Positions 1 to 64,000 of a stretch of 64,000 bases of DNA are shown here, one piece after another. The translations under genes were made by a program, and so were the position numbers. The stretch is from contig NZ_PYSY02000002.1 in assembly GCF_003049685.1 (NCBI RefSeq), forward strand, positions 372,001 to 436,000. Direction: 5' to 3'. Every line of letters starts with the position of its first letter. The first letter of the stretch is position 1. Below the pieces are notes generated by a model that searched no databases, was not told the origin of the DNA, and saw only the letters and a list, made by a program, of their open reading frames with translations. Source of the DNA: Brucella pituitosa. GTDB taxonomy: Bacteria > Pseudomonadota > Alphaproteobacteria > Rhizobiales > Rhizobiaceae.

Positions 1-1
1 G

Positions 2-1054
2 CATTTTGATCCGGCGCATCCCGATATTGTGTATGACGGCGTTCACATCGACAAGCCGAATACGGTCTTCGGTCTCATCGTGCAAGCGCTGAAACTGCGC
101 AAGCAAGCCGAAGTTGAGCCATTCACAGTCATGTCCTGCGATAACATTCCCGGCAATGGTCATGTGGCAGAAGATGCTGTCGTTGGCCTTGCCAGGCTTA
201 GTGATCCGGAATTTGCTGATTGGATTGCTACGAATGTGGCTTTCCCGAATTCGATGGTTGATCGCATCACGCCTGCAACCGGTGCGCGTGAACGCGACAT
301 CGCGCTGAAGGAGTTTGAAGTTGAAGATGGCTGGCCGGTCTTCTGCGAAGGTTTCAAACAGTGGGTGGTCGAAGACAAGTTCCCAACCGGGCGTCCACGG
401 CTGCATAAAGTAGGTGTGATCTTCTCCGATCAGGTCGACGCTTATGAGTTGATGAAAATCCGCATCCTCAACGGCGGACATGCGGCGATTGCCTATCCGG
501 GTGGGCTTCTCGACATCCATTTCGTGCATGAAGCAATGGAAAACCCGCTGATCCGAAAATATCTGGAAAAGCTCACCAAGGAAGAAATCATTCCCGAGGT
601 GCCACCGGTTCCAAATACGGTTCTGGAAGACTATCGCCTGCTTATCGACAAGCGTTTTGCCAATCCAAAGATCGGCGACACAATCCGCCGCCTGTGTCTT
701 GACGGTTCCAACCGTCAGCCGAAATTTATTCTGCCGACAGTTTCAGATCGCCTGGCCAAAGGTCATTCGGTCACGGGCCTTGCACTGGTATCCGCTCTCT
801 GGTGCCGTTACTGCTATGGAACAACCGACAGCGGCACGGTGATCGAACCAAACGATCCGTCATGGGATCGTCTGGTGAAGCAGGCGGTACTTGCCAAGGA
901 CGAACCAACACGCTGGCTTGAGATGACGGATATTTTCGGCGCGCTAGCCACCAATCCCGCTTATATCGAAGCCTTTTCCGCAGCGCTCAAGCGTATCTGG
1001 CAGGATGGCACAGCTAAAACGCTTGAGCGGTATCTGGCAGACCAGCCGTTATAA
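2..1054 (+). CDS. Mannitol/polyol dehydrogenase family oxidoreductase (5' end outside window)
   Basis: Partial gene. The frame is open from base 2, so the N-terminal Rossmann part lies mostly upstream and about 350 C-terminal residues remain. The family oxidises mannitol or related polyols or hexuronates (mannitol 2-dehydrogenase, fructuronate reductase) with NAD(P) in the cytoplasm. The polyol dehydrogenase signature KxxxxNxxH is visible as MKIRILNGGHAAIAYPG, giving the catalytic Lys, Asn and His. An in-frame GTG at base 29 is internal and not a start. Family members are usually near 490 residues, which fits the missing part. The substrate cannot be read from this fragment. Convergent with the regulator downstream; 52 bases separate the two stops. 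Confidence 0.88.
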   Translation, partial: HFDPAHPDIVYDGVHIDKPNTVFGLIVQALKLRKQAEVEPFTVMSCDNIPGNGHVAEDAVVGLARLSDPEFADWIATNVAFPNSMVDRITPATGARERDIALKEFEVEDGWPVFCEGFKQWVVEDKFPTGRPRLHKVGVIFSDQVDAYELMKIRILNGGHAAIAYPGGLLDIHFVHEAMENPLIRKYLEKLTKEEIIPEVPPVPNTVLEDYRLLIDKRFANPKIGDTIRRLCLDGSNRQPKFILPTVSDRLAKGHSVTGLALVSALWCRYCYGTTDSGTVIEPNDPSWDRLVKQAVLAKDEPTRWLEMTDIFGALATNPAYIEAFSAALKRIWQDGTAKTLERYLADQPL

Positions 1055-1058
1055 AACC

Positions 1059-1090
1059 TATCCCGAAAAGTGGAACCAGTTTTCGGGATA
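1059..1090. repeat. Palindromic repeat unit between convergent genes
   Basis: A perfect 11-base inverted repeat (TATCCCGAAAA / TTTTCGGGATA) around a 10-base centre GTGGAACCAG. The same core (CCCGAAAA, GTGGGAACCGG, TTTTGGG) recurs in this window at 36598-36627 and 46814-46858, so this is a dispersed repeat family. I recall similar sequences from rhizobial genomes. Here it fills the gap between two convergent stops and could also act as a transcription terminator, though it has no U-tract. Confidence 0.65.
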
Positions 1091-1106
1091 AGCGTGAAAT
1101 GAACAG

Positions 1107-1601
1107 TTACAATGCGCCCGGATAGACTCTGACCGGGCGATTGTCTTTGACGGACTCCATCACCACAAAAGTGGAGGTGCTTGCCACATTCGGCAGGCTC
1201 GAGATTTTTTCGCCCAGCACCTCGCGGTAACGCCGGATGTTGGACGTTCGCACTTTCAGCAGATAGTCGAAAGAGCTTGCAATCATGTGGCACTCTTCGA
1301 CTTCGCGTATCTTGCGTACCGCAACGTTAAAGGCGGTGAGGGCCGCTTCGCGCGTGTCCGACAATTTCACAGTCGTAAAAGCGATATGATCGAGGCCAAG
1401 CTTTTCCGGATCAATCGCTGCGCGAAAGCCGATAATATAGCCTTCATCGACCAGTCGTTTGACGCGTGCCTGACATGGCGTCTTGGAAAGACCGACCTTT
1501 TTTGACAACTCCGTCATGGCAATGCGACCATCATCGCTCAGCACTTCAAGAATGCGGCGATCGAACTGATCCAGATCGTCTACAGAGTCTATCTTTCGCA
1601 T
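1107..1601 (-). CDS. putR: Lrp/AsnC family regulator, probable activator of putA
   Basis: 164 residues, the normal length for a full Lrp/AsnC protein. An N-terminal AsnC-type helix-turn-helix (about residues 10-60, with TELSKKVGLSKTPCQARVKRL) is followed by a C-terminal RAM ligand-binding domain. It is divergent from putA with 151 bases between starts. In Agrobacterium, Brucella and other alphaproteobacteria a divergent Lrp-like PutR activates putA in response to proline. That job is inferred from position and family. The adjacent PutA lacks its own DNA-binding domain, so a separate regulator is expected. Confidence 0.85.
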   Translation of the reverse strand: MRKIDSVDDLDQFDRRILEVLSDDGRIAMTELSKKVGLSKTPCQARVKRLVDEGYIIGFRAAIDPEKLGLDHIAFTTVKLSDTREAALTAFNVAVRKIREVEECHMIASSFDYLLKVRTSNIRRYREVLGEKISSLPNVASTSTFVVMESVKDNRPVRVYPGAL

Positions 1602-1752
1602 TCAAATTGCCTCTTGAGGTCGTTTTAATAAGATCGATTTGCCTTTATATGGATCAAATGAAGACAGAATGCAATTTGCGTCGATGATAGTGTGCGACCA
1701 CATATAAGCATAGTTGAACTGGGCTTAAGCCTGTTTTTGCGAGCATTGCACC

Positions 1753-4700
1753 ATGACTGATAAAGTATCCGCTCACACCGCTCCTGTTTTCCAGAGCTTC
1801 GCGCCGCCAATCCGCGAACAAGGCCCATTGCGCAAGGCAATCACCGATGCCTATCGTCGGCCAGAAGCTGAATGCGTGACCGCGCTGGTTCAGCAGGCGA
1901 CCTTGCCTGAAGAAACGACCAAGCAGATCAGAGCGACCGCTCGCAAGCTGATCGAAGCCTTGCGTGCCAAGCACAAGGGCACGGGCGTTGAAGGTCTGGT
2001 GCATGAATATTCGCTGTCGAGCCAGGAAGGTGTGGCGCTGATGTGCCTCGCCGAAGCTCTGCTGCGTATTCCGGATATGGCAACGCGTGATGCGCTGATC
2101 CGCGACAAGATTTCCAATGGCGATTGGAAGTCGCATGTTGGCGGCGGTCGTTCGCTGTTCGTCAATGCTGCAACTTGGGGTCTTGTTGTTACCGGCAAGC
2201 TCACCAACACCGTCAATGACAGCGGCCTTTCGGCAGCGCTTACTCGCCTGATCGCCCGTTGTGGTGAACCGGTCATCCGTCGCGGCGTAGATATGGCCAT
2301 GCGCATGATGGGTGAGCAGTTCGTCACCGGCGAAACTATCGATGAAGCACTGAAGCGCGCAAAGTCGCTTGAAGAGCGCGGATTCCGTTATTCCTACGAC
2401 ATGCTCGGCGAAGCAGCCACGACTGCTGCCGACGCAGAACGTTATTACAAGGATTACGAGACGGCGATCCACGCGATTGGCCGCGCTTCCGCCGGCCGCG
2501 GCATCTATGATGGTCCCGGCATTTCGATCAAGCTTTCGGCGCTGCATCCGCGTTATGTTCGCGCGCAGAGCGAACGCGTCATGACTGAGCTTCTGCCAAA
2601 GGTGAAGGCGCTCGCAGCCCTTTCCAAGAAGTATAATATCGGTCTCAACATTGATGCTGAAGAAGCAGATCGTCTTGAGCTTTCGCTCGATCTTCTGCAG
2701 AGCCTGATTGAAGATCCTGATCTGGCTGGCTGGGAAGGCATCGGCTTCGTGGTGCAGGCCTATGGCAAGCGTTGCCCGTTTGTGCTTGATTTCATTATCG
2801 ATCTTGCCCGTCGCAATAATCGTCGCGTCATGGTTCGCCTCGTCAAGGGCGCTTACTGGGATGCTGAAATCAAACGCGCGCAGGTCGATGGTCTGGAAGA
2901 TTTCCCGGTTTACACGCGCAAGGTTCATACCGACGTCTCCTACATTGCCTGCGCAGCCAAGCTGCTTGGCGCCCGCGATGTGATCTTCCCGCAGTTTGCA
3001 ACGCATAATGCGCAGACGCTTGCCACGATCTATCATCTGGCAGGCCCAGACTTCAAAACCGGTTCTTATGAATTCCAGTGCCTGCATGGCATGGGCGAAC
3101 CACTTTATGACGAAGTGGTCGGCCCATCGAAGCTTGGCCGTCCAGCCCGCATTTATGCGCCGGTTGGTACGCATGAAACGCTACTGGCCTATCTGGTCCG
3201 TCGTCTGCTCGAAAACGGTGCGAACTCTTCCTTCGTCAATCGCATTGGCGACAAAAGCGTGTCGGTTGATGAACTGATTGCCGATCCTGTGGAGGTCGTT
3301 CGTTCGATGGCTGTGGTCGGTGCACGTCACGACCAGATCAACCTGCCGGAAGGTCTTTATGGCATTCGCAAAAACTCGGCAGGTTTCGACCTTTCCAATG
3401 AAGAGCAGCTGGCAGAACTGAGCGAAACGCTCAAAGCCAATGCTTCGCGCGCCTGGACTGCGGAACCGCAGGTTGCGGGTGCCAAGGTTAAGGGTGAAAG
3501 CCGTCCGGTTCTGAACCCCGGCGATCATTCCGATGTCGTGGGTACGGTTACGGAAATCGCCGCCGACGATGTTGCAAAAGCAATGAAAGCGGCCGAAAAG
3601 GCTGTTGCAAGCTGGTCTCAGGTTTCGCCTGCTGATCGTGCAGCCTGCCTTGATCGCGCTGCCGACATCATGCAGCGTGAAATGGCAGAACTGCTCGGCC
3701 TCATCATGCGTGAAGCTGGCAAGTCCATGCCAAACGCGATTGCAGAAGTGCGCGAAGCTATCGACTTCCTGCGTTATTATGCAGAACAGACCCGTCGCAC
3801 ACTGGGCGTTGCGCACAAGCCCCTTGGTCCAATTGTCTGTATCAGCCCATGGAACTTCCCGCTGGCGATCTTCACCGGCCAGATTGCAGCAGCACTTGTT
3901 GCTGGCAATCCGGTTCTGGCAAAGCCTGCCGAAGAAACCCCGCTGATTGCAGCGCAGGGCGTTCGCATTCTGCACGATGCTGGCATTCCTGCCGATGCAT
4001 TGCAGCTTCTGCCGGGCGATGGCCGCATTGGTGCAGCGCTTGTTGCAGCGCAGGAAACCTGTGGCGTGATGTTCACCGGCTCGACCGAAGTTGCACGTCT
4101 TATTCAGGCGCAGCTTGCATCGCGTCTGCTGCCAAATGGTAAGCCCATCCCGCTGATCGCTGAAACTGGCGGCCAGAACGCCATGATCGTGGATTCGTCC
4201 GCTCTTGCCGAACAGGTCGTGTTCGACGTGATTGGTTCGGCTTTCGACAGCGCCGGTCAGCGTTGTTCTGCTCTGCGCGTGCTTTGCCTGCAGGAAGATG
4301 TCGCGGATCGCATTCTGAGCATGCTCAAGGGCGCACTGAAGGAATTGTCCATTGGCCGCACCGACCAGCTGAAAGTTGATATTGGCGCTGTTATCACGGC
4401 GGAAGCCAAGGACATCATCGAGAAGCACGTTCAGACGATGCGCGATATGGGTCGTAAGGTGGAGCAGCTTCCGCTTGGACCTGAAACCGGGAAGGGCACT
4501 TTCGTTGCGCCAACCATCGTCGAGATCGACAGTCTGCGCGATCTGAAGCGCGAAGTGTTCGGCCCGGTTCTGCATGTCGTGCGCTATAAGCGTGATGACA
4601 TGGATCGTCTGATCGATGACATCAATGCAACCGGTTATGGCCTGACCTTTGGTCTGCATACACGTCTTGATGAAACCATCGCTCATGTTGCCGACCGTAT

Positions 4701-5436
4701 CCGGGTTGGTAATATCTATATCAATCGCAACGTTATTGGTGCGATTGTGGGCGTCCAGCCTTTCGGTGGCCGTGGTCTGTCCGGCACGGGCCCGAAGGCT
4801 GGCGGTCCACTCTATCTCGGTCGCCTTGTCGAAACAGCGCCAATCCCGCCGCGTATGGCTTCGGTCCATACCGATGCAGCGCTCAACGATTTCGCAAAGT
4901 GGCTTGGCAATCGCGGTATGAACGAACTGGCGCAGGCCGCTCGTGAAACCGGCAGTGCTTCTGCTCTTGGTTTGAATATCGAGCTTCCGGGTCCGGTTGG
5001 TGAACGCAACCTCTATGCGCTTCATGCGCGTGGTCGCATTCTTTTGGTTCCACAGACTGAAATCGGGCTCTATCGTCAGCTGACAGCGGCACTCGCCACT
5101 GGCAACGAAGCCGTGATCGATGAAGCTTCAGGCTTGCGCAATGTTCTGAAGGACTTGCCTTCAAGCGTCGCTGCGCGTGTTGTCTGGACAAAGGACTGGC
5201 AGGCAGATGCGCCTTTCGCCGGTGCGCTTGTTGAAGGAGAGGGCGAACGCCTGACCGACATCAACAAGAAGTTGGCAGCCCTTCCAGGTCCGCTCGTGCT
5301 GACACAGGCAGCAACCTCGGCGCAGCTAGCTCAGAACGCCGATTGCTATTGCCTGAGCTGGCTGCTTGAAGAGGTTTCGACCTCCATCAACACAACTGCT
5401 GCTGGTGGCAATGCGAGCCTGATGGCAATCGGCTGA
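1753..5436 (+). CDS. putA: Bifunctional proline dehydrogenase / glutamate-5-semialdehyde dehydrogenase PutA
   Basis: 1227 residues. PutA oxidises proline to pyrroline-5-carboxylate with FAD and then to glutamate with NAD, channelling the intermediate. The proline dehydrogenase barrel shows RLVKGAYWDAEIKRAQ near residue 363. The aldehyde dehydrogenase domain (about 570-1050) shows ISPWNFPLAI, ETGGQNAM and the catalytic Cys838 in SAGQRCSALR. The C-terminal ~180 residues match the extra domain of long PutAs. There is no N-terminal ribbon-helix-helix as in E. coli PutA, so it is probably not an autorepressor; the divergent Lrp-type protein likely controls it. A hairpin terminator follows directly. 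Confidence 0.97.
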   Translation: MTDKVSAHTAPVFQSFAPPIREQGPLRKAITDAYRRPEAECVTALVQQATLPEETTKQIRATARKLIEALRAKHKGTGVEGLVHEYSLSSQEGVALMCLAEALLRIPDMATRDALIRDKISNGDWKSHVGGGRSLFVNAATWGLVVTGKLTNTVNDSGLSAALTRLIARCGEPVIRRGVDMAMRMMGEQFVTGETIDEALKRAKSLEERGFRYSYDMLGEAATTAADAERYYKDYETAIHAIGRASAGRGIYDGPGISIKLSALHPRYVRAQSERVMTELLPKVKALAALSKKYNIGLNIDAEEADRLELSLDLLQSLIEDPDLAGWEGIGFVVQAYGKRCPFVLDFIIDLARRNNRRVMVRLVKGAYWDAEIKRAQVDGLEDFPVYTRKVHTDVSYIACAAKLLGARDVIFPQFATHNAQTLATIYHLAGPDFKTGSYEFQCLHGMGEPLYDEVVGPSKLGRPARIYAPVGTHETLLAYLVRRLLENGANSSFVNRIGDKSVSVDELIADPVEVVRSMAVVGARHDQINLPEGLYGIRKNSAGFDLSNEEQLAELSETLKANASRAWTAEPQVAGAKVKGESRPVLNPGDHSDVVGTVTEIAADDVAKAMKAAEKAVASWSQVSPADRAACLDRAADIMQREMAELLGLIMREAGKSMPNAIAEVREAIDFLRYYAEQTRRTLGVAHKPLGPIVCISPWNFPLAIFTGQIAAALVAGNPVLAKPAEETPLIAAQGVRILHDAGIPADALQLLPGDGRIGAALVAAQETCGVMFTGSTEVARLIQAQLASRLLPNGKPIPLIAETGGQNAMIVDSSALAEQVVFDVIGSAFDSAGQRCSALRVLCLQEDVADRILSMLKGALKELSIGRTDQLKVDIGAVITAEAKDIIEKHVQTMRDMGRKVEQLPLGPETGKGTFVAPTIVEIDSLRDLKREVFGPVLHVVRYKRDDMDRLIDDINATGYGLTFGLHTRLDETIAHVADRIRVGNIYINRNVIGAIVGVQPFGGRGLSGTGPKAGGPLYLGRLVETAPIPPRMASVHTDAALNDFAKWLGNRGMNELAQAARETGSASALGLNIELPGPVGERNLYALHARGRILLVPQTEIGLYRQLTAALATGNEAVIDEASGLRNVLKDLPSSVAARVVWTKDWQADAPFAGALVEGEGERLTDINKKLAALPGPLVLTQAATSAQLAQNADCYCLSWLLEEVSTSINTTAAGGNASLMAIG

Positions 5437-5454
5437 TAAGCCTTTACAATGTTT

Positions 5455-5486
5455 AAAAAAAAGGCGACCTTCGGGTCGCCTTTTTT
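5455..5486 (+). terminator. Rho-independent terminator of putA
   Basis: Stem AAGGCGACC / GGTCGCCTT with a stable TTCG tetraloop, preceded by a run of A and followed by six T. It lies 19 bases after the putA stop. Confidence 0.93.
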
Positions 5487-5489
5487 ATG

Positions 5490-5619
5490 TTCTGCACAAA
5501 CTTGCAAAGCTGTGCAGAAACAGAATTATTAGATCGTTTCCAGAATTTTCAGAATGAAATTTACAAAAGCAGATTGACACATAAGTGTAAAAAGCAAAGA
5601 CTGTGCACAGGCTTGCAAA
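5490..5619. promoter_or_regulatory. Repeated candidate operators upstream of the AfuABC-like operon
   Basis: Bases 5490-5519 form an inverted repeat with perfect 9-base arms, TTCTGCACA and TGTGCAGAA, around a 12-base spacer. The 15-mer GCACAAACTTGCAAA at 5494-5508 recurs with two changes as GCACAGGCTTGCAAA at 5605-5619, where it overlaps the perfect palindrome CTGTGCACAG (5601-5610). Both copies lie in the only gap upstream of the binding-protein gene at 5659. This looks like paired binding sites for one regulator; the regulator is unknown and the sites differ from the RpiR sites of the inositol genes. Confidence 0.5.
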
Positions 5620-5658
5620 AAAGCCGCAGCGTGGAGGCGCTGATCATAGGGAGGAATA

Positions 5659-6687
5659 ATGATGCGTTGGGCACTTACGGCCGCGGCATTTGCCGCTGGC
5701 GTTTCATCATTTGCGGTTTCTGCACAGGCTTCTGGCAATCTCAATCTCATCTGTTCGGCAGACGTTGTGATCTGCGAGCAAATGAAGAATAATTTCGAGA
5801 AAGAAACGGATATCAAGGTCAATATGGTGCGCCTGTCTTCTGGCGAAACCTATGCGAAGGTTCGTGCCGAAGCACGCAATCCGAAGACCGATATCTGGTG
5901 GGCAGGTACTGGCGATCCGCATTTGCAGGCTGCATCCGAAGGGCTGACGCTCGAATATAAATCGCCAATGCTCGACCAGTTGCAGGATTGGGCGAAGAAG
6001 CAGGCAGAAAGCTCTGATTTCCGCACTGTCGGCGTTTATGCTGGTGCGCTCGGTTGGGGCTACAACACCGACATCTTCAAGAAGAAGAACCTGAAGGAAC
6101 CGGCCTGCTGGGCCGATCTGCTTGATCCGTCCTATAAGGGCGAAATCCAAATGGCTAACCCGAATTCATCCGGGACAGCCTATACGGCTCTTGCCACTCT
6201 GATACAGTTGATGGGCGAGGAAAAGGCTTTTGAATATCTGGCAAAACTCAATGCCAATGTTTCGCAATATACCAAGTCGGGATCTGCACCGGTAAAGTCG
6301 GCTGCGCGCGGTGAGAATGGTATTGGTATTGTGTTCATGCATGATGCGGTTGCAATGACTGCTGAAGGTTTCCCGATTAAGTCAATCGCACCTTGCGAAG
6401 GTACGGGCTATGAAATCGGTTCCATGTCGATCATCAAGGGCGCCCGCAACCTTGAAAACGCCAAGAAGTGGTATGACTGGGCTCTGACAGCCGAAGTGCA
6501 GTCAAAAATGAAGGATGCCAAATCTTTCCAGCTTCCGTCCAACAAAAACGCAGAAGTGCCGAAAGAGTCGCCGCGCTTCGAGGATATCAAGCTGATCGAC
6601 TACGACTTCAAGACCTATGGCGAACCGACCAAGCGCAAGGAAATCCTTGAACGCTGGGACAAGGAAATCGGCGCAAAGGCAAATTAA
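5659..6687 (+). CDS. AfuA-like periplasmic substrate-binding protein of an ABC importer
   Basis: 342 residues with a Sec signal peptide ending near SAQA (residue ~24). It belongs to the AfuA/FbpA-type binding proteins (SBP_bac_6/8-like fold), often annotated as iron(III)-binding. The region SSGETYAKVRAEARNPKTD and AGTGDPHLQAASEG is typical of AfuA. The adjacent tyrosine pair that coordinates ferric ion in FbpA proteins is absent; the equivalent stretch reads GIGIVFMHDA. Actinobacillus AfuA binds phosphorylated sugars, and the linked phosphatase supports a phosphorylated ligand here. Start chosen after GGGAGGAATA. First gene of an operon with the fused permease and the ATPase. Confidence 0.85.
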   Translation: MMRWALTAAAFAAGVSSFAVSAQASGNLNLICSADVVICEQMKNNFEKETDIKVNMVRLSSGETYAKVRAEARNPKTDIWWAGTGDPHLQAASEGLTLEYKSPMLDQLQDWAKKQAESSDFRTVGVYAGALGWGYNTDIFKKKNLKEPACWADLLDPSYKGEIQMANPNSSGTAYTALATLIQLMGEEKAFEYLAKLNANVSQYTKSGSAPVKSAARGENGIGIVFMHDAVAMTAEGFPIKSIAPCEGTGYEIGSMSIIKGARNLENAKKWYDWALTAEVQSKMKDAKSFQLPSNKNAEVPKESPRFEDIKLIDYDFKTYGEPTKRKEILERWDKEIGAKAN

Positions 6688-6732
6688 AGCTTCGCCATAT
6701 CGGCGACTAGCAATCCATTTTCGTTATCGACC

Positions 6733-6755
6733 CTCCCGCCGCTATCCGGCGGGAG
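6733..6755 (+). terminator. Intercistronic stem-loop after the AfuA-like gene
   Basis: Perfect 9-base stem CTCCCGCCG / CGGCGGGAG with loop CTATC, 45 bases after the binding-protein stop and 61 before the permease start. No U-tract follows, so it is better read as a partial attenuator or mRNA-stabilising hairpin than as a full terminator. Confidence 0.7.
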
Positions 6756-6816
6756 ATGGATAATTGTGTCCACTTTGCCCGCCATGAGCAAAAAATGAGC
6801 AGAAAAGCGGATAGAT

Positions 6817-9042
6817 ATGAAACAACACAATCGACGGCTTGATGTGGTTCTGGCGCTGGCTTTGGCTGCGTTCCTGATCCTGCCCTGGTATCGCATTGAG
6901 CAAGGCTTCTTCCGTTTCAGCTGGCTTGAAGGGTTTTTCAGTCAGGCCGAGAATGCTCCCGGTATTCTGCAAATATTCACTTATGGACGCCCCTGGCTCG
7001 CTGTTGTTGCGATACTGATGCTCTTATGTGGCTTTGCACGCTTTGTGATGTCCCCGGAAAAGCGGACATCCGTTCTGATTGGTGCAAGCCTTTTGGGCGC
7101 TGGCTTTCTCGCACTGCAAGGACTGGCAATCGGCTTCACCGGCTGGAACTGGACATTTACCGAGGCACTCTTCGGTCAGCTTGCCGATGGACAACCGGCC
7201 TTTGGTGCCGGAGCTGTGCTGACTGGTCTTTGTTTTCTGCTGATTTTTTCCTTCGCTCTTGCTGAACGCGGGGTGATGAAAGGCGATGGTTTTGTCGTTT
7301 CCTCTATCACGCTGCTCGTCGCATTGGTCAGCGTCTTTGTATTCTATCCGATCTTCAGCATGTTTGCAGGCTCCGTTCAGGATTTTGATGGTTCCTTCAA
7401 ACCGGATGGCTTCATCGGCAATATTCAGGATTCTTCGATCTGGAGTCTTGCCTGTGTGATCGGCGAGGGACGCTGCGGCGTTGCATGGCGCACGCTGTGG
7501 CTGGCGCTAATGACGGCAACCGGCTCCACAGTGCTTGGGCTTTCTTTCGCACTCGTCGCAACCCGCACAGGCTTTCCTTTCAAGAAGGGTTTGCGCATTC
7601 TCACAGTGCTGCCGATCATCACGCCACCATTTGTCATTGGTCTGGCGCTCACATTGCTGTTCGGTCGTGCTGGCGTGGTGACGGAGCAGATTTCCTACTT
7701 TTTTGGTGTTGAGCCGGGCCGCTGGCTTTATGGCCTTACGGGCATCTGGATCGCACAGGTGCTTTCCTTCACGCCAATCACCTTTCTGGTTCTGATCGGC
7801 GTTGTTGAGGGTGTTTCGCCTTCCATGGAGGAAGCATCGCAAACCCTGCGTGCTGATCGCTGGCGTACGTTCAATCGTGTTTCGCTGCCGCTCATGGCAC
7901 CGGGGCTGGCCAATGCATTCCTGATCGCCTTCATCGAAAGCATGGCCGATTTTGGCAATCCGATGGTGCTTGGCGGCAGTCACGGCGTGCTCTCAACCGA
8001 GATATTCTTTGCCGTTGTGGGCGCGCAAAACGATCCGTCGCGTGCTGCCGTGTTGGCTATCGTGTTGCTCTGCTTCACACTGTCGGCCTTTCTCATTCAG
8101 CGTCTGTGGCTGTCGGGCAAGAACTTTGCCACCGTCACCGGCAAGGGCGATTCAGGCATTCATGCCGGCTTGCCAAATGGATTGAAGATTGGCGTCTATG
8201 CCCTTGTTATTCCGTGGATGATATTCACGGTCGTTGTTTACCTGATGATCCTTATTGGCGGTTTTGTGCGTACATGGGGTCTCGATAATTCGCTGACATT
8301 CGATCATTATCGTCGTGCTTTCTCAGTTGCGTGGACCGATAGCGGCTTTGCCTGGACGGGTGTTGCCTGGAACTCGTTCTGGACGACGATGGAAATATCG
8401 CTGATCTCCGCACCGCTTACTGCCGCTGTCGGCTTGCTCACCGCATATCTGATCGTCCGGCAGCGCTTCTTCGGGCGCAGTGTGTTCGAGTTTGCACTGA
8501 TGCTGAGCTTCGCCATTCCGGGCACGGTTATCGGTGTCAGCTATATCATGGCTTTCAACCTCCCACCGCTTGAAATGACCGGCACGGCGCTGATCCTGAT
8601 TGCCTGCTTCGTGTTCCGCAATATGCCGGTTGGTGTGCGCGGTGGCATTGCAGCGATGAGCCAGCTCGACAAAAGTCTTGATGAAGCGTCGCTCACGCTG
8701 CGTGCGGGCAGTTTCCGTACCATCCGCAAGGTGATCCTGCCGCTTCTGCGTCCGGCCATTACAGCTGCACTGGTTTATTCCTTCGTGCGTGCCATCACAT
8801 CGATCAGCGCCGTGATCTTCCTTGTATCGGCGGAATACAACATGGCGACTTCTTATATCGTAGGCCTTGTCGAAAATGGCGAGTTCGGTGTGGCGATTGC
8901 CTACTCATCGGCACTCATTCTCGTAATGGTAGTTGTGATTGTCACCTTCCAGCTCCTTGTCGGTGAACGCCGATTGCGGCGCGAAAACCGCGTTGCCACG
9001 CACACGCCGATTAAAACCGTTCAACAGGAGAAAGCCGTATGA
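6817..9042 (+). CDS. AfuB-like fused ABC transporter permease
   Basis: 741 residues. Two binding-protein-dependent permease units are fused in one chain, as in FbpB/AfuB proteins. Each carries an EAA-type cytoplasmic loop for contact with the ATPase: EEASQTLRADRWRTFNRVSLPLMAPG near residue 340 and DEASLTLRAGSFRTIRKVILPLLRP near 625. At least twelve hydrophobic segments are visible. The N-terminal ~150 residues hold several extra membrane spans before the first conserved unit. The stop overlaps the ATPase start by four bases (ATGA), so the two are translationally coupled. Confidence 0.88.
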   Translation: MKQHNRRLDVVLALALAAFLILPWYRIEQGFFRFSWLEGFFSQAENAPGILQIFTYGRPWLAVVAILMLLCGFARFVMSPEKRTSVLIGASLLGAGFLALQGLAIGFTGWNWTFTEALFGQLADGQPAFGAGAVLTGLCFLLIFSFALAERGVMKGDGFVVSSITLLVALVSVFVFYPIFSMFAGSVQDFDGSFKPDGFIGNIQDSSIWSLACVIGEGRCGVAWRTLWLALMTATGSTVLGLSFALVATRTGFPFKKGLRILTVLPIITPPFVIGLALTLLFGRAGVVTEQISYFFGVEPGRWLYGLTGIWIAQVLSFTPITFLVLIGVVEGVSPSMEEASQTLRADRWRTFNRVSLPLMAPGLANAFLIAFIESMADFGNPMVLGGSHGVLSTEIFFAVVGAQNDPSRAAVLAIVLLCFTLSAFLIQRLWLSGKNFATVTGKGDSGIHAGLPNGLKIGVYALVIPWMIFTVVVYLMILIGGFVRTWGLDNSLTFDHYRRAFSVAWTDSGFAWTGVAWNSFWTTMEISLISAPLTAAVGLLTAYLIVRQRFFGRSVFEFALMLSFAIPGTVIGVSYIMAFNLPPLEMTGTALILIACFVFRNMPVGVRGGIAAMSQLDKSLDEASLTLRAGSFRTIRKVILPLLRPAITAALVYSFVRAITSISAVIFLVSAEYNMATSYIVGLVENGEFGVAIAYSSALILVMVVVIVTFQLLVGERRLRRENRVATHTPIKTVQQEKAV

Positions 9043-10100
9043 CTATGATCCGTCCCGGCTCCGTTACCTTTCAAAACGTCACCAAGAAGTTTGGTAATTT
9101 CACCGCTCTGCCTGATCTGTCGCTGACAGTTGAACCCGGCACACTTGTGACCTTGCTCGGCCCGTCCGGTTGCGGCAAAACCACGACCCTGCGCCTTCTG
9201 GCGGGGCTGGAGCATCCTACATCGGGTCGCATTCTGATCGGTGGCAAGGATGTGACCATGCTCCCTGCCAACGAGCGCGATGTATCGATGGTGTTTCAAT
9301 CCTATGCTCTTTTTCCGCATATGAGCTCGCTCGACAATGTTGCCTATGGGCTTGAATCTTCGGGACTGAAGAAGAAAGAAGCGCGTGAGCGGGCCGAAGA
9401 AGGGCTGAAGCTCGTGGGCCTTGCAGGCATGGGGCATCGCCTTCCTGCAGAACTGTCCGGAGGGCAGCAACAGCGTGTCGCAGTTGCCCGTGCATTGGTG
9501 CTGGAGCCACAGGTGTTATTGCTCGATGAACCGCTGTCCAATCTCGACGCGCGGTTGCGTCGTCGGGTGAGAACCGAGATCAGAGAACTACAGCAAAGAC
9601 TTGGTTTCACAGCAGTTTATGTTACCCACGACCAAGATGAAGCTTTGGCAGTATCCGATACAATTATTGTCATGAAAGACGGCGATATAGCGCAGCAAGG
9701 CAGTCCGCGTGATCTTTATGAGTCGCCTGCATCTGCCTTCATTGCAGACTTCATGGGTGAGGCAAATGTCGTGCCCTGTGAAGTCATCAGTGCAGCAAAT
9801 GGAGAAGCTGTTATTCGTATCGGGAAACTCGAGCACCGTTTGGCATCGGCAAAGGCAAAGCCGGGGCCGGCCCAATTGGCGGTTCGTCCCAATGCGGTGA
9901 GCCTGCAAGCCCAGAGTGGCGGAGACTTCCCCGGACGCGTGGCACATTCCGCTTATCTTGGTGATCATATTGAATATGAAATTGAGACTGAGCACGGCAA
10001 GCTTTTCATTGTCGATCAGGCGGTGGAAGAGGCGCTTGCACCACAAACCGACGTGGCGATTCATTTCAAGCCGCGCGGCCTTGCCATCATCAACAATTGA
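9039..10100 (+). CDS. AfuC-like ABC transporter ATP-binding protein
   Basis: 353 residues. Walker A GPSGCGKTT (about residue 41), Q-loop FQSYALFPH, signature LSGGQQQRV, Walker B LLLDEPLSNLD and the switch His in VTHDQDEAL are all present. A C-terminal TOBE-type extension (about 240-353) fits the Fe3+/polyamine/sugar-phosphate importer class. It energises uptake by the fused permease upstream and overlaps it by ATGA. A second ATG lies six bases further in. Confidence 0.92.
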   Translation: MTMIRPGSVTFQNVTKKFGNFTALPDLSLTVEPGTLVTLLGPSGCGKTTTLRLLAGLEHPTSGRILIGGKDVTMLPANERDVSMVFQSYALFPHMSSLDNVAYGLESSGLKKKEARERAEEGLKLVGLAGMGHRLPAELSGGQQQRVAVARALVLEPQVLLLDEPLSNLDARLRRRVRTEIRELQQRLGFTAVYVTHDQDEALAVSDTIIVMKDGDIAQQGSPRDLYESPASAFIADFMGEANVVPCEVISAANGEAVIRIGKLEHRLASAKAKPGPAQLAVRPNAVSLQAQSGGDFPGRVAHSAYLGDHIEYEIETEHGKLFIVDQAVEEALAPQTDVAIHFKPRGLAIINN

Positions 10101-10145
10101 GCGCATGAACCTTGCGCCTTTATTCCCTCTGACTGGAAACCAAGC

Positions 10146-11006
10146 ATGACATCGGACATTTCAATAGAACTTGAAACGCGGTTTAAGCTTGCGCAGGAAA
10201 TTGCGCGTGAGGCAGGCGCTATGGCGCTCGATTACTTCAATCGCCGCGAAACACTTGTGATCGAAATTAAACGTGATCCGCAGGATGTGGTGTCCATTGC
10301 TGACCGCAATGTCGAACAGCTGATCAATGAGCGCGTATCGGCAGCTTTCAGCGACGATGGCTTTCTGGGTGAAGAATATGGACTGAATGCGGGCAGCTCA
10401 GGCTATACATGGGTGGTTGATCCCATTGATGGCACCAGTCCGTTCGTCAATGGAATGCCGAACTGGTGCGTTTCCATTGCGGTTCTCAAAGATGGTGAGC
10501 CGGTCATCGGTGTTATTCAGGCACCTTGCTTTGGTGAGCTTTACGCATCTGCCAAAGGGCAGGGTGCAACACTTAATGGCAAAAAGCTGGCGCTTGATCC
10601 ATCTCGCAATATCCGTAATTCGGTGACCGGCATCGGCGCTAACAATTATGTAACGCCGCAGGTGGTTGCGAAGATCGTGGAAGATCTGCTTGAAGCGGGC
10701 GGCACATTCATCCGTAATGGTTCCGGTGCGCTTATGATCGCCTATGTCGCGGCCGGGCGTCTGGTTGGCTATTATGAGCCATATATGCATGCATGGGACT
10801 GCATGGCCGGTTTCTGCCTCGTTAAGGAAGCAGGCGGCTATGCGCATCCTTTCCCGACGGAGGGTGAGCAACTGACCAAAGGCAACAAGGTGTTTGTAGC
10901 GGCGCCCGGTGCAATCGATGATCTTAAAAAAGATTGCCCGACTGTAAGAAATAAGCCCCGGAAATCCGGGGCTTATCTTTATGACGACGGATTATCGCGC
11001 TTATAA
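10146..11006 (+). CDS. Inositol-monophosphatase family phosphatase, 3' end probably frameshifted
   Basis: 286 residues as read. Signatures of the Mg-dependent, Li-sensitive phosphatase fold are present: GEEYG (metal Glu), DPIDGTSPFVNG (metal-binding DPIDGT) and WDCMAGFCLVKEAGG (second aspartate motif). Members dephosphorylate inositol phosphates, histidinol phosphate or sugar phosphates. It starts 45 bases after the AfuC-like gene, so it is probably the last gene of that operon. The last ~20 codons run through a terminator hairpin. Removing one A from the A6 run at 10926-10931 would end the protein as DDLKKIARL with a stop at 10945-10947, just before the hairpin, which looks like the ancestral end. 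Confidence 0.85.
   Translation: MTSDISIELETRFKLAQEIAREAGAMALDYFNRRETLVIEIKRDPQDVVSIADRNVEQLINERVSAAFSDDGFLGEEYGLNAGSSGYTWVVDPIDGTSPFVNGMPNWCVSIAVLKDGEPVIGVIQAPCFGELYASAKGQGATLNGKKLALDPSRNIRNSVTGIGANNYVTPQVVAKIVEDLLEAGGTFIRNGSGALMIAYVAAGRLVGYYEPYMHAWDCMAGFCLVKEAGGYAHPFPTEGEQLTKGNKVFVAAPGAIDDLKKDCPTVRNKPRKSGAYLYDDGLSRL
10951..10976. terminator. Bidirectional terminator between the phosphatase gene and iolB
   Basis: Perfect 12-base inverted repeat ATAAGCCCCGGA / TCCGGGGCTTAT around two A. It lies between two convergent genes once both are corrected for their frame problems: phosphatase stop at 10947 and iolB stop at 10979. Confidence 0.85.
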
Positions 11007-11795
11007 ATCCAGTCATGATCCGGGTGGTTTTTGAACCGCCATTTGCGGATCGGACCAGCCATGACGTTGAGATAATACATTTCATAGCCGTAAGGCGCGC
11101 CGCAGGGGGTGATGTCCCTTTGGCACGAGAACTACATCGCCGTCAGAAACGGCCATGGTTTCATCAAGACTGCCATCTTCGGTGAAAACCCGCTGAATAC
11201 CATAGCCCTGCGATGGGTTGAGGCGATGATAATAGGTTTCTTCCAGATATGTCATATCCGGGAAGTTATCTTCATCGTGCCGATGAGGCGGGTAGGATGA
11301 CCAGTTGCCCTGCGGCGTGAATACTTCCGTCACCAAAAGGCTGTCGGCGACATCGCGACCTTCCATAGCAATATTGAAGATATTGCGGGTGTTGGCACCT
11401 TGGCCGCGCGTATCGAAAGTCAGGCCTTCAGGTCCAAGTTTTTGGGCGTTGCGACCTGGTTTGCCGGGTGCTGCGCAGACAGCAAGCACGCAATCGGTTG
11501 TCGCCACGGCACCCCAGTCGCTCTCAGCAGGCACATAGAGACAATGCGGGGCGAGCTTTTCAAACACGCTCATCCGTTCGCCCATTTCGCCGAAATCCTC
11601 GCCAGAAGCCTTGAGCTTTGCCTTGCCTTCGACCAGCACCAGAATGACTTCGCGGTCGCCGGTTTTCTCGGTCGCGGTTTCACCTGCTTTCAGACGATAG
11701 AGGCCAAAGCCGACATAGCCCCAGTTGGCACTTTCCGGCGTGATGTCATGCACCTTGCCATGCTTGCCATTGGGTTTGCGTAACAGATTGGCCAT
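10979..11795 (-). pseudogene. iolB: 5-deoxy-glucuronate isomerase IolB, frame disrupted near the 3' end
   Basis: IolB converts 5-deoxy-glucuronate to 2-deoxy-5-keto-gluconate in inositol breakdown. The open frame (11082-11795, 237 residues) carries the IolB cupin with SSYPPHRHDEDN and EETYYHRLNP, then ends abnormally as VPKGHHPLRRALRL. Dropping one base from the G5 run at 11105-11109 restores HHPCGAPYGYEMYYLNVMAG and a tail ending KNHPDHDWIYKRDNPSS with a stop at 10979-10981, about 271 residues, the family's usual length. The lost tail is the most conserved part of IolB, so this is either a base-calling error or a real disabling mutation. Last gene of iolC-iolD-iolE-iolB; the start is 3 bases from the iolE stop. 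Confidence 0.88.
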
Positions 11796-11798
11796 GGC

Positions 11799-12701
11799 TC
11801 AGTCTCCCTTATCGAGTCCTGCTTCGCGCGCAAATGCTTTGAGCGATTTCAGCCCCAGTGTCTGATATTCAAATGGATTACGCACATCGGGGTCTTGCTC
11901 TGCTTCGATGACCAGCCAGCCCTGATAGCCGTGCTGGGCTGCGACCTTGAGTACTGGTACAAAATCCACGCCGCCCTCCTTATCGCCCGGAACCGTGAAA
12001 ACGCCGCGGCGCACACCTTCCAGAAAGGACAGGCTCTGATCGCGCACTTCAGCAGCAATCGCCGGGCGTACGTTCTTCGCATGGATGTGGCGAACGCGTC
12101 CCATATGGTTCTTCGCAACACGCTCAGGATCGCCACCGCCAAACAGGCAATGCCCTGTATCAAGCAGCAGCTTGGCGTGTGGCCCGGTATGTTTCATCAG
12201 AAGGTCGATCTCGTCTTCGCTCTGAACAATCGTACCCATGTGATGGTGATAGACGAGTGCAATGCCCTGTGCGCTCGCATATTCGGCCAGTGCTTCAACG
12301 CCTGCACCAAACTCTGCCCAACGGGATTCTTCCAGAACGGCGCGCTCAGAGAGCGGCTTGTCATCGTCGCCATGAATGGCGTTCGATGTTTCGCAAACGA
12401 TGATGACCTTGCAGCCCATGGCCTTGAGAAGATCAAGCGCTGGCTGCATCGCAACCTTCTCATCCTCAACGGAATTGGTAAGAAGATTGAGCGAATGCCA
12501 GCCAGAAACGTAACGCAGATTGCGTGTTTCGAGTACTGCTTTAAGTTCCGCTGCAACCTGCGGAAATTTATGGCCTTTTTCAATTCCGTCGAAGCCGATT
12601 TTGGAAGCCTCATTGAGGCATTGATCAAGGCTTATATGTGCGCCGAGGCTGCGATCATCATCGTTCGACCAGGCAATCGGGTTGGTGCCATAGAGGATCA
12701 T
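11799..12701 (-). CDS. iolE: myo-inosose-2 dehydratase IolE
   Basis: 300 residues, full length. Belongs to the xylose-isomerase-like TIM barrel family. IolE dehydrates scyllo-inosose to 3D-trihydroxycyclohexane-1,2-dione. It opens with the characteristic [12 protein letters not shown], and metal-binding positions are seen in [20 protein letters not shown] and HIHAKNVR. The iolD stop lies three bases upstream, so the two are one transcript. Confidence 0.95.
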
Positions 12702-12704
12702 CGG

Positions 12705-14528
12705 TCAGTTTCTTTCTTTGATCTGAGCTTCATAATTTTCGCGTGCGGCACGCACTTGCTCGCGTTCCGAGACTTCCGGCACAGCCACGTCCCACCACCA
12801 GCCACCGGTTTCAGGCGTCGGATAAGGGTCGGTGTCGATAACGATAACTGTAGTGCGCGGGTTGTTGCGCGCCTCGGCCAGCGCATCTTCAAGTTCGCGG
12901 ATAGAGCCGACCTTTTTGCTGTCGGCACCCATCGCGCCCGCATGAGCTGCAAAGTCGATATTGGATGCGTTCACATGGGTTGTGTGGTCGAGCAGATTGT
13001 TGAACTCGGCACCACCCGTTGCCATCTGCAACCGGTTGATGCAGCCATAACCACGATTATCGGTGAGGACGACTGTGATCTTGATACCCATCATCACAGA
13101 GGTAGCAAGCTCGGAATTGGCCATCATGTAGGAGCCGTCGCCGATCATCACGATCACGTCGCGGTCAGGCTCTGCCATCTTGATACCAAGCCCACCAGCG
13201 ATCTCATACCCCATGCAGGAGAAGCCATATTCCATATGATAGGACATAGGGCGTCCGGCTTTCCAGAGCTGGTGCAATTCGCCCGGCATTGTTCCTGCCG
13301 CACACATGACGACGGTATTTTCTTTCGACTGGCGCTGCACAGCACCGATCACCTGCATATCGGTAGGAAGCTCGTTTGCCTCACCTGGGGCGACTGTGAA
13401 CCGGTCCGCCGCTTCAAACCATTTTGCCTTGAGGCTGCTGTCGAGAGATGGGCGTTTGTAGCCTTTTAATCCTGCAGAAAGCCCATTAAGGCCGACTTTT
13501 GCATCAGCCACGAGTGAGATAGAGCCATGTTTGTGACTGTCATAAGGTTGAACATTAAGGGAAAGCAGCTTGCGGTTCGGATGTTTGAACAGTGCCCATG
13601 AGCCGGTCGTGAAATCCTGAAAGCGCGTTCCGACACCGATCACCAGATCCGCATTTGCTGCAATCGCATTGGCAGAATCTGCACCCGTAACACCGACCGG
13701 GCCAAAATTGAGCGCATGATCCCACGGCAGTGCCGACTTACCAGCCTGCGTTTCGATAACAGGGATATTGTGGGTTTCTGCAAAGCTTTTCAGCGCGTCG
13801 TGGGCACCTGAATAATGGACGCCACCGCCTGCAACGATAACCGGGGTCTTGGCAGCCCTGATTGCGGCAATAGCAGTTGCCAGCTCGTGTTCATCGGCTG
13901 GCGGGCGTCGCCAATGCCAGACTTTTGGTGCGAAGAACTCTTCCGGCCAGTCATAGGCTTCTGCCTGAACGTCCTGACAGAAAGACAACGTCACTGGTCC
14001 ACAATCTGCTGGATCGGTCATTGTGCGGAAAGCGCGCGGCAGGGCTGTCAGAAGCTGTTCTGGACGGGTGATGCGATCAAAATAGCGGCTTACAGGGCGG
14101 AAACAGTCATTGACGGTCATCGTGCCGTCGTTGAAATCCTCGATCTGCTGAAGCACAGGATCAGGACCACGATTGGCAAAAACATCTCCGGGGATGAACA
14201 GAACCGGCAGGCGGTTAACATGGGCGAGTGCCGCCGCTGTGACCATATTGGTTGCGCCGGGGCCGATGGAGGAAGTGACAGCGCAAGCGCGTTTGCGACC
14301 GAGCTGTTTGGTATAGGCAATGGCTGCATGAGCCATGGTTTGCTCATTATGGCCACGCCATGTAACGAGCTGATCGCGGATACCATGCAGTGCCTCGCCA
14401 AGCCCTGCGACATTGCCATGGCCGAAAATAGCCCAGACACCAGCGATGAAGGGATCTCCTTCTGGCGTCATCTGATTGGCTATATAGCGCACAAGAGCCT
14501 GTGCCGCTGTCAGTCGAACGGTCTTCAT
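12705..14528 (-). CDS. iolD: 3D-(3,5/4)-trihydroxycyclohexane-1,2-dione hydrolase IolD
   Basis: 607 residues from the ATG at 14528, which follows GGGAGGAAAG; the frame is open further upstream but without a better start. Thiamine-diphosphate enzyme with the usual three domains. GDGSYMMANSELATS and DNRGYGCINRL form the TPP/Mg site. IolD opens the cyclic dione to 5-deoxy-glucuronate, the substrate of IolB. Second gene of the iol operon, about 70 bases after iolC. Confidence 0.95.
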   Translation of the reverse strand: MKTVRLTAAQALVRYIANQMTPEGDPFIAGVWAIFGHGNVAGLGEALHGIRDQLVTWRGHNEQTMAHAAIAYTKQLGRKRACAVTSSIGPGATNMVTAAALAHVNRLPVLFIPGDVFANRGPDPVLQQIEDFNDGTMTVNDCFRPVSRYFDRITRPEQLLTALPRAFRTMTDPADCGPVTLSFCQDVQAEAYDWPEEFFAPKVWHWRRPPADEHELATAIAAIRAAKTPVIVAGGGVHYSGAHDALKSFAETHNIPVIETQAGKSALPWDHALNFGPVGVTGADSANAIAANADLVIGVGTRFQDFTTGSWALFKHPNRKLLSLNVQPYDSHKHGSISLVADAKVGLNGLSAGLKGYKRPSLDSSLKAKWFEAADRFTVAPGEANELPTDMQVIGAVQRQSKENTVVMCAAGTMPGELHQLWKAGRPMSYHMEYGFSCMGYEIAGGLGIKMAEPDRDVIVMIGDGSYMMANSELATSVMMGIKITVVLTDNRGYGCINRLQMATGGAEFNNLLDHTTHVNASNIDFAAHAGAMGADSKKVGSIRELEDALAEARNNPRTTVIVIDTDPYPTPETGGWWWDVAVPEVSEREQVRAARENYEAQIKERN

Positions 14529-14599
14529 CTTTCCTCCCGGCGGAAATCCGCATTCTCGCAATCTCACAAGACAGGCCTCCACCTGTGCCAGAGATGCGT

Positions 14600-16501
14600 T
14601 TATTTCTGGCGCAGCCTATCCCAAAGATCGCAGAAACCGCGATAGCGTTTTGCCATTTCTGCAACTGCGTCGGTGTCGCTCATTTTGCCGGCGAGCCATT
14701 GGCGAGCGACATCGCCCAGAATGGTGCGGCCGATGGCAAAACCCTTCACCAGATCAAAATCCGCAGCGATTTTCAGGCTTGCTTCCAGTTCTTCGGCTGG
14801 CGCATCAAGCCCCAGCACAACAATGCCACGCGTGTGAGGATCGTTATGGGTGATCGCTTCGCAAGCATTGCGCCATGCCTTGGCAGTCTTCAGCGGCTCA
14901 AGCTTCCACCAGTCAGGATAAACGCCAATTTCGTAGAAACGCTCGATGACTTTGGCGGTGCTCATATCATCGACGGGCGCTACCTTGGATGGAATGACTT
15001 CTAACAGAAACTCGAGACGGTTGCGGCGAGCAGCCGTGAAAAGTCGCTTCACGGTGGCTTCCTGTTGTGCCTTCACGTTGGCGCTGTCATCAGGGTGATA
15101 GAAGCATAAAACCTTGACGACGTTCTCGACAGGCCATTCAACAAGGCCGCCGCAATCAGGACCGAGTTCAGGCTCAAGCTCCAAAGGGCGCGAGCTGGGC
15201 CATTCCGTTGGGCGTCCAATCCATAAGCCAGTCCCGGCGGCACGGTAGAGTGCATCGCGTCCAAGACGGCCATCGCAAAGAATGCCATAGCCGCTTTCTC
15301 CGCCTGAAACCTCTAACGCAGCATTCAGGCATAGTTCTTTGAATTCACCGATCTTTTCATCCGTAGCGCCGGTTTCCTGTGCCATTTCTTCCAGCTGGAT
15401 ACGGTGGTCAAAAGCGAAGACTCGCATATGTGGCCAGTCGCCATTGCGGTTGGTCGACCAATGCACCTGCTCAAGTGCCAGATCTTTGCGCAGCGCCTTG
15501 TCGCGAATGCCGGTCTTGAAGAAATATTGCAGCTCTTCCCAGCTTGGATAAGCGGGTGTGCAGCCATGACGCGACACTGCAAAGGCACCACAGGCATTGG
15601 CGAACTTCAGGCTGGTTGGCCAGTCTTCACCCTTGAGCCAGCCGCGCAACAGACCAGACATGAAGCCATCGCCCGCGCCAAGCACGTTGAAAACTTCAAT
15701 CGGAAAACCTTGTCCTGATTGCCCTTGGTCGAGATAGTCAGGAATGTCGCCCTCAAAGACCACGGCGCCCATTGGTCCGCGTTTGCAAACGAGTGCCGCC
15801 TTCGTGACTTTGCGAACGGCTTTAAGCGCTTCAACTGTATCGGTCGAACCGCCAGCAATATGAAATTCTTCTTCTGTGCCGACGATGAGATCGAAAAGGT
15901 GCAAGGTTGATTGCAGTTTGGTGGTGACGGAAGCAGACTCGATAAATCGGTTCTCGCCATCACCATGGCCGGAAAGCCCCCAGAGGTTGGGGCGATAATC
16001 GATGTCGAGCACCGTACGACTACCGTTTTCCCGCGCAAGCTTCAAAGCTTTGAGGACAGCAGCTTCCGTGCGCGGATGCGACAGATGCGTGCCAGTGGCG
16101 AGTACACATCCGGCCTCGGCAATGAAGTCCGGATCGATATCGTCTTCGCAAAGCGCCATGTCGGCGCAGTTTTCGCGATAGAAGATGAGCGGGAAATGTT
16201 CCTGATCACGGATGCCAAGGATCACCAGCGCTGTCAGGCGTTGCGGATCGGTGACGATACCGCGCGTATCCACACCTTCACGCGCAAGTTCACGCAGCAG
16301 AAAGCGCCCCATATGCTCGTCACCGACGCGGGTTATGAGTGCAGATTTGAGGCCCAGTCGAGCAGTGCCAGTCGCGATATTGGTGGGGGAGCCACCGACA
16401 TATTTGTTGAAGGATGACATGTCTTCAAGCAGACCGCCGACCTGTGCGCCGTAAAGATCCACCGAAGATCGGCCAATCGTAATCAAATCCAGCCGCTTCA
16501 T
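14600..16501 (-). CDS. iolC: Fused 5-dehydro-2-deoxygluconokinase / DUF2090 aldolase-type protein IolC
   Basis: 633 residues from the ATG at 16501, preceded by GGGAGGACTTTA. The N-terminal half (about 1-325) is a PfkB-family sugar kinase with the closing signature NVLGAGDGFMSGLLRG. It phosphorylates 2-deoxy-5-keto-gluconate. The C-terminal half (about 330-630) is a DUF2090 domain, which resembles class I aldolases and in rhizobia is annotated as the 5-dehydro-2-deoxyphosphogluconate aldolase step (IolJ function). No separate iolJ and no iolA is visible nearby, so the fusion plausibly covers the aldolase step here. First gene of iolCDEB. Confidence 0.93.
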   Translation of the reverse strand: MKRLDLITIGRSSVDLYGAQVGGLLEDMSSFNKYVGGSPTNIATGTARLGLKSALITRVGDEHMGRFLLRELAREGVDTRGIVTDPQRLTALVILGIRDQEHFPLIFYRENCADMALCEDDIDPDFIAEAGCVLATGTHLSHPRTEAAVLKALKLARENGSRTVLDIDYRPNLWGLSGHGDGENRFIESASVTTKLQSTLHLFDLIVGTEEEFHIAGGSTDTVEALKAVRKVTKAALVCKRGPMGAVVFEGDIPDYLDQGQSGQGFPIEVFNVLGAGDGFMSGLLRGWLKGEDWPTSLKFANACGAFAVSRHGCTPAYPSWEELQYFFKTGIRDKALRKDLALEQVHWSTNRNGDWPHMRVFAFDHRIQLEEMAQETGATDEKIGEFKELCLNAALEVSGGESGYGILCDGRLGRDALYRAAGTGLWIGRPTEWPSSRPLELEPELGPDCGGLVEWPVENVVKVLCFYHPDDSANVKAQQEATVKRLFTAARRNRLEFLLEVIPSKVAPVDDMSTAKVIERFYEIGVYPDWWKLEPLKTAKAWRNACEAITHNDPHTRGIVVLGLDAPAEELEASLKIAADFDLVKGFAIGRTILGDVARQWLAGKMSDTDAVAEMAKRYRGFCDLWDRLRQK

Positions 16502-16570
16502 TAAAGTCCTCCCTCGGCGCATGCTTTTTTAGCTTGAAGAGGCTGCCTGTGAGTCACGACACGCAGCAAC

Positions 16571-16627
16571 CATTCTATTTCTGATTAAAATGGATTTATT
16601 ATTCCATTTCAATCGAAAAATAGAATG
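16571..16627. promoter_or_regulatory. Nested operator palindromes upstream of iolC
   Basis: In the 136-base gap between the regulator stop and the iolC start lies GGAT-N6-TTCC (16592-16605), one base off the GGAA-N6-TTCC site described for the Sinorhizobium RpiR-type IolR. It sits inside AAATGGA-N8-TCCATTT (16588-16609). Outside that is a 10-base perfect inverted repeat, CATTCTATTT at 16571-16580 and AAATAGAATG at 16618-16627. Probable repressor site of the iolCDEB promoter. Confidence 0.6.
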
Positions 16628-16637
16628 TCGTATCATT

Positions 16638-17486
16638 TTACGACTGTCGTTCCGTGCCAACGGCGACGGCGAGCGTAATCGCAAGACAAAGTGTAGCGGA
16701 AAGAGAGCGGAAGGCACCGAAGTCAACTTCGGAGACAAGCAGCGACTCATTGGCAAACTTGCTCATTGGGCTGACAATCGTGTCGGTAATCGCAACAACA
16801 TCGATGCCGCGCGCGGCGGCATTTTCTGCCATGGCAATGGTTTCAGGCGAGTAGGGCGAGAACGAAATCGCGAGCAACACATCGCCTTTACGGATAGCGT
16901 GCTGGTTTTCCAGCTTTCCGACGGTACTGTGAAGCATGGCCGGAACCTGCATCTTTTCGAGCGCGTAGGCCAGATAGCTCGCAACCGGAAATGCGCGTCG
17001 AACGCCGATGATGTGAATGGTTTCTGCTGTTGCCAGCAGCTTGACGGCTTTCTCAAGTGCCTCCGGCTCGATGGTCTTCAACAGGCTTTCAAGTGAAGTG
17101 CGGCCGGCCTCGGCAAACTCTGCCAGAAGGGCCGGGGCGCTTCCTGCCGCCGTTTCGCGCAAATGCTCAAGCCGTGTGGAATAATCGGGCCAACCGCCAG
17201 CATAGGAGTCGCGAAAAAGCTTCTGCATTTCCGAAAAACCGGAAAAGCCCAATATCTGGCAAAACCGCATGAAGGCCGAACTTTGAACGCCTGCGCCTTC
17301 TGCCATTTCCGCGACCGTTGAAACGGCGATCCGGTCCTGATTGGCGGCAACGTAATCGGCGCATTGCTTCAGGCGCTTGGGCAACCGGTCAGCAACTTCG
17401 AGCAGTCTTGCCTCGAATTCTTTTGCATTCGCGGGCACACTGGCGGAAGTCTCGGCTTGCGCAGCAACAGCTTGTTCGGTGTCCAT
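16638..17486 (-). CDS. iolR: RpiR-family regulator of inositol catabolism (IolR-type)
   Basis: 282 residues from the ATG at 17486, chosen because GAAAGG lies seven bases upstream; the frame also offers ATGs 6 and 36 bases earlier. An N-terminal HTH_6 domain (STVAEMAEGAGVQSSAFMRFCQILGFSGFSEMQ) is followed by a C-terminal SIS sugar-phosphate-binding domain (IIGVRRAFPVASYLAYALEK, LLAISFSPYSPETIAMAENA). In Sinorhizobium the RpiR-type IolR represses iol genes until a pathway intermediate binds. It sits between iolC and divergent iolG, with candidate sites on both flanks. Confidence 0.85.
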   Translation of the reverse strand: MDTEQAVAAQAETSASVPANAKEFEARLLEVADRLPKRLKQCADYVAANQDRIAVSTVAEMAEGAGVQSSAFMRFCQILGFSGFSEMQKLFRDSYAGGWPDYSTRLEHLRETAAGSAPALLAEFAEAGRTSLESLLKTIEPEALEKAVKLLATAETIHIIGVRRAFPVASYLAYALEKMQVPAMLHSTVGKLENQHAIRKGDVLLAISFSPYSPETIAMAENAAARGIDVVAITDTIVSPMSKFANESLLVSEVDFGAFRSLSATLCLAITLAVAVGTERQS

Positions 17487-17542
17487 TGCCATCCTTTCAG
17501 AAACGGTCTCTTGACATCCCATATATCACAATCTAGCAAAAT

Positions 17543-17556
17543 AGAATAAATATTCC
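17543..17556. promoter_or_regulatory. Candidate IolR operator between iolR and iolG
   Basis: AGAA-TAAATA-TTCC, one base off GGAA-N6-TTCC, within the near-palindrome TAGAATAAATATTCCA. It lies 57 bases from the chosen iolR start and 104 from the iolG start. It resembles the site upstream of iolC (TGGATTTATTATTCCA). Confidence 0.55.
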
Positions 17557-17659
17557 ATTGAGCTTTGCATCCGTGACATATTCGGGAAATGAGCAGAACG
17601 GAATAGCGAAACTGATTTGTCGGTCAATCGAGGATGGCCGTTTTGGGAGGATGAAGGCA

Positions 17660-18664
17660 ATGGTTACACGTCTTGCTCTGCTTGGTGCCGGTCGTATCGG
17701 AAAAGTACATGCGGGCGCAATCGCTTCCGACAAGCGGGCGCAACTGATTGCGGTGGCTGATGCCAATCAGGATGCAGCGCGTGCAATTGCTGATGCGGCT
17801 GGTGCGGAAGTGCGTTCCATTGACGAGATCGAAAAGTCGCCAGATGTGGACGCTGTGCTGATCTGCACTCCAACCAACACCCATGCCGATCTGATCGAAC
17901 GATTCTCACGCGCAGGTAAGGCGGTTTTCTGCGAAAAGCCGATTGATCTCAATATCGAGCGCGTACGGGCTTGCCTTGGTGTTATCAAGGAAACCGGCGG
18001 CAAGGTCATGCTCGGCTTCAATCGCCGTTTTGATCCGCATTTTGCCGCTGTTCGTAAGGCGATCAATGATGGTCGTATTGGCAAAGTCGAAATGGTCACA
18101 ATCACCAGCCGCGATCCGGGCGCTCCGCCTGCGGAATACATCAAGGTATCGGGTGGTATTTTCCGCGATATGACGATCCATGATTTTGACATGGCGCGTT
18201 TTCTGCTCGGTGAAGAAATTGCAACGGTTTCTGCATCTGCTTCGGTTCTTGTCGATCCAAAGATCGGTGAACTCGGTGATTATGACAGTGCGAGCGTCAT
18301 CCTGACCACGGCTTCCGGTCGCCAGTGCGTGATTTCCAATTCACGCCGTGCATCCTATGGCTATGATCAGCGCATCGAAGTGCACGGATCGGAGGGAGCG
18401 GTTTCGGCTGAGAACCAGCGTCCGGTTTCCATCGAGGTTGCATCGAAGGATGGCTATACGCGTCCACCACTGCATGATTTTTTTATGACCCGCTACACAG
18501 ATGCGTATGCCGCAGAAATTGCAGCTTTCATTGATGCGATTGATAGTGGCAAAGCACCCACACCTTCTGCCGAAGATGGTTTGCAGGCTTTGGCACTTGC
18601 CGAAGCAGCACTTCTCTCTGTCAAAGAAGGGCGTGCTGTGAAAGTTGCGGAAGTTCTCGCCTAA
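17660..18664 (+). CDS. iolG: myo-inositol 2-dehydrogenase IolG
   Basis: 334 residues. First step of the pathway: NAD-dependent oxidation of myo-inositol to scyllo-inosose. Gfo/Idh/MocA family with N-terminal nucleotide fold LALLGAGRIGKVHAGAI, the catalytic EKPIDL lysine motif and the conserved GGIFRDMTIHDFDMARFL helix. The ATG at 17660 is preferred because GGGAGG lies ten bases upstream. The frame is open from 17558, but the ATG at 17651 is too close to that ribosome site. Divergent from iolR. Confidence 0.93.
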   Translation: MVTRLALLGAGRIGKVHAGAIASDKRAQLIAVADANQDAARAIADAAGAEVRSIDEIEKSPDVDAVLICTPTNTHADLIERFSRAGKAVFCEKPIDLNIERVRACLGVIKETGGKVMLGFNRRFDPHFAAVRKAINDGRIGKVEMVTITSRDPGAPPAEYIKVSGGIFRDMTIHDFDMARFLLGEEIATVSASASVLVDPKIGELGDYDSASVILTTASGRQCVISNSRRASYGYDQRIEVHGSEGAVSAENQRPVSIEVASKDGYTRPPLHDFFMTRYTDAYAAEIAAFIDAIDSGKAPTPSAEDGLQALALAEAALLSVKEGRAVKVAEVLA

Positions 18665-18705
18665 GCACGCCTTTTCGTTTGCCTTTCTCTGCAATCGACT
18701 GCGAT

Positions 18706-19788
18706 ATGCGGAACATGGCTTATGAAATCGACAAGCTGCCGCTCGAAGAGTTTTTTGTGCCCGTGGCGAATGCTACGGCTGCACTAACAAGACTTGACGA
18801 GCGGCTTGCACGCTCTCCGATCCGCGATGGAATGCTTGAGCGCATGCATATGCATGATGCGGTTGCATCCATGTGGCTTGAGGGCGAACTGGTGCATCTA
18901 GAAGATCTCGTGCTGCACGATGCTCTGATGGACAGCCGCACCCCAAGCCACGCACTGACAATCTCTCATTCTGTGCTGCGCTTGCGACGCCAGATTTTCA
19001 GTCGTTCACCAAGCTGGGCTCTTAGTCCGGCGGGTATGCAGCAGGTTCTCGGGCGGAATATTGACGTCCGTAGCGAAGAGACGCGTGACTATAGCCATCA
19101 GGAAGATGAGGATAACGATCCTCTACTTGATGATGTGGATGCCTTGCTTGCGCGCACGGACGCTCTGCTGAAAGGCATCATCAAAGAACAGCCGAAACCA
19201 CAGCCGGTGGAAGCAGATTCGCTTCTTTACGATGACGATTGGGATGAAGACACCCGCTTGCAGGAGTGGCGGGATCTATTTGCCAAGACAGCTCATCTTC
19301 CACCACTTCTATGCACCGCGCTGATGCATGATGCATGGTTTTCACTGGAAGTGGTGCAGCGTTCAAACTGGATAGGGCGGCTGCTTGCGGCCGCATATTT
19401 GCGCCAGTCGGGCATTGCCGCCAATCATCTGCCTGCACTCAATGTCGGCCTTCGCACAAAGCGTCCTGATGAGCGTCGTTCAACCAACCGATTGGTGCGG
19501 CTTAAGACATTTCTTGCGGCGACTGAGGAAGCTGCGGAATTAAGCATGAAAGAGCATGACCGCCTTTTGCTTGCGCGTGAGCAGATGCAGCGCAAGCTCA
19601 AGGGTCGGCGCTCCAATTCGCGGTTGCCGCAACTTGTCGACATGATGATGCGCAGCCCACTGGTTTCAAGCCAGATGGTCGAGAAAGAACTTGAGGTCAC
19701 GCAGCAGGGCGCGCTGAAGCTGATTTCCGATCTCAATTTACGAGAAATCACCGGGCGCGGACGGTTCCGCGCCTGGGGTATTCTTTAA
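18706..19788 (+). CDS. RHE_PE00001-family protein (DUF1612-type, putative DNA-binding)
   Basis: About 360 residues; the start is uncertain (ATG at 18706 or 18715, TTG at 18679) and no clear ribosome site is seen. This family is found on rhizobial chromosomes and plasmids. Its C-terminal region carries a winged-helix-like segment, here LVSSQMVEKELEVTQQGALKLISDLNLREITGR, typical of sequence-specific DNA binding. The middle holds an acidic stretch (HQEDEDNDPLLDDVD). Function is unknown. It follows iolG by about 40 bases on the same strand, so it may be co-transcribed, but no inositol role is known for the family. Confidence 0.7.
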   Translation: MRNMAYEIDKLPLEEFFVPVANATAALTRLDERLARSPIRDGMLERMHMHDAVASMWLEGELVHLEDLVLHDALMDSRTPSHALTISHSVLRLRRQIFSRSPSWALSPAGMQQVLGRNIDVRSEETRDYSHQEDEDNDPLLDDVDALLARTDALLKGIIKEQPKPQPVEADSLLYDDDWDEDTRLQEWRDLFAKTAHLPPLLCTALMHDAWFSLEVVQRSNWIGRLLAAAYLRQSGIAANHLPALNVGLRTKRPDERRSTNRLVRLKTFLAATEEAAELSMKEHDRLLLAREQMQRKLKGRRSNSRLPQLVDMMMRSPLVSSQMVEKELEVTQQGALKLISDLNLREITGRGRFRAWGIL

Positions 19789-19789
19789 T

Positions 19790-20692
19790 TTACTTCTTCA
19801 TGCAGTGATTGCGCAGATGGGTTGCGAAAAGCTGATACTCGTTGCGTCGAGCAGCATTCGCTCGCCATGCCAAGGCAAGTGAGCGGAAATTGTGTTGTCC
19901 TTCATAGGGCACGATGCTGATTTCGCTGCCGCGTGTAACGCCCGCCTTGATAGCGACCTCCGGTAATAGCGTCACACCCATGCCAAATTCAACCAGCTGT
20001 ACCAGAGTCATGATACTTGTTGCATGAACATCGCCACCTGTCTGTGTGGGCTTTGAACCAATGGCTGCCATGACGTGCTCACGCAGACAATGGCCAGTCT
20101 CCAGCAAGAGAAACGGTTGGTCCTGAAGATCGCTCGCTTCAATGCGGTCCCGGTTGGCCAGCGCATGGTCGCGGCGTACCGCAAGAAAAAATGGGTCTTG
20201 TCCTATCGCGGCGACTTCAAAATCATCAAGATCATAGGGATGAGCAACAAGCGCCACATCAAGCGTTCCCGAGCGCAGATTGTCGAGGAGGGTACGCGTC
20301 AGTCCTTCCCGCACGCTCAATTGCAGCTCTGGAAAAGCTTTAGCCGTTGCTGGAAGCACTTTTGGCAATAAAAACGGCGCAATGGACGGGATGACACCCA
20401 ATCGCAAGCGTGTTGTCAGCGGGCGTTCGGCCTGACGCGCATGTTCCGGCAGCTCCTCAATTGAAGCCACGATCTCGCGCGCACGGTTGAGGAAATCCTC
20501 TCCGGCAGGCAGCAATTGCATCCGTCGACCCGTGCGATCAATCAAGGTTACGCCAATCTCTGCTTCCAGCGTCTGAATGGCCGCGCTTAATGTGGATTGC
20601 GTAACGCCAACCGCCTCGGCTGCGCGCGAGAAGGAACCTGCTTTGACGAGAGCTATAAAATAGTGAAGTTGACGAACACTGATATTGAGCAT
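19790..20692 (-). CDS. oxyR: OxyR-like LysR-family peroxide regulator with a single redox cysteine
   Basis: 300 residues from the ATG at 20692. LysR helix-turn-helix GSFSRAAEAVGVTQSTLSAAIQTLE is followed by a LysR substrate-binding domain. The OxyR peroxidatic motif GHCLREH places the sensing cysteine at Cys202. The second OxyR cysteine, expected nine residues later, is missing (Ile211); the only other C-terminal cysteine is Cys297 in the tail. Divergent from the ahpC-ahpD peroxidase pair with 162 bases between, the classic arrangement for an OxyR target. It probably activates ahpCD upon peroxide stress. Confidence 0.85.
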   Translation of the reverse strand: MLNISVRQLHYFIALVKAGSFSRAAEAVGVTQSTLSAAIQTLEAEIGVTLIDRTGRRMQLLPAGEDFLNRAREIVASIEELPEHARQAERPLTTRLRLGVIPSIAPFLLPKVLPATAKAFPELQLSVREGLTRTLLDNLRSGTLDVALVAHPYDLDDFEVAAIGQDPFFLAVRRDHALANRDRIEASDLQDQPFLLLETGHCLREHVMAAIGSKPTQTGGDVHATSIMTLVQLVEFGMGVTLLPEVAIKAGVTRGSEISIVPYEGQHNFRSLALAWRANAARRNEYQLFATHLRNHCMKK

Positions 20693-20715
20693 GGTCTTCA
20701 GCCTGAAACTTATCC

Positions 20716-20734
20716 CCATCGTTTAAATCGATGG
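20716..20734. promoter_or_regulatory. Candidate OxyR/LysR binding site between oxyR and ahpC
   Basis: Inverted repeat CCATCG-TTTAAAT-CGATGG, containing the LysR-type ATCG-N7-CGAT dyad. A further half-site pair GATCGTTTTAATCGC follows at 20740-20752, suggesting a tandem site of the kind OxyR tetramers cover. Confidence 0.5.
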
Positions 20735-20854
20735 ATTGGATCGTTTTAATCGCTTTGACCGATTGATTTAGAGCGCCTATATATGACTCGCAAGCAGTTA
20801 GTTCTGAAACTTCTGAATTTTCTGCATAACAACGAATTTACAGGCAGGTATGAG

Positions 20855-21409
20855 ATGCTCGGTATCGGTGACAAGCTTCCTTCTTTCAAAGTAACTGGCG
20901 TTAAGCCTGGCTTCAACTTCCACGAAGAAAACGGCGTGTCGGCTTTTGAAGAAGTCACCGAAGCAAGCTTCGAAGGCAAGTGGAAGGTCATCTTCTTCTA
21001 CCCTAAGGACTTCACTTTCGTCTGCCCAACCGAAATCGCTGAATTCGCACGTCTGGCTTCAGATTTTGAAGACCGCGACGCAGTTGTTCTCGGCGGTTCG
21101 ACTGACAACGAATTTGTGAAGCTCGCATGGCGTCGCGATCACAAGGACCTCGACAAGCTGCCAATCTGGTCTTTTGCAGACACCAATGGTTCGCTGGTTG
21201 ACGGCCTCGGCGTTCGTTCGCCAGATGGCGTTGCTTACCGCTACACCTTCGTTGTCGATCCGGACAACACGATCCAGCACGTTTACGCAACCAACCTCAA
21301 TGTTGGCCGTGCTCCTAAGGACACGCTGCGTGTTCTCGATGCTCTGCAGACCGATGAGCTTTGCCCATGCAACCGCGAAGTCGGTGGCGAAACGCTCAAG
21401 GCTGCTTAA
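20855..21409 (+). CDS. ahpC: Peroxiredoxin AhpC
   Basis: 184 residues from the ATG at 20855, preceded by AGGTATGAG; the longer open frame upstream is not needed. Reduces hydrogen peroxide, alkyl hydroperoxides and peroxynitrite in the cytoplasm. The peroxidatic site is DFTFVCPTE with Cys57. Two cysteines near the C-terminus (Cys170 and Cys172 in ELCPCNRE) serve resolution, as in the AhpC type that is recycled by AhpD rather than AhpF. ahpD follows 78 bases on, after a terminator-like hairpin. Confidence 0.95.
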   Translation: MLGIGDKLPSFKVTGVKPGFNFHEENGVSAFEEVTEASFEGKWKVIFFYPKDFTFVCPTEIAEFARLASDFEDRDAVVLGGSTDNEFVKLAWRRDHKDLDKLPIWSFADTNGSLVDGLGVRSPDGVAYRYTFVVDPDNTIQHVYATNLNVGRAPKDTLRVLDALQTDELCPCNREVGGETLKAA

Positions 21410-21430
21410 TCAGCCTCAATGATTTGAGAC

Positions 21431-21454
21431 AAGGCGGGTTAAGGCCCGCCTTTT
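21431..21454 (+). terminator. Terminator-like hairpin between ahpC and ahpD
   Basis: Stem AAGGCGGG / CCCGCCTT with a six-base loop, followed by TTTTG. Probably lowers ahpD transcription relative to ahpC, unless ahpD has its own promoter. Confidence 0.8.
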
Positions 21455-21487
21455 GTTTATTCAGAACTGACAAATAAAGAGGGTTCC

Positions 21488-22015
21488 ATGTCCATTGATG
21501 ATCTGAAGTCAAAAATCCCGGATTTCGCCAAGGATGTTCGTCTCAATCTTTCGTCTATGGCAAGCGATGAAACGCTGACGCCACAGCAGAAATATGGACT
21601 GTTCATTGCTTGCGGCATTGCTTCGCGCAACGCCGATGTGCGCAAGGCGCTGGTTGCTGAAGCCTCTGGAAAAGTTGATGCGACGGTTGTGCAAGCTGCA
21701 AAATCTGCGGCCTCTATCATGGGCATGAACAATGTCTATTATCGTTTTGTGCATCTTGCGACCAACAAGGACTATCGCACGATGCCAGCAAAGCTGCGCA
21801 TGAATGTGATCGGCAATCCGGGTGTGGACAAAGTCGATTTCGAACTGTGGTCGCTGGCTGTTTCGGCAATCAATGGCTGCGGCATGTGCATCGACGCACA
21901 CGAAGACGTACTGCGCAAAGCAAATGTGACAACCGAGGTGATCCAAACCGCTGCTCGCTTCGCCTCGATCATTCAGTCTGTTGCGATTGCTCTGGAAGCT
22001 GCTGACACCGAATAA
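21488..22015 (+). CDS. ahpD: Alkyl hydroperoxide reductase partner AhpD
   Basis: 175 residues, the usual AhpD length. Belongs to the carboxymuconolactone decarboxylase fold. The redox motif is [11 protein letters not shown] with Cys131, Cys134 and His138, matching the CxxC-xxx-H proton relay of AhpD. It reduces AhpC using lipoylated dehydrogenase components, as known in Mycobacterium. Preceded by AAAGAGGG and a hairpin. Confidence 0.94.
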
Positions 22016-22040
22016 GTTTCTTAGTCGAGCTTATATAAAG

Positions 22041-22075
22041 AAAAGCCCGCGTGGATCGCTCCACGCGGGCTTTTT
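22041..22075. terminator. Bidirectional terminator between ahpD and the MHS transporter
   Basis: Perfect 14-base stem AAAAGCCCGCGTGG / CCACGCGGGCTTTT with loop ATCGCT, A-rich on one side and T-rich on the other, between convergent stops. Confidence 0.93.
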
Positions 22076-22089
22076 GTGTTCAGTGCTGC

Positions 22090-23370
22090 TTACTCGCCGC
22101 GTTTGAACGAAATAAATGCAAAGCCAATCAATGAGACAACGGCTGCGGCAGACATGTAATAGCCAACATAGTCGAAGCTATAATGGGTTGCGAGCCAGGT
22201 TGCGATGTAAGGTGCAACCGATGCGCCGAGAATGCCTGCCAGATTGAAGGTAAGCGAAGCGCCCGTATAGCGAACCGAAGTCGGGAATGGTTCAGCAAGA
22301 GCCGCGCCAATCGGACCATAGGTCAGGCCCATCAGGCCGAAACCAATGATGAGGAAGGCGAGAACGCCAGCTGTTCCGCTGAGGAAGAGTGGAGCCATGA
22401 TGAAACCGTACAGACCGATCAGGACTGTGACGATGATCATGACAGGACGCATGCCGTATTTATCGGAAAGCAGAGCTGCAACCGGGATGGTGAGGCCGAA
22501 GAAGATCACGCCAACCATTTGCAGGATGAGGAACTGTTCACGGCTATAGCCAAGCGCGCGCGTACCCCAACCGAGCGAAAACACGGTCATGAGATAGAAC
22601 AGTACGAAAGTTGCAACTGCGCCGATGGTGCCGAGGAACAGGCTCGACTTGTGTTTCTTGAACAGGGTTGCGACCGGAACTTCGACGCGTTCAGCTTTGT
22701 CGATTGCCTTCTGGAATTCTGGCGTTTCAGCGATCTTCAAACGAATGAAGAGGCCAACACCAACCAGCAGTGCACTGGCGATGAAAGGAATGCGCCAGCC
22801 GAAAGACATGAACTGTTCTTCGGTCAGAAGTTCAGCCAGGATCAGGAAGATACCTGTTGCGAGAATGAAGCCGACGGGTGCGCCGAGCTGCGGGAACATG
22901 CCATACCATGTACGCTTGCCTTCAGGCGCATTTTCGGTTGCGAGCAGAACTGCACCGCCCCATTCACCGCCGAGGCCAAGGCCCTGACCCAGACGGCAGA
23001 GAGCGAGCAGGAGGGCTGCCCAGACGCCGATGGATTCATAGGTTGGCAGAAAGCCGATTGCGACCGTGGAAATACCCATGGTCATAAGTGCTGCGACGAG
23101 CGTTGCCTTACGGCCAACCTTGTCGCCGAAGTGGCCGAACAACGCGCCGCCGATCGGGCGTGCGAAGAAGGCAATAGCGAAAGTTGCCAAGGACTGGAGC
23201 AGCGCCGAGTTACCGTCACTTGCTGGGAAAAAGAGATGCGGGAACACGATTACCGCAGCGGTGGCATAAATATAAAAATCAAAGAATTCGATAGTTGTGC
23301 CGATCATGCTCGCGGCCAAAACACGGCGCGCAGAATTTTTCTTCGGAACAACTGCTTGAGCGACAGTCAT
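22090..23370 (-). CDS. MHS-family major facilitator (metabolite:H+ symporter)
   Basis: 426 residues, twelve membrane spans. The metabolite:H+ symporter subfamily includes ProP, ShiA and KgtP. Seen motifs: IGTTIEFFDFYIYATAAV at the first span, GHFGDKVGRKATL in the loop between spans 2 and 3, RLGQGLGLGGEWGGAVLLATENAPEGKRTWYG after span 4, and LLSDKYGMRPVMI in the second half. The substrate (a small organic acid, proline/betaine or shikimate) cannot be assigned from sequence alone. Single gene. Confidence 0.88.
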   Translation of the reverse strand: MTVAQAVVPKKNSARRVLAASMIGTTIEFFDFYIYATAAVIVFPHLFFPASDGNSALLQSLATFAIAFFARPIGGALFGHFGDKVGRKATLVAALMTMGISTVAIGFLPTYESIGVWAALLLALCRLGQGLGLGGEWGGAVLLATENAPEGKRTWYGMFPQLGAPVGFILATGIFLILAELLTEEQFMSFGWRIPFIASALLVGVGLFIRLKIAETPEFQKAIDKAERVEVPVATLFKKHKSSLFLGTIGAVATFVLFYLMTVFSLGWGTRALGYSREQFLILQMVGVIFFGLTIPVAALLSDKYGMRPVMIIVTVLIGLYGFIMAPLFLSGTAGVLAFLIIGFGLMGLTYGPIGAALAEPFPTSVRYTGASLTFNLAGILGASVAPYIATWLATHYSFDYVGYYMSAAAVVSLIGFAFISFKRGE

Positions 23371-23642
23371 TGTTTCATATCCATATTTGTGGGCTGTACG
23401 TTTTGGGAGGAAGCCCGAGATGTTGCCTTCTTAGTGCCACAAAACACGAAACCGCAAGCTTAAAAGGGCTCTCACGTAATTTTCTAATTTCGAATGTGCT
23501 CTTTTCGAAACAAAATGAACATACGAAGCGGATTCAAGGGAAAAAGCCAGGGCCTTTCAATTGCCTTAAGGCAGCCTTAAGATGAATTTCGCAACTTGGA
23601 ATCACAATGACAGCGCAGGCTTTCAGATACGGAAACATTGGC

Positions 23643-24017
23643 ATGAACTTTCGCAAACATTCTGTTTTGCGAATGCCTTCTCGTATGCTGATTGCTCTAT
23701 TGTCGTTGCTCTTTTTGGTTTCAACGCAGCTTTGCTACGCCATGGCGCACGATCTTCCGCAGACTGTAGCAGTCACCGACTGCCATGAGACGGTTAAGAT
23801 TCTAAAACATGATATGGGGCATTCCATGCCAGCCGATCACGGCAAGAAAGCATCTGCTGCCTGTGTCATGATGAGTTGTGGCGGCATCATACAGCTTGCC
23901 TCAGATGTCACTCTGTTCACGCCGGATCATGAGTTCGGACTTCCTCCGCGCGTTGCCGCATTGAACAGCAGCGATCCATTTGGCGTGTTACGCCCTCCAA
24001 TATCTTACCAGATCTAA
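23643..24017 (+). CDS. Small secreted His/Met/Cys protein, possibly copper-related
   Basis: About 124 residues. The start is set at the ATG at 23643, which gives a basic n-region and a hydrophobic signal segment (MLIALLSLLFLVSTQLCYA); an ATG at 23607 is possible. The mature part has potential metal ligands: DCHETVKILKHDMGHSMP, ADHGKK and CVMMSCGG. I do not recognise a named family with confidence. It precedes the multicopper oxidase by about 100 bases on the same strand, so a role in copper handling in the periplasm is a reasonable inference only. Confidence 0.6.
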   Translation: MNFRKHSVLRMPSRMLIALLSLLFLVSTQLCYAMAHDLPQTVAVTDCHETVKILKHDMGHSMPADHGKKASAACVMMSCGGIIQLASDVTLFTPDHEFGLPPRVAALNSSDPFGVLRPPISYQI

Positions 24018-24125
24018 TCCCTAGAAACGCTGCCACCTCTCTGGCGGCAATGAGCGCATTCCAGAATTCATGAAATGATTTCGGGCGAGATGCGCATTGA
24101 TAGAGATATTATCTGGAGAATAATC

Positions 24126-25709
24126 ATGACGAGTATGACACGCCGCCGCTTGCTGACGCTCGGTGTAAGTGCTGCCGTTTTATCCATTGCTCGGCCTTTT
24201 GAGGCCTTCGCGCAGGACGCCCATCAGCAACATACGCAGCATGGTGCACCCACAGCACAGGCAAAAGCACCGACCTTGCCTATTCCAACATTATTGGAGC
24301 CGGATGCTGCAGGTGTGGTGAAGCTGACGGTCCAGAAGGGACGCCATGCTTTCACACAAGGCAGCGATGCGGCCTCTGCCGGGATAAACGGCACCTATCT
24401 TGGGCCGGTCGTCCGCTTGAAGAACGGAGAGGCGGTAACGCTTTCGGTAAATAACGGCATGGACGAAGACACAACGCTTCATTGGCATGGTCTTTTTGTT
24501 CCGTCGGTTCTCGATGGCGGACCGCATAATGTGATTGCAGCAGGTAAAAGCTGGGAGCCAAAGGTTACAGTCAATCAGCCTGCATCGTTTAACTGGTTCC
24601 ATCCGCACTTGCATGGCGACACCGCCCGACAGGCACATATGGGCATTGCCGGGCTCATGATTGTCAGCGATGGCAAGGATGGCGAACGTGGATTGCCTGA
24701 AACCTATGGTGTTGATGACCTGCCGCTTGTCTTGCAGGACCGCAGGGTTATCGAAGGCGACAAGGTTTACCAGCCCGATATCATGGATTTGATGCACGGC
24801 TTTCGCGGCGACAAGCTAATCGTCAACGGCGTGATTGCACCGCAAGCACATGTTCCGGCGTCTGTTGTAAGATTGCGCATTCTGAACGGTGCCAATGCGC
24901 GGAACTTCCATATCCGTCTCAGCGATGACCAGCCGTTGCATGTCATCGGATCGGATGGCGGCTATATAACCAAGCTCGATACAGTCCAACGCCTGACGAT
25001 CAGCCCAGGCGAGCGCTATGAAGTTCTGGTCGACTTTTCCAAATCGAAAGGCACTCTGGATTTGCTCACGGCCAGCGATGACAGCAGTGGTGATGATCAG
25101 TCTTTGATGCAGTTTATCGTGGATGACAAAATCGATGGGTTGGTGAAAGCATTGCCAGCCACGCTTGATGGTCCTGAGAAGCCTGACGAAAAGCTCGCGG
25201 CACGCAGGCGGTCGTATTTCTTCGATGAACGCATGGCCGAAAATATGAAGCTCATGATGGGCGGCATGTCGAGTGATCCTCATGCCGGGCACAATATGCC
25301 AGCGATGAGTGATCACGACATGCATTCGGGTCGGAGCAATACTGACGCCGGACCTGCTTTGCAGGCTTTGACATCAGGCGTTCAGATGGCGATTGCTGAA
25401 AAACCTTTCGACATGAGCCGCATTGATGCCGAAGTTAAGCTTGGATCGTGGGAAATATGGGAGCTGACGACCAAAGAAATGGCGCATCCATTCCATATCC
25501 ATGGAGCGTCATTCCGCATTCTGACGTTGAACGGAGAAGCGCCACCGCTCCATCAATCAGGTTGGAAGGATACGGCGTTGATCAATGGCAAGGCCGAAAT
25601 TCTGGTCCATTTTGATCGCGAAGCTACGCGTGATCATCCTTTCATGTTCCACTGCCATGTGTTGGAACATGAAGACGTCGGCATGATGGCGCAATTCGTT
25701 ACGACCTGA
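24126..25709 (+). CDS. TAT-exported multicopper oxidase (CueO/CopA-like)
   Basis: 527 residues from the ATG at 24126. The twin-arginine signal MTRRRLLTLGVSAAVLSIARP means it folds with cofactor before export. Copper sites are complete: HWHG (119-122), HPHLHG (159-164), HPFHIHG and the C-terminal HCHVLEHEDVGMM with the type-1 Cys, His and axial Met. A Met/His-rich loop (AENMKLMMGGMSSDPHAGHNMPAMSDHDMHSG) resembles the CueO copper-sensing insert, supporting a cuprous oxidase role in copper tolerance. sodC follows on the same strand after 113 bases. Confidence 0.93.
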   Translation: MTSMTRRRLLTLGVSAAVLSIARPFEAFAQDAHQQHTQHGAPTAQAKAPTLPIPTLLEPDAAGVVKLTVQKGRHAFTQGSDAASAGINGTYLGPVVRLKNGEAVTLSVNNGMDEDTTLHWHGLFVPSVLDGGPHNVIAAGKSWEPKVTVNQPASFNWFHPHLHGDTARQAHMGIAGLMIVSDGKDGERGLPETYGVDDLPLVLQDRRVIEGDKVYQPDIMDLMHGFRGDKLIVNGVIAPQAHVPASVVRLRILNGANARNFHIRLSDDQPLHVIGSDGGYITKLDTVQRLTISPGERYEVLVDFSKSKGTLDLLTASDDSSGDDQSLMQFIVDDKIDGLVKALPATLDGPEKPDEKLAARRRSYFFDERMAENMKLMMGGMSSDPHAGHNMPAMSDHDMHSGRSNTDAGPALQALTSGVQMAIAEKPFDMSRIDAEVKLGSWEIWELTTKEMAHPFHIHGASFRILTLNGEAPPLHQSGWKDTALINGKAEILVHFDREATRDHPFMFHCHVLEHEDVGMMAQFVTT

Positions 25710-25822
25710 TTTTCAAATATGCTGCGCGCTGTCTCAACCGGCGCGCAGTTTTATAAGTTTCGAACAATTCGCGCCGTAGTGCGTTTACCGCTTATCACCA
25801 AACCAAATAAGAGGAGGAGATA

Positions 25823-26344
25823 ATGCGATCTTTCGTTCTAGCTTCAACTATTGCACTTTTCGCCATGCCTGCATTTGCCCAAGACACAACAGTTAAAATG
25901 TACGAGGCTCTCGAAACAGGACAGGGGAAGGAAATGGGGACTGTTACAGTCTCCCAAAGTGCTGATGGGCTTTCATTCAAAGCGGATTTAAACGGAATGC
26001 CGGGCGGTGAACATGGCTTCCATGTTCATGAAAAGGGCAGCTGTGCGCCTGCCGAACAGGACGGGAAAATGGTTCCTGCTCAAGCAGCTGGTGGCCATTA
26101 CGATCCGGAAGGCTCGAAACATCACATGGGACCTGAAGGTCATGGTCATATGGGCGATTTGCCACTATTGAAGGCTGATGCAGACGGCAAGGTCAGTGAA
26201 ACGGTTGTTGCGCCACGTCTCAAGTCGCTGGATGAAATCAAAGGGCGGGCGCTGATGGTTCATATAGGCGGCGACAATTATGCCGACCAGCCCAAGCCGC
26301 TTGGTGGTGGTGGTGCACGTATTGTCTGTGGTGTAATCGAATAA
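25823..26344 (+). CDS. sodC: Periplasmic Cu/Zn superoxide dismutase
   Basis: 173 residues with a signal peptide ending at PAFA. Dismutates superoxide in the periplasm. Copper and zinc ligands are in GFHVHEKGSC, AGGHYDPEGSKHHMGPEGHGHMGDLP and MVHIGGDNY. The disulphide pair (GSC and IVCGVIE) and the GGGGARIVCG end are present. The length equals the Brucella enzyme. RBS AGAGGAGGAG is strong. Confidence 0.96.
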   Translation: MRSFVLASTIALFAMPAFAQDTTVKMYEALETGQGKEMGTVTVSQSADGLSFKADLNGMPGGEHGFHVHEKGSCAPAEQDGKMVPAQAAGGHYDPEGSKHHMGPEGHGHMGDLPLLKADADGKVSETVVAPRLKSLDEIKGRALMVHIGGDNYADQPKPLGGGGARIVCGVIE

Positions 26345-26345
26345 A

Positions 26346-27674
26346 CTAGCCCCAGTTTTCGATACGGATTTTCGATCCGTCCGAGAAACGCGAAATATGG
26401 AACGGCGACGGATCGACAACTGGCGTTTCGCCGCTGACCATATCGGCGACCAATCGTCCTGCACCGGGGCCGATGCCAAAGCCATGCCCCGAAAAACCTG
26501 TTGCAACGATTAGCCCATCAATGTCGGGCAGGGGGGAGATGACCGGAATAACATCCGGCATGGTGTCGATCAGGCCCGCCCATTCCTGTGCAATTGTTGC
26601 AGATGCAAAGGATGGAATTGCAGCCTTGAGTTTAGCCAACACTGCCGCATTCGCAGCACGGTGCGGCTCAGGATCAAGCGTACGGATTTTTTCAAAGATC
26701 GAGACCTGATCTGCCGGCCGGAGCTTCCACTGGAAAGCTTCTTCAAAAAAGCGCTCACCAAAACGGAAACGCAGGGATTTCCATTCGGTTGAGAGCGACG
26801 GAAGGAAGTCGCGGAAAAAGCGGAAACTGTCAGGCACGATGTCGGCTATAGAACCGCCGAGGCTCGCGACCGTATAACCACCATCAAGCCGCTTACGTAG
26901 CGCGAAATCTGAAAACGCAATTGCTGGATCGACATTTGCCTCCATCGGGGCCGTGCGAAACACCGATGATTTGACTTTGAGTTGCGGAAGGCGGGCCTTG
27001 AAATCCGATATGATCAACCGTGACCAGGCCCCGCCTGCAACGACTATCGCCTCACAGGCAACACGGCCTTTCTCGGTCAAAACTGCTGAAACGCGGCCAT
27101 TGGTTGTCTCTATGCCGCGCACCGCACAATTTTGCAAAATGACAGCGCCCAACTCCTGCGCCTTGGCGGCGAAAGCCGGTACTGCTTTCTGTGGCTCCGC
27201 ACGCCCGTCGAGCGAGGTGATCATGCCGCCTTTGAGCTGACGCGTGAGACCGGGGGTAAGGCTGGCCGCCTGTTTGCTGCTTAAGAGTTCTGTCTCTATG
27301 CCGTGCTCGCCCGCGATTTTAATCCACTGAGCATAGCGTTCGACTTCCTCTTCTTTGTCGGCGGTATATGCGATACCGGTGATACGAAAACCGGTTTCTC
27401 GCCCGGTACGCTCATTCATGCCTTCCCAGAGGCGCATACTCTCGACAATCAGCGGCATTTCCCGGCTGTCACGACCAGTCCGGCGGCACCAGCCCCAATT
27501 GCGACTTGATTGCTCGCCCGCAATTTCACCTTTTTCAAACAGAGCAACAGGTATCCCGCGCTCGGCCAGGAAAAGGGCTGTCGATACTCCGATCACACCA
27601 CCACCGATAATGGCAACCTTCGTTTCCTGTGGCAAACGCTCAGCGGTTACCACCTTGTCGGTGATCGGCCCCAT
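26346..27674 (-). CDS. DadA-like FAD-dependent amine/D-amino acid oxidoreductase
   Basis: 442 residues. The DAO fold opens with the dinucleotide motif VAIIGGGVIGVSTALFLAERG (residues ~19-39) and ends with ATGFSGHGFGIGPGAGRLVADM, the flavin-contacting end of glycine/D-amino acid oxidases. Such enzymes oxidise D-amino acids, sarcosine or opine-type amines. The substrate is not evident. Start after GGAGTCTGATC. Convergent with sodC (one base between stops) and divergent from the ferric importer ATPase, with no evident partner. Confidence 0.85.
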   Translation of the reverse strand: MGPITDKVVTAERLPQETKVAIIGGGVIGVSTALFLAERGIPVALFEKGEIAGEQSSRNWGWCRRTGRDSREMPLIVESMRLWEGMNERTGRETGFRITGIAYTADKEEEVERYAQWIKIAGEHGIETELLSSKQAASLTPGLTRQLKGGMITSLDGRAEPQKAVPAFAAKAQELGAVILQNCAVRGIETTNGRVSAVLTEKGRVACEAIVVAGGAWSRLIISDFKARLPQLKVKSSVFRTAPMEANVDPAIAFSDFALRKRLDGGYTVASLGGSIADIVPDSFRFFRDFLPSLSTEWKSLRFRFGERFFEEAFQWKLRPADQVSIFEKIRTLDPEPHRAANAAVLAKLKAAIPSFASATIAQEWAGLIDTMPDVIPVISPLPDIDGLIVATGFSGHGFGIGPGAGRLVADMVSGETPVVDPSPFHISRFSDGSKIRIENWG

Positions 27675-27882
27675 GATCAGACTCCTGCAATGCGAATATC
27701 GAATTTGGATGAAAGCAACATTGCGCGATTTGCAAGCTTGTTCAACTGGATAGTGCAGTAAATTGTTGCGTCTTCAAGTGCGTTTAGGAAAATGCCTGAC
27801 ACCTTTGGTCGGGTTTTATTGGCAAAGTCGTTCAAGTGCATTTATATGCGGTTCGATGATAACAGGACTCTCGGCCTCATCT

Positions 27883-28977
27883 ATGGACGCACACACTTTG
27901 CAAGACACCAAGCTTGGCAACAATATGGCTCCAGCGCTAACGCTCTCAGGCATTAGTCGCCAGTTTGGAACAGTGCGTGCCGTTGATGATATTTCGCTCG
28001 ATGTTCAGCCGGGAGAGATCATCTGTCTCGTCGGTCATTCTGGCTGCGGCAAGACCTCGCTTTTGCGGATTATTGCAGGGATCGACGCGCCGGATGAAGG
28101 TCAGCTTGCCATGGGTGGCAAGACGCTGGTCAGTTCCTCCATCTTCGTGGAACCAGAAAAACGCAACATAGGTGTGGTGTTTCAGGATTATGCGCTTTTC
28201 CCGCATCTGACCGTCAGGGAAAATGTGCTGTTCGGTTTGCGCAAGATGCGCAAGGATGAGGCGAAAGCGCGGGTTGATGAGTTACTTGCGCTGGTTGGCC
28301 TTGCCGCGATGGGGGATCGCTATCCGCATATGCTTTCGGGTGGCGAGCAACAGCGGGTCGCTCTCATCAGAGCACTGGCACCAAAGCCTGATCTGCTGTT
28401 GATGGACGAACCCTTCTCCAATCTTGACCGCGGTTTGCGTGCTCGTGTGAGAAGCGAGACTGTTGCTTTGCTTCGTGCATTGGGTACGCCGGTCATTATC
28501 GTGACACATGAGGCCGAAGAGGCGTTGTCCACAGGCGATCGCGTAGTGTTGATGCGTTCCGGAAAGATCGTTCAGGCCGGTTCAGCCCGCGAACTTCATA
28601 ACCAGCCTGCAACGCGCTACGCTGCGGACTTCTTCTGCGATTTCAATGCTCTTGAAGGCAAGGTAAACGGTGTTGTTGTCCAAACGCCTGTCGGCACATT
28701 GACGCTTCCGGATGATATGCGAACAGAAGGAGATGTCGCTGTCTATCTGCGTCCACGGGATATCGAGGTCATATCCTGTGAAGCGTCTGCAAAAGACGGG
28801 TTGAGCGGTCATATAGAAAACCGAACCTATTTGGGCGAAACCGAGGAACTGACAGTTCGTCTGGATCAACAGGACTTCCGTCTTCGTGTCCGAACAGATC
28901 AGCATGTCGCAGCTGATGCAGCGTATGTCACCTTACGGATCGACTGGAGCAAAGCACTGGTTTTTGCGAAAAAATGA
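27883..28977 (+). CDS. Ferric-iron-type ABC transporter ATP-binding protein (FbpC-like)
   Basis: About 364 residues from the ATG at 27883; an ATG at 27925 is also plausible, and the open frame upstream of 27883 is not conserved-looking. Walker A GHSGCGKTS, Q-loop FQDYALFPH, signature LSGGEQQRV, Walker B LLLMDEPFSNLD and THEAEEAL are present, plus a C-terminal regulatory domain. It leads an ATPase, binding protein, permease order. Substrate assigned from the binding protein downstream, 111 bases on. Confidence 0.88.
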   Translation: MDAHTLQDTKLGNNMAPALTLSGISRQFGTVRAVDDISLDVQPGEIICLVGHSGCGKTSLLRIIAGIDAPDEGQLAMGGKTLVSSSIFVEPEKRNIGVVFQDYALFPHLTVRENVLFGLRKMRKDEAKARVDELLALVGLAAMGDRYPHMLSGGEQQRVALIRALAPKPDLLLMDEPFSNLDRGLRARVRSETVALLRALGTPVIIVTHEAEEALSTGDRVVLMRSGKIVQAGSARELHNQPATRYAADFFCDFNALEGKVNGVVVQTPVGTLTLPDDMRTEGDVAVYLRPRDIEVISCEASAKDGLSGHIENRTYLGETEELTVRLDQQDFRLRVRTDQHVAADAAYVTLRIDWSKALVFAKK

Positions 28978-29088
28978 GTAAATAACTCATATTTCTTGGC
29001 GTGAATTATTGACCCTGAATATGCCAGTTCCTATAATCTTGATGCATTACACATAGTTTCAAATGAACCAAATTCTACCGGAGGTAAA

Positions 29089-30105
29089 ATGCCCAAGATC
29101 GCGCGTGCTGGATTGGCTCTAATGGCAGCGACGTTTCTCTCAGGTGCAGCTAATGCAAATGAGGTGAATATTTACACGACGCGTGAACCTGGTTTAATCC
29201 AGCCTCTGCTGGATGCCTACAAGGAAAAGACGGGCACCACCGTCAATACCGTTTTCCTGAAAGATGGCCTTGCCGAGCGCGTTGCATCTGAAGGCGACAA
29301 ATCGCCTGCTGATATCCTTATGACAGTGGATGCAGGTAATCTGGTTGATTTCGTCGATAAGGGCCTCACTCAGCCGATTGATTCAGCTGCTCTCAAGGCA
29401 GCTATTCCTGAACAGCTCCGCGATGCCAACGACAACTGGTTTGGTCTGTCGATGCGCGCTCGCGTTGTCTATGCAGACAAGGATCTCGAACTCGACAAGA
29501 TCACCTATGAAGAACTGGCTGATCCAAAGTGGAAGGGCAAGATCTGCATCCGTGCTGGCCAGCATCCCTATAACACTGCTCTGATTGCCGATTATATCGC
29601 TCATCACGGTGCAGAAAAGACCGAAGAATGGCTGACTGGCCTCAAGGCCAATCTGGCGCGTAAGGCAGCCGGCGGTGACCGTGACGGCGCTAAGGATATT
29701 GTTGGCGGCATCTGCGATATCGCAGTCGCGAACTCCTACTATGTCGGTCTGATGCGTTCGGGTAAGAGCGGCGACGAGCAGAAGGCGTGGGGCGATGGCA
29801 TCAAAGTCATTCTCCCAACCTTTGCCGATGGCGGCACGCAGGTGAACATCAGCGGTGCAGCTGTTGCCAAGAACGCGCCAAACAAGGATGAAGCCGTCAA
29901 GCTTCTCGAATATCTTGCATCGGATGAAGCCCAGCAGCTTTATGCAAAGGCTAACTACGAGTATCCGGTTAAGGCAGGCGCTCCGGTTGATCCAATTGTC
30001 GCATCTTTTGGTGAACTGAAGATCGACAAGGTTCCGCTTTCGGAAATCGTAAAGCATCGCAAGCAGGCCAGCGAGCTGGTCGACAAAGTCGGCTTCGATA
30101 ATTAA
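29089..30105 (+). CDS. Ferric-ion-binding periplasmic protein (FbpA/FutA-like)
   Basis: 338 residues with a signal peptide ending at ANA (residue ~24) and then NEVNIYTTREPGL, the typical FutA/FbpA start. The adjacent tyrosines Tyr217-Tyr218 in ANSYYVGLMRSG are the ferric-coordinating pair of this family, so iron is a firm prediction. It delivers Fe3+ to the fused permease downstream. RBS CCGGAGGTAAA is strong. A stem-loop follows the stop. Confidence 0.92.
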   Translation: MPKIARAGLALMAATFLSGAANANEVNIYTTREPGLIQPLLDAYKEKTGTTVNTVFLKDGLAERVASEGDKSPADILMTVDAGNLVDFVDKGLTQPIDSAALKAAIPEQLRDANDNWFGLSMRARVVYADKDLELDKITYEELADPKWKGKICIRAGQHPYNTALIADYIAHHGAEKTEEWLTGLKANLARKAAGGDRDGAKDIVGGICDIAVANSYYVGLMRSGKSGDEQKAWGDGIKVILPTFADGGTQVNISGAAVAKNAPNKDEAVKLLEYLASDEAQQLYAKANYEYPVKAGAPVDPIVASFGELKIDKVPLSEIVKHRKQASELVDKVGFDN

Positions 30106-30128
30106 AAGCTGACTACCAGTGAAAAAAT

Positions 30129-30159
30129 AACGCCGGTGCAAAACCATTGCGCCGGCGTT
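30129..30159 (+). terminator. Intercistronic stem-loop after the FbpA-like gene
   Basis: Eleven-base stem AACGCCGGTGC / GCGCCGGCGTT with one G-U pair and a nine-base loop, 24 bases after the stop. The permease start is within about 25 bases. Confidence 0.75.
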
Positions 30160-30182
30160 GTAATATGAAGGTCGACAATAAC

Positions 30183-31868
30183 ATGCCGGAACCTTTGCAA
30201 GCCGCATCGTCATCCATGCCTTATCGCACCCGCTCGGGGAGAGGCTGGTTGTGGCTCTCAGGATTGATTACGCTGTTGGTTTGCCTGCCGGTGCTCGCAC
30301 TTGTAATCGAAGCGCTACGCGGTTCCTCCGGCCTTTGGAGCCATCTTTTCTCGACGATCTTCGCTACAGCCTTTACCGATACGATCATTCTGCTGGCAGG
30401 CGTCGGGCTTATAACTGCATTTGTCGGCACGTCTGCTGCATGGCTTGTAACGGCTTATGATTTTCGCGGGCGTGGTGTGCTCGAATGGGCGCTTTTGCTG
30501 CCCCTAGCGGTGCCTACCTATATTATCGCCTATGCCTATCTCGATATTCTGCATCCGATCGGGCCGATACAAAGCGCGATCCGCTTTGTGCTTGGCTATG
30601 ATACGCCGCGCCAGTTCCGCTTGCCGGATATAAGGTCGATGACCGGTTGCATTATTCTGCTCGGCTTCGTTCTCTATCCTTATGTTTATATTCCGACACG
30701 GGCGATGTTTCTCACACAGTCCGCCAGCCTGATTGAAGCAGCGCGGACATTGGGCGTCAGCCGCAGAGGGATTTTCTGGCGTGTAGCATTGCCACTCGCG
30801 CGCCCCGCAGTTGCCGTCAGTGTAAGCCTTGCTTTGATGGAAACACTCAATGATGTTGGTGCCGCCGAGTTTCTTGGTGTGCGAACATTGACGGTTTCGA
30901 TCTACACAACATGGGTCACGCGCTTTGATTTGCCCGGTGCCGCACAGCTCGCCCTGGCGCTTTTGTTATTGGTTGTCGCACTTGTATCAATCGAGCGCTG
31001 GGCGCGGCGCAAGCAACGCTTTTCATCCAATATTCGCCACTCGCGTGGCTTTGAACCGCTTAGGGTAAGCGGCATCAATGGCCTCTGGCTTTTTGTGCTC
31101 TGTGCTGTACCAATTATCGTTGGCTTTGTCATGCCTGCGACCTATCTCGTGATTGAGGCGGTCAAACGCATGCGTTTTGCAGGCATATCTCCGCGTCTTG
31201 CCGGTGAAGCATTCAACACGGTGATGCTGGCTTCGGTCGCAACCATTCTGGTTCTGTTGTTTGGCATGGTGGTGGCTTATGCGATGCGGCTCTTTCCGGG
31301 AACTGCCTCGCGCTGGTTCTACCGTTTTTCGACCATGGGCTATGCGGCACCCGGTACGGTGATTGCAATTGGCATCATGATCGTTTCAGGTGCAGTCGAT
31401 CGTTTGTTCGATGGAGTTTTCACCTATTTCTTTGGTATTTCAACGGGGTTACTGCTGATCAGTACGGGAGCTGCCATCATCTACGCCTATGCGGCGCGCT
31501 TTCTGGCAATCTCTGCCGGAGGCATAGATGCAGGGCTCGAACGTATTCCACAATCGCTCGACCATGCTTCACGCACGCTGGGGCGCGGGGTAACCACAAC
31601 ATTCTGTCAGGTACATTTGCCGCTTTCAAAAACGGCTATCGTTGCCGCTGGACTTTTGGTGTTTGTCGATTGTGTGAAAGAACTACCCGCAACGCTTCTG
31701 TTGCGCCCCCTCAATATAGAGACTTTTGCCACCCATCTTTATGGCGAAGCTGCGCGCGGAACCTATGAAGAGGCTTCCGTTGCCGCTTTGGCAATTGTGG
31801 CAGTCGGCATATTGCCGGTTATTCTGCTTGCGCGTGTCGGGCGTCGATTGGGTGGACAACGCAGTTAA
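30183..31868 (+). CDS. Ferric-iron-type fused ABC permease (FbpB-like)
   Basis: About 561 residues from the ATG at 30183 (an ATG at 30165 sits almost inside the hairpin). Two permease units are fused. EAA-type loops occur as IEAARTLGVSRRGIFWRVALPLARP and DHASRTLGRGVTTTFCQVHLPLSKT. Roughly twelve membrane spans. Forms the inner-membrane channel for the iron delivered by the preceding binding protein. Confidence 0.9.
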   Translation: MPEPLQAASSSMPYRTRSGRGWLWLSGLITLLVCLPVLALVIEALRGSSGLWSHLFSTIFATAFTDTIILLAGVGLITAFVGTSAAWLVTAYDFRGRGVLEWALLLPLAVPTYIIAYAYLDILHPIGPIQSAIRFVLGYDTPRQFRLPDIRSMTGCIILLGFVLYPYVYIPTRAMFLTQSASLIEAARTLGVSRRGIFWRVALPLARPAVAVSVSLALMETLNDVGAAEFLGVRTLTVSIYTTWVTRFDLPGAAQLALALLLLVVALVSIERWARRKQRFSSNIRHSRGFEPLRVSGINGLWLFVLCAVPIIVGFVMPATYLVIEAVKRMRFAGISPRLAGEAFNTVMLASVATILVLLFGMVVAYAMRLFPGTASRWFYRFSTMGYAAPGTVIAIGIMIVSGAVDRLFDGVFTYFFGISTGLLLISTGAAIIYAYAARFLAISAGGIDAGLERIPQSLDHASRTLGRGVTTTFCQVHLPLSKTAIVAAGLLVFVDCVKELPATLLLRPLNIETFATHLYGEAARGTYEEASVAALAIVAVGILPVILLARVGRRLGGQRS

Positions 31869-32202
31869 CAGCGGAAGTTCTGCAATATCAAATTGTTACA
31901 AAGCCGTTATGTATCGCGACTTTAACGCGGTAATACTTGCCTGCTTCCGAAGTTCCATAAATCCAAAAAATCCAGCTCTATCAAGGGCTTTGGAGTGGTG
32001 CGTCGGTGTAGCCTGGACCAGATAGATCAATGATTTCAACACGATATTTCGCGTGAACGCAATAATATGTGACTGTATTATGAAGGGGTTTCCATGCTTC
32101 TACCACGTTGAAGCCACAAAGCGGAAGCTGAATGGGCACATGGAAACAACGTCCCGGATTTAGACACGATAGCCATACGGGCTGGTCTTAAAAACTCCGG
32201 GC
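31869..32202. other. Intergenic stretch with no gene seen
   Basis: About 330 bases between the iron permease stop and the small membrane protein. It is more AT-rich than its flanks, and no frame has both a ribosome site and a plausible protein. No strong terminator is visible. I see nothing assignable. Confidence 0.5.
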
Positions 32203-32583
32203 ATGACTTGGATGATGAAAACAATGCTGGATACGCAACAATGGCTCCCGGTCGAGTTGCTAAATATTGGTTTGGCTGCCGCCGTTTTCTTCGCCTGCCT
32301 TGTGCACTCTTTGTGGAAGGCGGTCTTTGATGAACTCAACCCCGTTTTCTGGCGTCGCACCGCGGCAGTTCTCTGGGCGGGTGTTGTTATCGTTGCTTTG
32401 AGCAGCGGAATTGAAAGCTTCAACTGGCCAATGATTATTGGCTGGATGATGGTGGCGGGCGGTGTCGTTGCGACAGCTATCCGCACAGGCATGGGTTATT
32501 ATCGCCAGTATTCGGCGCATAATGTGCGTCGTACGAAGTTTACAAATGCGCGCTTTTCTGGCCCACGCGTTTCTGGACGGTGA
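32203..32583 (+). CDS. Small three-span membrane protein, unknown function
   Basis: 126 residues at most; nearby ATGs at codons 1, 4, 5 and 8 leave the start open. Hydrophobic segments occur at about 18-38 (LNIGLAAAVFFACLVHSLW), 50-70 (TAAVLWAGVVIVALSSGI) and 74-94 (WPMIIGWMMVAGGVVATAI), then a basic tail. I do not recognise the family. The overlapping frame on the other strand (32260-32634) has a cysteine- and histidine-rich composition with no ribosome site, so the plus-strand reading is preferred. Confidence 0.55.
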   Translation: MTWMMKTMLDTQQWLPVELLNIGLAAAVFFACLVHSLWKAVFDELNPVFWRRTAAVLWAGVVIVALSSGIESFNWPMIIGWMMVAGGVVATAIRTGMGYYRQYSAHNVRRTKFTNARFSGPRVSGR

Positions 32584-32652
32584 TAGCCATGTTTGCAAAG
32601 ACTGCTCAAATGCCTCTGCGGCTACACCGTCCAAATAGTCTGCGTTCGTTCT

Positions 32653-32997
32653 TTATCCGCGCTTTTGGTTCTGGACGATACCGTAGATATTCGTAGAACG
32701 TGCGCCTGAGCGGCAATAGCCGAGAATAGGGCCTTCGGCTTCGTTGAGAGCCGAGGCCATGTCATCGACATTCTCCTGGGTCAGCTGGCCGCCAACAACC
32801 GGGATGTAATAGGTCTTGATGCCTGCCTTTTCGGCAACCTTGGCAACTTCGGCAAAGCTAGGCTGATCTTCACCGCCTTCACCATCGGGACGATTGCAGA
32901 TAATCGTCTGAAAACCTTCAGCCGCAATATCACGCACATCATCCGGCGAGATTTGTCCAGTGACTGAGTAATTGTCGTCGATCTGCCGAATATCCAT
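32653..32997 (-). CDS. DUF442/TIGR01244 family phosphatase/sulfurtransferase-like protein
   Basis: 114 residues, whole-domain length. Begins MDIRQIDDNYSVTGQISPDDV and carries the P-loop CRSGARS, the cysteine-based active-site loop of the tyrosine-phosphatase/rhodanese-like DUF442 family (the N-terminal domain of Blh-type beta-lactamase-like hydrolases). Often linked to sulfide metabolism. The reaction here is unknown. Divergent from fdhD. Confidence 0.85.
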   Translation of the reverse strand: MDIRQIDDNYSVTGQISPDDVRDIAAEGFQTIICNRPDGEGGEDQPSFAEVAKVAEKAGIKTYYIPVVGGQLTQENVDDMASALNEAEGPILGYCRSGARSTNIYGIVQNQKRG

Positions 32998-33161
32998 CGT
33001 TTTTCACCTATAATATAAGTCGCTGAAAGGCTCATTTCCGGTTAGCGGGTATAGCTCGTTATCGACTTGATCCGCAAGTGTTGAGCCACTGGACTTGCTT
33101 GCTGCAGAGGTGTTGGATACTAATTCCGCATGAGGGCAGAAACGACAGGCGGCGGAACGAC

Positions 33162-33971
33162 ATGACGATGCAGAACATCAGCCAAAGTGTTCCGCGTCTT
33201 GCTCGTCGTGAATCCGGCCTCCACGAGAGCAACCGTGATGTCCCGGAAGAAGTGCCAGTGGCGATGAGCTATAATGGCACGACGCATGCTGTTATGATGG
33301 CCACGCCCGATGATCTCGAAGATTTCGCAGTGGGTTTCAGCCTGACCGAAGGTATCATAGGGTGTATCTCGGAAATCGAAGATCTGAACATCGAAGTCTT
33401 TGGAAAAGGCATCGATATTCAGATGCGGCTTGTCGATCAGCGGGAGGAAATGCTTGTCGCTCGCCGCCGCTTTATGGCCGGGCCGGTCGGTTGCGGCTTG
33501 TGTGGGATCGATTCCATCGATCAGGCAATACGTCCATTATCTGCGATCAAGGCGGATGGATTTCAGCTGAAAGCCGGATCAATTGTTGCTGCAATGGATG
33601 CCTTGGGTGGTGCACAGCAATTGAATAGGCAGACACATGCAGTGCATGGCGCTGGCTTTTTTGTGCCGGGTGAGGGGCTTTTTGCAACGCGTGAGGATGT
33701 CGGAAGGCATAATGCACTCGACAAGCTAATTGGCGCACTCGCCCGAGCAAACAAGCCCGCAAATAGCGGGCTGGTTGCCATTACGAGCCGTGTCTCTGTG
33801 GAGATGGTGCAGAAGGCCGTTATTCTCGGCGTACCGCTGCTTGCAGCGATTTCAGCGCCAACAGCGCTTGCCATCCGTACAGCAGACGAAACCAATCTAA
33901 CGCTCGTAGCGCTTGTCAGAGGCGATGATTTCGACGTCTACACCCATCCTGAGCGTATCGTAAGCGAGTAG
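33162..33971 (+). CDS. fdhD: Formate dehydrogenase accessory sulfurtransferase FdhD
   Basis: 269 residues from the ATG at 33162 (after GGCGGAACGAC). FdhD passes sulfur from IscS to the molybdenum cofactor of formate dehydrogenase. The catalytic CxxC is CGLCG, Cys111 and Cys114. The family motifs FAVGFSLTEGII and TREDVGRHNALDKLIG are clear. No formate dehydrogenase genes lie in the window, so it acts on an enzyme encoded elsewhere. Confidence 0.95.
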   Translation: MTMQNISQSVPRLARRESGLHESNRDVPEEVPVAMSYNGTTHAVMMATPDDLEDFAVGFSLTEGIIGCISEIEDLNIEVFGKGIDIQMRLVDQREEMLVARRRFMAGPVGCGLCGIDSIDQAIRPLSAIKADGFQLKAGSIVAAMDALGGAQQLNRQTHAVHGAGFFVPGEGLFATREDVGRHNALDKLIGALARANKPANSGLVAITSRVSVEMVQKAVILGVPLLAAISAPTALAIRTADETNLTLVALVRGDDFDVYTHPERIVSE

Positions 33972-34005
33972 CCGGCTTCGCAATCGCAAGGCCGGCCAAT
34001 CTTTA

Positions 34006-34497
<492 letters not shown>

Positions 34498-34552
34498 CTA
34501 GAATCAGGGCGCACAAAGGAACGCGAGCCACGCCGAATTGAGCGTAACCAAA

Positions 34553-34717
34553 CATTCTTTCGCTCTCTTCCATCCGGACTTTAACCGTCGGCTCCGGCAT
34601 CTCACCGGATCTGCTGACCCTGAAACAAACCGCCGAATCGGCTTTCTGCTGCAGGCGCTCGCGGGCTCGAAGATCACTCTTCATACCGCCGGTGGGGAGT
34701 TTCACCCCGCCCCGAGA
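34553..34717 (-). promoter_or_regulatory. FMN riboswitch (RFN element) of ribH2
   Basis: Read on the minus strand the element begins GGGGCGGGGTGAAACTCCCC, then ACCGGCGGTATG, has the variable arm, then GGTCAGCAGATCCGGTGAGA, GCCGGAGCCGACGGTTAAAG and TCCGGATGGAAGAGAGC. These are the conserved P1-P6 blocks of the RFN aptamer in order. It ends about 70 bases before the ribH2 start. There is no strong terminator hairpin in that gap, so control of translation initiation is more likely than premature termination. Confidence 0.96.
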
Positions 34718-34976
34718 ACAAACCCGCACACCATTGTGCGAGCGACTGGAAATTATGCATTCCGGAGGATAATGTCCAGTCCACTCACAGTAATTTTATA
34801 CTGCCTAAAAAAGCACAACGCGTTGCGTTTTGCCGATTTTCCGAACTGAGCAAAGTTTTGTCATCAGAAATATAGTGAACGAACCAAGTGTTTAATTTTA
34901 CTGGGATATTTGGTCAATTTTTTCAGCTATCGACACGCTTGAATTGAATGTCTCGATTTTTCTCACCTAATCCATA
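34718..34976. other. Intergenic stretch between ribH2 leader and sugar importer promoter
   Basis: AT-rich and without a credible gene. It must hold the ribH2 promoter on the minus strand. A perfect 10-base palindrome CAACGCGTTG at 34816-34825 could be a regulator site; nothing else supports it. Confidence 0.4.
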
Positions 34977-35060
34977 TTGACACACATCCCGTATTTGAGC
35001 CTATCCTAAGAGCACATCTTGTCTTGCAGGTGATTTTCATTCAAAAAAGACAACGTTGTC
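34977..35060 (+). promoter_or_regulatory. Promoter and LacI-type operator of the sugar ABC operon
   Basis: TTGACA (34977-34982), 18 bases, then CTATCC (35001-35006) is a plausible housekeeping promoter of the alphaproteobacterial CTTGAC/CTATAT type. At 35049-35060 lies the perfect palindrome GACAACGTTGTC with a central CG, flanked as AGACAACGTTGTCAA, the shape of LacI/GalR-family operators. It would sit roughly 35 bases after the predicted start of transcription, suited to blocking. No LacI-family gene is in the window. Confidence 0.55.
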
Positions 35061-35201
35061 AATCGCAGAAGGAGCTGCGAGAAATAGAGTGGGATGGAGG
35101 TCTCAAAGCAGATTGAACGATCTTCCGGGTGTGCGGGCCTGATGCCTGACGACAGCATCCGACGAAATTTTGTTTTGTAGAGTTCTACGGGAGGTAGACA
35201 C

Positions 35202-36470
35202 ATGCATAAGTTTTTCAGAATGGCCGCGATGGGCACAGCTGCCTGTGCAATGCTTGCAGCAATGGCACCTGTTACAGCCAGCGCACAGGACAAGCAGAAC
35301 GTTGAAGTCCTGCATTGGTGGACAGCTGGCGGCGAAGCTGCGGCACTCGATGTTCTGAAGAAAGACCTTGAAGGCAAAGGCATCAGCTGGACGGATATGC
35401 CAGTTGCAGGCGGCGGCGGCACAGAAGCCATGACGGTTCTGCGTGCTCGCGTTACGGCAGGCAATGCTCCAACTGCAGTGCAGATGCTCGGCTTCGATAT
35501 CCGCGACTGGGCGGAGCAGGGCGCTCTCGGCAATCTTGATGAGATTGCTGGCAAAGAAGGCTGGGACAAGGTTATCCCGGCACCTCTGCAGGAATTTGCC
35601 AAATATGACGGCCACTGGATTGCAGCGCCTGTAAACGTTCATTCCACCAACTGGATGTGGATCAACAAGGCAGCCCTCGACAAAGCTGGCGGCAAAGAGC
35701 CGACCAACTGGGATGAACTTGTAGCGCTTCTCGACAAGTTCAAGGAACAGGGTATTACCCCGATCGCTCACGGTGGTCAGCCATGGCAGGATGCGACGAT
35801 TTTTGATGCCGTCGTGCTCTCCTTTGGCCCGGACTTTTACAAAAAGGCTTTCGTTGATCTGGACCCGGAAACTCTGGGTAGCGATAAGATGAAAGAGGCC
35901 TTCGATCGCATGACCAAGTTGCGGTCCTATGTGGATGACAACTTCTCCGGTCGTGACTGGAACCTTGCTTCGGCGATGGTTATCGAAGGCAAGGCTGGCG
36001 TTCAGTTCATGGGTGACTGGGCAAAGGGCGAATTCATCAAAGCCGGTAAGAAGCCAGGCGAAGACTTCGTCTGCATGCGTTACCCGGAAACACAGGGTTC
36101 TGTAACCTTTAACTCCGACATGTTCGCGATGTTCAAGGTTGCTGAAGACAAGGTGCCTGCACAGCTAGAAATGGCGTCAGCCATCGAAAGCCCGGCATTC
36201 CAGTCGGCCTTCAACGTGGTCAAGGGATCGGCTCCAGCACGCACCGACGTGCCTGACACCGATTTCGACGCTTGCGGCAAGAAAGCTATCGCCGATGTGA
36301 AGGAAGCTGCTGAAAAGGGCACCATGCTCGGTTCCATGGCTCATGGCTATGCAAATCCGGCTTCCGTCAAGAACGCCATCTATGACGTCGTAACGCGTCA
36401 GTTCAACGGCCAGCTCTCGTCTGAAGATGCTGTCAAGGAACTGGTTACGGCTGTTGAAAGCGCCAAGTAA
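35202..36470 (+). CDS. Sugar ABC transporter substrate-binding protein (glucose/mannose type)
   Basis: 422 residues with a signal peptide ending at ASA (residue ~28). SBP_bac_1 family. The start [28 protein letters not shown] and the stretch [39 protein letters not shown] match glucose/mannose binding proteins of GtsA type. Binds a hexose in the periplasm; exact sugar not certain. Strong RBS GGGAGGT. A stem-loop follows and then a 200-base gap before the permeases. Confidence 0.9.
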
Positions 36471-36481
36471 GCAGATAAGGG

Positions 36482-36507
36482 GCGTCCGGGACACAGCACC
36501 CGGACGC
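36482..36507 (+). terminator. Intercistronic stem-loop after the sugar-binding protein gene
   Basis: Perfect 9-base stem GCGTCCGGG / CCCGGACGC with an eight-base loop, 12 bases after the stop, followed only by TCTCATT. Partial terminator or mRNA stabiliser. Confidence 0.78.
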
Positions 36508-36597
36508 TCTCATTACATACGCTATAATTCATTGAAAATAATGGCTTAATACCGCCGCAATACCTGCGCTCCAAGGTCTTGTTCTAACGCGTGTCTG

Positions 36598-36627
36598 ATC
36601 CGAAAATCATATTTTATTTTTCGGGAT
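36598..36627. repeat. Degenerate copy of the dispersed palindrome
   Basis: ATCCGAAAA ... TTTTCGGGAT, the same arms as at 1059-1090 with one base lost and an AT-rich centre replacing GTGGGAACCGG. It lies between the binding-protein gene and the first permease. Confidence 0.5.
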
Positions 36628-36683
36628 GCGTTTTTAAACAAGCTGGCAGCACGAGGCGGTAGCTTAAACAGGATGGCGCAGAT

Positions 36684-37565
36684 ATGCAGCGTAACAGCCG
36701 ACTACAAGAACTGGTGCCCAAGCTGGTTCTCGCGCCGAGCTTCTTGATTGTTCTCGTCTTTGTATATGGATTTATTATCTATACAGGCGTTCTTTCTGTC
36801 ACAAACAGCCGCATGTTGCCGTCCTACGGTTTTGTTGGCCTGTCAAATTATGAAAAGCTCTGGGCATTGCCACACTGGTGGCGAGCGGTCACCAATCTTG
36901 CGATTTTCGCCTCGCTCTACATCATCATTTGTTCGGTTATCGGCCTGTTTCTGGCAACCCTGCTCGATCAGAAGATCCGTGGAGAAGGCTTTCTGCGTCC
37001 GATCTACCTTTATCCCATGGCGCTTTCCTTCATTGTGACGGGTACGGCGTGGAAATGGTTTCTCGATCCGGGTATCGGTCTTGAGCACACGGTTCGACTT
37101 TGGGGCTGGGAAGGTTTCACCTTCAACTGGATCAAGAGCAACACGATGGCAATTTACTGTCTGGTGATTGCTGCTGTCTGGCAGTCATCGGGCTTTGTCA
37201 TGGCGATGTTCCTTGCAGGTCTGCGCGGCGTTGACAACGAGATCATCAAAGCGGCACAGATTGACGGCGCTTCGACGGGAACAATCTATCGCCGCATCAT
37301 CATTCCTTTGATGCGCCCGGTGTTCCTGTCGGCTTTTGTGGTGCTCGCGCATCTTGCAATCAAGGCCTATGACCTCGTGATTGCCCTGACAGGTGGTGGA
37401 CCTGGACAGGCAACTGAATTGCCCGCGACCTTCATGTATTCTTATACGTTTACCCGCAACCAGATGGGTATCGGTGCATCGTCAGCAATCATCATGCTTG
37501 TGATGATATTCTCAATCATCATTCCATATCTCTATTCGGAAATTCGCGGAGGGTCACGCTCATGA
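36684..37565 (+). CDS. Sugar ABC transporter permease (first, MalF-type)
   Basis: 293 residues, six membrane spans. The EAA loop reads EIIKAAQIDGASTGTIYRRIIIPLMRP. The tail GGGPGQATELPATFMYSYTF is typical of the first permease in CUT1 sugar importers. Overlaps the next permease by four bases (ATGA). Pairs with it to form the channel. Confidence 0.9.
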   Translation: MQRNSRLQELVPKLVLAPSFLIVLVFVYGFIIYTGVLSVTNSRMLPSYGFVGLSNYEKLWALPHWWRAVTNLAIFASLYIIICSVIGLFLATLLDQKIRGEGFLRPIYLYPMALSFIVTGTAWKWFLDPGIGLEHTVRLWGWEGFTFNWIKSNTMAIYCLVIAAVWQSSGFVMAMFLAGLRGVDNEIIKAAQIDGASTGTIYRRIIIPLMRPVFLSAFVVLAHLAIKAYDLVIALTGGGPGQATELPATFMYSYTFTRNQMGIGASSAIIMLVMIFSIIIPYLYSEIRGGSRS

Positions 37566-38443
37566 GTGTTCAGACCCAGGAAAACGCGATCAACAGTGGC
37601 AAGCTGACACGTGCTTTGATTTATTCTGCACTGCTGCTGTTTGCAATTTACTATCTGCTGCCGCTCTACGTGATGCTGGTGAATTCGTTCAAGCCGCTTG
37701 AGGAAATTCGCCAGGGCGGTATGTTGGGCCTGCCGCAGCAATGGACAATTGAACCCTGGCTTTCGGCGTGGTCAACGGCACAAATCGGTGTGCAGCCCAC
37801 AGGCCTCAAGCCCTTCTTTATCAACTCGATCCTGATGGTTGTGCCTGCGGTAGCGATCTCCACGGTTGTTGGTGCGTTGAACGGCTATGTGCTTACCAAA
37901 TGGCGCTTCCGCGGCTCGAACATCTTCTTCGGTTTGCTGCTGCTTTCATGCTTCATCCCGTTTCAGATTGTCCTTATCCCGATGGCGCGCGTTCTGGGGA
38001 TGCTTGGTATTGCGGGCACGATCTGGGGGCTGATCCTTGTTCACGTGGTCTATGGTATCGGCTTCACGACGCTTTATTTCCGCAACTATTATGAAGCGTT
38101 CCCGACTGAACTGGTGCGCGCAGCGCAGATCGATGGTGCAAGCTTTTTCCAGATTTTCTGGCGCATTCTTCTGCCGTCTTCAGGTCCGATCATCGTTGTG
38201 TCGGTCATCTGGCAGTTCACCAATATCTGGAACGACTTCCTCTTCGGTGCATCTTTCTCTGGTGCAAATTCAACACCGATGACGGTGGCACTCAACAACC
38301 TCGTTTCCTCCTCCACAGGCGTCAAGGAATATAACGTTCACTTTGCAGCTGCCATTCTGGCGGCTTTGCCAACGCTGATCGTTTACATTGTCTCCGGGCG
38401 CTACTTCGTGCGCGGCCTGATGTCCGGTGCCGTTAAGGGATAA
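37562..38443 (+). CDS. Sugar ABC transporter permease (second, MalG-type)
   Basis: 293 residues, six membrane spans. Starts with an N-terminal cytoplasmic stretch, then LLLFAIYYLLPLYVMLVNSFKP. EAA loop: ELVRAAQIDGASFFQIFWRILLPSSGP. It ends RYFVRGLMSGAVKG, the canonical C-terminus of MalG-type permeases. The ATPase follows after seven bases. Confidence 0.92.
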   Translation: MSVQTQENAINSGKLTRALIYSALLLFAIYYLLPLYVMLVNSFKPLEEIRQGGMLGLPQQWTIEPWLSAWSTAQIGVQPTGLKPFFINSILMVVPAVAISTVVGALNGYVLTKWRFRGSNIFFGLLLLSCFIPFQIVLIPMARVLGMLGIAGTIWGLILVHVVYGIGFTTLYFRNYYEAFPTELVRAAQIDGASFFQIFWRILLPSSGPIIVVSVIWQFTNIWNDFLFGASFSGANSTPMTVALNNLVSSSTGVKEYNVHFAAAILAALPTLIVYIVSGRYFVRGLMSGAVKG

Positions 38444-38450
38444 GTCTGAC

Positions 38451-39566
38451 ATGTCATTTCTGAAAATTACCGATCTCTATAAATCCTACGGCAACGTCTC
38501 GGTCTTGAAGGATATCAATATCGAGATTGAGGAAGGCGGCTTTCTGGTACTCGTCGGACCCTCGGGCTGCGGCAAATCCACTTTGCTGAATACGATTGCT
38601 GGTCTCGAGCCGATTACGTCCGGCGATATTCTGATCAATGACCGCTCCGTTTCCGGCTTGCATCCTTCACAGCGCGATATTGCGATGGTGTTCCAGTCCT
38701 ACGCGCTTTATCCGAACATGACCGTGGCGGGAAACATCGCTTTCGGTATGGAAATTCGCAAAGTTCCCAAACCTGAACGCGAGAAAGCCATTCAGGAAGT
38801 CGCGGATATTCTTCAGATAGGCCATCTGCTGGACCGCAAACCAAGCCAGCTTTCCGGTGGCCAGCGTCAGCGCGTTGCCATGGGGCGTGCACTTGTGCGC
38901 AATCCGCAGGTCTTCCTGTTCGACGAACCACTCTCGAACCTTGATGCCAAGTTGCGTGTTGATATGCGGACAGAGATCAAGCGCCTGCATCACCGCATGA
39001 AGACAACAATCGTCTATGTGACGCATGATCAGATCGAAGCGATGACACTTGCAACCAAGATTGCTGTTCTGAAGGACGGTATCCTGCAGCAATTCGGCAC
39101 GCCAGCGGAAATCTACAACAATCCGGCCAATATGTTTGTCGCAGATTTTATGGGCTCACCTGCGATGAACCTTCTTCATGCGGGCATTGAGAAGAATGGT
39201 TCTGAGCTTGCGGTCGTGCTTGAACAGGGTGAGGGCGAAACGCTGAAGCTGCCGCTGAAAACTGCCCCGCAAAGTCTCGGTGACTATGTGGGCAAGCAAG
39301 TCATGTTTGGCATCCGTCCTGAGGCCCTGACTGATCCTGATGGCGCTGACCGCAACGCTCATTCGGTGGTTGAAGGCGAATGTCTGATTGATGTTGTAGA
39401 ACCGGCCGGCTCTGACACTTTCGCTGTGACGCGTATTGGTGGCAAGCAGGTCGTCGCACGTTTACGTGCTGATGCCCGCATTGTTGCGGGTCAAAGGTCG
39501 CGGCTTGCATTCAATCTCGACAAGTCGGTATTTTTTGATCCATCAACTCAGGGTCGGATTTTATAG
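38451..39566 (+). CDS. Sugar ABC transporter ATP-binding protein (UgpC/MsmK type)
   Basis: 371 residues from the ATG at 38451; the frame opens 24 bases earlier inside the permease. Walker A GPSGCGKST, Q-loop FQSYALYPNMTV, signature LSGGQRQRVAMGRA, Walker B VFLFDEPLSNLDAKL and THDQIEAMTLA. The C-terminal ~130 residues form the MalK-like regulatory domain (GIRPEALTDPD). Such ATPases can serve several CUT1 importers. Last gene of the operon. Confidence 0.93.
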   Translation: MSFLKITDLYKSYGNVSVLKDINIEIEEGGFLVLVGPSGCGKSTLLNTIAGLEPITSGDILINDRSVSGLHPSQRDIAMVFQSYALYPNMTVAGNIAFGMEIRKVPKPEREKAIQEVADILQIGHLLDRKPSQLSGGQRQRVAMGRALVRNPQVFLFDEPLSNLDAKLRVDMRTEIKRLHHRMKTTIVYVTHDQIEAMTLATKIAVLKDGILQQFGTPAEIYNNPANMFVADFMGSPAMNLLHAGIEKNGSELAVVLEQGEGETLKLPLKTAPQSLGDYVGKQVMFGIRPEALTDPDGADRNAHSVVEGECLIDVVEPAGSDTFAVTRIGGKQVVARLRADARIVAGQRSRLAFNLDKSVFFDPSTQGRIL

Positions 39567-39764
39567 CAGTTCATTTTATCGGGCTATTCCTTGGAATAGC
39601 TCGAACCGTGAATATGCTTAGCTTCTCTTATGCATGGAAACTGAACGGAGAGTTCATGCCATGTATTGGAAGACCAAACTGGCAATTATGAGTTTGTGCG
39701 ATTTCCAATTGTTTTACGCACATACTGAAAGTCGTTTCACACTTTTCCGGATGTGCTTCAAATC

Positions 39765-39799
39765 AAAAGGGTGCTCCCAAATTCAGGAACACCCTTTTT
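39765..39799. terminator. Bidirectional terminator: sugar operon and small membrane gene
   Basis: Stem AAAAGGGTG / CACCCTTTT around a 16-base loop, T-rich on both outward sides. It is 199 bases after the ATPase stop and 45 bases after the stop of the small minus-strand gene at 39844. Confidence 0.8.
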
Positions 39800-39843
39800 C
39801 ATGCTTGCCTGGAGGGCAAAATTCTATTTTGTGGATGCCGCGT

Positions 39844-39945
39844 CTAACGCAGGAAGTCCAACCCAAGAAGACCAATTGCCAGTGCGGTATTCAGCGAAAT
39901 GATCATCATGCCATAGACGATCGCTGTTCTTGTAATATCGCTCAT
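39844..39945 (-). CDS. 33-residue single-span membrane protein, unknown function
   Basis: Short frame not found by usual length cut-offs. The protein starts MSDITRTAIVYGMMIISL and continues NTALAIGLLGLDFLR: a short polar N-terminus, one hydrophobic helix of about 22 residues (VYGMMIISLNTALAIGLLGLDF) and a basic end. The ribosome site GGAGG sits seven bases before the ATG, the stop is clean, and a good terminator follows. The gene shares its upstream region with the divergent DHA2 pump. I do not recognise a family. Confidence 0.7.
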   Translation of the reverse strand: MSDITRTAIVYGMMIISLNTALAIGLLGLDFLR

Positions 39946-40000
39946 TTTTCTACCTCCTTGAACCGCGACGCCTCCACATCGGATTCTAAAGCTCGAGAAC

Positions 40001-40136
40001 TGTAACAAAATGTAACAGCCCGTTACGGGTAGCGCAACCCATTTTACATAAATGTGAACGAGTGTAACGGGGCGTGAAAATGCAACAGCAACTCCCCGGA
40101 GTTACGCCGATTTTGGGTATGTCACCGTATTGTGAC
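40001..40136. promoter_or_regulatory. Cluster of TGTAAC repeats and a GTCAC dyad upstream of the DHA2 pump
   Basis: TGTAAC occurs at 40001-40006, 40011-40016 and 40063-40068, with the inverse form GTTAC at 40022-40026 and 40101-40105. Separately GTCAC-N6-GTGAC (40121-40125, 40132-40136) is a perfect dyad. All lie in the roughly 290-base region shared by the small membrane gene and the efflux pump. Likely binding sites for at least one regulator; none is encoded beside them. Confidence 0.45.
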
Positions 40137-40238
40137 GCGAAATTAACTGGTAAATTCTGTGCAGGCGCTACATAAAGCAGTGGTTATGATTGACTGAAAA
40201 GTCGTCTTTAATTCTCTGCTTTTATTCGGATTTTCAAC

Positions 40239-41675
40239 TTGAACCGGATCGTTCCACTCGTGCTGGCAATTGCTCTTTTCATGGAGCAAATGGACTCGAA
40301 CGTTATTTCAACATCGCTTCCCGCAATTGCCGCTGATATCGGCACCAGTCCGATTGCGTTAAAACTCGCATTGACGGCTTATCTCGTCTCTCTCGCGGTT
40401 TTTATTCCTGTGAGCGGATGGATGGCAGACCGATTCGGTGCCAAGAACGTCTTTCGGGCAGCGATTGCTATTTTCGTTGTCGGCTCGCTGGCCTGTGCCG
40501 CATCCAACTCGCTGGCCGCTTTTGTTGTCGCACGGTTCCTGCAGGGCATGGGTGGCGCGATGATGACACCGGTCGGACGACTGGTTCTCATCCGTTCGAC
40601 ACCCAGAAGCGAACTTGTTTCCGCCATGGCGTGGCTCACCATCCCCGCGATGGTTGGGCCTTTGGTTGGCCCGCCGGTAGGTGGCTTCATAACGACATTT
40701 TTCTCGTGGCACTGGATATTTCTGATCAACGTGCCGATTGGCGTGATTGGTATCTGGTTTGCAACCCGATTTTTGCCCGACAATGATGAGCGGATCACCA
40801 AACGTCTCGACTGGCCCGGCTTTTTCCTGTCCGGGATCGCGATGTCGGGCGTGGTGTTCGGCTTATCGGTTGTAAGCCTCCCAGCTTTGCCGCCAGTGAT
40901 CGGTTTTGTGACTGTAGCCATCGGTCTGGTCTGCTCGGTGCTTTATATTCTTCATGCGCGCCGCATAAGTGATCCGCTGCTTGATCTGAAGCTCTTTGAT
41001 AATCAGGTCTTTCGCTCAGCGGTTTTCGGTGGCAGCGTGTTTCGACTGGGCATAGGCGCTATTCCATTTCTGCTGCCTTTGATGTTCCAGCTTGGTTTTG
41101 GCATGACGCCGTTTCAATCAGGCATGATGACATTCGTTTCTGCGATTGGGGCCATCAGCATGAAGTTTGGTGCCAAGCGGGTCTTCAGTCTCTTCGGTTT
41201 CCGAAGAACATTGATGTATGGTTCGCTGATTTCAGCGGCATTCATTGCAGCAAACGGCCTGTTTTTTCCAGAAACGCCCTATGGTCTCATCATCGGCCTT
41301 TTACTGATTGGCGGGTTTTTCCGCTCGCTGTTCTTCACCGGTGTCAATGCATTGGCTTTTGCCGAAATCCCTGATGCCAAAACAAGTCAGGCGACACCGA
41401 TTACAGCCGTCGCGCAGCAGGTTTCAATTGCACTCGGTGTTGCTATGGCTGGTGGAATTCTCGAAATCAGTACCGCTTTGCGGGGCGCCCCACTGCAACT
41501 CGCAGATTTCCATATTGGGTTCTTCGTGGTTGCCGCTGTTTCAGCGACAGCTTTCTTCTGGTTCGCAAAGCTGGCACCAGATGCAGGACGCGAGCTTTCC
41601 GGTCCGGTAACAATCAAGTCCAGGAGTAAAGAGCGTACAGCTTTGGAGGCTGCGGACTCTGCCAACGGCAAATAA
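40239..41675 (+). CDS. DHA2-family drug/proton efflux pump
   Basis: 478 residues, about fourteen membrane spans. EmrB/QacA-type major facilitator. Motif D1 near the start (FMEQMDSNVISTSLPAIA), motif A GWMADRFGAKNVFRA and motif C GPLVGPPVGGFITTFFSWHWIFLINVP are all present. Exports lipophilic or amphipathic compounds using the proton gradient; the substrate is unknown. The start is a TTG at 40239. No membrane-fusion partner or regulator is adjacent. Confidence 0.88.
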   Translation: MNRIVPLVLAIALFMEQMDSNVISTSLPAIAADIGTSPIALKLALTAYLVSLAVFIPVSGWMADRFGAKNVFRAAIAIFVVGSLACAASNSLAAFVVARFLQGMGGAMMTPVGRLVLIRSTPRSELVSAMAWLTIPAMVGPLVGPPVGGFITTFFSWHWIFLINVPIGVIGIWFATRFLPDNDERITKRLDWPGFFLSGIAMSGVVFGLSVVSLPALPPVIGFVTVAIGLVCSVLYILHARRISDPLLDLKLFDNQVFRSAVFGGSVFRLGIGAIPFLLPLMFQLGFGMTPFQSGMMTFVSAIGAISMKFGAKRVFSLFGFRRTLMYGSLISAAFIAANGLFFPETPYGLIIGLLLIGGFFRSLFFTGVNALAFAEIPDAKTSQATPITAVAQQVSIALGVAMAGGILEISTALRGAPLQLADFHIGFFVVAAVSATAFFWFAKLAPDAGRELSGPVTIKSRSKERTALEAADSANGK

Positions 41676-41702
41676 AAAGGCAGCTTTCAAAGCCGCCTTT
41701 TT
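41674..41702. terminator. Terminator between the DHA2 pump and rlmE
   Basis: Imperfect stem AAAAAGGCAGCTTT / AAAGCCGCCTTTTT right after the pump stop, T-rich on both outward sides, between convergent genes. Confidence 0.7.
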
Positions 41703-41727
41703 CTCATCCTACCTCAGAGTGCCAAGA

Positions 41728-42456
41728 CTACCCCTTAAAATCGCGGGCAAGCAGATACAATTCGACAGATTCCGCACGCGATGCTGGTGGTTTGATATGA
41801 TGAACAGAACGGAATTTCTGTTTCAGCATTGCCAGCAGGTCGTTTTCAGTGCCGCCCTGGAATGTCTTGGTGAGGAAGTGCCCGCCCGGCTTCAGCACGG
41901 ATACCGCAAAGTCGGCCGCCACTTCGCAAAGATGCACTGTGCGCAAATGGTCCGTACGGCGGTGACCGGTCGTCGGTGCTGCCATATCTGAGATCACCAG
42001 ATCAGGCTTGTCACCGAGCGCTTCCATCAGCTTCTCTGGTGCCGTTTCATCGAGAAAGTCCATTTCCAGCAAAATAACGCCGGGCAGTGGATCAACATGC
42101 AGATAATCGATGCCGACAACTTGCGGGTTTTCATCCGTGGAACCGACAATCTTGGCAGCGATCTGCGACCAGCCGCCGGGTGCAGCACCCAGATCGATAA
42201 TTTTCTGCCCCTTTTTCAAAAGATTATAGCGATCATTGATTTCAATCAGCTTGTAGGCCGCGCGCGAACGATAACCGTCCTGCTTTGATTTGTGCACATA
42301 AGGATCGTTCAGGTGACGCTCCAGCCAACGACGCGAGGACTCCTTGATCGTTCCGGCTTTTTTCTTCACACGAACGCGAAGATTGCTTGTGCCAGCACCG
42401 CCGCGTCCGCCGGTTTTCGTGCCGCCTTTGTTTCCGCCTGCTTTGCTCATCTTCAA
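41728..42456 (-). CDS. rlmE: 23S rRNA (uridine-2552-2'-O)-methyltransferase RlmE (FtsJ/RrmJ)
   Basis: 242 residues. Methylates the ribose of U2552 in the ribosomal A-loop, a late step in large-subunit assembly. SAM site [12 protein letters not shown]; catalytic K-D-K-E residues are carried by [33 protein letters not shown] and the final [11 protein letters not shown]. An extra basic, glycine-rich N-terminus (about 35 residues) precedes the domain. It overlaps the Ppx gene stop by ATGA, so the two are one transcript. Confidence 0.95.
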
Positions 42457-43979
42457 TGCCTGTTTCTTACGTCGGTTTTACCGCCAGTTTTGGCAGTTTG
42501 GGCGCGGTTATGGCGCCAGGCACCGTCACGCGACATGAGTTCGGTCAATATGCCTTCGCGTAACCCGCGATCAGCAACGAGAAGTTTTTCACTCGGCCAG
42601 ACATTGCGTATGGCGTCGAGAATTGCACAGCCTGCCAGCACGAGATCGGCCCGGTCGGCACCAATACAAGGATTGGCGACCCGCGCGTCAAAATCCCATG
42701 ACAATAGACGGCTCGTCATCTGTGTCACCTCATCTGATCCCATCCACATACCATCGACGCGACGACGATCATAGCGCTCCAGTCCAAGATGGATGCCGGC
42801 GAGTGTGGTTACAGTGCCTGAGGTGCCGAGCAGGTGAAAACGCGAGCTTGCAGCAAGTTGGCCCAGACAATGGCGTTCGGCAAAACCGGAAAGCAATTCC
42901 GTAACGTGACCGACCATGGCGTCGAAGCTTTCCTGCGTGACGTTGCGTCCACCAAAGCGTTCAGCCAATGTGACAACGCCAACGGGCAGGGAAGTCCATG
43001 CCGTAATATGTTCGGCAAGACGCGGCGAACGGCGCTGGGATACATCGATCAGCGCGATTTCTGATGAACCGCCTCCAATATCGAAGAGCACAACTGCATC
43101 AGTCTCGCGTGTTACGAGCGTTCCACAACCGGAAACAGCGAGACGTGCTTCTGTCTGGCGATCAACGATTTCGAGTTCAAGTCCGGTTTCCTCGCGGACG
43201 CGCGCGAGAAATTCTTCACCATTGGCTGCCGATCGGCACGCTTCCGTTGCTATCAGGCGTGCGCGTCTGATTTTGCGAGATGCAAGCTTGTCGCGGCAGA
43301 TTTTGAGCGCATCGATCGCGCGCTGCATAGCATGTTCGCTCAAACGCCCCGATGAGCTGAGTCCTTCGCCGAGGCGAACAATGCGCGAAAATGCGTCTAC
43401 CACGCGGAACTGGCCGGGACGCGTTGGCGAAGCGATCAGCAGGCGACAATTGTTGGTGCCGAGATCCAACGCTGCATAAAGCGGTGCTTCCTGCACATTG
43501 CTGCGCGGAGTAATGTGCGTTCCAGCCTGATTGCGCTTGGATTGCTGTGACTGCACCGGAGAACTATCTGAGCGAGGAGCTGCATTCTGCGCCTTCGCTG
43601 CGTTGTCCAAATGCGAAGGCACACCGCTTTGCTGGCGAGCCTGCTTTTTCTTGCGGGCGCGGCGACGGCGATTCGATATTTTTCCGACAGGTTTGCCGTC
43701 GACCGATTTGGCATCCACGATGGGAGCCTCAGCAACGACCGGCTTTTGCGTATGCGTCTCCGTACCGCGAGAGACTTTCCCGCGATTGCGACGACGTGCA
43801 CGCTTGCGTTGGCTTTGCGAGCCTTTGCTTTCCGTGTCTGAGCGTCCTGAATCGGAGGCATTGGGTGCCTTGCCGACTTCTGAAACGGCTTCCTTGCGCG
43901 GTTTGCGCTTGCCGTTCTCGGGCGGATTCCGGGTCTGTAGATTGCCCGTTTGTCCACCGGACGCCCCTTGATGCGCCAT
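42453..43979 (-). CDS. Ppx/GppA phosphatase family protein with a long basic N-terminus
   Basis: 508 residues from the ATG at 43979 (MAHQGASGG); the frame is open to 44066. The C-terminal ~350 residues are the exopolyphosphatase/pppGpp phosphatase fold: [45 protein letters not shown] and [17 protein letters not shown]. The first ~155 residues are low-complexity and strongly basic ([26 protein letters not shown]), probably disordered and perhaps RNA- or polyphosphate-binding. It precedes rlmE in one operon. Likely hydrolyses polyphosphate or pppGpp; which one is not decided by sequence. Confidence 0.9.
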
Positions 43980-44178
43980 TCCTGCAGGGCGCTCCTCGGG
44001 GTTCTTCAAGGTTTTTATCCTTATGGCGCCGCGCGAACCTGAAAGGACGCAAGCAAGGCGCTTCAATTTTTACGTTGCCCTTAATGTAACAGCGCTTTGG
44101 GTATTTACCAAGGGGCAGGCAGGGAAGTGTCATTGGAAAATTCATAAAACAACGAACGAATTTAATAAGGCCCATATG

Positions 44179-44213
44179 ATCAAGGGCTTTCGTTGTTCAC
44201 GAAAGCCCCTGAT
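44179..44213. terminator. Long hairpin downstream of the cystine-type importer
   Basis: Fifteen-base stem ATCAAGGGCTTTCGT / ACGAAAGCCCCTGAT with one mismatch and a five-base loop. It lies 29 bases beyond the ATPase stop on the minus strand. No strong U-tract. Confidence 0.65.
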
Positions 44214-44241
44214 CTCGGAATATAAGCTGTTCTGTTGAGTG

Positions 44242-45003
44242 TTAGATATCGTAACTATGCGCCGCGTTGATCGTGGCCACGAACTGTTTCGTGCGTTCAC
44301 GCGCCGGATTGACGAAGACGTCGTGCGCACTGCCAGTCTCGATAATGTTGCCCGACTCCAGGAAAACGACATTTTGGGCGATCTTGGAAGCAAGACGTAA
44401 ATCATGCGTCGCAATAACCATTGTCGTGCCTTCCTTGGCGAGTTTGCTCAGCACATCGACCACTTCGGATGCAAGCTCCGGATCAAGTGCCGATGTAGGT
44501 TCATCACACAGAAGCACTCGCGGCGAAGGCGCCAGCGCGCGCGCTATGGCGATACGCTGCTGCTGCCCACCGGAGAGGGTTGCAGGCCAGGCATCAGCCT
44601 TGTGCGCCATCCCGACCTTTGTCAGCAGTTCCATCGCCCGTTCCTGAGCCTTTGCCTTTGGCCATTTTAAAACAGTGATCAGGCCTTCCATGACGTTCTG
44701 GATAGCAGTCTGGTGCGGGAATAGCTGAAAATTCTGAAACACCATGCCGGTTTGGCGGCGGATCGACTGGATCGCCTGCCAGCTTGGCTTGCGATCCGGA
44801 TCAAGCGTAATGCTTTGGCCGCCAAGAACCAAAGTGCCTGAAGTTGGAATCTCCAGCAGATTGATGCATCGCAACAAGGTGCTCTTGCCGCCGCCCGATG
44901 GGCCGACAAGTGCCGTAACCGTACCTTCGGCGATTTTCACATTGATATCATTAAGGATAACAACGTTATCGAAGCTTTTTACGATATTCTTCAGCTCAAT
45001 CAT
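44242..45003 (-). CDS. Amino-acid (cystine-type) ABC transporter ATP-binding protein
   Basis: 253 residues, the size of GlnQ/TcyN ATPases. Walker A GPSGGGKSTLLRCINLLE, Q-loop FQNFQLFPH, signature LSGGQQQRIAIARAL, Walker B VLLCDEPTSALDPELASEV and the switch His in IATHDLRLA. It belongs to the polar amino acid transport class. Overlaps the permease stop by ATGA. Last gene of a binding protein, permease, ATPase operon. Confidence 0.93.
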   Translation of the reverse strand: MIELKNIVKSFDNVVILNDINVKIAEGTVTALVGPSGGGKSTLLRCINLLEIPTSGTLVLGGQSITLDPDRKPSWQAIQSIRRQTGMVFQNFQLFPHQTAIQNVMEGLITVLKWPKAKAQERAMELLTKVGMAHKADAWPATLSGGQQQRIAIARALAPSPRVLLCDEPTSALDPELASEVVDVLSKLAKEGTTMVIATHDLRLASKIAQNVVFLESGNIIETGSAHDVFVNPARERTKQFVATINAAHSYDI

Positions 45004-45680
45004 GCATTTGTCTCCAACGTTCCGCCATAGCGTCTGAAGCGCTTTTCGAGCCGTGCCTGAAGATGAGACAGGATTGTGCTGAGCGCCAGATAGATCAGCG
45101 CTGCTTCGATATAGAGGATCAGAGGTTCATAGGTGGTCGCAACGATGCGCTGTGCGGACTGGAAAAGTTCTGGCACCGTAATTGCTGCGGCGAGCGAGGT
45201 GTCTTTTACCAGTGAGATAAAGGTGTTCGACAGCGGTGGAACAGCCGTGCGGGTAGCCTGTGGCAGAATGGTGCGGGTCAGTGCCTGACGCCAGCTCATG
45301 CCAATCGAATATGCAGCTTCCCATTGGCCTTTTGGCACCGAGGAGATGACCGCGCGAATGACTTCGGAACTATAGGCGCCGACATTGAGCGAAAAGCCGA
45401 TGACCGCAGCCGTAAAAGCATCGAGATAAATGCCGGCACTTGGCAGACCGTAAAAGATTACGAACAGCTGCACCAGCATAGGTGTGCCACGGAAAATCCA
45501 TACGTAGAAGCGCGCGATGAGCGACACCCATACTGGCGCAAACAGGCGTACGAGTGCCGTGAGAAGCCCTAGGGACAGTCCGAAGATAAAGGACAGAATT
45601 GTAAGCGGGATGGTGAACATCAGCCCAGCCCAAAGTAGGGTGGGCAGGGAATCCGCCATGAGTTGAAGCCAATCGGGCAC
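45000..45680 (-). CDS. Amino-acid (cystine-type) ABC transporter permease
   Basis: 226 residues, about five membrane spans, HisM/TcyL class. Features: WAGLMFTIPLTILSFIFGL at the start, the EVIRAVISSVPKGQWEAAYSIGMSWRQALTRTILPQATRTAVPP loop that contacts the ATPase, and a final span with RLEKRFRRYG. Functions as a homodimer with the ATPase downstream. Confidence 0.92.
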   Translation of the reverse strand: MPDWLQLMADSLPTLLWAGLMFTIPLTILSFIFGLSLGLLTALVRLFAPVWVSLIARFYVWIFRGTPMLVQLFVIFYGLPSAGIYLDAFTAAVIGFSLNVGAYSSEVIRAVISSVPKGQWEAAYSIGMSWRQALTRTILPQATRTAVPPLSNTFISLVKDTSLAAAITVPELFQSAQRIVATTYEPLILYIEAALIYLALSTILSHLQARLEKRFRRYGGTLETNA

Positions 45681-45749
45681 GTGTTCGGTCCTTAGATGGA
45701 AAATTCCTGAAATAGACGTTTGCTAGGTTTCTATATAGCCACAACGAAA

Positions 45750-45776
45750 GGAAGCCGGAAACATGTTCCGGCTTCC
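45750..45776 (-). terminator. Intercistronic stem-loop between binding protein and permease (cystine-type)
   Basis: Perfect 11-base stem GGAAGCCGGAA / TTCCGGCTTCC with loop ACATG. On the minus strand it lies 38 bases after the binding-protein stop and is followed by TTTCGTT. Partial attenuator. Confidence 0.8.
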
Positions 45777-45814
45777 AAAATTGCGATTATCCGAAACTTA
45801 CTTGTACCCGATAA

Positions 45815-46588
45815 TTATTTGGAGACGTCCTGACCGAAATATTTCTGCGAAATCTTGTCGTAGGTGCCGTCAGCCTTGATTTCATCAAGCGCCTTGTTGA
45901 TTGCAGCGACCAGATCGTCATCACCCTTGCGGACGATGATGCCTGAAGCATCTGCATTTTCCTTCTCAGCAACGACCTTTACAGGTGCGTTCGGCTGCTG
46001 CTTCTTGAAATCAAGATAGGACAGACTGTCATTGAGTGTCGCATCGGCGCGTCCCGTCAGAACCAGCTGGATCGACTGATCGAAGCCATCGGTAGCGACC
46101 AGTTCTGCACCAGCTTCCTTGGCAATGCGGCCATAATTGCTCGTCAGTGACTGAGCCGACTTCTTGTCCTTGAGGTCAGCAAAGTCTTTGATCGTATCGT
46201 TCTTGTCATTTACGATCAGAACAACCTTGGAAACGATGTAAGGGTTGGAGAAGTTGAACTTCTTCTGGCGTTCTTCGGTGATACCAACCTGATTGATGAC
46301 AGCATCATAGCGCTTGGCATCAAGACCGGCGATAAGGCCATCCCACTTGCCTTCAACAAATTCAGGTTTCACGCCGAGCTTCTGAGCAACAGCTTCACCG
46401 ATTTCCACGTCAAAACCGACAAGCTTGTTTTCCTTGTCGTGGAAGGTGAACGGTGCATAGGTGCCTTCTGTGCCGATCTTCAGCACACCCGCCGACTTGA
46501 TGGCGTCAAGGTTTTCACCGGCCATTGCGGTCGAGAAGAGGGCTGCCTGGAGAACACCAACGGTGGCGAGGATTTTTGCGAACTTCAT
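45815..46588 (-). CDS. Cystine-type amino-acid-binding periplasmic protein (TcyJ/FliY-like)
   Basis: 257 residues from the ATG at 46588, preceded by AGGTGACC; the GTG twelve bases earlier belongs to that ribosome site. Signal peptide ends near TAMA. SBP_bac_3 fold: GVLKIGTEGTYAPFTFHDKENKLVGFDVEIGEAVAQKLG, KWDGLIAGLDAKRYDAVINQV and ITEERQKKFNFSNPY are very like E. coli TcyJ. Cystine or a related sulfur amino acid is the best guess for ligand. Confidence 0.9.
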   Translation of the reverse strand: MKFAKILATVGVLQAALFSTAMAGENLDAIKSAGVLKIGTEGTYAPFTFHDKENKLVGFDVEIGEAVAQKLGVKPEFVEGKWDGLIAGLDAKRYDAVINQVGITEERQKKFNFSNPYIVSKVVLIVNDKNDTIKDFADLKDKKSAQSLTSNYGRIAKEAGAELVATDGFDQSIQLVLTGRADATLNDSLSYLDFKKQQPNAPVKVVAEKENADASGIIVRKGDDDLVAAINKALDEIKADGTYDKISQKYFGQDVSK

Positions 46589-46755
46589 TTGTAAGGTCAC
46601 CTGTAAAAATATTCGATGAGACGTAAAATACAGGAATTTAATTCTAATGAAGCGTCTAAAATCGCAGCCTTAGCCCATCTTGAAGAAATTATTTCTATTT
46701 TATTATCAATTACGGCAATCTGAATCCGTATATCGAGATTTGGCAATTTCTAGTT

Positions 46756-46799
46756 CTAAAGTGTGTCGCATTTTATCATATCCATGCGACACACTTTAG
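46756..46799. repeat. Perfect 15-base inverted repeat
   Basis: CTAAAGTGTGTCGCA (46756-46770) and TGCGACACACTTTAG (46785-46799) are exact reverse complements around a 14-base AT-rich loop. It abuts the next palindrome, so the two form one composite repeat element of about 100 bases in the 331-base gap between the cystine-type operon and the oxoprolinase gene. Confidence 0.75.
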
Positions 46800-46813
46800 T
46801 TTTTTGTTTTTAC

Positions 46814-46858
46814 GCATGTCATTGTCCCAAAACCGGTTCCCACTTTTGGGAGACATGC
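46814..46858. repeat. Dispersed palindrome, best-preserved copy
   Basis: GCATGTC-ATTGT-CCCAAAA, centre CCGGTTCCCAC, then TTTTGGGA-GACATGC. Same family as 1059-1090 and 36598-36627. This copy keeps both the outer GCATGTC arms and the CCGGTTCCCAC centre. Confidence 0.7.
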
Positions 46859-46869
46859 TGAACCACAAT

Positions 46870-46896
46870 GAAAAACGCCGCCTTTCGGCGGCGTTT
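46870..46896 (-). terminator. Terminator of the oxoprolinase gene
   Basis: Stem ACGCCGCC / GGCGGCGT with a TTTC loop; on the minus strand it ends in TTTTT. It is 24 bases beyond the oxoprolinase stop. Confidence 0.9.
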
Positions 46897-46919
46897 CTTA
46901 CACATGATTGCTTTTGCTA

Positions 46920-49900
46920 TCAGGCCTTACCAAAGCCACCGCCTGTTGGCGTCACGACGGTAAAGGCTTCACCTGCTTCCAGAACGGTCTGATCGCAATT
47001 GCCGAGCACCTCAACGGTGCCATCCTTGCGGCGCACTTCATTGCGTCCAGTCTGACCGGGCTCCCCGCCTTCCAGACCAAATGGTGCCACGCGGCGATGA
47101 CCGGACAGGATTGCGAAATCGAGCGTCTTCAGTGCACGGATCGTGCGCTTGGTGCCATCGCCTGCATGCCACTTGCCTTTGCCGCCAGAGCCTTCACGGA
47201 TATGGAAGTCTTCCAGCAGTACCGGGAAACGTGTTTCCAGAATCTCCGGATCGGTGAGGCGGGAATTGGTCATATGCGTATGGACCGCATCAGCACCATT
47301 GAAGCCCGGCCCGGCAGGGGCACCGGAGCAGATGGTTTCGTAATACTGATACTCGTCATTACCGAATGTCAGGTTATTCATGGTGCCCTGTGCGGCGGCC
47401 ATGGCTTTGGTCGCGCCAAACAGACAGTTGGTTACGGCCTGACTGACTTCAACATTGCCTGCAACAACGGCTGCCGGGAAGCGTGGTGAGAGCATCGAGC
47501 CTTGCGGAACGATGATCTTGATCGGGCGCAAGCACCCGGCATTCATAGGAATGTCGCCCTCAACGAGCACGCGGAATACGTAAAGCACGGCGGCGCGTGT
47601 TACTGGTTCCGGCGCATTGAAGTTGTCAGGACGTTGTTCAGAGGTGCCGGTGAAATCGACCGTTGCTTCGCGTTTATCACGGTCGATTGTGACGCGAACT
47701 TCGATCTGGCAACCCTGATCCATTTCGTAAGTGAAATGGCCGTCTGGCAGCTTGTCGAGAACGCGGCGCACACTTTCAGCCGCATTGTCCTGAACATGGC
47801 CCATATAGGCTTTGACGACATCTTCACCGAAGAGACCGATGATCTTTTTAAGTTCAGCCACGCCTTTTTCATTAGCGGCGATCTGCGCTTTCAGATCGTT
47901 GACGTTCTGCGTGAGATTGCGCACCGGGTAGGTCGCGCCTGTCAGAAGTGCAGACAGAGCATCTTCGCGGAAAGTGCCACGATCAACGAGCTTGAAGTTG
48001 TCTATATAGACACCTTCCTGCTCGATATTGACCGCCAGCGGCGACATTGAACCAGGCGCAATGCCGCCAATGTCGGCATGGTGGCCACGGCTCGCAACCC
48101 AGAACCGAATTTCACGATTTTCATCGTCAAACACTGGCGTGCAGACGGTCAAATCGGGCAGATGCGTTCCGCCATTGTAAGGCGCGTTGATCAGGAACAC
48201 GTCGCCCGGCTTGATATCCTTGTTCTCACGGATAGCCGTTGCAACGGATGCATCCATGGAGCCGAGATGCACTGGCATGTGCGGCGCATTGGCCACCAGA
48301 TTGCCTTCGGCATCAAACACGGCACAAGAGAAATCCAGACGTTCCTTGATGTTGACCGAATAGGCCGTGTTCTGGAGTGTCACCCCCATCTGTTCTGCAA
48401 TCGACATAAAGAGATTGTTGAAAATCTCCAGCATGACCGGATCGGCTTCGGTGCCAATTGCCGTGCGTAAAGGCAGAGCTTTGATGCGCGTCAGAACGAT
48501 GTGATCATGCTGGGTCAGGCGGGCCTGCCAGCCATCTTCGATGACAATCGTCTGGTTCTTTTCGATGATGATCGCCGGGCCTGTAACGGTCTGGCCGCGC
48601 TGGATCTTCTCGCGAAGAACAACTCCTGCATCATGGAATTCACCATGCGAGAAGAAACGTGTGCGCTTTGCCGTTTCGGCCTCAAGGTCGCTTTCCAGAG
48701 GTAGGCTCGTTTCCGTTTCGCCTGCGCCGCCACCGACGGCTTCGACTTCAACGGCATCGATAACCAATGCCTTGTTTTCCGCAATGAATCCGAAACGGCG
48801 CTTATGTGCGACTTCAAATTCTGAACGCAAACGTTCGGCGCTGTCCTCAGCAGGGAAGGTCGCTTCGATCGAAAGTACCGTGTCGGTGCCAGCATAGCGG
48901 ATATGTGCACGCAGATGACGTTTGATGGCACCGGTTTCGATGCCTTGCGTTGTCAGTTCTGCAACACATTCCTGTGCCAGTTCTTCACCAAGACTATTGA
49001 GTGCCGCTGGTGCAGAAGCATCAAGTGATACGCCAAGCGCCTTCTGGCGTGTGGCGCGAATATCCGCCAAGCCCATGCCGTAAGCGGAAAGCAGACCCGA
49101 CATTGGATGAAGAAGGATGTTCTTCATGCCGAGTGCATCGGCAACGAGGCAGGCATGCTGCCCGCCGGCACCACCAAAGCAGCTCAATGCATAGCGGGTA
49201 ACATCGTAGCCGCGCTGGACGGAGATTTTCTTGATCGCCTCGACCATGTTCGCAACAGCAATGCGAATGAAGCCGTCAGCAACCGATTCCGGCGATCGGT
49301 CGTCGCCAATTTCATCCGCAAGCGCGGTGAACAGCGTGCGAACACGTTCAACATCAAGCGGCTGGTTCTGCTCTGGTCCAAAAATCGCCGGGAAGTAGTC
49401 GGGGATCAATTTGCCAAGCATCACATTGGCGTCGGTTACAGCAAGCGGTCCGCCGTTTCGATAGCAAGCAGGGCCGGGGTTTGCGCCTGCTGAATCTGGG
49501 CCAACACGGAAACGACCAGCATCATAATGCAGGATCGAGCCGCCGCCAGCCGCGACCGTATGGATCAGCATCATCGGCGCACGCACACGAACGCCTGCAA
49601 CTTCTGTCTCGAAGGCGCGCTCATATTCGCCATCAAAATGGGCAACGTCGGTTGATGTGCCGCCCATATCAAAGCCGATGACCTGCCCGAAACCCGCCGT
49701 CTCGCCAGTGCGGGCGAGGCCCACAACGCCACCTGCAGGACCGGACAGGATTGCATCCTTGCCCTGGAAAAGATCGGCAGCGGTCAGGCCACCCGATGAC
49801 ATCATGAACATAACGCGAGCGCCGGTGCGTTCGACGTCGAGTTCATTGGAAACCTGTGCCACATAGCGGCGAAGAACAGGCGAAAGATAAGCATCGACCA

Positions 49901-50540
49901 CGGTCGTATCGCCACGCCCGACCAGCTTGATCAAGGGAGAGACTTCATGGCTGACGGAGACCTGTTCAAATCCGATTTCGCGCGCAATGCGCGCGATTTC
50001 AGCCTCATGCTCAGGAAATTTATAGGCATGCATGAGAGCAATCGCGATCGACTTATAGCCCTGTTCTTTAAGGGAACGCAGTGCTGCGACTGCCTCGGCA
50101 GAATTAAGCGCTTTTTCAACAGTGCCGTCCGCATGGACGCGCTCATTGAGCTCGGTCACACTGTCATAAAGCGCTTCAGGCTTGATGATTTCGGTTGCAA
50201 AGATGTTTTTGCGTTCCTGATACCCGATGCGCAGAGCGTCGCGGAAGCCCTTGGTGGTGACAAGTGCCAGCCGCTCGCCCTTGCGCTCGAGAAGCGCATT
50301 TGTGGCAACAGTCGTGCCCATGCGCACTTCGCCAATCAGCCCGGCAGGGACCGGCTCGCCGGTCGTAAGACCAAGATGCAAACGGATACCGTGGACGGCT
50401 GCATCCTTATAGGCTGAAGGGTTTTCGGAAAGAACCTTGCGTGCATGAAGAGTGCCCTGCGGGTCGCGTCCGATGACGTCGGTGAATGTGCCACCACGGT
50501 CGATCCAGAAGTCCCACACCCCGCTTCCCGTTCCGCTCAT
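46920..50540 (-). CDS. ATP-dependent 5-oxoprolinase / hydantoinase, fused A and B domains
   Basis: 1206 residues from the ATG at 50540 (GGGAGCCAAGA upstream); the frame is open 75 bases further. The first ~690 residues are the HyuA/OplA ATP-binding half: [51 protein letters not shown] and [19 protein letters not shown]. The remaining ~500 are the HyuB half: [37 protein letters not shown] and [19 protein letters not shown]. Fused forms of this size open 5-oxoproline to glutamate with ATP, like the eukaryotic enzyme. Divergent from a MarR-like gene and the peptide importer. Confidence 0.92.
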
Positions 50541-50607
50541 TCTTGGCTCCCTCATGCATGAAGACAGTGTATTTCGAAATCTTTTCAGAATTTCATACTC
50601 CCACTTT

Positions 50608-50637
50608 ATTGACAAAATGTCGATAAGATGGTGACAT
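50608..50637. promoter_or_regulatory. Candidate operator/promoter between oxoprolinase and the MarR-like gene
   Basis: ATTGACA-AAA-TGTCGAT (50608-50624) is a palindrome with one mismatch. It contains TTGACA (50609-50614), which could be the -35 box for the plus-strand operon with a weak -10 near 50632-50638. A dyad over the -35 box between divergent genes is a good place for the MarR-like repressor to act. Confidence 0.45.
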
Positions 50638-50667
50638 AAAATTCACATAAATAAGGGAGCCGCAATA

Positions 50668-51276
50668 ATGGGGAATAAGAGAGACTCGGAAGTGGCGGCA
50701 GAAATGCCCGCTGAGATGCGAGAGCAGGGCTTCGATGAAGTTTCACTGCCAAAGCACCTGCGTTCCGTTGCATCTCTCGGTCCTATTGTTTCTTCTGCCC
50801 ATCTCGCTGAAGGTGGCTCACCCGGGATGTCTGAGGTTGAGTATGGCCTTATTCTGGCGTCGCACGCTTTCTCGCGCTGGATGGTTCGCTGCATGGCGGC
50901 AGCTGGTTTGCCAGGGCTTTCTCCAATCGAAGTGCTAATCCTGCATTCGATCCGCCATCGCGGGCGGGAGAAGAAGCTCGCGGATATATGCCTCGTGCTC
51001 GATATAGAAGACACGCACATCGCGACTTATGCCATCCGCAAGCTGGAAAAAGCCGGGTTGCTGACAACCGGCAAGGCATCCAAGGAAAAGACGGTCAAGA
51101 TTACGGAAAAAGGCGCGGAGGCTTGCGCCCGCTATGCGCAAATCCGCGAACGTCTTCTGGTCGATTCCACAGCGAATGCCCGTCCATCCGAAGAGACACT
51201 ATCTGAAGTCGCAGCGCTGCTGCGTTTCATGTCCGGTGCATTCAATCAGGCCACACGGTCTGCCATCACGTTGTAA
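50668..51276 (+). CDS. MarR-like winged-helix regulator
   Basis: 202 residues. After a ~70-residue N-terminal part there is a winged helix: LSPIEVLILHSIRHRGREKKLADICLVLDIEDTHIATYAIRKLEKAGLLTTGKASKEKTVKITEKG, the MarR layout with recognition helix and wing. Ribosome site GGGAGCCGC. It is divergent from the 5-oxoprolinase gene and 13 bases ahead of the peptide importer ATPase, so it is the first gene of that operon and probably regulates both sides. The ligand is unknown. Confidence 0.82.
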   Translation: MGNKRDSEVAAEMPAEMREQGFDEVSLPKHLRSVASLGPIVSSAHLAEGGSPGMSEVEYGLILASHAFSRWMVRCMAAAGLPGLSPIEVLILHSIRHRGREKKLADICLVLDIEDTHIATYAIRKLEKAGLLTTGKASKEKTVKITEKGAEACARYAQIRERLLVDSTANARPSEETLSEVAALLRFMSGAFNQATRSAITL

Positions 51277-51289
51277 GAGAGTTACGAGT

Positions 51290-53137
51290 TTGAACGGAAC
51301 CGAGTTGAACTTATCTGTTTCAAAACCTCTGCTGACGGTCGAGGGCCTCAGTGTCGAATTCGGCTCGAGCCGGGTGGTCGATGATTTGAGCTTTTCCGTC
51401 GCGCCAGGGCGTACTCTGGCTGTCGTTGGTGAATCGGGCTCGGGCAAGTCGATCACGTCGCTTTCCATAATGCGGTTAGCTGACATGAGCGGTGCGAAAT
51501 TTCCGTCCGGTCGCATTCTGTTCAACAGCCCGAATGGCGAACGCGATCTATTGAAGGCTGATCAGAAGGCGATGCGCGGTATTCGCGGTAAAGACATCGC
51601 GATGATCTTTCAGGAGCCGATGACGTCGCTCAATCCGGTGTTCACCATCGGAAATCAGCTTTCCGAAGTGCTGATGCTGCACGAGGGCATGTCGAAAGCC
51701 GCTTCTCTTGCGGAAGGCAAGCGCCTTTTGGAAATGGTGCGCCTGCCGGATGCAGAAGGGCTGCTCAAACGTTATCCGCATCAGCTTTCAGGCGGTATGC
51801 GCCAGCGTGTGATGATTGCCATGGCGCTCGCATGTCGTCCGAAGCTTCTGATTGCTGATGAACCAACAACGGCACTTGATGTCACCATTCAGGCTCAGAT
51901 CCTGCATATTATTAAGGATTTGCAGAAAGAACTTGAAATGGCTGTCATTTTCATCACCCACGACATGGGTGTGGTGGCAGAAATGGCTGATGATGTCGTC
52001 GTCATGTGGAAGGGCAAAAAGGTCGAAGAGGGTCCGGTTGGGCGCATCTTTGAAGCGCCGCAGCACCCCTACACGCAGACGCTTTTGTCCGCCGTCCCCA
52101 AGCTCGGCAGCATGACAGGCGAAGCATTCCCCAAGCGTATGCCGGTTATGATGATGCGCGATGGTGTTCCGGTTCTTTCCGGTGAAGAGCGCATTCAGGA
52201 TACGGCGAGCTATAGCGACAAGCCGCTATTGGCTGTTGACGATCTTTACGTGCGCTTTCCGATCAAGAAAAACCTTTTCGGCAAAGTCACCCATGTCTGC
52301 AATGCCGTATCGAAAGTGAATTTCGATATCTATCCCGGCGAAACGCTGGCACTTGTCGGCGAGTCCGGTTCCGGTAAATCGACAATTGGGCGCACAATCC
52401 AGCAGCTTCAATCGCCGCTGGCTGGTGATATCCGTTTTAACGGAAAAGCCTATTCTGAGATGAGTTCTTCCGAGCGCTACGCAATGCGTCGTGAAGTTCA
52501 GTATATTTTTCAGGACCCGTTCGCATCGCTCGATCCGCGCAAGACGGTGGGCTTTTCCATTGCCGAGCCGATCCGCACTCACGGTCTTCTCGACAATAAC
52601 AAGGCCATTAATGCACGCGTAGCCGAGTTACTTGAGCGTGTAGGCCTCGGACCTGAACACGCATCGCGTTATCCGCATGAGTTTTCCGGCGGTCAGCGTC
52701 AGCGCATCTGCATTGCGCGTGCGCTTGCTTCAAAACCCAAGCTGATTATTGCGGATGAAGCGCTGTCTGCACTTGATGTCTCCATTCAGGCGCAGGTGAT
52801 CAATCTGTTCATGGATCTGCAGAAGGAACATGGACTGGCCTATCTCTTCATCAGTCATGACATGGCTGTTGTTGAAAAGATGAGCCACCGCGTTGCTGTT
52901 CTGTATCTTGGTCAAATCATGGAACTCGGCTCGCGCAGGCAGGTTTTCGAGACGCCAACGCATCCTTATACGCAGCGCCTGTTATCGGCAGTGCCTGTCG
53001 CTGATCCTTCGGCCCGCACCGAACGCGCAGCACTGGAAGGTGAAATTCCAAGCACCACGCGCCGGATTGATGACAAGCCCACCATCTACAATCATCGCGA
53101 GGTTGCATCCGGGCATTTCGTCGCCGAAAGCGCCTGA
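51290..53137 (+). CDS. Fused dipeptide-type ABC ATPase (DppD-DppF)
   Basis: About 615 residues from a TTG at 51290, preceded by AAGAGAG; the longer frame overlaps the regulator gene. Two full nucleotide-binding domains: Walker [12 protein letters not shown] and [11 protein letters not shown], signatures LSGGMRQRV and FSGGQRQRI, Walker [19 protein letters not shown] and [18 protein letters not shown]. The second Walker B has Ala where Pro is usual (DEALSALD). Both halves carry the oligopeptide-type C-terminal motif ([24 protein letters not shown]). It powers the DppBC-like permeases downstream. Confidence 0.93.
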
Positions 53138-53174
53138 AGCATAAGAATTCAACAAAACCCAAAGGGGAAAAACA

Positions 53175-54704
53175 ATGATAAGGAAAACACTTAAAGCCGT
53201 TCTCATGGCTTCCGCGCTGTCGGCGGCTGTGTTTGCATCCGCGCCTGCATTCGCCGCAGGCAAGCTGACCATTTCATCGCCGCAGGACCCGGGCAGCTGG
53301 GATCCGATTGATACTTTCCTCGTCAACTGGGCGTCTGTTGCTACCAATATTTTCGACGGTTTGGTTTATCGCGGCCCTGATCTGAAAATCGTCCCGGGTT
53401 TGGCCACCTCGTGGGAAGAACTCGATGAAGGCAAGCGCATCCGCTTCACCTTGCGCGAAGGCGTCAAGTTTCATGACGGCGAGCCATTCAATGCGGAAGC
53501 CGTGAAGTTCACTTTTGATCGTTTGCTTGGTGAGGAAGGCGCGAAAGGCCCGCAGCGTTCCAACTATATCGCAATCGAAAAAGTTGAAGTCATCGACGAT
53601 AAAACAGTCGATTTTCACCTGAAGACACCGGACCCGGTTCTGATCACCAAGCTCGCCGGTTATGGCGCGATGATCGTTCCACCGAAATACATCACCGAAA
53701 AGGGCGACGACTATTTCAACACGCATCCGGTCGGAACAGGCCCATTCAAATTCGTGTCCTATGACCCGAAGGTCAACATCAAGCTTGAAGCATTCGCCGA
53801 TCATTGGGGCGGTGCACCGAAGCTTTCGGAAGTCGAATATCGCTTCATCACCGAGCCTTCGACCGCTGTTGCCGAACTTCAGGCCGGTCGCGTTGATCTC
53901 GTCATTCCGCCGACCATTCCCATCGGCATGATCCCTACAATTGAAGGCGATCCAAAGCTTGAACTTGTAACCGCTCCAGGGCCGACAGTTTATGCGCTGC
54001 GTTTCAACACCGCTGACGGTATCACCAAGGATGAACGCGTTCGCAAGGCACTCATCATGGCCGTGGACCGCGATGCGATCATTCAGTCTATCCTTGCCGG
54101 ACAGGCCGAAGCGATTGCAAGTTTTCAGGGTGCTCTCTCGTTTGGTTTTGATCCAAACATGAAGCCACTGCCTTACGATCCTGAACAGGCTAAGAAGCTG
54201 CTTGAAGAAGCCGGCGTTCAGCCCGGTGCGACCGTTCAGATTGACGTGCGCGGTCAGGATGCGAGCTTCAATGAAGTGGCACAGGCAGTCGCAAGCTTCC
54301 TCCAGATGGTCGGCATCAATGCAACCATCAAGCCTTATGACACCAACGTTCTGCTCAACGACATTATCCCGCAGGGCAAGACCGGCGCGATGTTCCAGCA
54401 GGCCTGGGGTGGCTGGACCTTCGATTACGATAACACTGCTTACTCGATGTACCACTCGGGTGAGAAGTGGAACCCCTATGACAAGGACGAAAAGCTCGAC
54501 AAGATGCTCGAAGCACAGCGTTCGGTTCTCGACCGCAGCGAACGTGAAAAGCTGCTTCAGGAGATCGCACATTACGCAGCTGATCGGGCTCTGGAAATGC
54601 CGCTTTACAACCTGAAGGCAATCTTCGGTGTGAACAAGCGCGTGAAGAACTTCGTTCCGGTTCCAGACAGCCGTCTGCGTCTGACTGACGTAACCGTCGA
54701 GTAG
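53175..54704 (+). CDS. Dipeptide/oligopeptide-type ABC substrate-binding protein
   Basis: 509 residues with a signal peptide ending at PAFA (residue ~28). SBP_bac_5 family (DppA/OppA-like): FTLREGVKFHDGEPFNAEAVKFTFDRLL, NTHPVGTGPFKFVSYDP and DERVRKALIMAVDRDAII are family blocks. Binds peptides or related ligands in the periplasm; with the oxoprolinase and carboxypeptidase nearby, a pyroglutamyl- or glutamyl-containing peptide is possible. RBS AAAGGGG. Confidence 0.92.
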   Translation: MIRKTLKAVLMASALSAAVFASAPAFAAGKLTISSPQDPGSWDPIDTFLVNWASVATNIFDGLVYRGPDLKIVPGLATSWEELDEGKRIRFTLREGVKFHDGEPFNAEAVKFTFDRLLGEEGAKGPQRSNYIAIEKVEVIDDKTVDFHLKTPDPVLITKLAGYGAMIVPPKYITEKGDDYFNTHPVGTGPFKFVSYDPKVNIKLEAFADHWGGAPKLSEVEYRFITEPSTAVAELQAGRVDLVIPPTIPIGMIPTIEGDPKLELVTAPGPTVYALRFNTADGITKDERVRKALIMAVDRDAIIQSILAGQAEAIASFQGALSFGFDPNMKPLPYDPEQAKKLLEEAGVQPGATVQIDVRGQDASFNEVAQAVASFLQMVGINATIKPYDTNVLLNDIIPQGKTGAMFQQAWGGWTFDYDNTAYSMYHSGEKWNPYDKDEKLDKMLEAQRSVLDRSEREKLLQEIAHYAADRALEMPLYNLKAIFGVNKRVKNFVPVPDSRLRLTDVTVE

Positions 54705-54714
54705 TAACTAATAC

Positions 54715-54740
54715 GGCGAGCCGGTTATTATCGGCTTGCC
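54715..54740 (+). terminator. Intercistronic stem-loop after the peptide-binding protein gene
   Basis: Nine-base stem GGCGAGCCG / CGGCTTGCC with one G-U pair and an eight-base loop, ten bases after the stop and 22 before the permease GTG. Confidence 0.65.
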
Positions 54741-54762
54741 GCAGCATTTCGGAGGCGCTCTG

Positions 54763-55686
54763 GTGGCCGGATTTCTCATAAAACGAATTTTGCAGGCGTT
54801 ATTCGTGTTAATCGCGATGACGCTGCTCGTCGCATTTGCGATCCGCCTCACAGGCGATCCGGCACTGATGCTGACGCAGGGTGCGGGCAGTATCACAGAA
54901 GCTGATCTGGTGCGTATCCGCGAAGGGCTAGGCTTGAACCAGCCGTTCTTTGTGCAGTATTGGCAGTTCCTCAAAGGCCTGTTCACACTGGATCTTGGGC
55001 GCAGCTTTCTTGGCGGCACTCAGGTGTCCGTTCTTGTGGGAAGCGCATTGCCTGCAACGCTGATGCTGGCCTTCGCGTCACTGTTCGTTTCTATCGTGAT
55101 TTCGGTGCCGCTTGGCATCAAGGCCGCCGTTTCGCGTGGCAAATGGGCTGATCAGCTCATTCGTATCTGTTCGCTCGTTGGCCTGTCTTTCCCGAATTTC
55201 TGGCTCGCCACCATGCTCGTGCTGTTGTTCGGCATTTATCTGCAATGGCTGCCACCGAGCGGCATGGGCGGTGTTGCGAGCTTCGTAATGCCAGCGCTGA
55301 CCATGGGCATCATTCTGACCGCAACCAATGTTCGTCTGGTGCGAACATCGATGCTCGAAACCCTGCAATCGCAGTATATTATGGTCGCCCGCGCCAAAGG
55401 CCTGAGCGAGAACAAGGTACTTTACAAGCACGCGTTGCGTAACTGCGCTATTCCACTCATCACCTATATAGGGCTTCAGTTTGGTGGACTTTTGGGCGGT
55501 ATTGTTGTGGTTGAACGCGTGTTCAACTGGCCAGGCATGGGCACGCTTGCCTTTGAAGCCGTTGCCAGCCGCGATTATCCGGTCTTGCAGGCAACAATCG
55601 CAATTTTGTCGATGCTGATTATCGGCGTCAATCTTCTGGTGGACATCGCCTACGGCCTTGTCGATCCGCGCATTCGTACGGAGTAG
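54763..55686 (+). CDS. Dipeptide-type ABC permease (DppB-like)
   Basis: 307 residues from a GTG at 54763, chosen because TTCGGAGG lies eight bases upstream; a TTG 27 bases earlier lacks a ribosome site. Starts AGFLIKRILQALFVLIAMTLL, the typical DppB first span. Six spans, with EAA loop QYIMVARAKGLSENKVLYKHALRNCAIPL and the end DIAYGLVDPRIRTE characteristic of DppB. Confidence 0.92.
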   Translation: MAGFLIKRILQALFVLIAMTLLVAFAIRLTGDPALMLTQGAGSITEADLVRIREGLGLNQPFFVQYWQFLKGLFTLDLGRSFLGGTQVSVLVGSALPATLMLAFASLFVSIVISVPLGIKAAVSRGKWADQLIRICSLVGLSFPNFWLATMLVLLFGIYLQWLPPSGMGGVASFVMPALTMGIILTATNVRLVRTSMLETLQSQYIMVARAKGLSENKVLYKHALRNCAIPLITYIGLQFGGLLGGIVVVERVFNWPGMGTLAFEAVASRDYPVLQATIAILSMLIIGVNLLVDIAYGLVDPRIRTE

Positions 55687-55691
55687 AGCAA

Positions 55692-56546
55692 ATGGCGACG
55701 AAAACATTGAGCCTCGCATACTCGCGCTTTGCAAGCCTGGAGTTTGTCGTCGGCTTTGCGCTGACCGGCGCAATCTGTCTTGCAGTGATTTTCTCCGGCT
55801 ATCTCTTCCCAGCCGGTGCCAACAAGATCGATCTTCTGGCGCGTCTGACGCCGCCCTTCATCAATCCGGCCCATATTTTTGGCACCGATCCGCTCGGTCG
55901 TGATGTACTTGCACGAGTGGTCATCGGCGGCAAGATTTCGTTGTTCGTTGGCTTCGTGTCTGTGATTGGTTCAGTGATCATCGGGACGATCATGGGGCTG
56001 GTCGCCGGTTATTATCGCGGTTTCTGGGATATGGCGCTCATGCGCTTTGTCGATGTGCAGCTCGCAATGCCTTTCATCCTGCTTGCGATCACCTTCATGG
56101 CCATTCTTGGTGGTGGTCTGCTCAATACGATCATTCTTCTGATCGTCTCGCAATGCGTGCAATATGCACGATTGGTGCGTGGCTCCGTGCTGTCGCTGCG
56201 CGAACGTGAGTTCATCCTGTCGGCGCGCGCTATCGGGGTTAGGGATTGGCGCATCATTTTCCAGCATCTGCTGCCAAACCTGCTCGGACCGGTTATCGTT
56301 CTTATGACGCTGAATGTCGCCAACAATATCCTTCTTGAATCCAGCCTGACCTTCCTTGGCTTTGGTATTGATTCAACCATTCCAAGCTGGGGCGGAATGC
56401 TAGCCGATGGCCGCACCTATCTTCAGACTGCATGGTGGGTAAGCCTCTTCCCGGGCCTTGCCATTCTGTTCACGGTGCTTGGTCTCAATCTTCTCGGTGA
56501 CTGGCTGCGCGATAGTCTCGATCCAACCGGCAGGACTTCGCGATGA
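55692..56546 (+). CDS. Dipeptide-type ABC permease (DppC-like)
   Basis: 284 residues. FGTDPLGRDVLARVVIGGKISLFVGFVSV is the DppC/OppC signature after the first span, and the EAA loop reads EFILSARAIGVRDWRIIFQHLLPNL. It ends LLGDWLRDSLDPTGR, the usual DppC C-terminus. Starts five bases after the DppB stop. Overlaps the peptidase start by ATGA. Confidence 0.93.
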   Translation: MATKTLSLAYSRFASLEFVVGFALTGAICLAVIFSGYLFPAGANKIDLLARLTPPFINPAHIFGTDPLGRDVLARVVIGGKISLFVGFVSVIGSVIIGTIMGLVAGYYRGFWDMALMRFVDVQLAMPFILLAITFMAILGGGLLNTIILLIVSQCVQYARLVRGSVLSLREREFILSARAIGVRDWRIIFQHLLPNLLGPVIVLMTLNVANNILLESSLTFLGFGIDSTIPSWGGMLADGRTYLQTAWWVSLFPGLAILFTVLGLNLLGDWLRDSLDPTGRTSR

Positions 56547-58288
56547 GCGTGATTTTCGAGAAGACCTATCCGCGCTCAATCAATGTCCTGATCGAACGCT
56601 TTTCAAAGCCGGAAATGCGCGGCGCAAAACTAGAAGCTTGGTTGTTCGATGATCAGCCAAGCCGCTTTGCTGCTGAAACGAAGCTTCGTGAGGCAGGGAT
56701 CAATGCACATCTGCGCTCAGCCTATAAGCCGCTTCTGCATTTCTTCCTTGAAGAAGTGGAGGGTGCCGCAGTTAAAGCAGCATCAATTCGCTATCCACGC
56801 CACGACAATTGCGTAGAAAATCGCTTTTTGCTGGAAACCTATCCGCTTTCGGCGCTTCTGCCTGATGCAAAAATCAGCTTCGCCGCCTCGGGCAAGGATG
56901 ATTTCTTCTATGAAGTTGATCTGACATTTGCCGATGGCCGTACTGAAAGCCACCGGGTCTTCGCTCCCAATCGCGTGCATGAAGATTTCATCGGCGAAAC
57001 GCTTGTTTCACCAACCGGCTGGCTGATTGTCGACCATAAGGGCAGCGCAGAAAATGCGCGTTTTGAAACCGCTTATGAAAAGCTGTTTCATGATACGGTT
57101 TCGACTATTGCGGCCCATGACTGGGGCAGGGGCGAGCCTTATTTTGAAGAACTGAACATTTCAGTCAGCCTGCCGATCACGGATCGACGTCTTGCCCATG
57201 ATGAGGAGGCGCTGAGTCTGACGGAAGCTCTGCACGAGGATATCTATTTCTCGCTGCTCGAAGTTTTCCAGAAAAAGTCCGGTCGTCCGGTCGGCGATCG
57301 TGGCTTGCAACCAGGTCAGATCGTACCGGAAGTTCGCTTCCGCGATGCCGAGCCAACAGTGAAAGTGGAAACGCGTCCACTTGCAACGACAGATGCTTTG
57401 ACTGCCGAGCAGGTTCTTGAAAATGCGCAAGCTCCGCTTTCCGCAGACCAGATCCGTCGCGAAATTGCAAAGCTTGGCGGCTCACCCTTTGAAGCGAAAG
57501 CTCGTTCGGGACGCAGCGTTCGCGCGACTTTTGTCAAAGGCAGCGATGCGCCGATGATGATCAGCGCCGGTCAACATGCCAATGAAACCACCGGCGTTGT
57601 CGGTGCATTGCGTGCAGCAAATCGTCTTGCTGCGCGCAACGGGGCACATTTCACGATTTCTCCGCAGGAAAACCCGGACGGTTATGAAATCCACAAGCGT
57701 CTCTGTGTGTTGCAGCCGCATCATATGCATCATGCGTCGCGCTATACGGCTTTGGGCGATGATCTCGAATATCGTAGCGGCGAGGGTCTATTTGAGAAAG
57801 CAATCCGTGTAGAAGCGGAAGCGCTCACGAATGCGAAGCTTCATGTCAATCTGCATGGTTATCCATCGCATGAATGGACGCGACCGCTGTCGGGTTATGT
57901 GCCGCGATCCTTTGCAATGTGGACGCTGCCAAAGGGCTTCTTCCTGATCATTCGCCACCATGCGTCATGGGAAAAAGAAGCCGAGCAGCTTATGGATCAC
58001 GTGACCAGGCATCTCGGTGCCATTGACGGTCTTCTTGATTATAACGATGCGCAGATCAAGCTTTTCGAGCAACATGCAGGCGAAACGGGCTTCCGGATCA
58101 TAAACGGCTTTCCGTGCATGGTCGGTGTTGATGATCGCCATACGGTGCCATTGACACTGATCACCGAATATCCAGACGAAACCATCTATGGCGATGCCTT
58201 TGTCAAAGGTCATACGGCGCAGATGGAAACCGTTCTTTCGGCTTATGATGCCTTGCAACTCTTGTTGCCGAGCACACCGGTTGCGTAA
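56543..58288 (+). CDS. M14-like zinc carboxypeptidase linked to the peptide importer
   Basis: 581 residues, no signal peptide, so cytoplasmic. The first ~280 residues match nothing I recognise. The C-terminal part has the M14 metallocarboxypeptidase pattern: zinc ligands His345 and Glu348 in SAGQHANETTGV, substrate-binding SPQENPDGYEIHKRL, and a His from HVNLHGYPSHEW (His434 or His438) as third ligand; TEYPDET may hold the catalytic Glu. It is translationally coupled to DppC, so it likely trims the imported peptide. Its stop touches the convergent siderophore ATPase stop with no base between. Confidence 0.78.
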   Translation: MSVIFEKTYPRSINVLIERFSKPEMRGAKLEAWLFDDQPSRFAAETKLREAGINAHLRSAYKPLLHFFLEEVEGAAVKAASIRYPRHDNCVENRFLLETYPLSALLPDAKISFAASGKDDFFYEVDLTFADGRTESHRVFAPNRVHEDFIGETLVSPTGWLIVDHKGSAENARFETAYEKLFHDTVSTIAAHDWGRGEPYFEELNISVSLPITDRRLAHDEEALSLTEALHEDIYFSLLEVFQKKSGRPVGDRGLQPGQIVPEVRFRDAEPTVKVETRPLATTDALTAEQVLENAQAPLSADQIRREIAKLGGSPFEAKARSGRSVRATFVKGSDAPMMISAGQHANETTGVVGALRAANRLAARNGAHFTISPQENPDGYEIHKRLCVLQPHHMHHASRYTALGDDLEYRSGEGLFEKAIRVEAEALTNAKLHVNLHGYPSHEWTRPLSGYVPRSFAMWTLPKGFFLIIRHHASWEKEAEQLMDHVTRHLGAIDGLLDYNDAQIKLFEQHAGETGFRIINGFPCMVGVDDRHTVPLTLITEYPDETIYGDAFVKGHTAQMETVLSAYDALQLLLPSTPVA

Positions 58289-59047
58289 TTAAAGATAATA
58301 GATCCCAATACGATTGCCGCCGATCATTTCGACGGCAATCTCCATCTCGTAAATATCGCGCAGAATGTCCGGCTGAATGAGTTTTTCCGGTGATCCCTGA
58401 TGCACGACCTTGCCCTTACGCATGGCAACAATATGGTCGGAATAGCAGGACGCGAAATTGATGTCGTGCAACACCAGAACGATAGTCTTGCCCAGTTCAT
58501 CGGCCGCGCGCCGCAACAGCTTCATCATTGAAGCTGAATGCTTCATATCAAGATTGTTAAGCGGCTCATCCAGCAGGACGTAATCTGTGTTCTGGCAGAG
58601 AACCATTGCCACAAAAGCGCGTTGGCGCTGCCCGCCTGATAATTCGTCCAGAAAACGGGAGCCAAGGTCTTCAAGGCCGAGATATCCGATTGCCTGCTCG
58701 ACATGGTTGAGGTCTACGCGTGTTGGCCGTCCCTTGGAGTGCGGATAGCGTCCGAAAGTCACGAGATCGCGCACGGTCAGGCGGGAATTGATCGCGTTTT
58801 CCTGTCTCAGGATCGAAAGGCGTTTTGCCAGCACGTCACCCGGCGTGGTTGAAACGTCGAGTCCGTCTACGGTCACACGGCCCGTGTCCATTGGGAGCAG
58901 ACGACTGACCATCGAAAGCAAAGTCGATTTTCCAGCGCCATTAGGCCCGATGATCGATGTAATCCCGCGTGCGGGCAATTGCAGTGTTACGTCATCGACG
59001 ACGATTGCATCGCTGTAGGATTTGCTGACTTGGCTTATTTCGATCAA
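58289..59047 (-). CDS. Ferric-siderophore ABC transporter ATP-binding protein (YclP/CeuD-like)
   Basis: 252 residues from a TTG at 59047 whose codon overlaps the permease stop (TTGA); this gives the exact length of B. subtilis YclP. Walker A GPNGAGKSTLLS, signature LSGGQRQRAFVAMVL, Walker B YVLLDEPLNNLDMKHS and the switch His in VLHDINFA. FepC class. A longer frame upstream lies inside the permease gene and is rejected. Confidence 0.92.
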   Translation of the reverse strand: MIEISQVSKSYSDAIVVDDVTLQLPARGITSIIGPNGAGKSTLLSMVSRLLPMDTGRVTVDGLDVSTTPGDVLAKRLSILRQENAINSRLTVRDLVTFGRYPHSKGRPTRVDLNHVEQAIGYLGLEDLGSRFLDELSGGQRQRAFVAMVLCQNTDYVLLDEPLNNLDMKHSASMMKLLRRAADELGKTIVLVLHDINFASCYSDHIVAMRKGKVVHQGSPEKLIQPDILRDIYEMEIAVEMIGGNRIGIYYL

Positions 59048-59997
59048 CGTGCGTTCCCCCTGACGAGAAGGATGATAAAGACGAGCCCGCCCAGAAACTC
59101 GATGATGACACTGAGCGCGGTATTGAATGAGAAAACGCGCTCTAGAATGGTTTGGCCGCCGACAATGCACAGGATTGCCAGTAAGACGGCGACGGGCAAC
59201 ACCACGCGATGCTTTGATGTACCTGCGATCATGTAAGCAAGATTGGCGACCAAAAGGCCGAAGAAGGTTATCGGTCCGACAAGGGCTGTTGAAACCGAAA
59301 CCAGGATTGTGACGATCAGCAGAATACGATGCACAACACGACTATGATCAACGCCAAGATTGATTGCGGGATCACGGCCAAGCGACAAAACATCGAAGAC
59401 ATTGAGGAAACGCAGACCGTAAAGCGTGACAGCCGCCACGATGATTGCCGCAAGCAGCAGAATGTCTGCGTTGACACTGTTGAAGCTCGCAAAGAAACGG
59501 TCCTGAAGTATCGCAAATTCGTTGGGGTCGATCATGCGCTGCATGAGGTTCGACAGACTTCGGAAAAAGACGCCGAACACAATGCCGACGAGCATGACGA
59601 GATGCAGACTGCGTGCCGCACCAGAAAACAGCCACGCATAAAGCGTGCTGGCAAAAACCACCATGATTGCCGTTTCTGCAAAGAAGCGGGCATTGGGGCC
59701 GATCCCGTTCACATGGATAGCGCCAAACGCAAAGACTGCCAATGTCTGGATCAGAATATAAAGCGCATCAAAACCCATGATGGAGGGCGTGAGAATGCGG
59801 TTGTTCGTAACGGTCTGAAACAGCACCGTTGAGACTGCAATCGAATAGGCAACCAGCACCATGGCCGCAAGTTTGGTGCCGCGGAAGGTGAGGATGAAAG
59901 ACCAGCTGCCTTTTGCACCTAACGTCATGAAGGCTGCGCAGGACACGACGGCGAGGATTGCGAGAAGCGTGATGATGAAGCCGGGACGTTTAAGCAA
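59044..59997 (-). CDS. Ferric-siderophore ABC permease (FecCD family, second)
   Basis: 317 residues from a TTG at 59997, eight bases inside the end of the first permease; an ATG at 60045 would overlap by 56 bases. FecCD-type, about nine spans. Conserved LGRDPAINLGVDHSRVVHRILLIVTILVS and VGPITFFGLLVANLAYMIAGT are the coupling helix and the helix after it. Similar in length to YclO of the petrobactin importer. Start not certain. Confidence 0.88.
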   Translation of the reverse strand: MLKRPGFIITLLAILAVVSCAAFMTLGAKGSWSFILTFRGTKLAAMVLVAYSIAVSTVLFQTVTNNRILTPSIMGFDALYILIQTLAVFAFGAIHVNGIGPNARFFAETAIMVVFASTLYAWLFSGAARSLHLVMLVGIVFGVFFRSLSNLMQRMIDPNEFAILQDRFFASFNSVNADILLLAAIIVAAVTLYGLRFLNVFDVLSLGRDPAINLGVDHSRVVHRILLIVTILVSVSTALVGPITFFGLLVANLAYMIAGTSKHRVVLPVAVLLAILCIVGGQTILERVFSFNTALSVIIEFLGGLVFIILLVRGNAR

Positions 59998-60967
59998 GGC
60001 GTGATCCCCGGCGCAAAAGCAGATAGAGGAAGATCGCACTGCCAACGACGCCCATCATCGTACCGATAGGGATTTCATAGGGAAAGCGGATCAGGCGCCC
60101 GACGATATCGCAGGCAAGCACAAGGCCCGCGCCCAGTACTGCTACCCATGGCACAGCACGGCGCATATTATCGCCAATGAACATGCTGACCACGTTGGGC
60201 ACGACAAGGCCCAGAAACGGGATCATGCCAACCGTTACAACCACGCAAGCACTGACCATCGAAACGATAACGAGCCCGAGCGTTACGACGCGGCGATAGT
60301 TGAGGCCGAGATTGGTAGTGAAATCTTCGCCCATACCAGCAACTGTGAAACGATCCGCTGCAATATAGGCAATGACAGTCAGGAAGAAGGAAAGCCACAG
60401 CAATTCATAGCGCCCACGTAGAACACCGGAGAAGTCGCCGGTGGTCCATGAATTGAGTGCCTGCAACAGATCATAACGATAGGCAATGAAGGTAGTTACC
60501 GCACTGATCACGCCGCCCAGCATGATGCCGACGAGCGGCACCACGAGAACTGAACGAAGCGGAATACTGCGTAAGATTCTTAGAAAAAGGGCAGTGCCTG
60601 CAAGAGCGGTGATGGACGCCACCAGCATCTTACCGAAAACCGGTGTGTCAGGTGCAAATAGAATAACCAGCAGAATGCCGAGGCTTGCTGATTCAACCGT
60701 GCCAGCTGTTGAGGGTTCGACAAATCGATTGCGGGTGAGCATCTGCATGATCATGCCAGCCACAGCCATCGACATGCCGGCAAGAATGATCGCGAGCGTG
60801 CGCGGTATGCGGCTGATCAACAGAACTTCTGCTGCGCGATCAGTGCTATTTGCACCAAACAGTGTGCTGAGCGATACATCGCTGACGCCGATAAACAGGC
60901 TGATAAAAGCCAGTATGACGACAACAATTATAGCTGCGGCGAGTGCCTTCACGCTCAATTCCTGCAT
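59990..60967 (-). CDS. Ferric-siderophore ABC permease (FecCD family, first)
   Basis: 325 residues, about nine spans. LISRIPRTLAIILAGMSMAVAGMIMQMLTRNRFVEPSTAGTVESASLG is the classic FecCD opening; GLNYRRVVTLGLVIVSMVSA and VGMIPFLGLVVPNVVSMFIGDNMRRAVPW mark the coupling region. Pairs with the second permease. Follows the binding-protein gene after a stem-loop. Confidence 0.93.
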   Translation of the reverse strand: MQELSVKALAAAIIVVVILAFISLFIGVSDVSLSTLFGANSTDRAAEVLLISRIPRTLAIILAGMSMAVAGMIMQMLTRNRFVEPSTAGTVESASLGILLVILFAPDTPVFGKMLVASITALAGTALFLRILRSIPLRSVLVVPLVGIMLGGVISAVTTFIAYRYDLLQALNSWTTGDFSGVLRGRYELLWLSFFLTVIAYIAADRFTVAGMGEDFTTNLGLNYRRVVTLGLVIVSMVSACVVVTVGMIPFLGLVVPNVVSMFIGDNMRRAVPWVAVLGAGLVLACDIVGRLIRFPYEIPIGTMMGVVGSAIFLYLLLRRGSRLA

Positions 60968-60976
60968 TCATGCCTT

Positions 60977-61000
60977 GTCAGTCGGGCTGTCCCGACTGAC
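60977..61000 (-). terminator. Intercistronic stem-loop after the siderophore-binding protein gene
   Basis: Perfect 10-base stem GTCAGTCGGG / CCCGACTGAC with loop CTGT, in the 47-base gap between binding-protein stop and permease start on the minus strand. No U-tract. Confidence 0.85.
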
Positions 61001-61014
61001 TGGGTCAAACATTA

Positions 61015-61944
61015 TTATTTTGCTTTGTCGAAAGCCGCCGAAAGCTGTTGGATCGTGTTGTGCAGAGCGCCCAGGCCACCGCCGACCAGATACCAGTTCT
61101 GTCCGTTGAGATAGACGACCTGATCGTTCTTCCAGGCGTTTGTCTGACGCACGAGTTCATTGTCGAGCAACTGCTTGGCGGATGTGCCTTCACGACCAAT
61201 GGCTGCATCGCGGTCGAGCACAAAAAGCCAGTCCGGATTGGTCTCAAGAATGAATTCCGAGCTGATTGGCTGACCATGATTGCCAACGGAAAGGTCAGGG
61301 GCAGCCGGTTCAACACCAAAGCTGTCATGCAGAACGCCGAAACGGGAACCCGGACCATAGGCGCTGATCTTGCCACCAGACGTCAGGATCATCAGGCCTT
61401 TGCCTTTGCCCTTGGCCTTTTCTTTCAGTGCTGCGAGTTCGCTGTTGAGCTTTTCAACTTCTGCCTTGGCTTCCGTTTCCTTGCCGAAAATCTGCCCAAG
61501 CTTTTCGATATTGGCTTCGGTGCCGGAAATGAATTCCTTGGCAGGAACGGTAAGATCGATTGTCGGGGCAATTTTCGCGAGTTCACCATATTTTGCAGCC
61601 GAGCGACCGCCTACGATGACGAGGTCGGGTTCCGCGGCATTGACGGCTTCGTAATCTGGCTCAAAAAGCGTGCCTACTTTGGTGTAATCAGCGCTGTCAT
61701 ATTTTTTGAGATATTCCGGGAACGCGATGCTGCCGGGAACGCCGATGATCTTCACACCAAGGCGGTCAAGATTGTCGAGCGTCGCAAAATCAAACACAAC
61801 GACTTTCTGAGGATTGGTCGCAATCGTCGTTTCACCTTGCGCATGTTTGACCGCCACATCAGCAGCGTTAGCACCGGAGGCGAGGGTGGTCACAACAAGT
61901 GCTGCGCCGCATAGACGGGAAAAGTGTTGGCTGAATTTCAGCAT
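61015..61944 (-). CDS. Ferric-siderophore-binding protein (CeuE/FatB/YclQ-like)
   Basis: 309 residues from the ATG at 61944, preceded by AAAGGATTG; a TTG seven codons earlier is less likely. Signal peptide ends at ANA. Type III helical-backbone binding protein: VVVFDFATLDNLDRLGVKIIGVPGS, EPDLVIVGGRSAAKY and NPDWLFVLDRDAAIG resemble CeuE, FatB and YclQ, which bind catecholate or petrobactin-type iron complexes. First gene of a binding protein, permease, permease, ATPase operon. Confidence 0.92.
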   Translation of the reverse strand: MLKFSQHFSRLCGAALVVTTLASGANAADVAVKHAQGETTIATNPQKVVVFDFATLDNLDRLGVKIIGVPGSIAFPEYLKKYDSADYTKVGTLFEPDYEAVNAAEPDLVIVGGRSAAKYGELAKIAPTIDLTVPAKEFISGTEANIEKLGQIFGKETEAKAEVEKLNSELAALKEKAKGKGKGLMILTSGGKISAYGPGSRFGVLHDSFGVEPAAPDLSVGNHGQPISSEFILETNPDWLFVLDRDAAIGREGTSAKQLLDNELVRQTNAWKNDQVVYLNGQNWYLVGGGLGALHNTIQQLSAAFDKAK

Positions 61945-62017
61945 GGCGTTCAATCCTTTCGTCAATCTTGTGCTTTATAGTCCGGTTTTCTTCCAGTCAA
62001 AGCCGGAAGACCATAAT

Positions 62018-62926
62018 TCAGTTGTTTTGTTCGTCCGGGCTCTCATTGAGGAGGATGAATTTAAGGCTGTCCTCGACCGTGAGCGGGATCATTGAACCGT
62101 GGCTTTCATTTTCGAAGCGACGATAGGCGACCTCAAAGCCCGGCAGTTGTTTCAACTCGGTTTGAATATCTGCACCTGATGGTCCGCCGCGCAGCTTCTT
62201 CAGGCGCTCAGTATCTTCCTGTGACTGGCCCGGACGTTCACCGCGTTTACCGGAGGATTCGACCAAAAGCCGCATCGGTTTCGGATTGGCTTTGAAGCCT
62301 TCCACAAACCGATCCTTATCGGCAAGAATGGAGCGCCCGTTCCACCAGATCGATGGGTCGGCGGCGGCGTAAGTCTGAAATGAAGCCGGGTGATTGAAGA
62401 GCGCGTAAAGCGTGAAAAGACCGCCAAGCGAGTGGCCGAACAGAGCCTGCTTGTTCTTGTCGATAGCAAAACGTTTTTCGATTTCAGCTTTAACCTGATG
62501 ATCAATAAAATCGAAGAAAGCGTCACGACCGCCAGTTTTCGGGATATTGGTCTGAACAGGGATCAAATCATCTGGCGTCGGAGGCGTGAGATCGAAATAG
62601 CGCAGGCGAACAATCTCATCCTTGTCTTCAGTCGGATAGCCTATGCCGACAAAAACAGCGTTTAGTTTCGGATTTTCTTCCATCAGCTTTGCTGCAATTG
62701 GCAGCATTCGATTGCCATCAGTCATATAGACAATGGGAAAGCCATTGGCAGGCGCTTTATCTGCCGGAGCAGCAACGAGAATCCGATAATCGATGCCGTT
62801 TGCTTGCATGTCAAAGGAGTCGACTTGTGGCTTTCCAGCATGTGCAGAGGCGCTCATGAGAATGCTTCCGAACATAAGGCAAACCTTCAAAAATACGTTC
62901 TTTGTCTTGCTCACAAGAGCATCCAT
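62018..62926 (-). CDS. Periplasmic siderophore esterase (IroE/Fes-like alpha/beta hydrolase)
   Basis: 302 residues with a signal-like N-terminus (VFLKVCLMFGSILMSASAHA). Putative esterase (PF00756) fold: the serine nucleophile is in FGHSLGGLFTLYAL, and His of ENESHGSMIPLTVEDSLKF completes the triad. IroE-type enzymes cut tri-catecholate siderophores in the periplasm to release iron or linearise the ligand. Its place between the TonB-dependent receptor and the importer supports that role. Confidence 0.85.
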   Translation of the reverse strand: MDALVSKTKNVFLKVCLMFGSILMSASAHAGKPQVDSFDMQANGIDYRILVAAPADKAPANGFPIVYMTDGNRMLPIAAKLMEENPKLNAVFVGIGYPTEDKDEIVRLRYFDLTPPTPDDLIPVQTNIPKTGGRDAFFDFIDHQVKAEIEKRFAIDKNKQALFGHSLGGLFTLYALFNHPASFQTYAAADPSIWWNGRSILADKDRFVEGFKANPKPMRLLVESSGKRGERPGQSQEDTERLKKLRGGPSGADIQTELKQLPGFEVAYRRFENESHGSMIPLTVEDSLKFILLNESPDEQNN

Positions 62927-62975
62927 TCCATAAAGAAATGACGCCAGCCAAGAGCAGCTGACGTCATAAAGTGTG

Positions 62976-64000
62976 TTAGAAGCGTGAGGTCATACCGAGC
63001 CAGAGACGACGGCCTTCAACCACGTTATTGGTTTCATCCACAGTGACCTTCTTGTCGAAGATGTTGTAGACGGCTGCGTTGAGCGTCACGTTCTCGCTGA
63101 ACTCATAAGAGCCGCCGAAGTCGACAGTGGCATAGCCCTTATATTTGCGGGCGATGACCTGACCTCTGCTATTATAAGCATAAGGCTCACCAAGGGTGCC
63201 GATGCGCAGGCCAGCGTTGATCTCCGGGCCGTGATAATTACCAGCCGCCCATGCAGTCAAACCATCGACTGGTGTTTCCCAATCAGCGCGGATGTTTGCC
63301 ATGTGCTTTGGCGTGCGGGCCAGCGGCAGGCCAGCATATTCGCCGGTCTTCTGCTCCGAGTCGGTATAGGTATAGCTACCGCGAAGTTTAATCGTGTCGG
63401 TCGCTTCCCAATCCGCTGTCAGTTCTACACCCTGAATAACAGCTTCATCGATGTTGTAGCTGTAATAGAGGACGTAGTTTGGATCCTGAGCCCAGCGAAG
63501 TGGCTGACCTGTGATTGGGTCATATTGAATGTTGCTGGCGATCTTGTCCTTGAAGTCGGTGTAGAAGTAGGTCGCACCGAGACGCAAACCCTGCTGGTTA
63601 TCCCAGAGCGCACTGGCTTCGTAGCTGGTGCTCTTTTCTGGCTGCAGATTTGGATCCCCAATGATGACGCCACAATTACCGGTCGGACCATAGGTACAAT
63701 TGCCACCGCCCGTGGTGTAAGCGTAGCCCGGCGCGATCGTGCGAATTTCAGGGGCTCGGAAGCCGGTTGAGATACCGCCCTTAAGGGTCAACTGGTCGGT
63801 AGCATGCCACACGGCATACCCACGCGGGCTCCAATGCGAACCGTAGATTTCATGGTGATCCATTCGCAGACCACCGGTCAGGGCGAAGTCTGGCGTAATC
63901 CACCATTCATCTTCCGCGAAAAGTGCCCACTGCTTGATCGTGAACTGTTCATCCAGACCGGAGCGGTTGCCGGGATTCTGGTCAGTCAGTGTGGCGTCAA
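62976..64000 (-). CDS. TonB-dependent siderophore receptor, C-terminal part (5' end outside window)
   Basis: About 340 C-terminal residues of a beta-barrel; the frame is open to the window edge (reading DQNPGNRSGLDEQFTIKQWA upstream of the first internal Met). Barrel strands with aromatic girdles and the TonB_dep_Rec pattern are clear: GISTGFRAPEIR, LQPEKSTSYEASALWDNQQGLRLGATYFYTDFKDKI, and NVTLNAAVYNIFDKKV. It ends LWLGMTSRF with the terminal Phe needed for outer-membrane insertion. FepA/CirA-like. The periplasmic esterase and importer follow in the same direction. Confidence 0.93.
   Translation of the reverse strand, partial: DATLTDQNPGNRSGLDEQFTIKQWALFAEDEWWITPDFALTGGLRMDHHEIYGSHWSPRGYAVWHATDQLTLKGGISTGFRAPEIRTIAPGYAYTTGGGNCTYGPTGNCGVIIGDPNLQPEKSTSYEASALWDNQQGLRLGATYFYTDFKDKIASNIQYDPITGQPLRWAQDPNYVLYYSYNIDEAVIQGVELTADWEATDTIKLRGSYTYTDSEQKTGEYAGLPLARTPKHMANIRADWETPVDGLTAWAAGNYHGPEINAGLRIGTLGEPYAYNSRGQVIARKYKGYATVDFGGSYEFSENVTLNAAVYNIFDKKVTVDETNNVVEGRRLWLGMTSRF

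What the first reader, a model, noticed from the sequence alone, without database searches (positions are those of the whole stretch)
5490..11006. AfuABC-like importer with a phosphatase beside the inositol genes: probable uptake of a phosphorylated cyclitol or sugar
Seen: binding protein, fused permease, ATPase and an inositol-monophosphatase-family enzyme lie in one direction, immediately next to iolBEDC. The binding protein lacks the adjacent Tyr-Tyr ferric site, whereas the other AfuA/FbpA relative in this window (29089) has it at 217-218, so the two should not share a substrate. Known: Actinobacillus AfuABC carries phosphorylated sugars. Inferred: the importer brings in an intact phosphorylated cyclitol or sugar, the phosphatase removes phosphate, and free inositol enters the Iol pathway. 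This would be a phospho-inositol salvage unit mislabelled as an iron importer.
Basis: partly seen in the sequence, partly recalled or inferred. Interest (0 to 1): 0.72.

Follow-up and report, generated by a model that had tools for sequence, protein, structure and literature searches.

The report
Phosphorylated sugar importer beside inositol genes
A soil bacterium related to Ochrobactrum carries an importer usually labelled as an iron pump that instead looks built to bring in a phosphorylated ring sugar or inositol phosphate, with a partner enzyme that would strip the phosphate off; several related bacteria place the same importer beside inositol-degradation genes.

Summary
In detail: window 5659-11006 encodes a binding protein, fused permease, ATPase and inositol-monophosphatase-family enzyme, convergent with iolBEDC. 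The binding protein is an AfuA relative (PDB 4r72-75, E 4.6e-90). It keeps AfuA's His-Asp-Glu sugar triad and phosphate-site residues, 16 of 19 pocket positions, and lacks the ferric Tyr-Tyr. 'Iron importer' is very unlikely; 'phosphorylated ring sugar or cyclitol' is well supported. The phosphatase accompanies the transporter in 77 of the 80 nearest named loci; in a wider sample 47 of 82 loci have an IMP-family or HAD phosphatase within five genes.

Inositol phosphate is plausible, unproven. Of 65 other genomes holding both genes, 7 have iolD within 10 kb (0.41 expected), in six genera; in one, an exact IolR-type box heads an SDR-IolG-phosphatase-importer operon. Against this, the window's importer faces iol convergently, has no such box within one mismatch, and carries LacI-type operator-like sites; most near orthologues lie away from iol. 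Pocket changes T11D, G36S, I186S suggest a ligand other than AfuA's. Verdict: AfuABC-family variant with a dephosphorylation step; reader partly supported.

The parts
5659..6687 (+). AfuA-type periplasmic binding protein (apparent signal peptide, 342 aa); pocket S33 D35 S60 S61 G62 G83 T84 Y127 S171 G172 T173 S207 G208 S209 F226 H228 D229 E252 Q291
6817..9042 (+). fused permease, two BPD_transp_1 modules (741 aa)
9039..10100 (+). ABC ATPase with TOBE domain (353 aa); overlaps the permease stop by 4 bases
10146..11006 (+). inositol-monophosphatase-family phosphatase; GEE, DPIDGT, WD motifs and E211 invariant in 11 of 11 aligned
5460..5486. terminator-like hairpin after putA (seen by eye; not listed by the scan)
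5492..5508 (.). LacI-type operator-like site (1 mismatch to TTGCAN6TGCAA)
5574..5579 (+). TTGACA, -35-like, present in all 18 aligned upstream regions (not part of a promoter listed)
5602..5619 (.). second LacI-type operator-like site, degenerate left half
5626..5642 (+). leader stem-loop with TGGAGG loop; stem varies with pairing kept among relatives
10955..10972. hairpin between the convergent phosphatase and iolB (not listed)
11082..11795 (-). iolB (possible frame change near its 3' end in this assembly)
11799..12701 (-). iolE
12705..14582 (-). iolD
14600..16522 (-). iolC fused to the aldolase domain
16592..16605 (.). IolR-like box (1 mismatch) upstream of iolC
16638..17522 (-). RpiR-type regulator, IolR-like (named by reading its sequence and position; no family search run on it)
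17543..17556 (.). IolR-like box (1 mismatch) between the regulator and iolG
17651..18664 (+). iolG, inositol 2-dehydrogenase (432 bits, cut-off 355)

Best explanation
An AfuABC-family importer of a phosphorylated ring sugar or cyclitol, coupled to its own phosphatase. The binding protein grips the phosphate with Ser/Gly/Thr loops (S61-G62, T84, S171-G172-T173, S207-G208) and the ring hydroxyls with H228, D229 and E252; the fused permease and ATPase bring the intact ester into the cytoplasm; the IMP-family phosphatase releases phosphate and a free polyol or sugar, which can feed catabolism (the Iol pathway next door is the likeliest sink). The cassette probably has its own promoter under a LacI-type regulator. 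Shown here: gene content, homology, pocket residues, conservation of the cassette in near relatives, recurrent iol linkage. Inferred: the ligand class (from pocket residues), import of the intact ester, and the phosphatase acting on it.
For: Best PDB matches are AfuA (4r72-75, E 4.6e-90), 8x1a (2e-87) and the pyridoxal-phosphate binder P5PA (6wce, 8.1e-74), far ahead of ferric HitA (6.8e-8). AfuA contacts from PMC4546632 and PMC8427247 map 16 of 19 identical; His-Asp-Glu in 120 of 129 SBPs, phosphate-site set in 110 of 129, YY in residues 200-240 in 0 of 129. SBP-permease-ATPase-phosphatase in 77 of the 80 nearest named loci; in 82 order/class loci an IMP-family (42) or HAD (6) phosphatase within five genes in 47, the IMP gene downstream, upstream or divergent; a different HAD follows the ATPase in L083. 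iolD within 10 kb in 7 of 65 genomes with both genes, expected 0.41 (model); at least 5 changes of iol linkage forced on the SBP tree. L069: exact GGAAN6TTCC box before SDR-IolG-phosphatase-SBP-permease-ATPase. L217: IolG-SDR-SBP-permease-ATPase co-directional. UgpB-like gene (organophosphate uptake) in 17 of 80 named loci, 14 of them over 80% identical to the L136 one and starting just after the phosphatase.
Against: No ligand was measured. In 35 of 82 order/class loci no IMP or HAD hit lies within five genes (L083 among them has a HAD the probe missed). iol genes are near in only 10 of 80 named loci, six of them in one group. The window's SBP promoter has no IolR-type box within one mismatch. 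A perfect such box sits at a rhizopine-type CUT2 binding-protein gene on another contig (344 bits, below its cut-off 420), so free inositol may have another importer; but that pattern gave 11 sites against 8 for the reversed control, so one site is weak. AfuA does not bind glucose-1-phosphate, whose phosphate, like that of inositol-1-phosphate, sits directly on the ring. A branch of the importer clusters with sugar-acid-type enzymes instead.
Confidence: 0.65

Rival explanations
1. It is a plain hexose/heptose-phosphate importer (G6P, F6P, S7P) like Actinobacillus AfuABC; iol neighbours are incidental and the phosphatase serves phosphate scavenging or relief of sugar-phosphate stress.
For: AfuA homology and triad; S. 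meliloti, which carries an 84% orthologue on pSymB, grows on D-glucose-6-phosphate as carbon source (PMC4207669, section 8); LacI-type operators; most near orthologues away from iol; a MASE1-domain protein and a response regulator beside the Vibrio nigripulchritudo homologue (likeness to UhpB/UhpA is recalled).
Against: The position of AfuA T11 is not Thr in any of the 129 SBPs scored, and G36S and I186S also differ in the window; G6P and F6P enter central metabolism without dephosphorylation, so a conserved phosphatase is unexpected; iol linkage exceeds the uniform-placement expectation.
Confidence: 0.25
2. It imports another small phosphorylated or phosphonate compound (2-aminoethylphosphonate, glycerophospho-compound, pyridoxal phosphate).
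For: TIGR03261 (2-AEP binding) is the best NCBIfam match of the SBP, 219 bits; PhnU2 is the best of the permease and PhnT2 the second of the ATPase; P5PA is a close homologue; Ugp genes nearby in rhizobia.
Against: All three AEP models are missed (219 of 392.75; 271.2 of 593.25; 377.2 of 457.7); P5PA has Ala at the Asp and Glu positions of the triad, which are kept here.
Confidence: 0.1
3. It is a ferric-ion importer as annotated.
For: ATPase best matches the ferric ATP-binding model PRK11432 (387.6 bits, cut-off 496); public annotation calls the permease 'iron ABC transporter permease'; iron- or haem-uptake genes within several kb in 3 of 10 annotated regions.
Against: No Tyr-Tyr site; the AfuA match is about 80 orders of magnitude better than the best ferric binder.
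Confidence: 0.02

Closest known systems
AfuABC of Actinobacillus pleuropneumoniae (PDB 4r72-4r75; PMC4546632)
   Same: SBP family by sequence, His-Asp-Glu sugar triad, phosphate-loop residues, permease plus ATPase partners
   Different: three pocket positions (T11D, G36S, I186S), companion phosphatase, LacI-type operator-like sites, iol neighbours
P5PAB pyridoxal-phosphate importer (6wce; PMC8427247)
   Same: SBP family, phosphate loops, Tyr127 and His228 equivalents
   Different: P5PA has Ala at the Asp and Glu positions of the triad; those are Asp and Glu here
S. meliloti SMb20362-SMb20365
   Same: orthologous cassette: phosphatase 62, ATPase 63 and SBP 65 are so named in passages of PMC12542648; SBP 84% identical; same 19 pocket residues (L097)
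   Different: divergent LacI-type gene, no iol gene in the 25-kb locus L097
IMP-family phosphatases (SuhB/IMPase, HisN, CysQ)
   Same: PF00459, metal-site motifs, Glu just before the WD motif as in 2pcr, 5zhh and 6tqn (read from the alignments)
   Different: below the NCBIfam cut-offs (HisN 164.7 of 275.15; inositol-1-monophosphatase 131.1 of 332), so its substrate is not set by family

Membership tests
AfuABC sugar-phosphate importers | SBP homologous to AfuA over full length | tested here: met
   residues 25-337, E 4.6e-90
AfuABC sugar-phosphate importers | sugar triad His205-Asp206-Glu229 | tested here: met
   H228 D229 E252; 120 of 129 homologues
AfuABC sugar-phosphate importers | phosphate-site residues S37 G38 T60 S148 G149 T150 G185 | tested here: met
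   S61 G62 T84 S171 G172 T173 G208
AfuABC sugar-phosphate importers | complete AfuA contact set (19 positions), expected if the ligand is the same | tested here: not met
   16 of 19; T11D, G36S, I186S
AfuABC sugar-phosphate importers | binds G6P, F6P, S7P with nanomolar affinity | not testable with these tools
Ferric FbpA/HitA binding proteins | adjacent Tyr-Tyr ferric ligands | tested here: not met
   no YY in the SBP; YY 217-218 in the 29089 protein
2-aminoethylphosphonate PhnS2/PhnU2/PhnT2 | NCBIfam equivalog cut-offs | tested here: not met
   219/392.75, 271.2/593.25, 377.2/457.7
Inositol-1-monophosphatase (equivalog) | NCBIfam cut-off of PRK10757 | tested here: not met
   131.1 of 332
Inositol_P superfamily phosphatase | PF00459 and metal-site motifs GEE, DPIDGT, WD | tested here: met
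   E 2e-54; motifs invariant in 11 of 11 aligned
IolR regulon member | GGAAN6TTCC-type box at the promoter (motif recalled) | tested here: not met
   none with up to 1 mismatch at 5437-5658; one sister genome (L113) has a one-mismatch site there whose aligned window site has two mismatches; exact box at the homologous operon of L069
LacI-type regulon | TTGCAN6TGCAA-type operator upstream of the SBP | tested here: inconclusive
   window best 1 mismatch; genus 6 exact and 11 one-mismatch of 20; named LacI-linked loci 41 of 41 exact; order LacI-linked 8 exact of 14; TCS-linked 0 of 30; shuffles 0 exact and 2 one-mismatch of 845; regulator gene not adjacent in the window, 41% homologue at G000:C2:475621

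The most novel reading that the evidence does not exclude
This is the first recognised dedicated bacterial importer of an inositol monophosphate (or a close cyclitol phosphate): a phospho-cyclitol salvage module made of an AfuA-family binding protein with a re-tuned pocket, an ABC pump and a partner phosphatase, which in several alphaproteobacterial lineages has been drawn to inositol genes and at least once into an IolR-boxed operon, letting cells use inositol phosphates freed from phytate or phosphoinositides without losing inositol or phosphate outside the cell.
Probability: 0.38. Interest if true: 0.72.

Novelty: new variant of a known kind. Interest (0 to 1): 0.5.

Why it matters
Many rhizobial and related genomes carry this cassette, and public records that I saw label its permease as iron transport, so nutrient models of these bacteria would gain a phosphate-ester uptake route and lose a false iron system. 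If the ligand is an inositol phosphate, it would give a direct bacterial entry route for products of phytate and phosphoinositide breakdown, and an assay in S. meliloti, where inositol catabolism is reported as key for competitive nodulation (only the title of that paper was seen, in a reference list).

Tried and rejected
Ferric import: rejected on pocket and homology. 2-AEP: rejected on curated cut-offs. Shared IolR operator in the window: looked for, not found at the SBP promoter within one mismatch. The IolR-type pattern with one mismatch is itself noisy: 37 sites in the window against 26 expected. Promoter and terminator scan of 5400-11200 found about as many sites as shuffles (8 against 4.7; 7 against 6.7) and listed neither the hairpins at 5460 and 10955 nor the TTGACA that I name. 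Literature for SMb20361-66: three papers; in two of them passages were seen, which give locus names, protein-level changes in a phaR study and a metabolic-model entry, no ligand; the third was seen in the listing only. The 2006 S. meliloti transportome paper is not held. AfuA + inositol + ABC transporter + phosphatase: only an Aspergillus paper; AfuA + Brucella + inositol: none; inositol-phosphate transporter terms or AfuABC: no bacterial inositol-phosphate importer among the 30 listed of 55 (titles and abstract starts only). Whether S. meliloti growth on G6P needs pSymB could not be read, because the italics of the table were lost. FbpA control was compared by eye and is incomplete because matches were cut from the listing: own genome 14.5 kb, next nearest seen G249 at about 30 kb. 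A DNA alignment of leaders used badly chosen coordinates and was not used. The leader count selected for GGAGG and at least four pairs, so loop invariance and pairing are partly by construction; its 33 versions include two chance-like ones (L048, L062). First gene calling by longest ORF was confounded by antisense frames and was replaced.
Full report
WHAT IS THERE. Window 5659-11006 holds four co-directional genes: binding protein (SBP), fused permease, ATPase and an inositol-monophosphatase-family (IMP) enzyme. Upstream is putA, followed by a terminator-like hairpin (5460-5486; not listed by the scan). Downstream, on the other strand and convergent, are iolB, iolE, iolD and the iolC-aldolase fusion, then an RpiR-type regulator, then iolG on +. 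The window lies on a 1.72-Mb contig of a 5.5-Mb assembly (contig length). The nearest named relative by the SBP is Brucella grignonensis OgA9a (98%), in the environmental Ochrobactrum part of the genus as GTDB draws it.

THE BINDING PROTEIN. Of 26 PDB sequences matched (E up to 0.01) the top three are AfuA (4.6e-90), 8x1a (2e-87) and P5PA (8.1e-74); the best ferric binder is at 6.8e-8. I took the AfuA contacts from Sit 2015 (PMC4546632, Results part 1 of 2) and Pan 2021 (PMC8427247, section 4). H205A, D206A and E229A each abolish G6P binding in AfuA; in the window these are H228, D229 and E252. The phosphate-side residues are kept. Differences are T11 to D35, G36 to S60 and I186 to S209. Of 129 SBPs from fetched loci, 120 keep His-Asp-Glu, 110 keep the phosphate set and 0 have YY in residues 200-240. 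None of them has Thr at the T11 position. One 19-residue set is shared by 30 of 91 rows, among them the window, all of L100-L118 and S. meliloti L097.

THE PHOSPHATASE. These are near relatives. In 82 wider loci, chosen by SBP alone, 42 have an IMP-family and 6 a HAD hit within five genes, 47 either, 35 neither. The IMP gene is downstream, upstream or divergent. In L078, L079, L080, L082 and L084, all of one genus (g73), a HAD hydrolase stands in its place; L064 has both; L083 of another family has a different HAD after its ATPase that the probe missed. Changing position and identity of the phosphatase argues that an imported ester is dephosphorylated inside, though less strongly than many independent replacements would. 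A UgpB-like gene is found in 17 of 80 named loci, in 14 of them over 80% identical to that of L136 and starting just after the phosphatase; the L136 proteins pass the UgpB and UgpA cut-offs (507.5 of 411; 371.9 of 335).

LINK TO INOSITOL GENES. Order sample: SBP in 64 of 297 genomes, IolD in 110 of 297. Class sample: SBP in 21 of 240, IolD in 31 of 240. Co-occurrence: order, 52 of 64 SBP genomes have IolD against 58 of 233 without SBP; class (own genome and G082 excluded), 14 of 19 against 15 of 219; genome size is an uncorrected confounder. Of 65 genomes with both (own excluded) seven have IolD within 10 kb of the SBP: G082, G112, G137 (a fragment), G249, G383, G386, G457. Uniform placement expects 0.41, P about 2e-7; for the six genera P about 4e-6. 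The model ignores that catabolic genes cluster. G296 and G559 have other iol genes adjacent with IolD on another contig; G242 has IolD at 16 kb. On an SBP tree of 110 rows, 22 labelled iol-linked, the label needs 10 changes, at least 5 forced by well-supported branches (quick tree). In L069 an exact GGAATGTTTGTTCC stands before SDR-IolG-IMP-SBP-permease-ATPase. GGAAN6TTCC as IolR motif is recalled; a conserved palindrome at iol and inositol-transporter promoters is described in PMC2597717 (passages). In L209 a one-mismatch site lies between SBP and phosphatase. In L217 IolG-SDR-SBP-permease-ATPase are co-directional with small gaps, with no box found there.

WITHIN THE GENUS. SBP in 29 of 35 genomes. 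In 22 of these 29, IolD (a fragment in G298 and G305) lies 6-8 kb away on the same contig; in G301, G303, G319, G323 and G326 it is on another contig, G318 is split over small contigs, and G300 has a different SBP (55%) with other neighbours. Paenochrobactrum (L137) shares the phosphatase-iolB junction.

REGULATION. The iolC and iolG promoters carry IolR-like boxes with one mismatch; the SBP promoter has none within one mismatch. One sister genome (L113) has a one-mismatch site there, the aligned window site has two. Near orthologues are flanked by a divergent LacI-type gene (42 of 80) or by a two-component pair (31 of 80), 8 by neither, one locus counted twice. All 41 LacI-linked named loci tested have an exact TTGCAN6TGCAA in the roughly 200 bases upstream of the SBP match, 0 of 30 TCS-linked ones do, and 8 of 14 SBPs of LacI-linked order loci do. 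Genus loci have such sites (6 exact, 11 one-mismatch, of 20) although no LacI gene is adjacent; a 41% homologue with nearly the same recognition-helix stretch lies about 98 kb away. So the importer probably answers to a LacI-type regulator. Elsewhere a perfect IolR-type palindrome sits between a rhizopine-type CUT2 SBP gene (344 bits, cut-off 420) and a Gfo/Idh-type dehydrogenase gene, a candidate free-inositol locus; the pattern found 11 sites against 8 in its reversed control, so this is weak.

READING. The importer class and a phosphorylated ligand are well supported; the phosphatase partnership is well supported near the window and partial further out; inositol phosphate is the best single candidate because of the recurrent iol linkage, but the window's own lineage leaves room for a hexose phosphate. 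S. meliloti, with an 84% orthologue, uses G6P (PMC4207669 section 8) by a route not identified in what I could read. Plain G6P import would not need a phosphatase and would be expected to keep AfuA's pocket; both points weigh against it without excluding it.

NOVELTY. Searches of open papers (capped listings, titles and abstract starts) showed no bacterial inositol-phosphate ABC importer; most subscription papers are not held. I rate this a new variant of the AfuABC kind with an unproven substrate.

Noticed in passing
window 5626-5642 and relatives (e.g. L037, L099, L100-L118): A leader stem-loop between the LacI-type site and the SBP ribosome site has a TGGAGG (SD-like) loop and stem versions that keep pairing (33 versions, two chance-like; selection required GGAGG and four pairs). 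Found in 29 of 41 LacI-linked and 0 of 30 TCS-linked named loci and in 20 of 20 genus loci. No Rfam match at gathering threshold in the window. Could be an sRNA or ribosome target.
   Followed up: partly
L038, L039, L043, L044 (46-49% to the window SBP); also L122, L123, L125: A second SBP sits just upstream of the first, beside a response regulator and sensor kinase; it may serve sensing or a second ligand.
   Followed up: no
L085, L088, L092, L119: A divergent branch of the importer lies with a mandelate-racemase-like enzyme, an isomerase-like TIM barrel, an IolG-like dehydrogenase and an alpha/beta hydrolase, suggesting another, sugar-acid-type substrate.
   Followed up: partly
L120, L121, L199-L202, L206, L207 (Pantoea, Erwinia, Enterobacter, Serratia): The LacI-SBP-permease-ATPase-phosphatase cassette occurs at 71-76% SBP identity in enterobacteria, in L120 and L121 on plasmids, which looks like horizontal transfer.
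   Followed up: no
G000:C1:1598333 (L233): Perfect IolR-type palindrome between a rhizopine-type CUT2 SBP gene and a Gfo/Idh dehydrogenase gene: candidate free-inositol uptake locus.
   Followed up: partly
window 10900-11110: Both convergent genes (phosphatase, iolB) may show frame changes near their 3' ends; relatives with uninterrupted frames exist. Not mended.
   Followed up: no
window 34558-34723 and 46718-46870: FMN riboswitch, and a Brucella sRNA CI27 family match.
   Followed up: no
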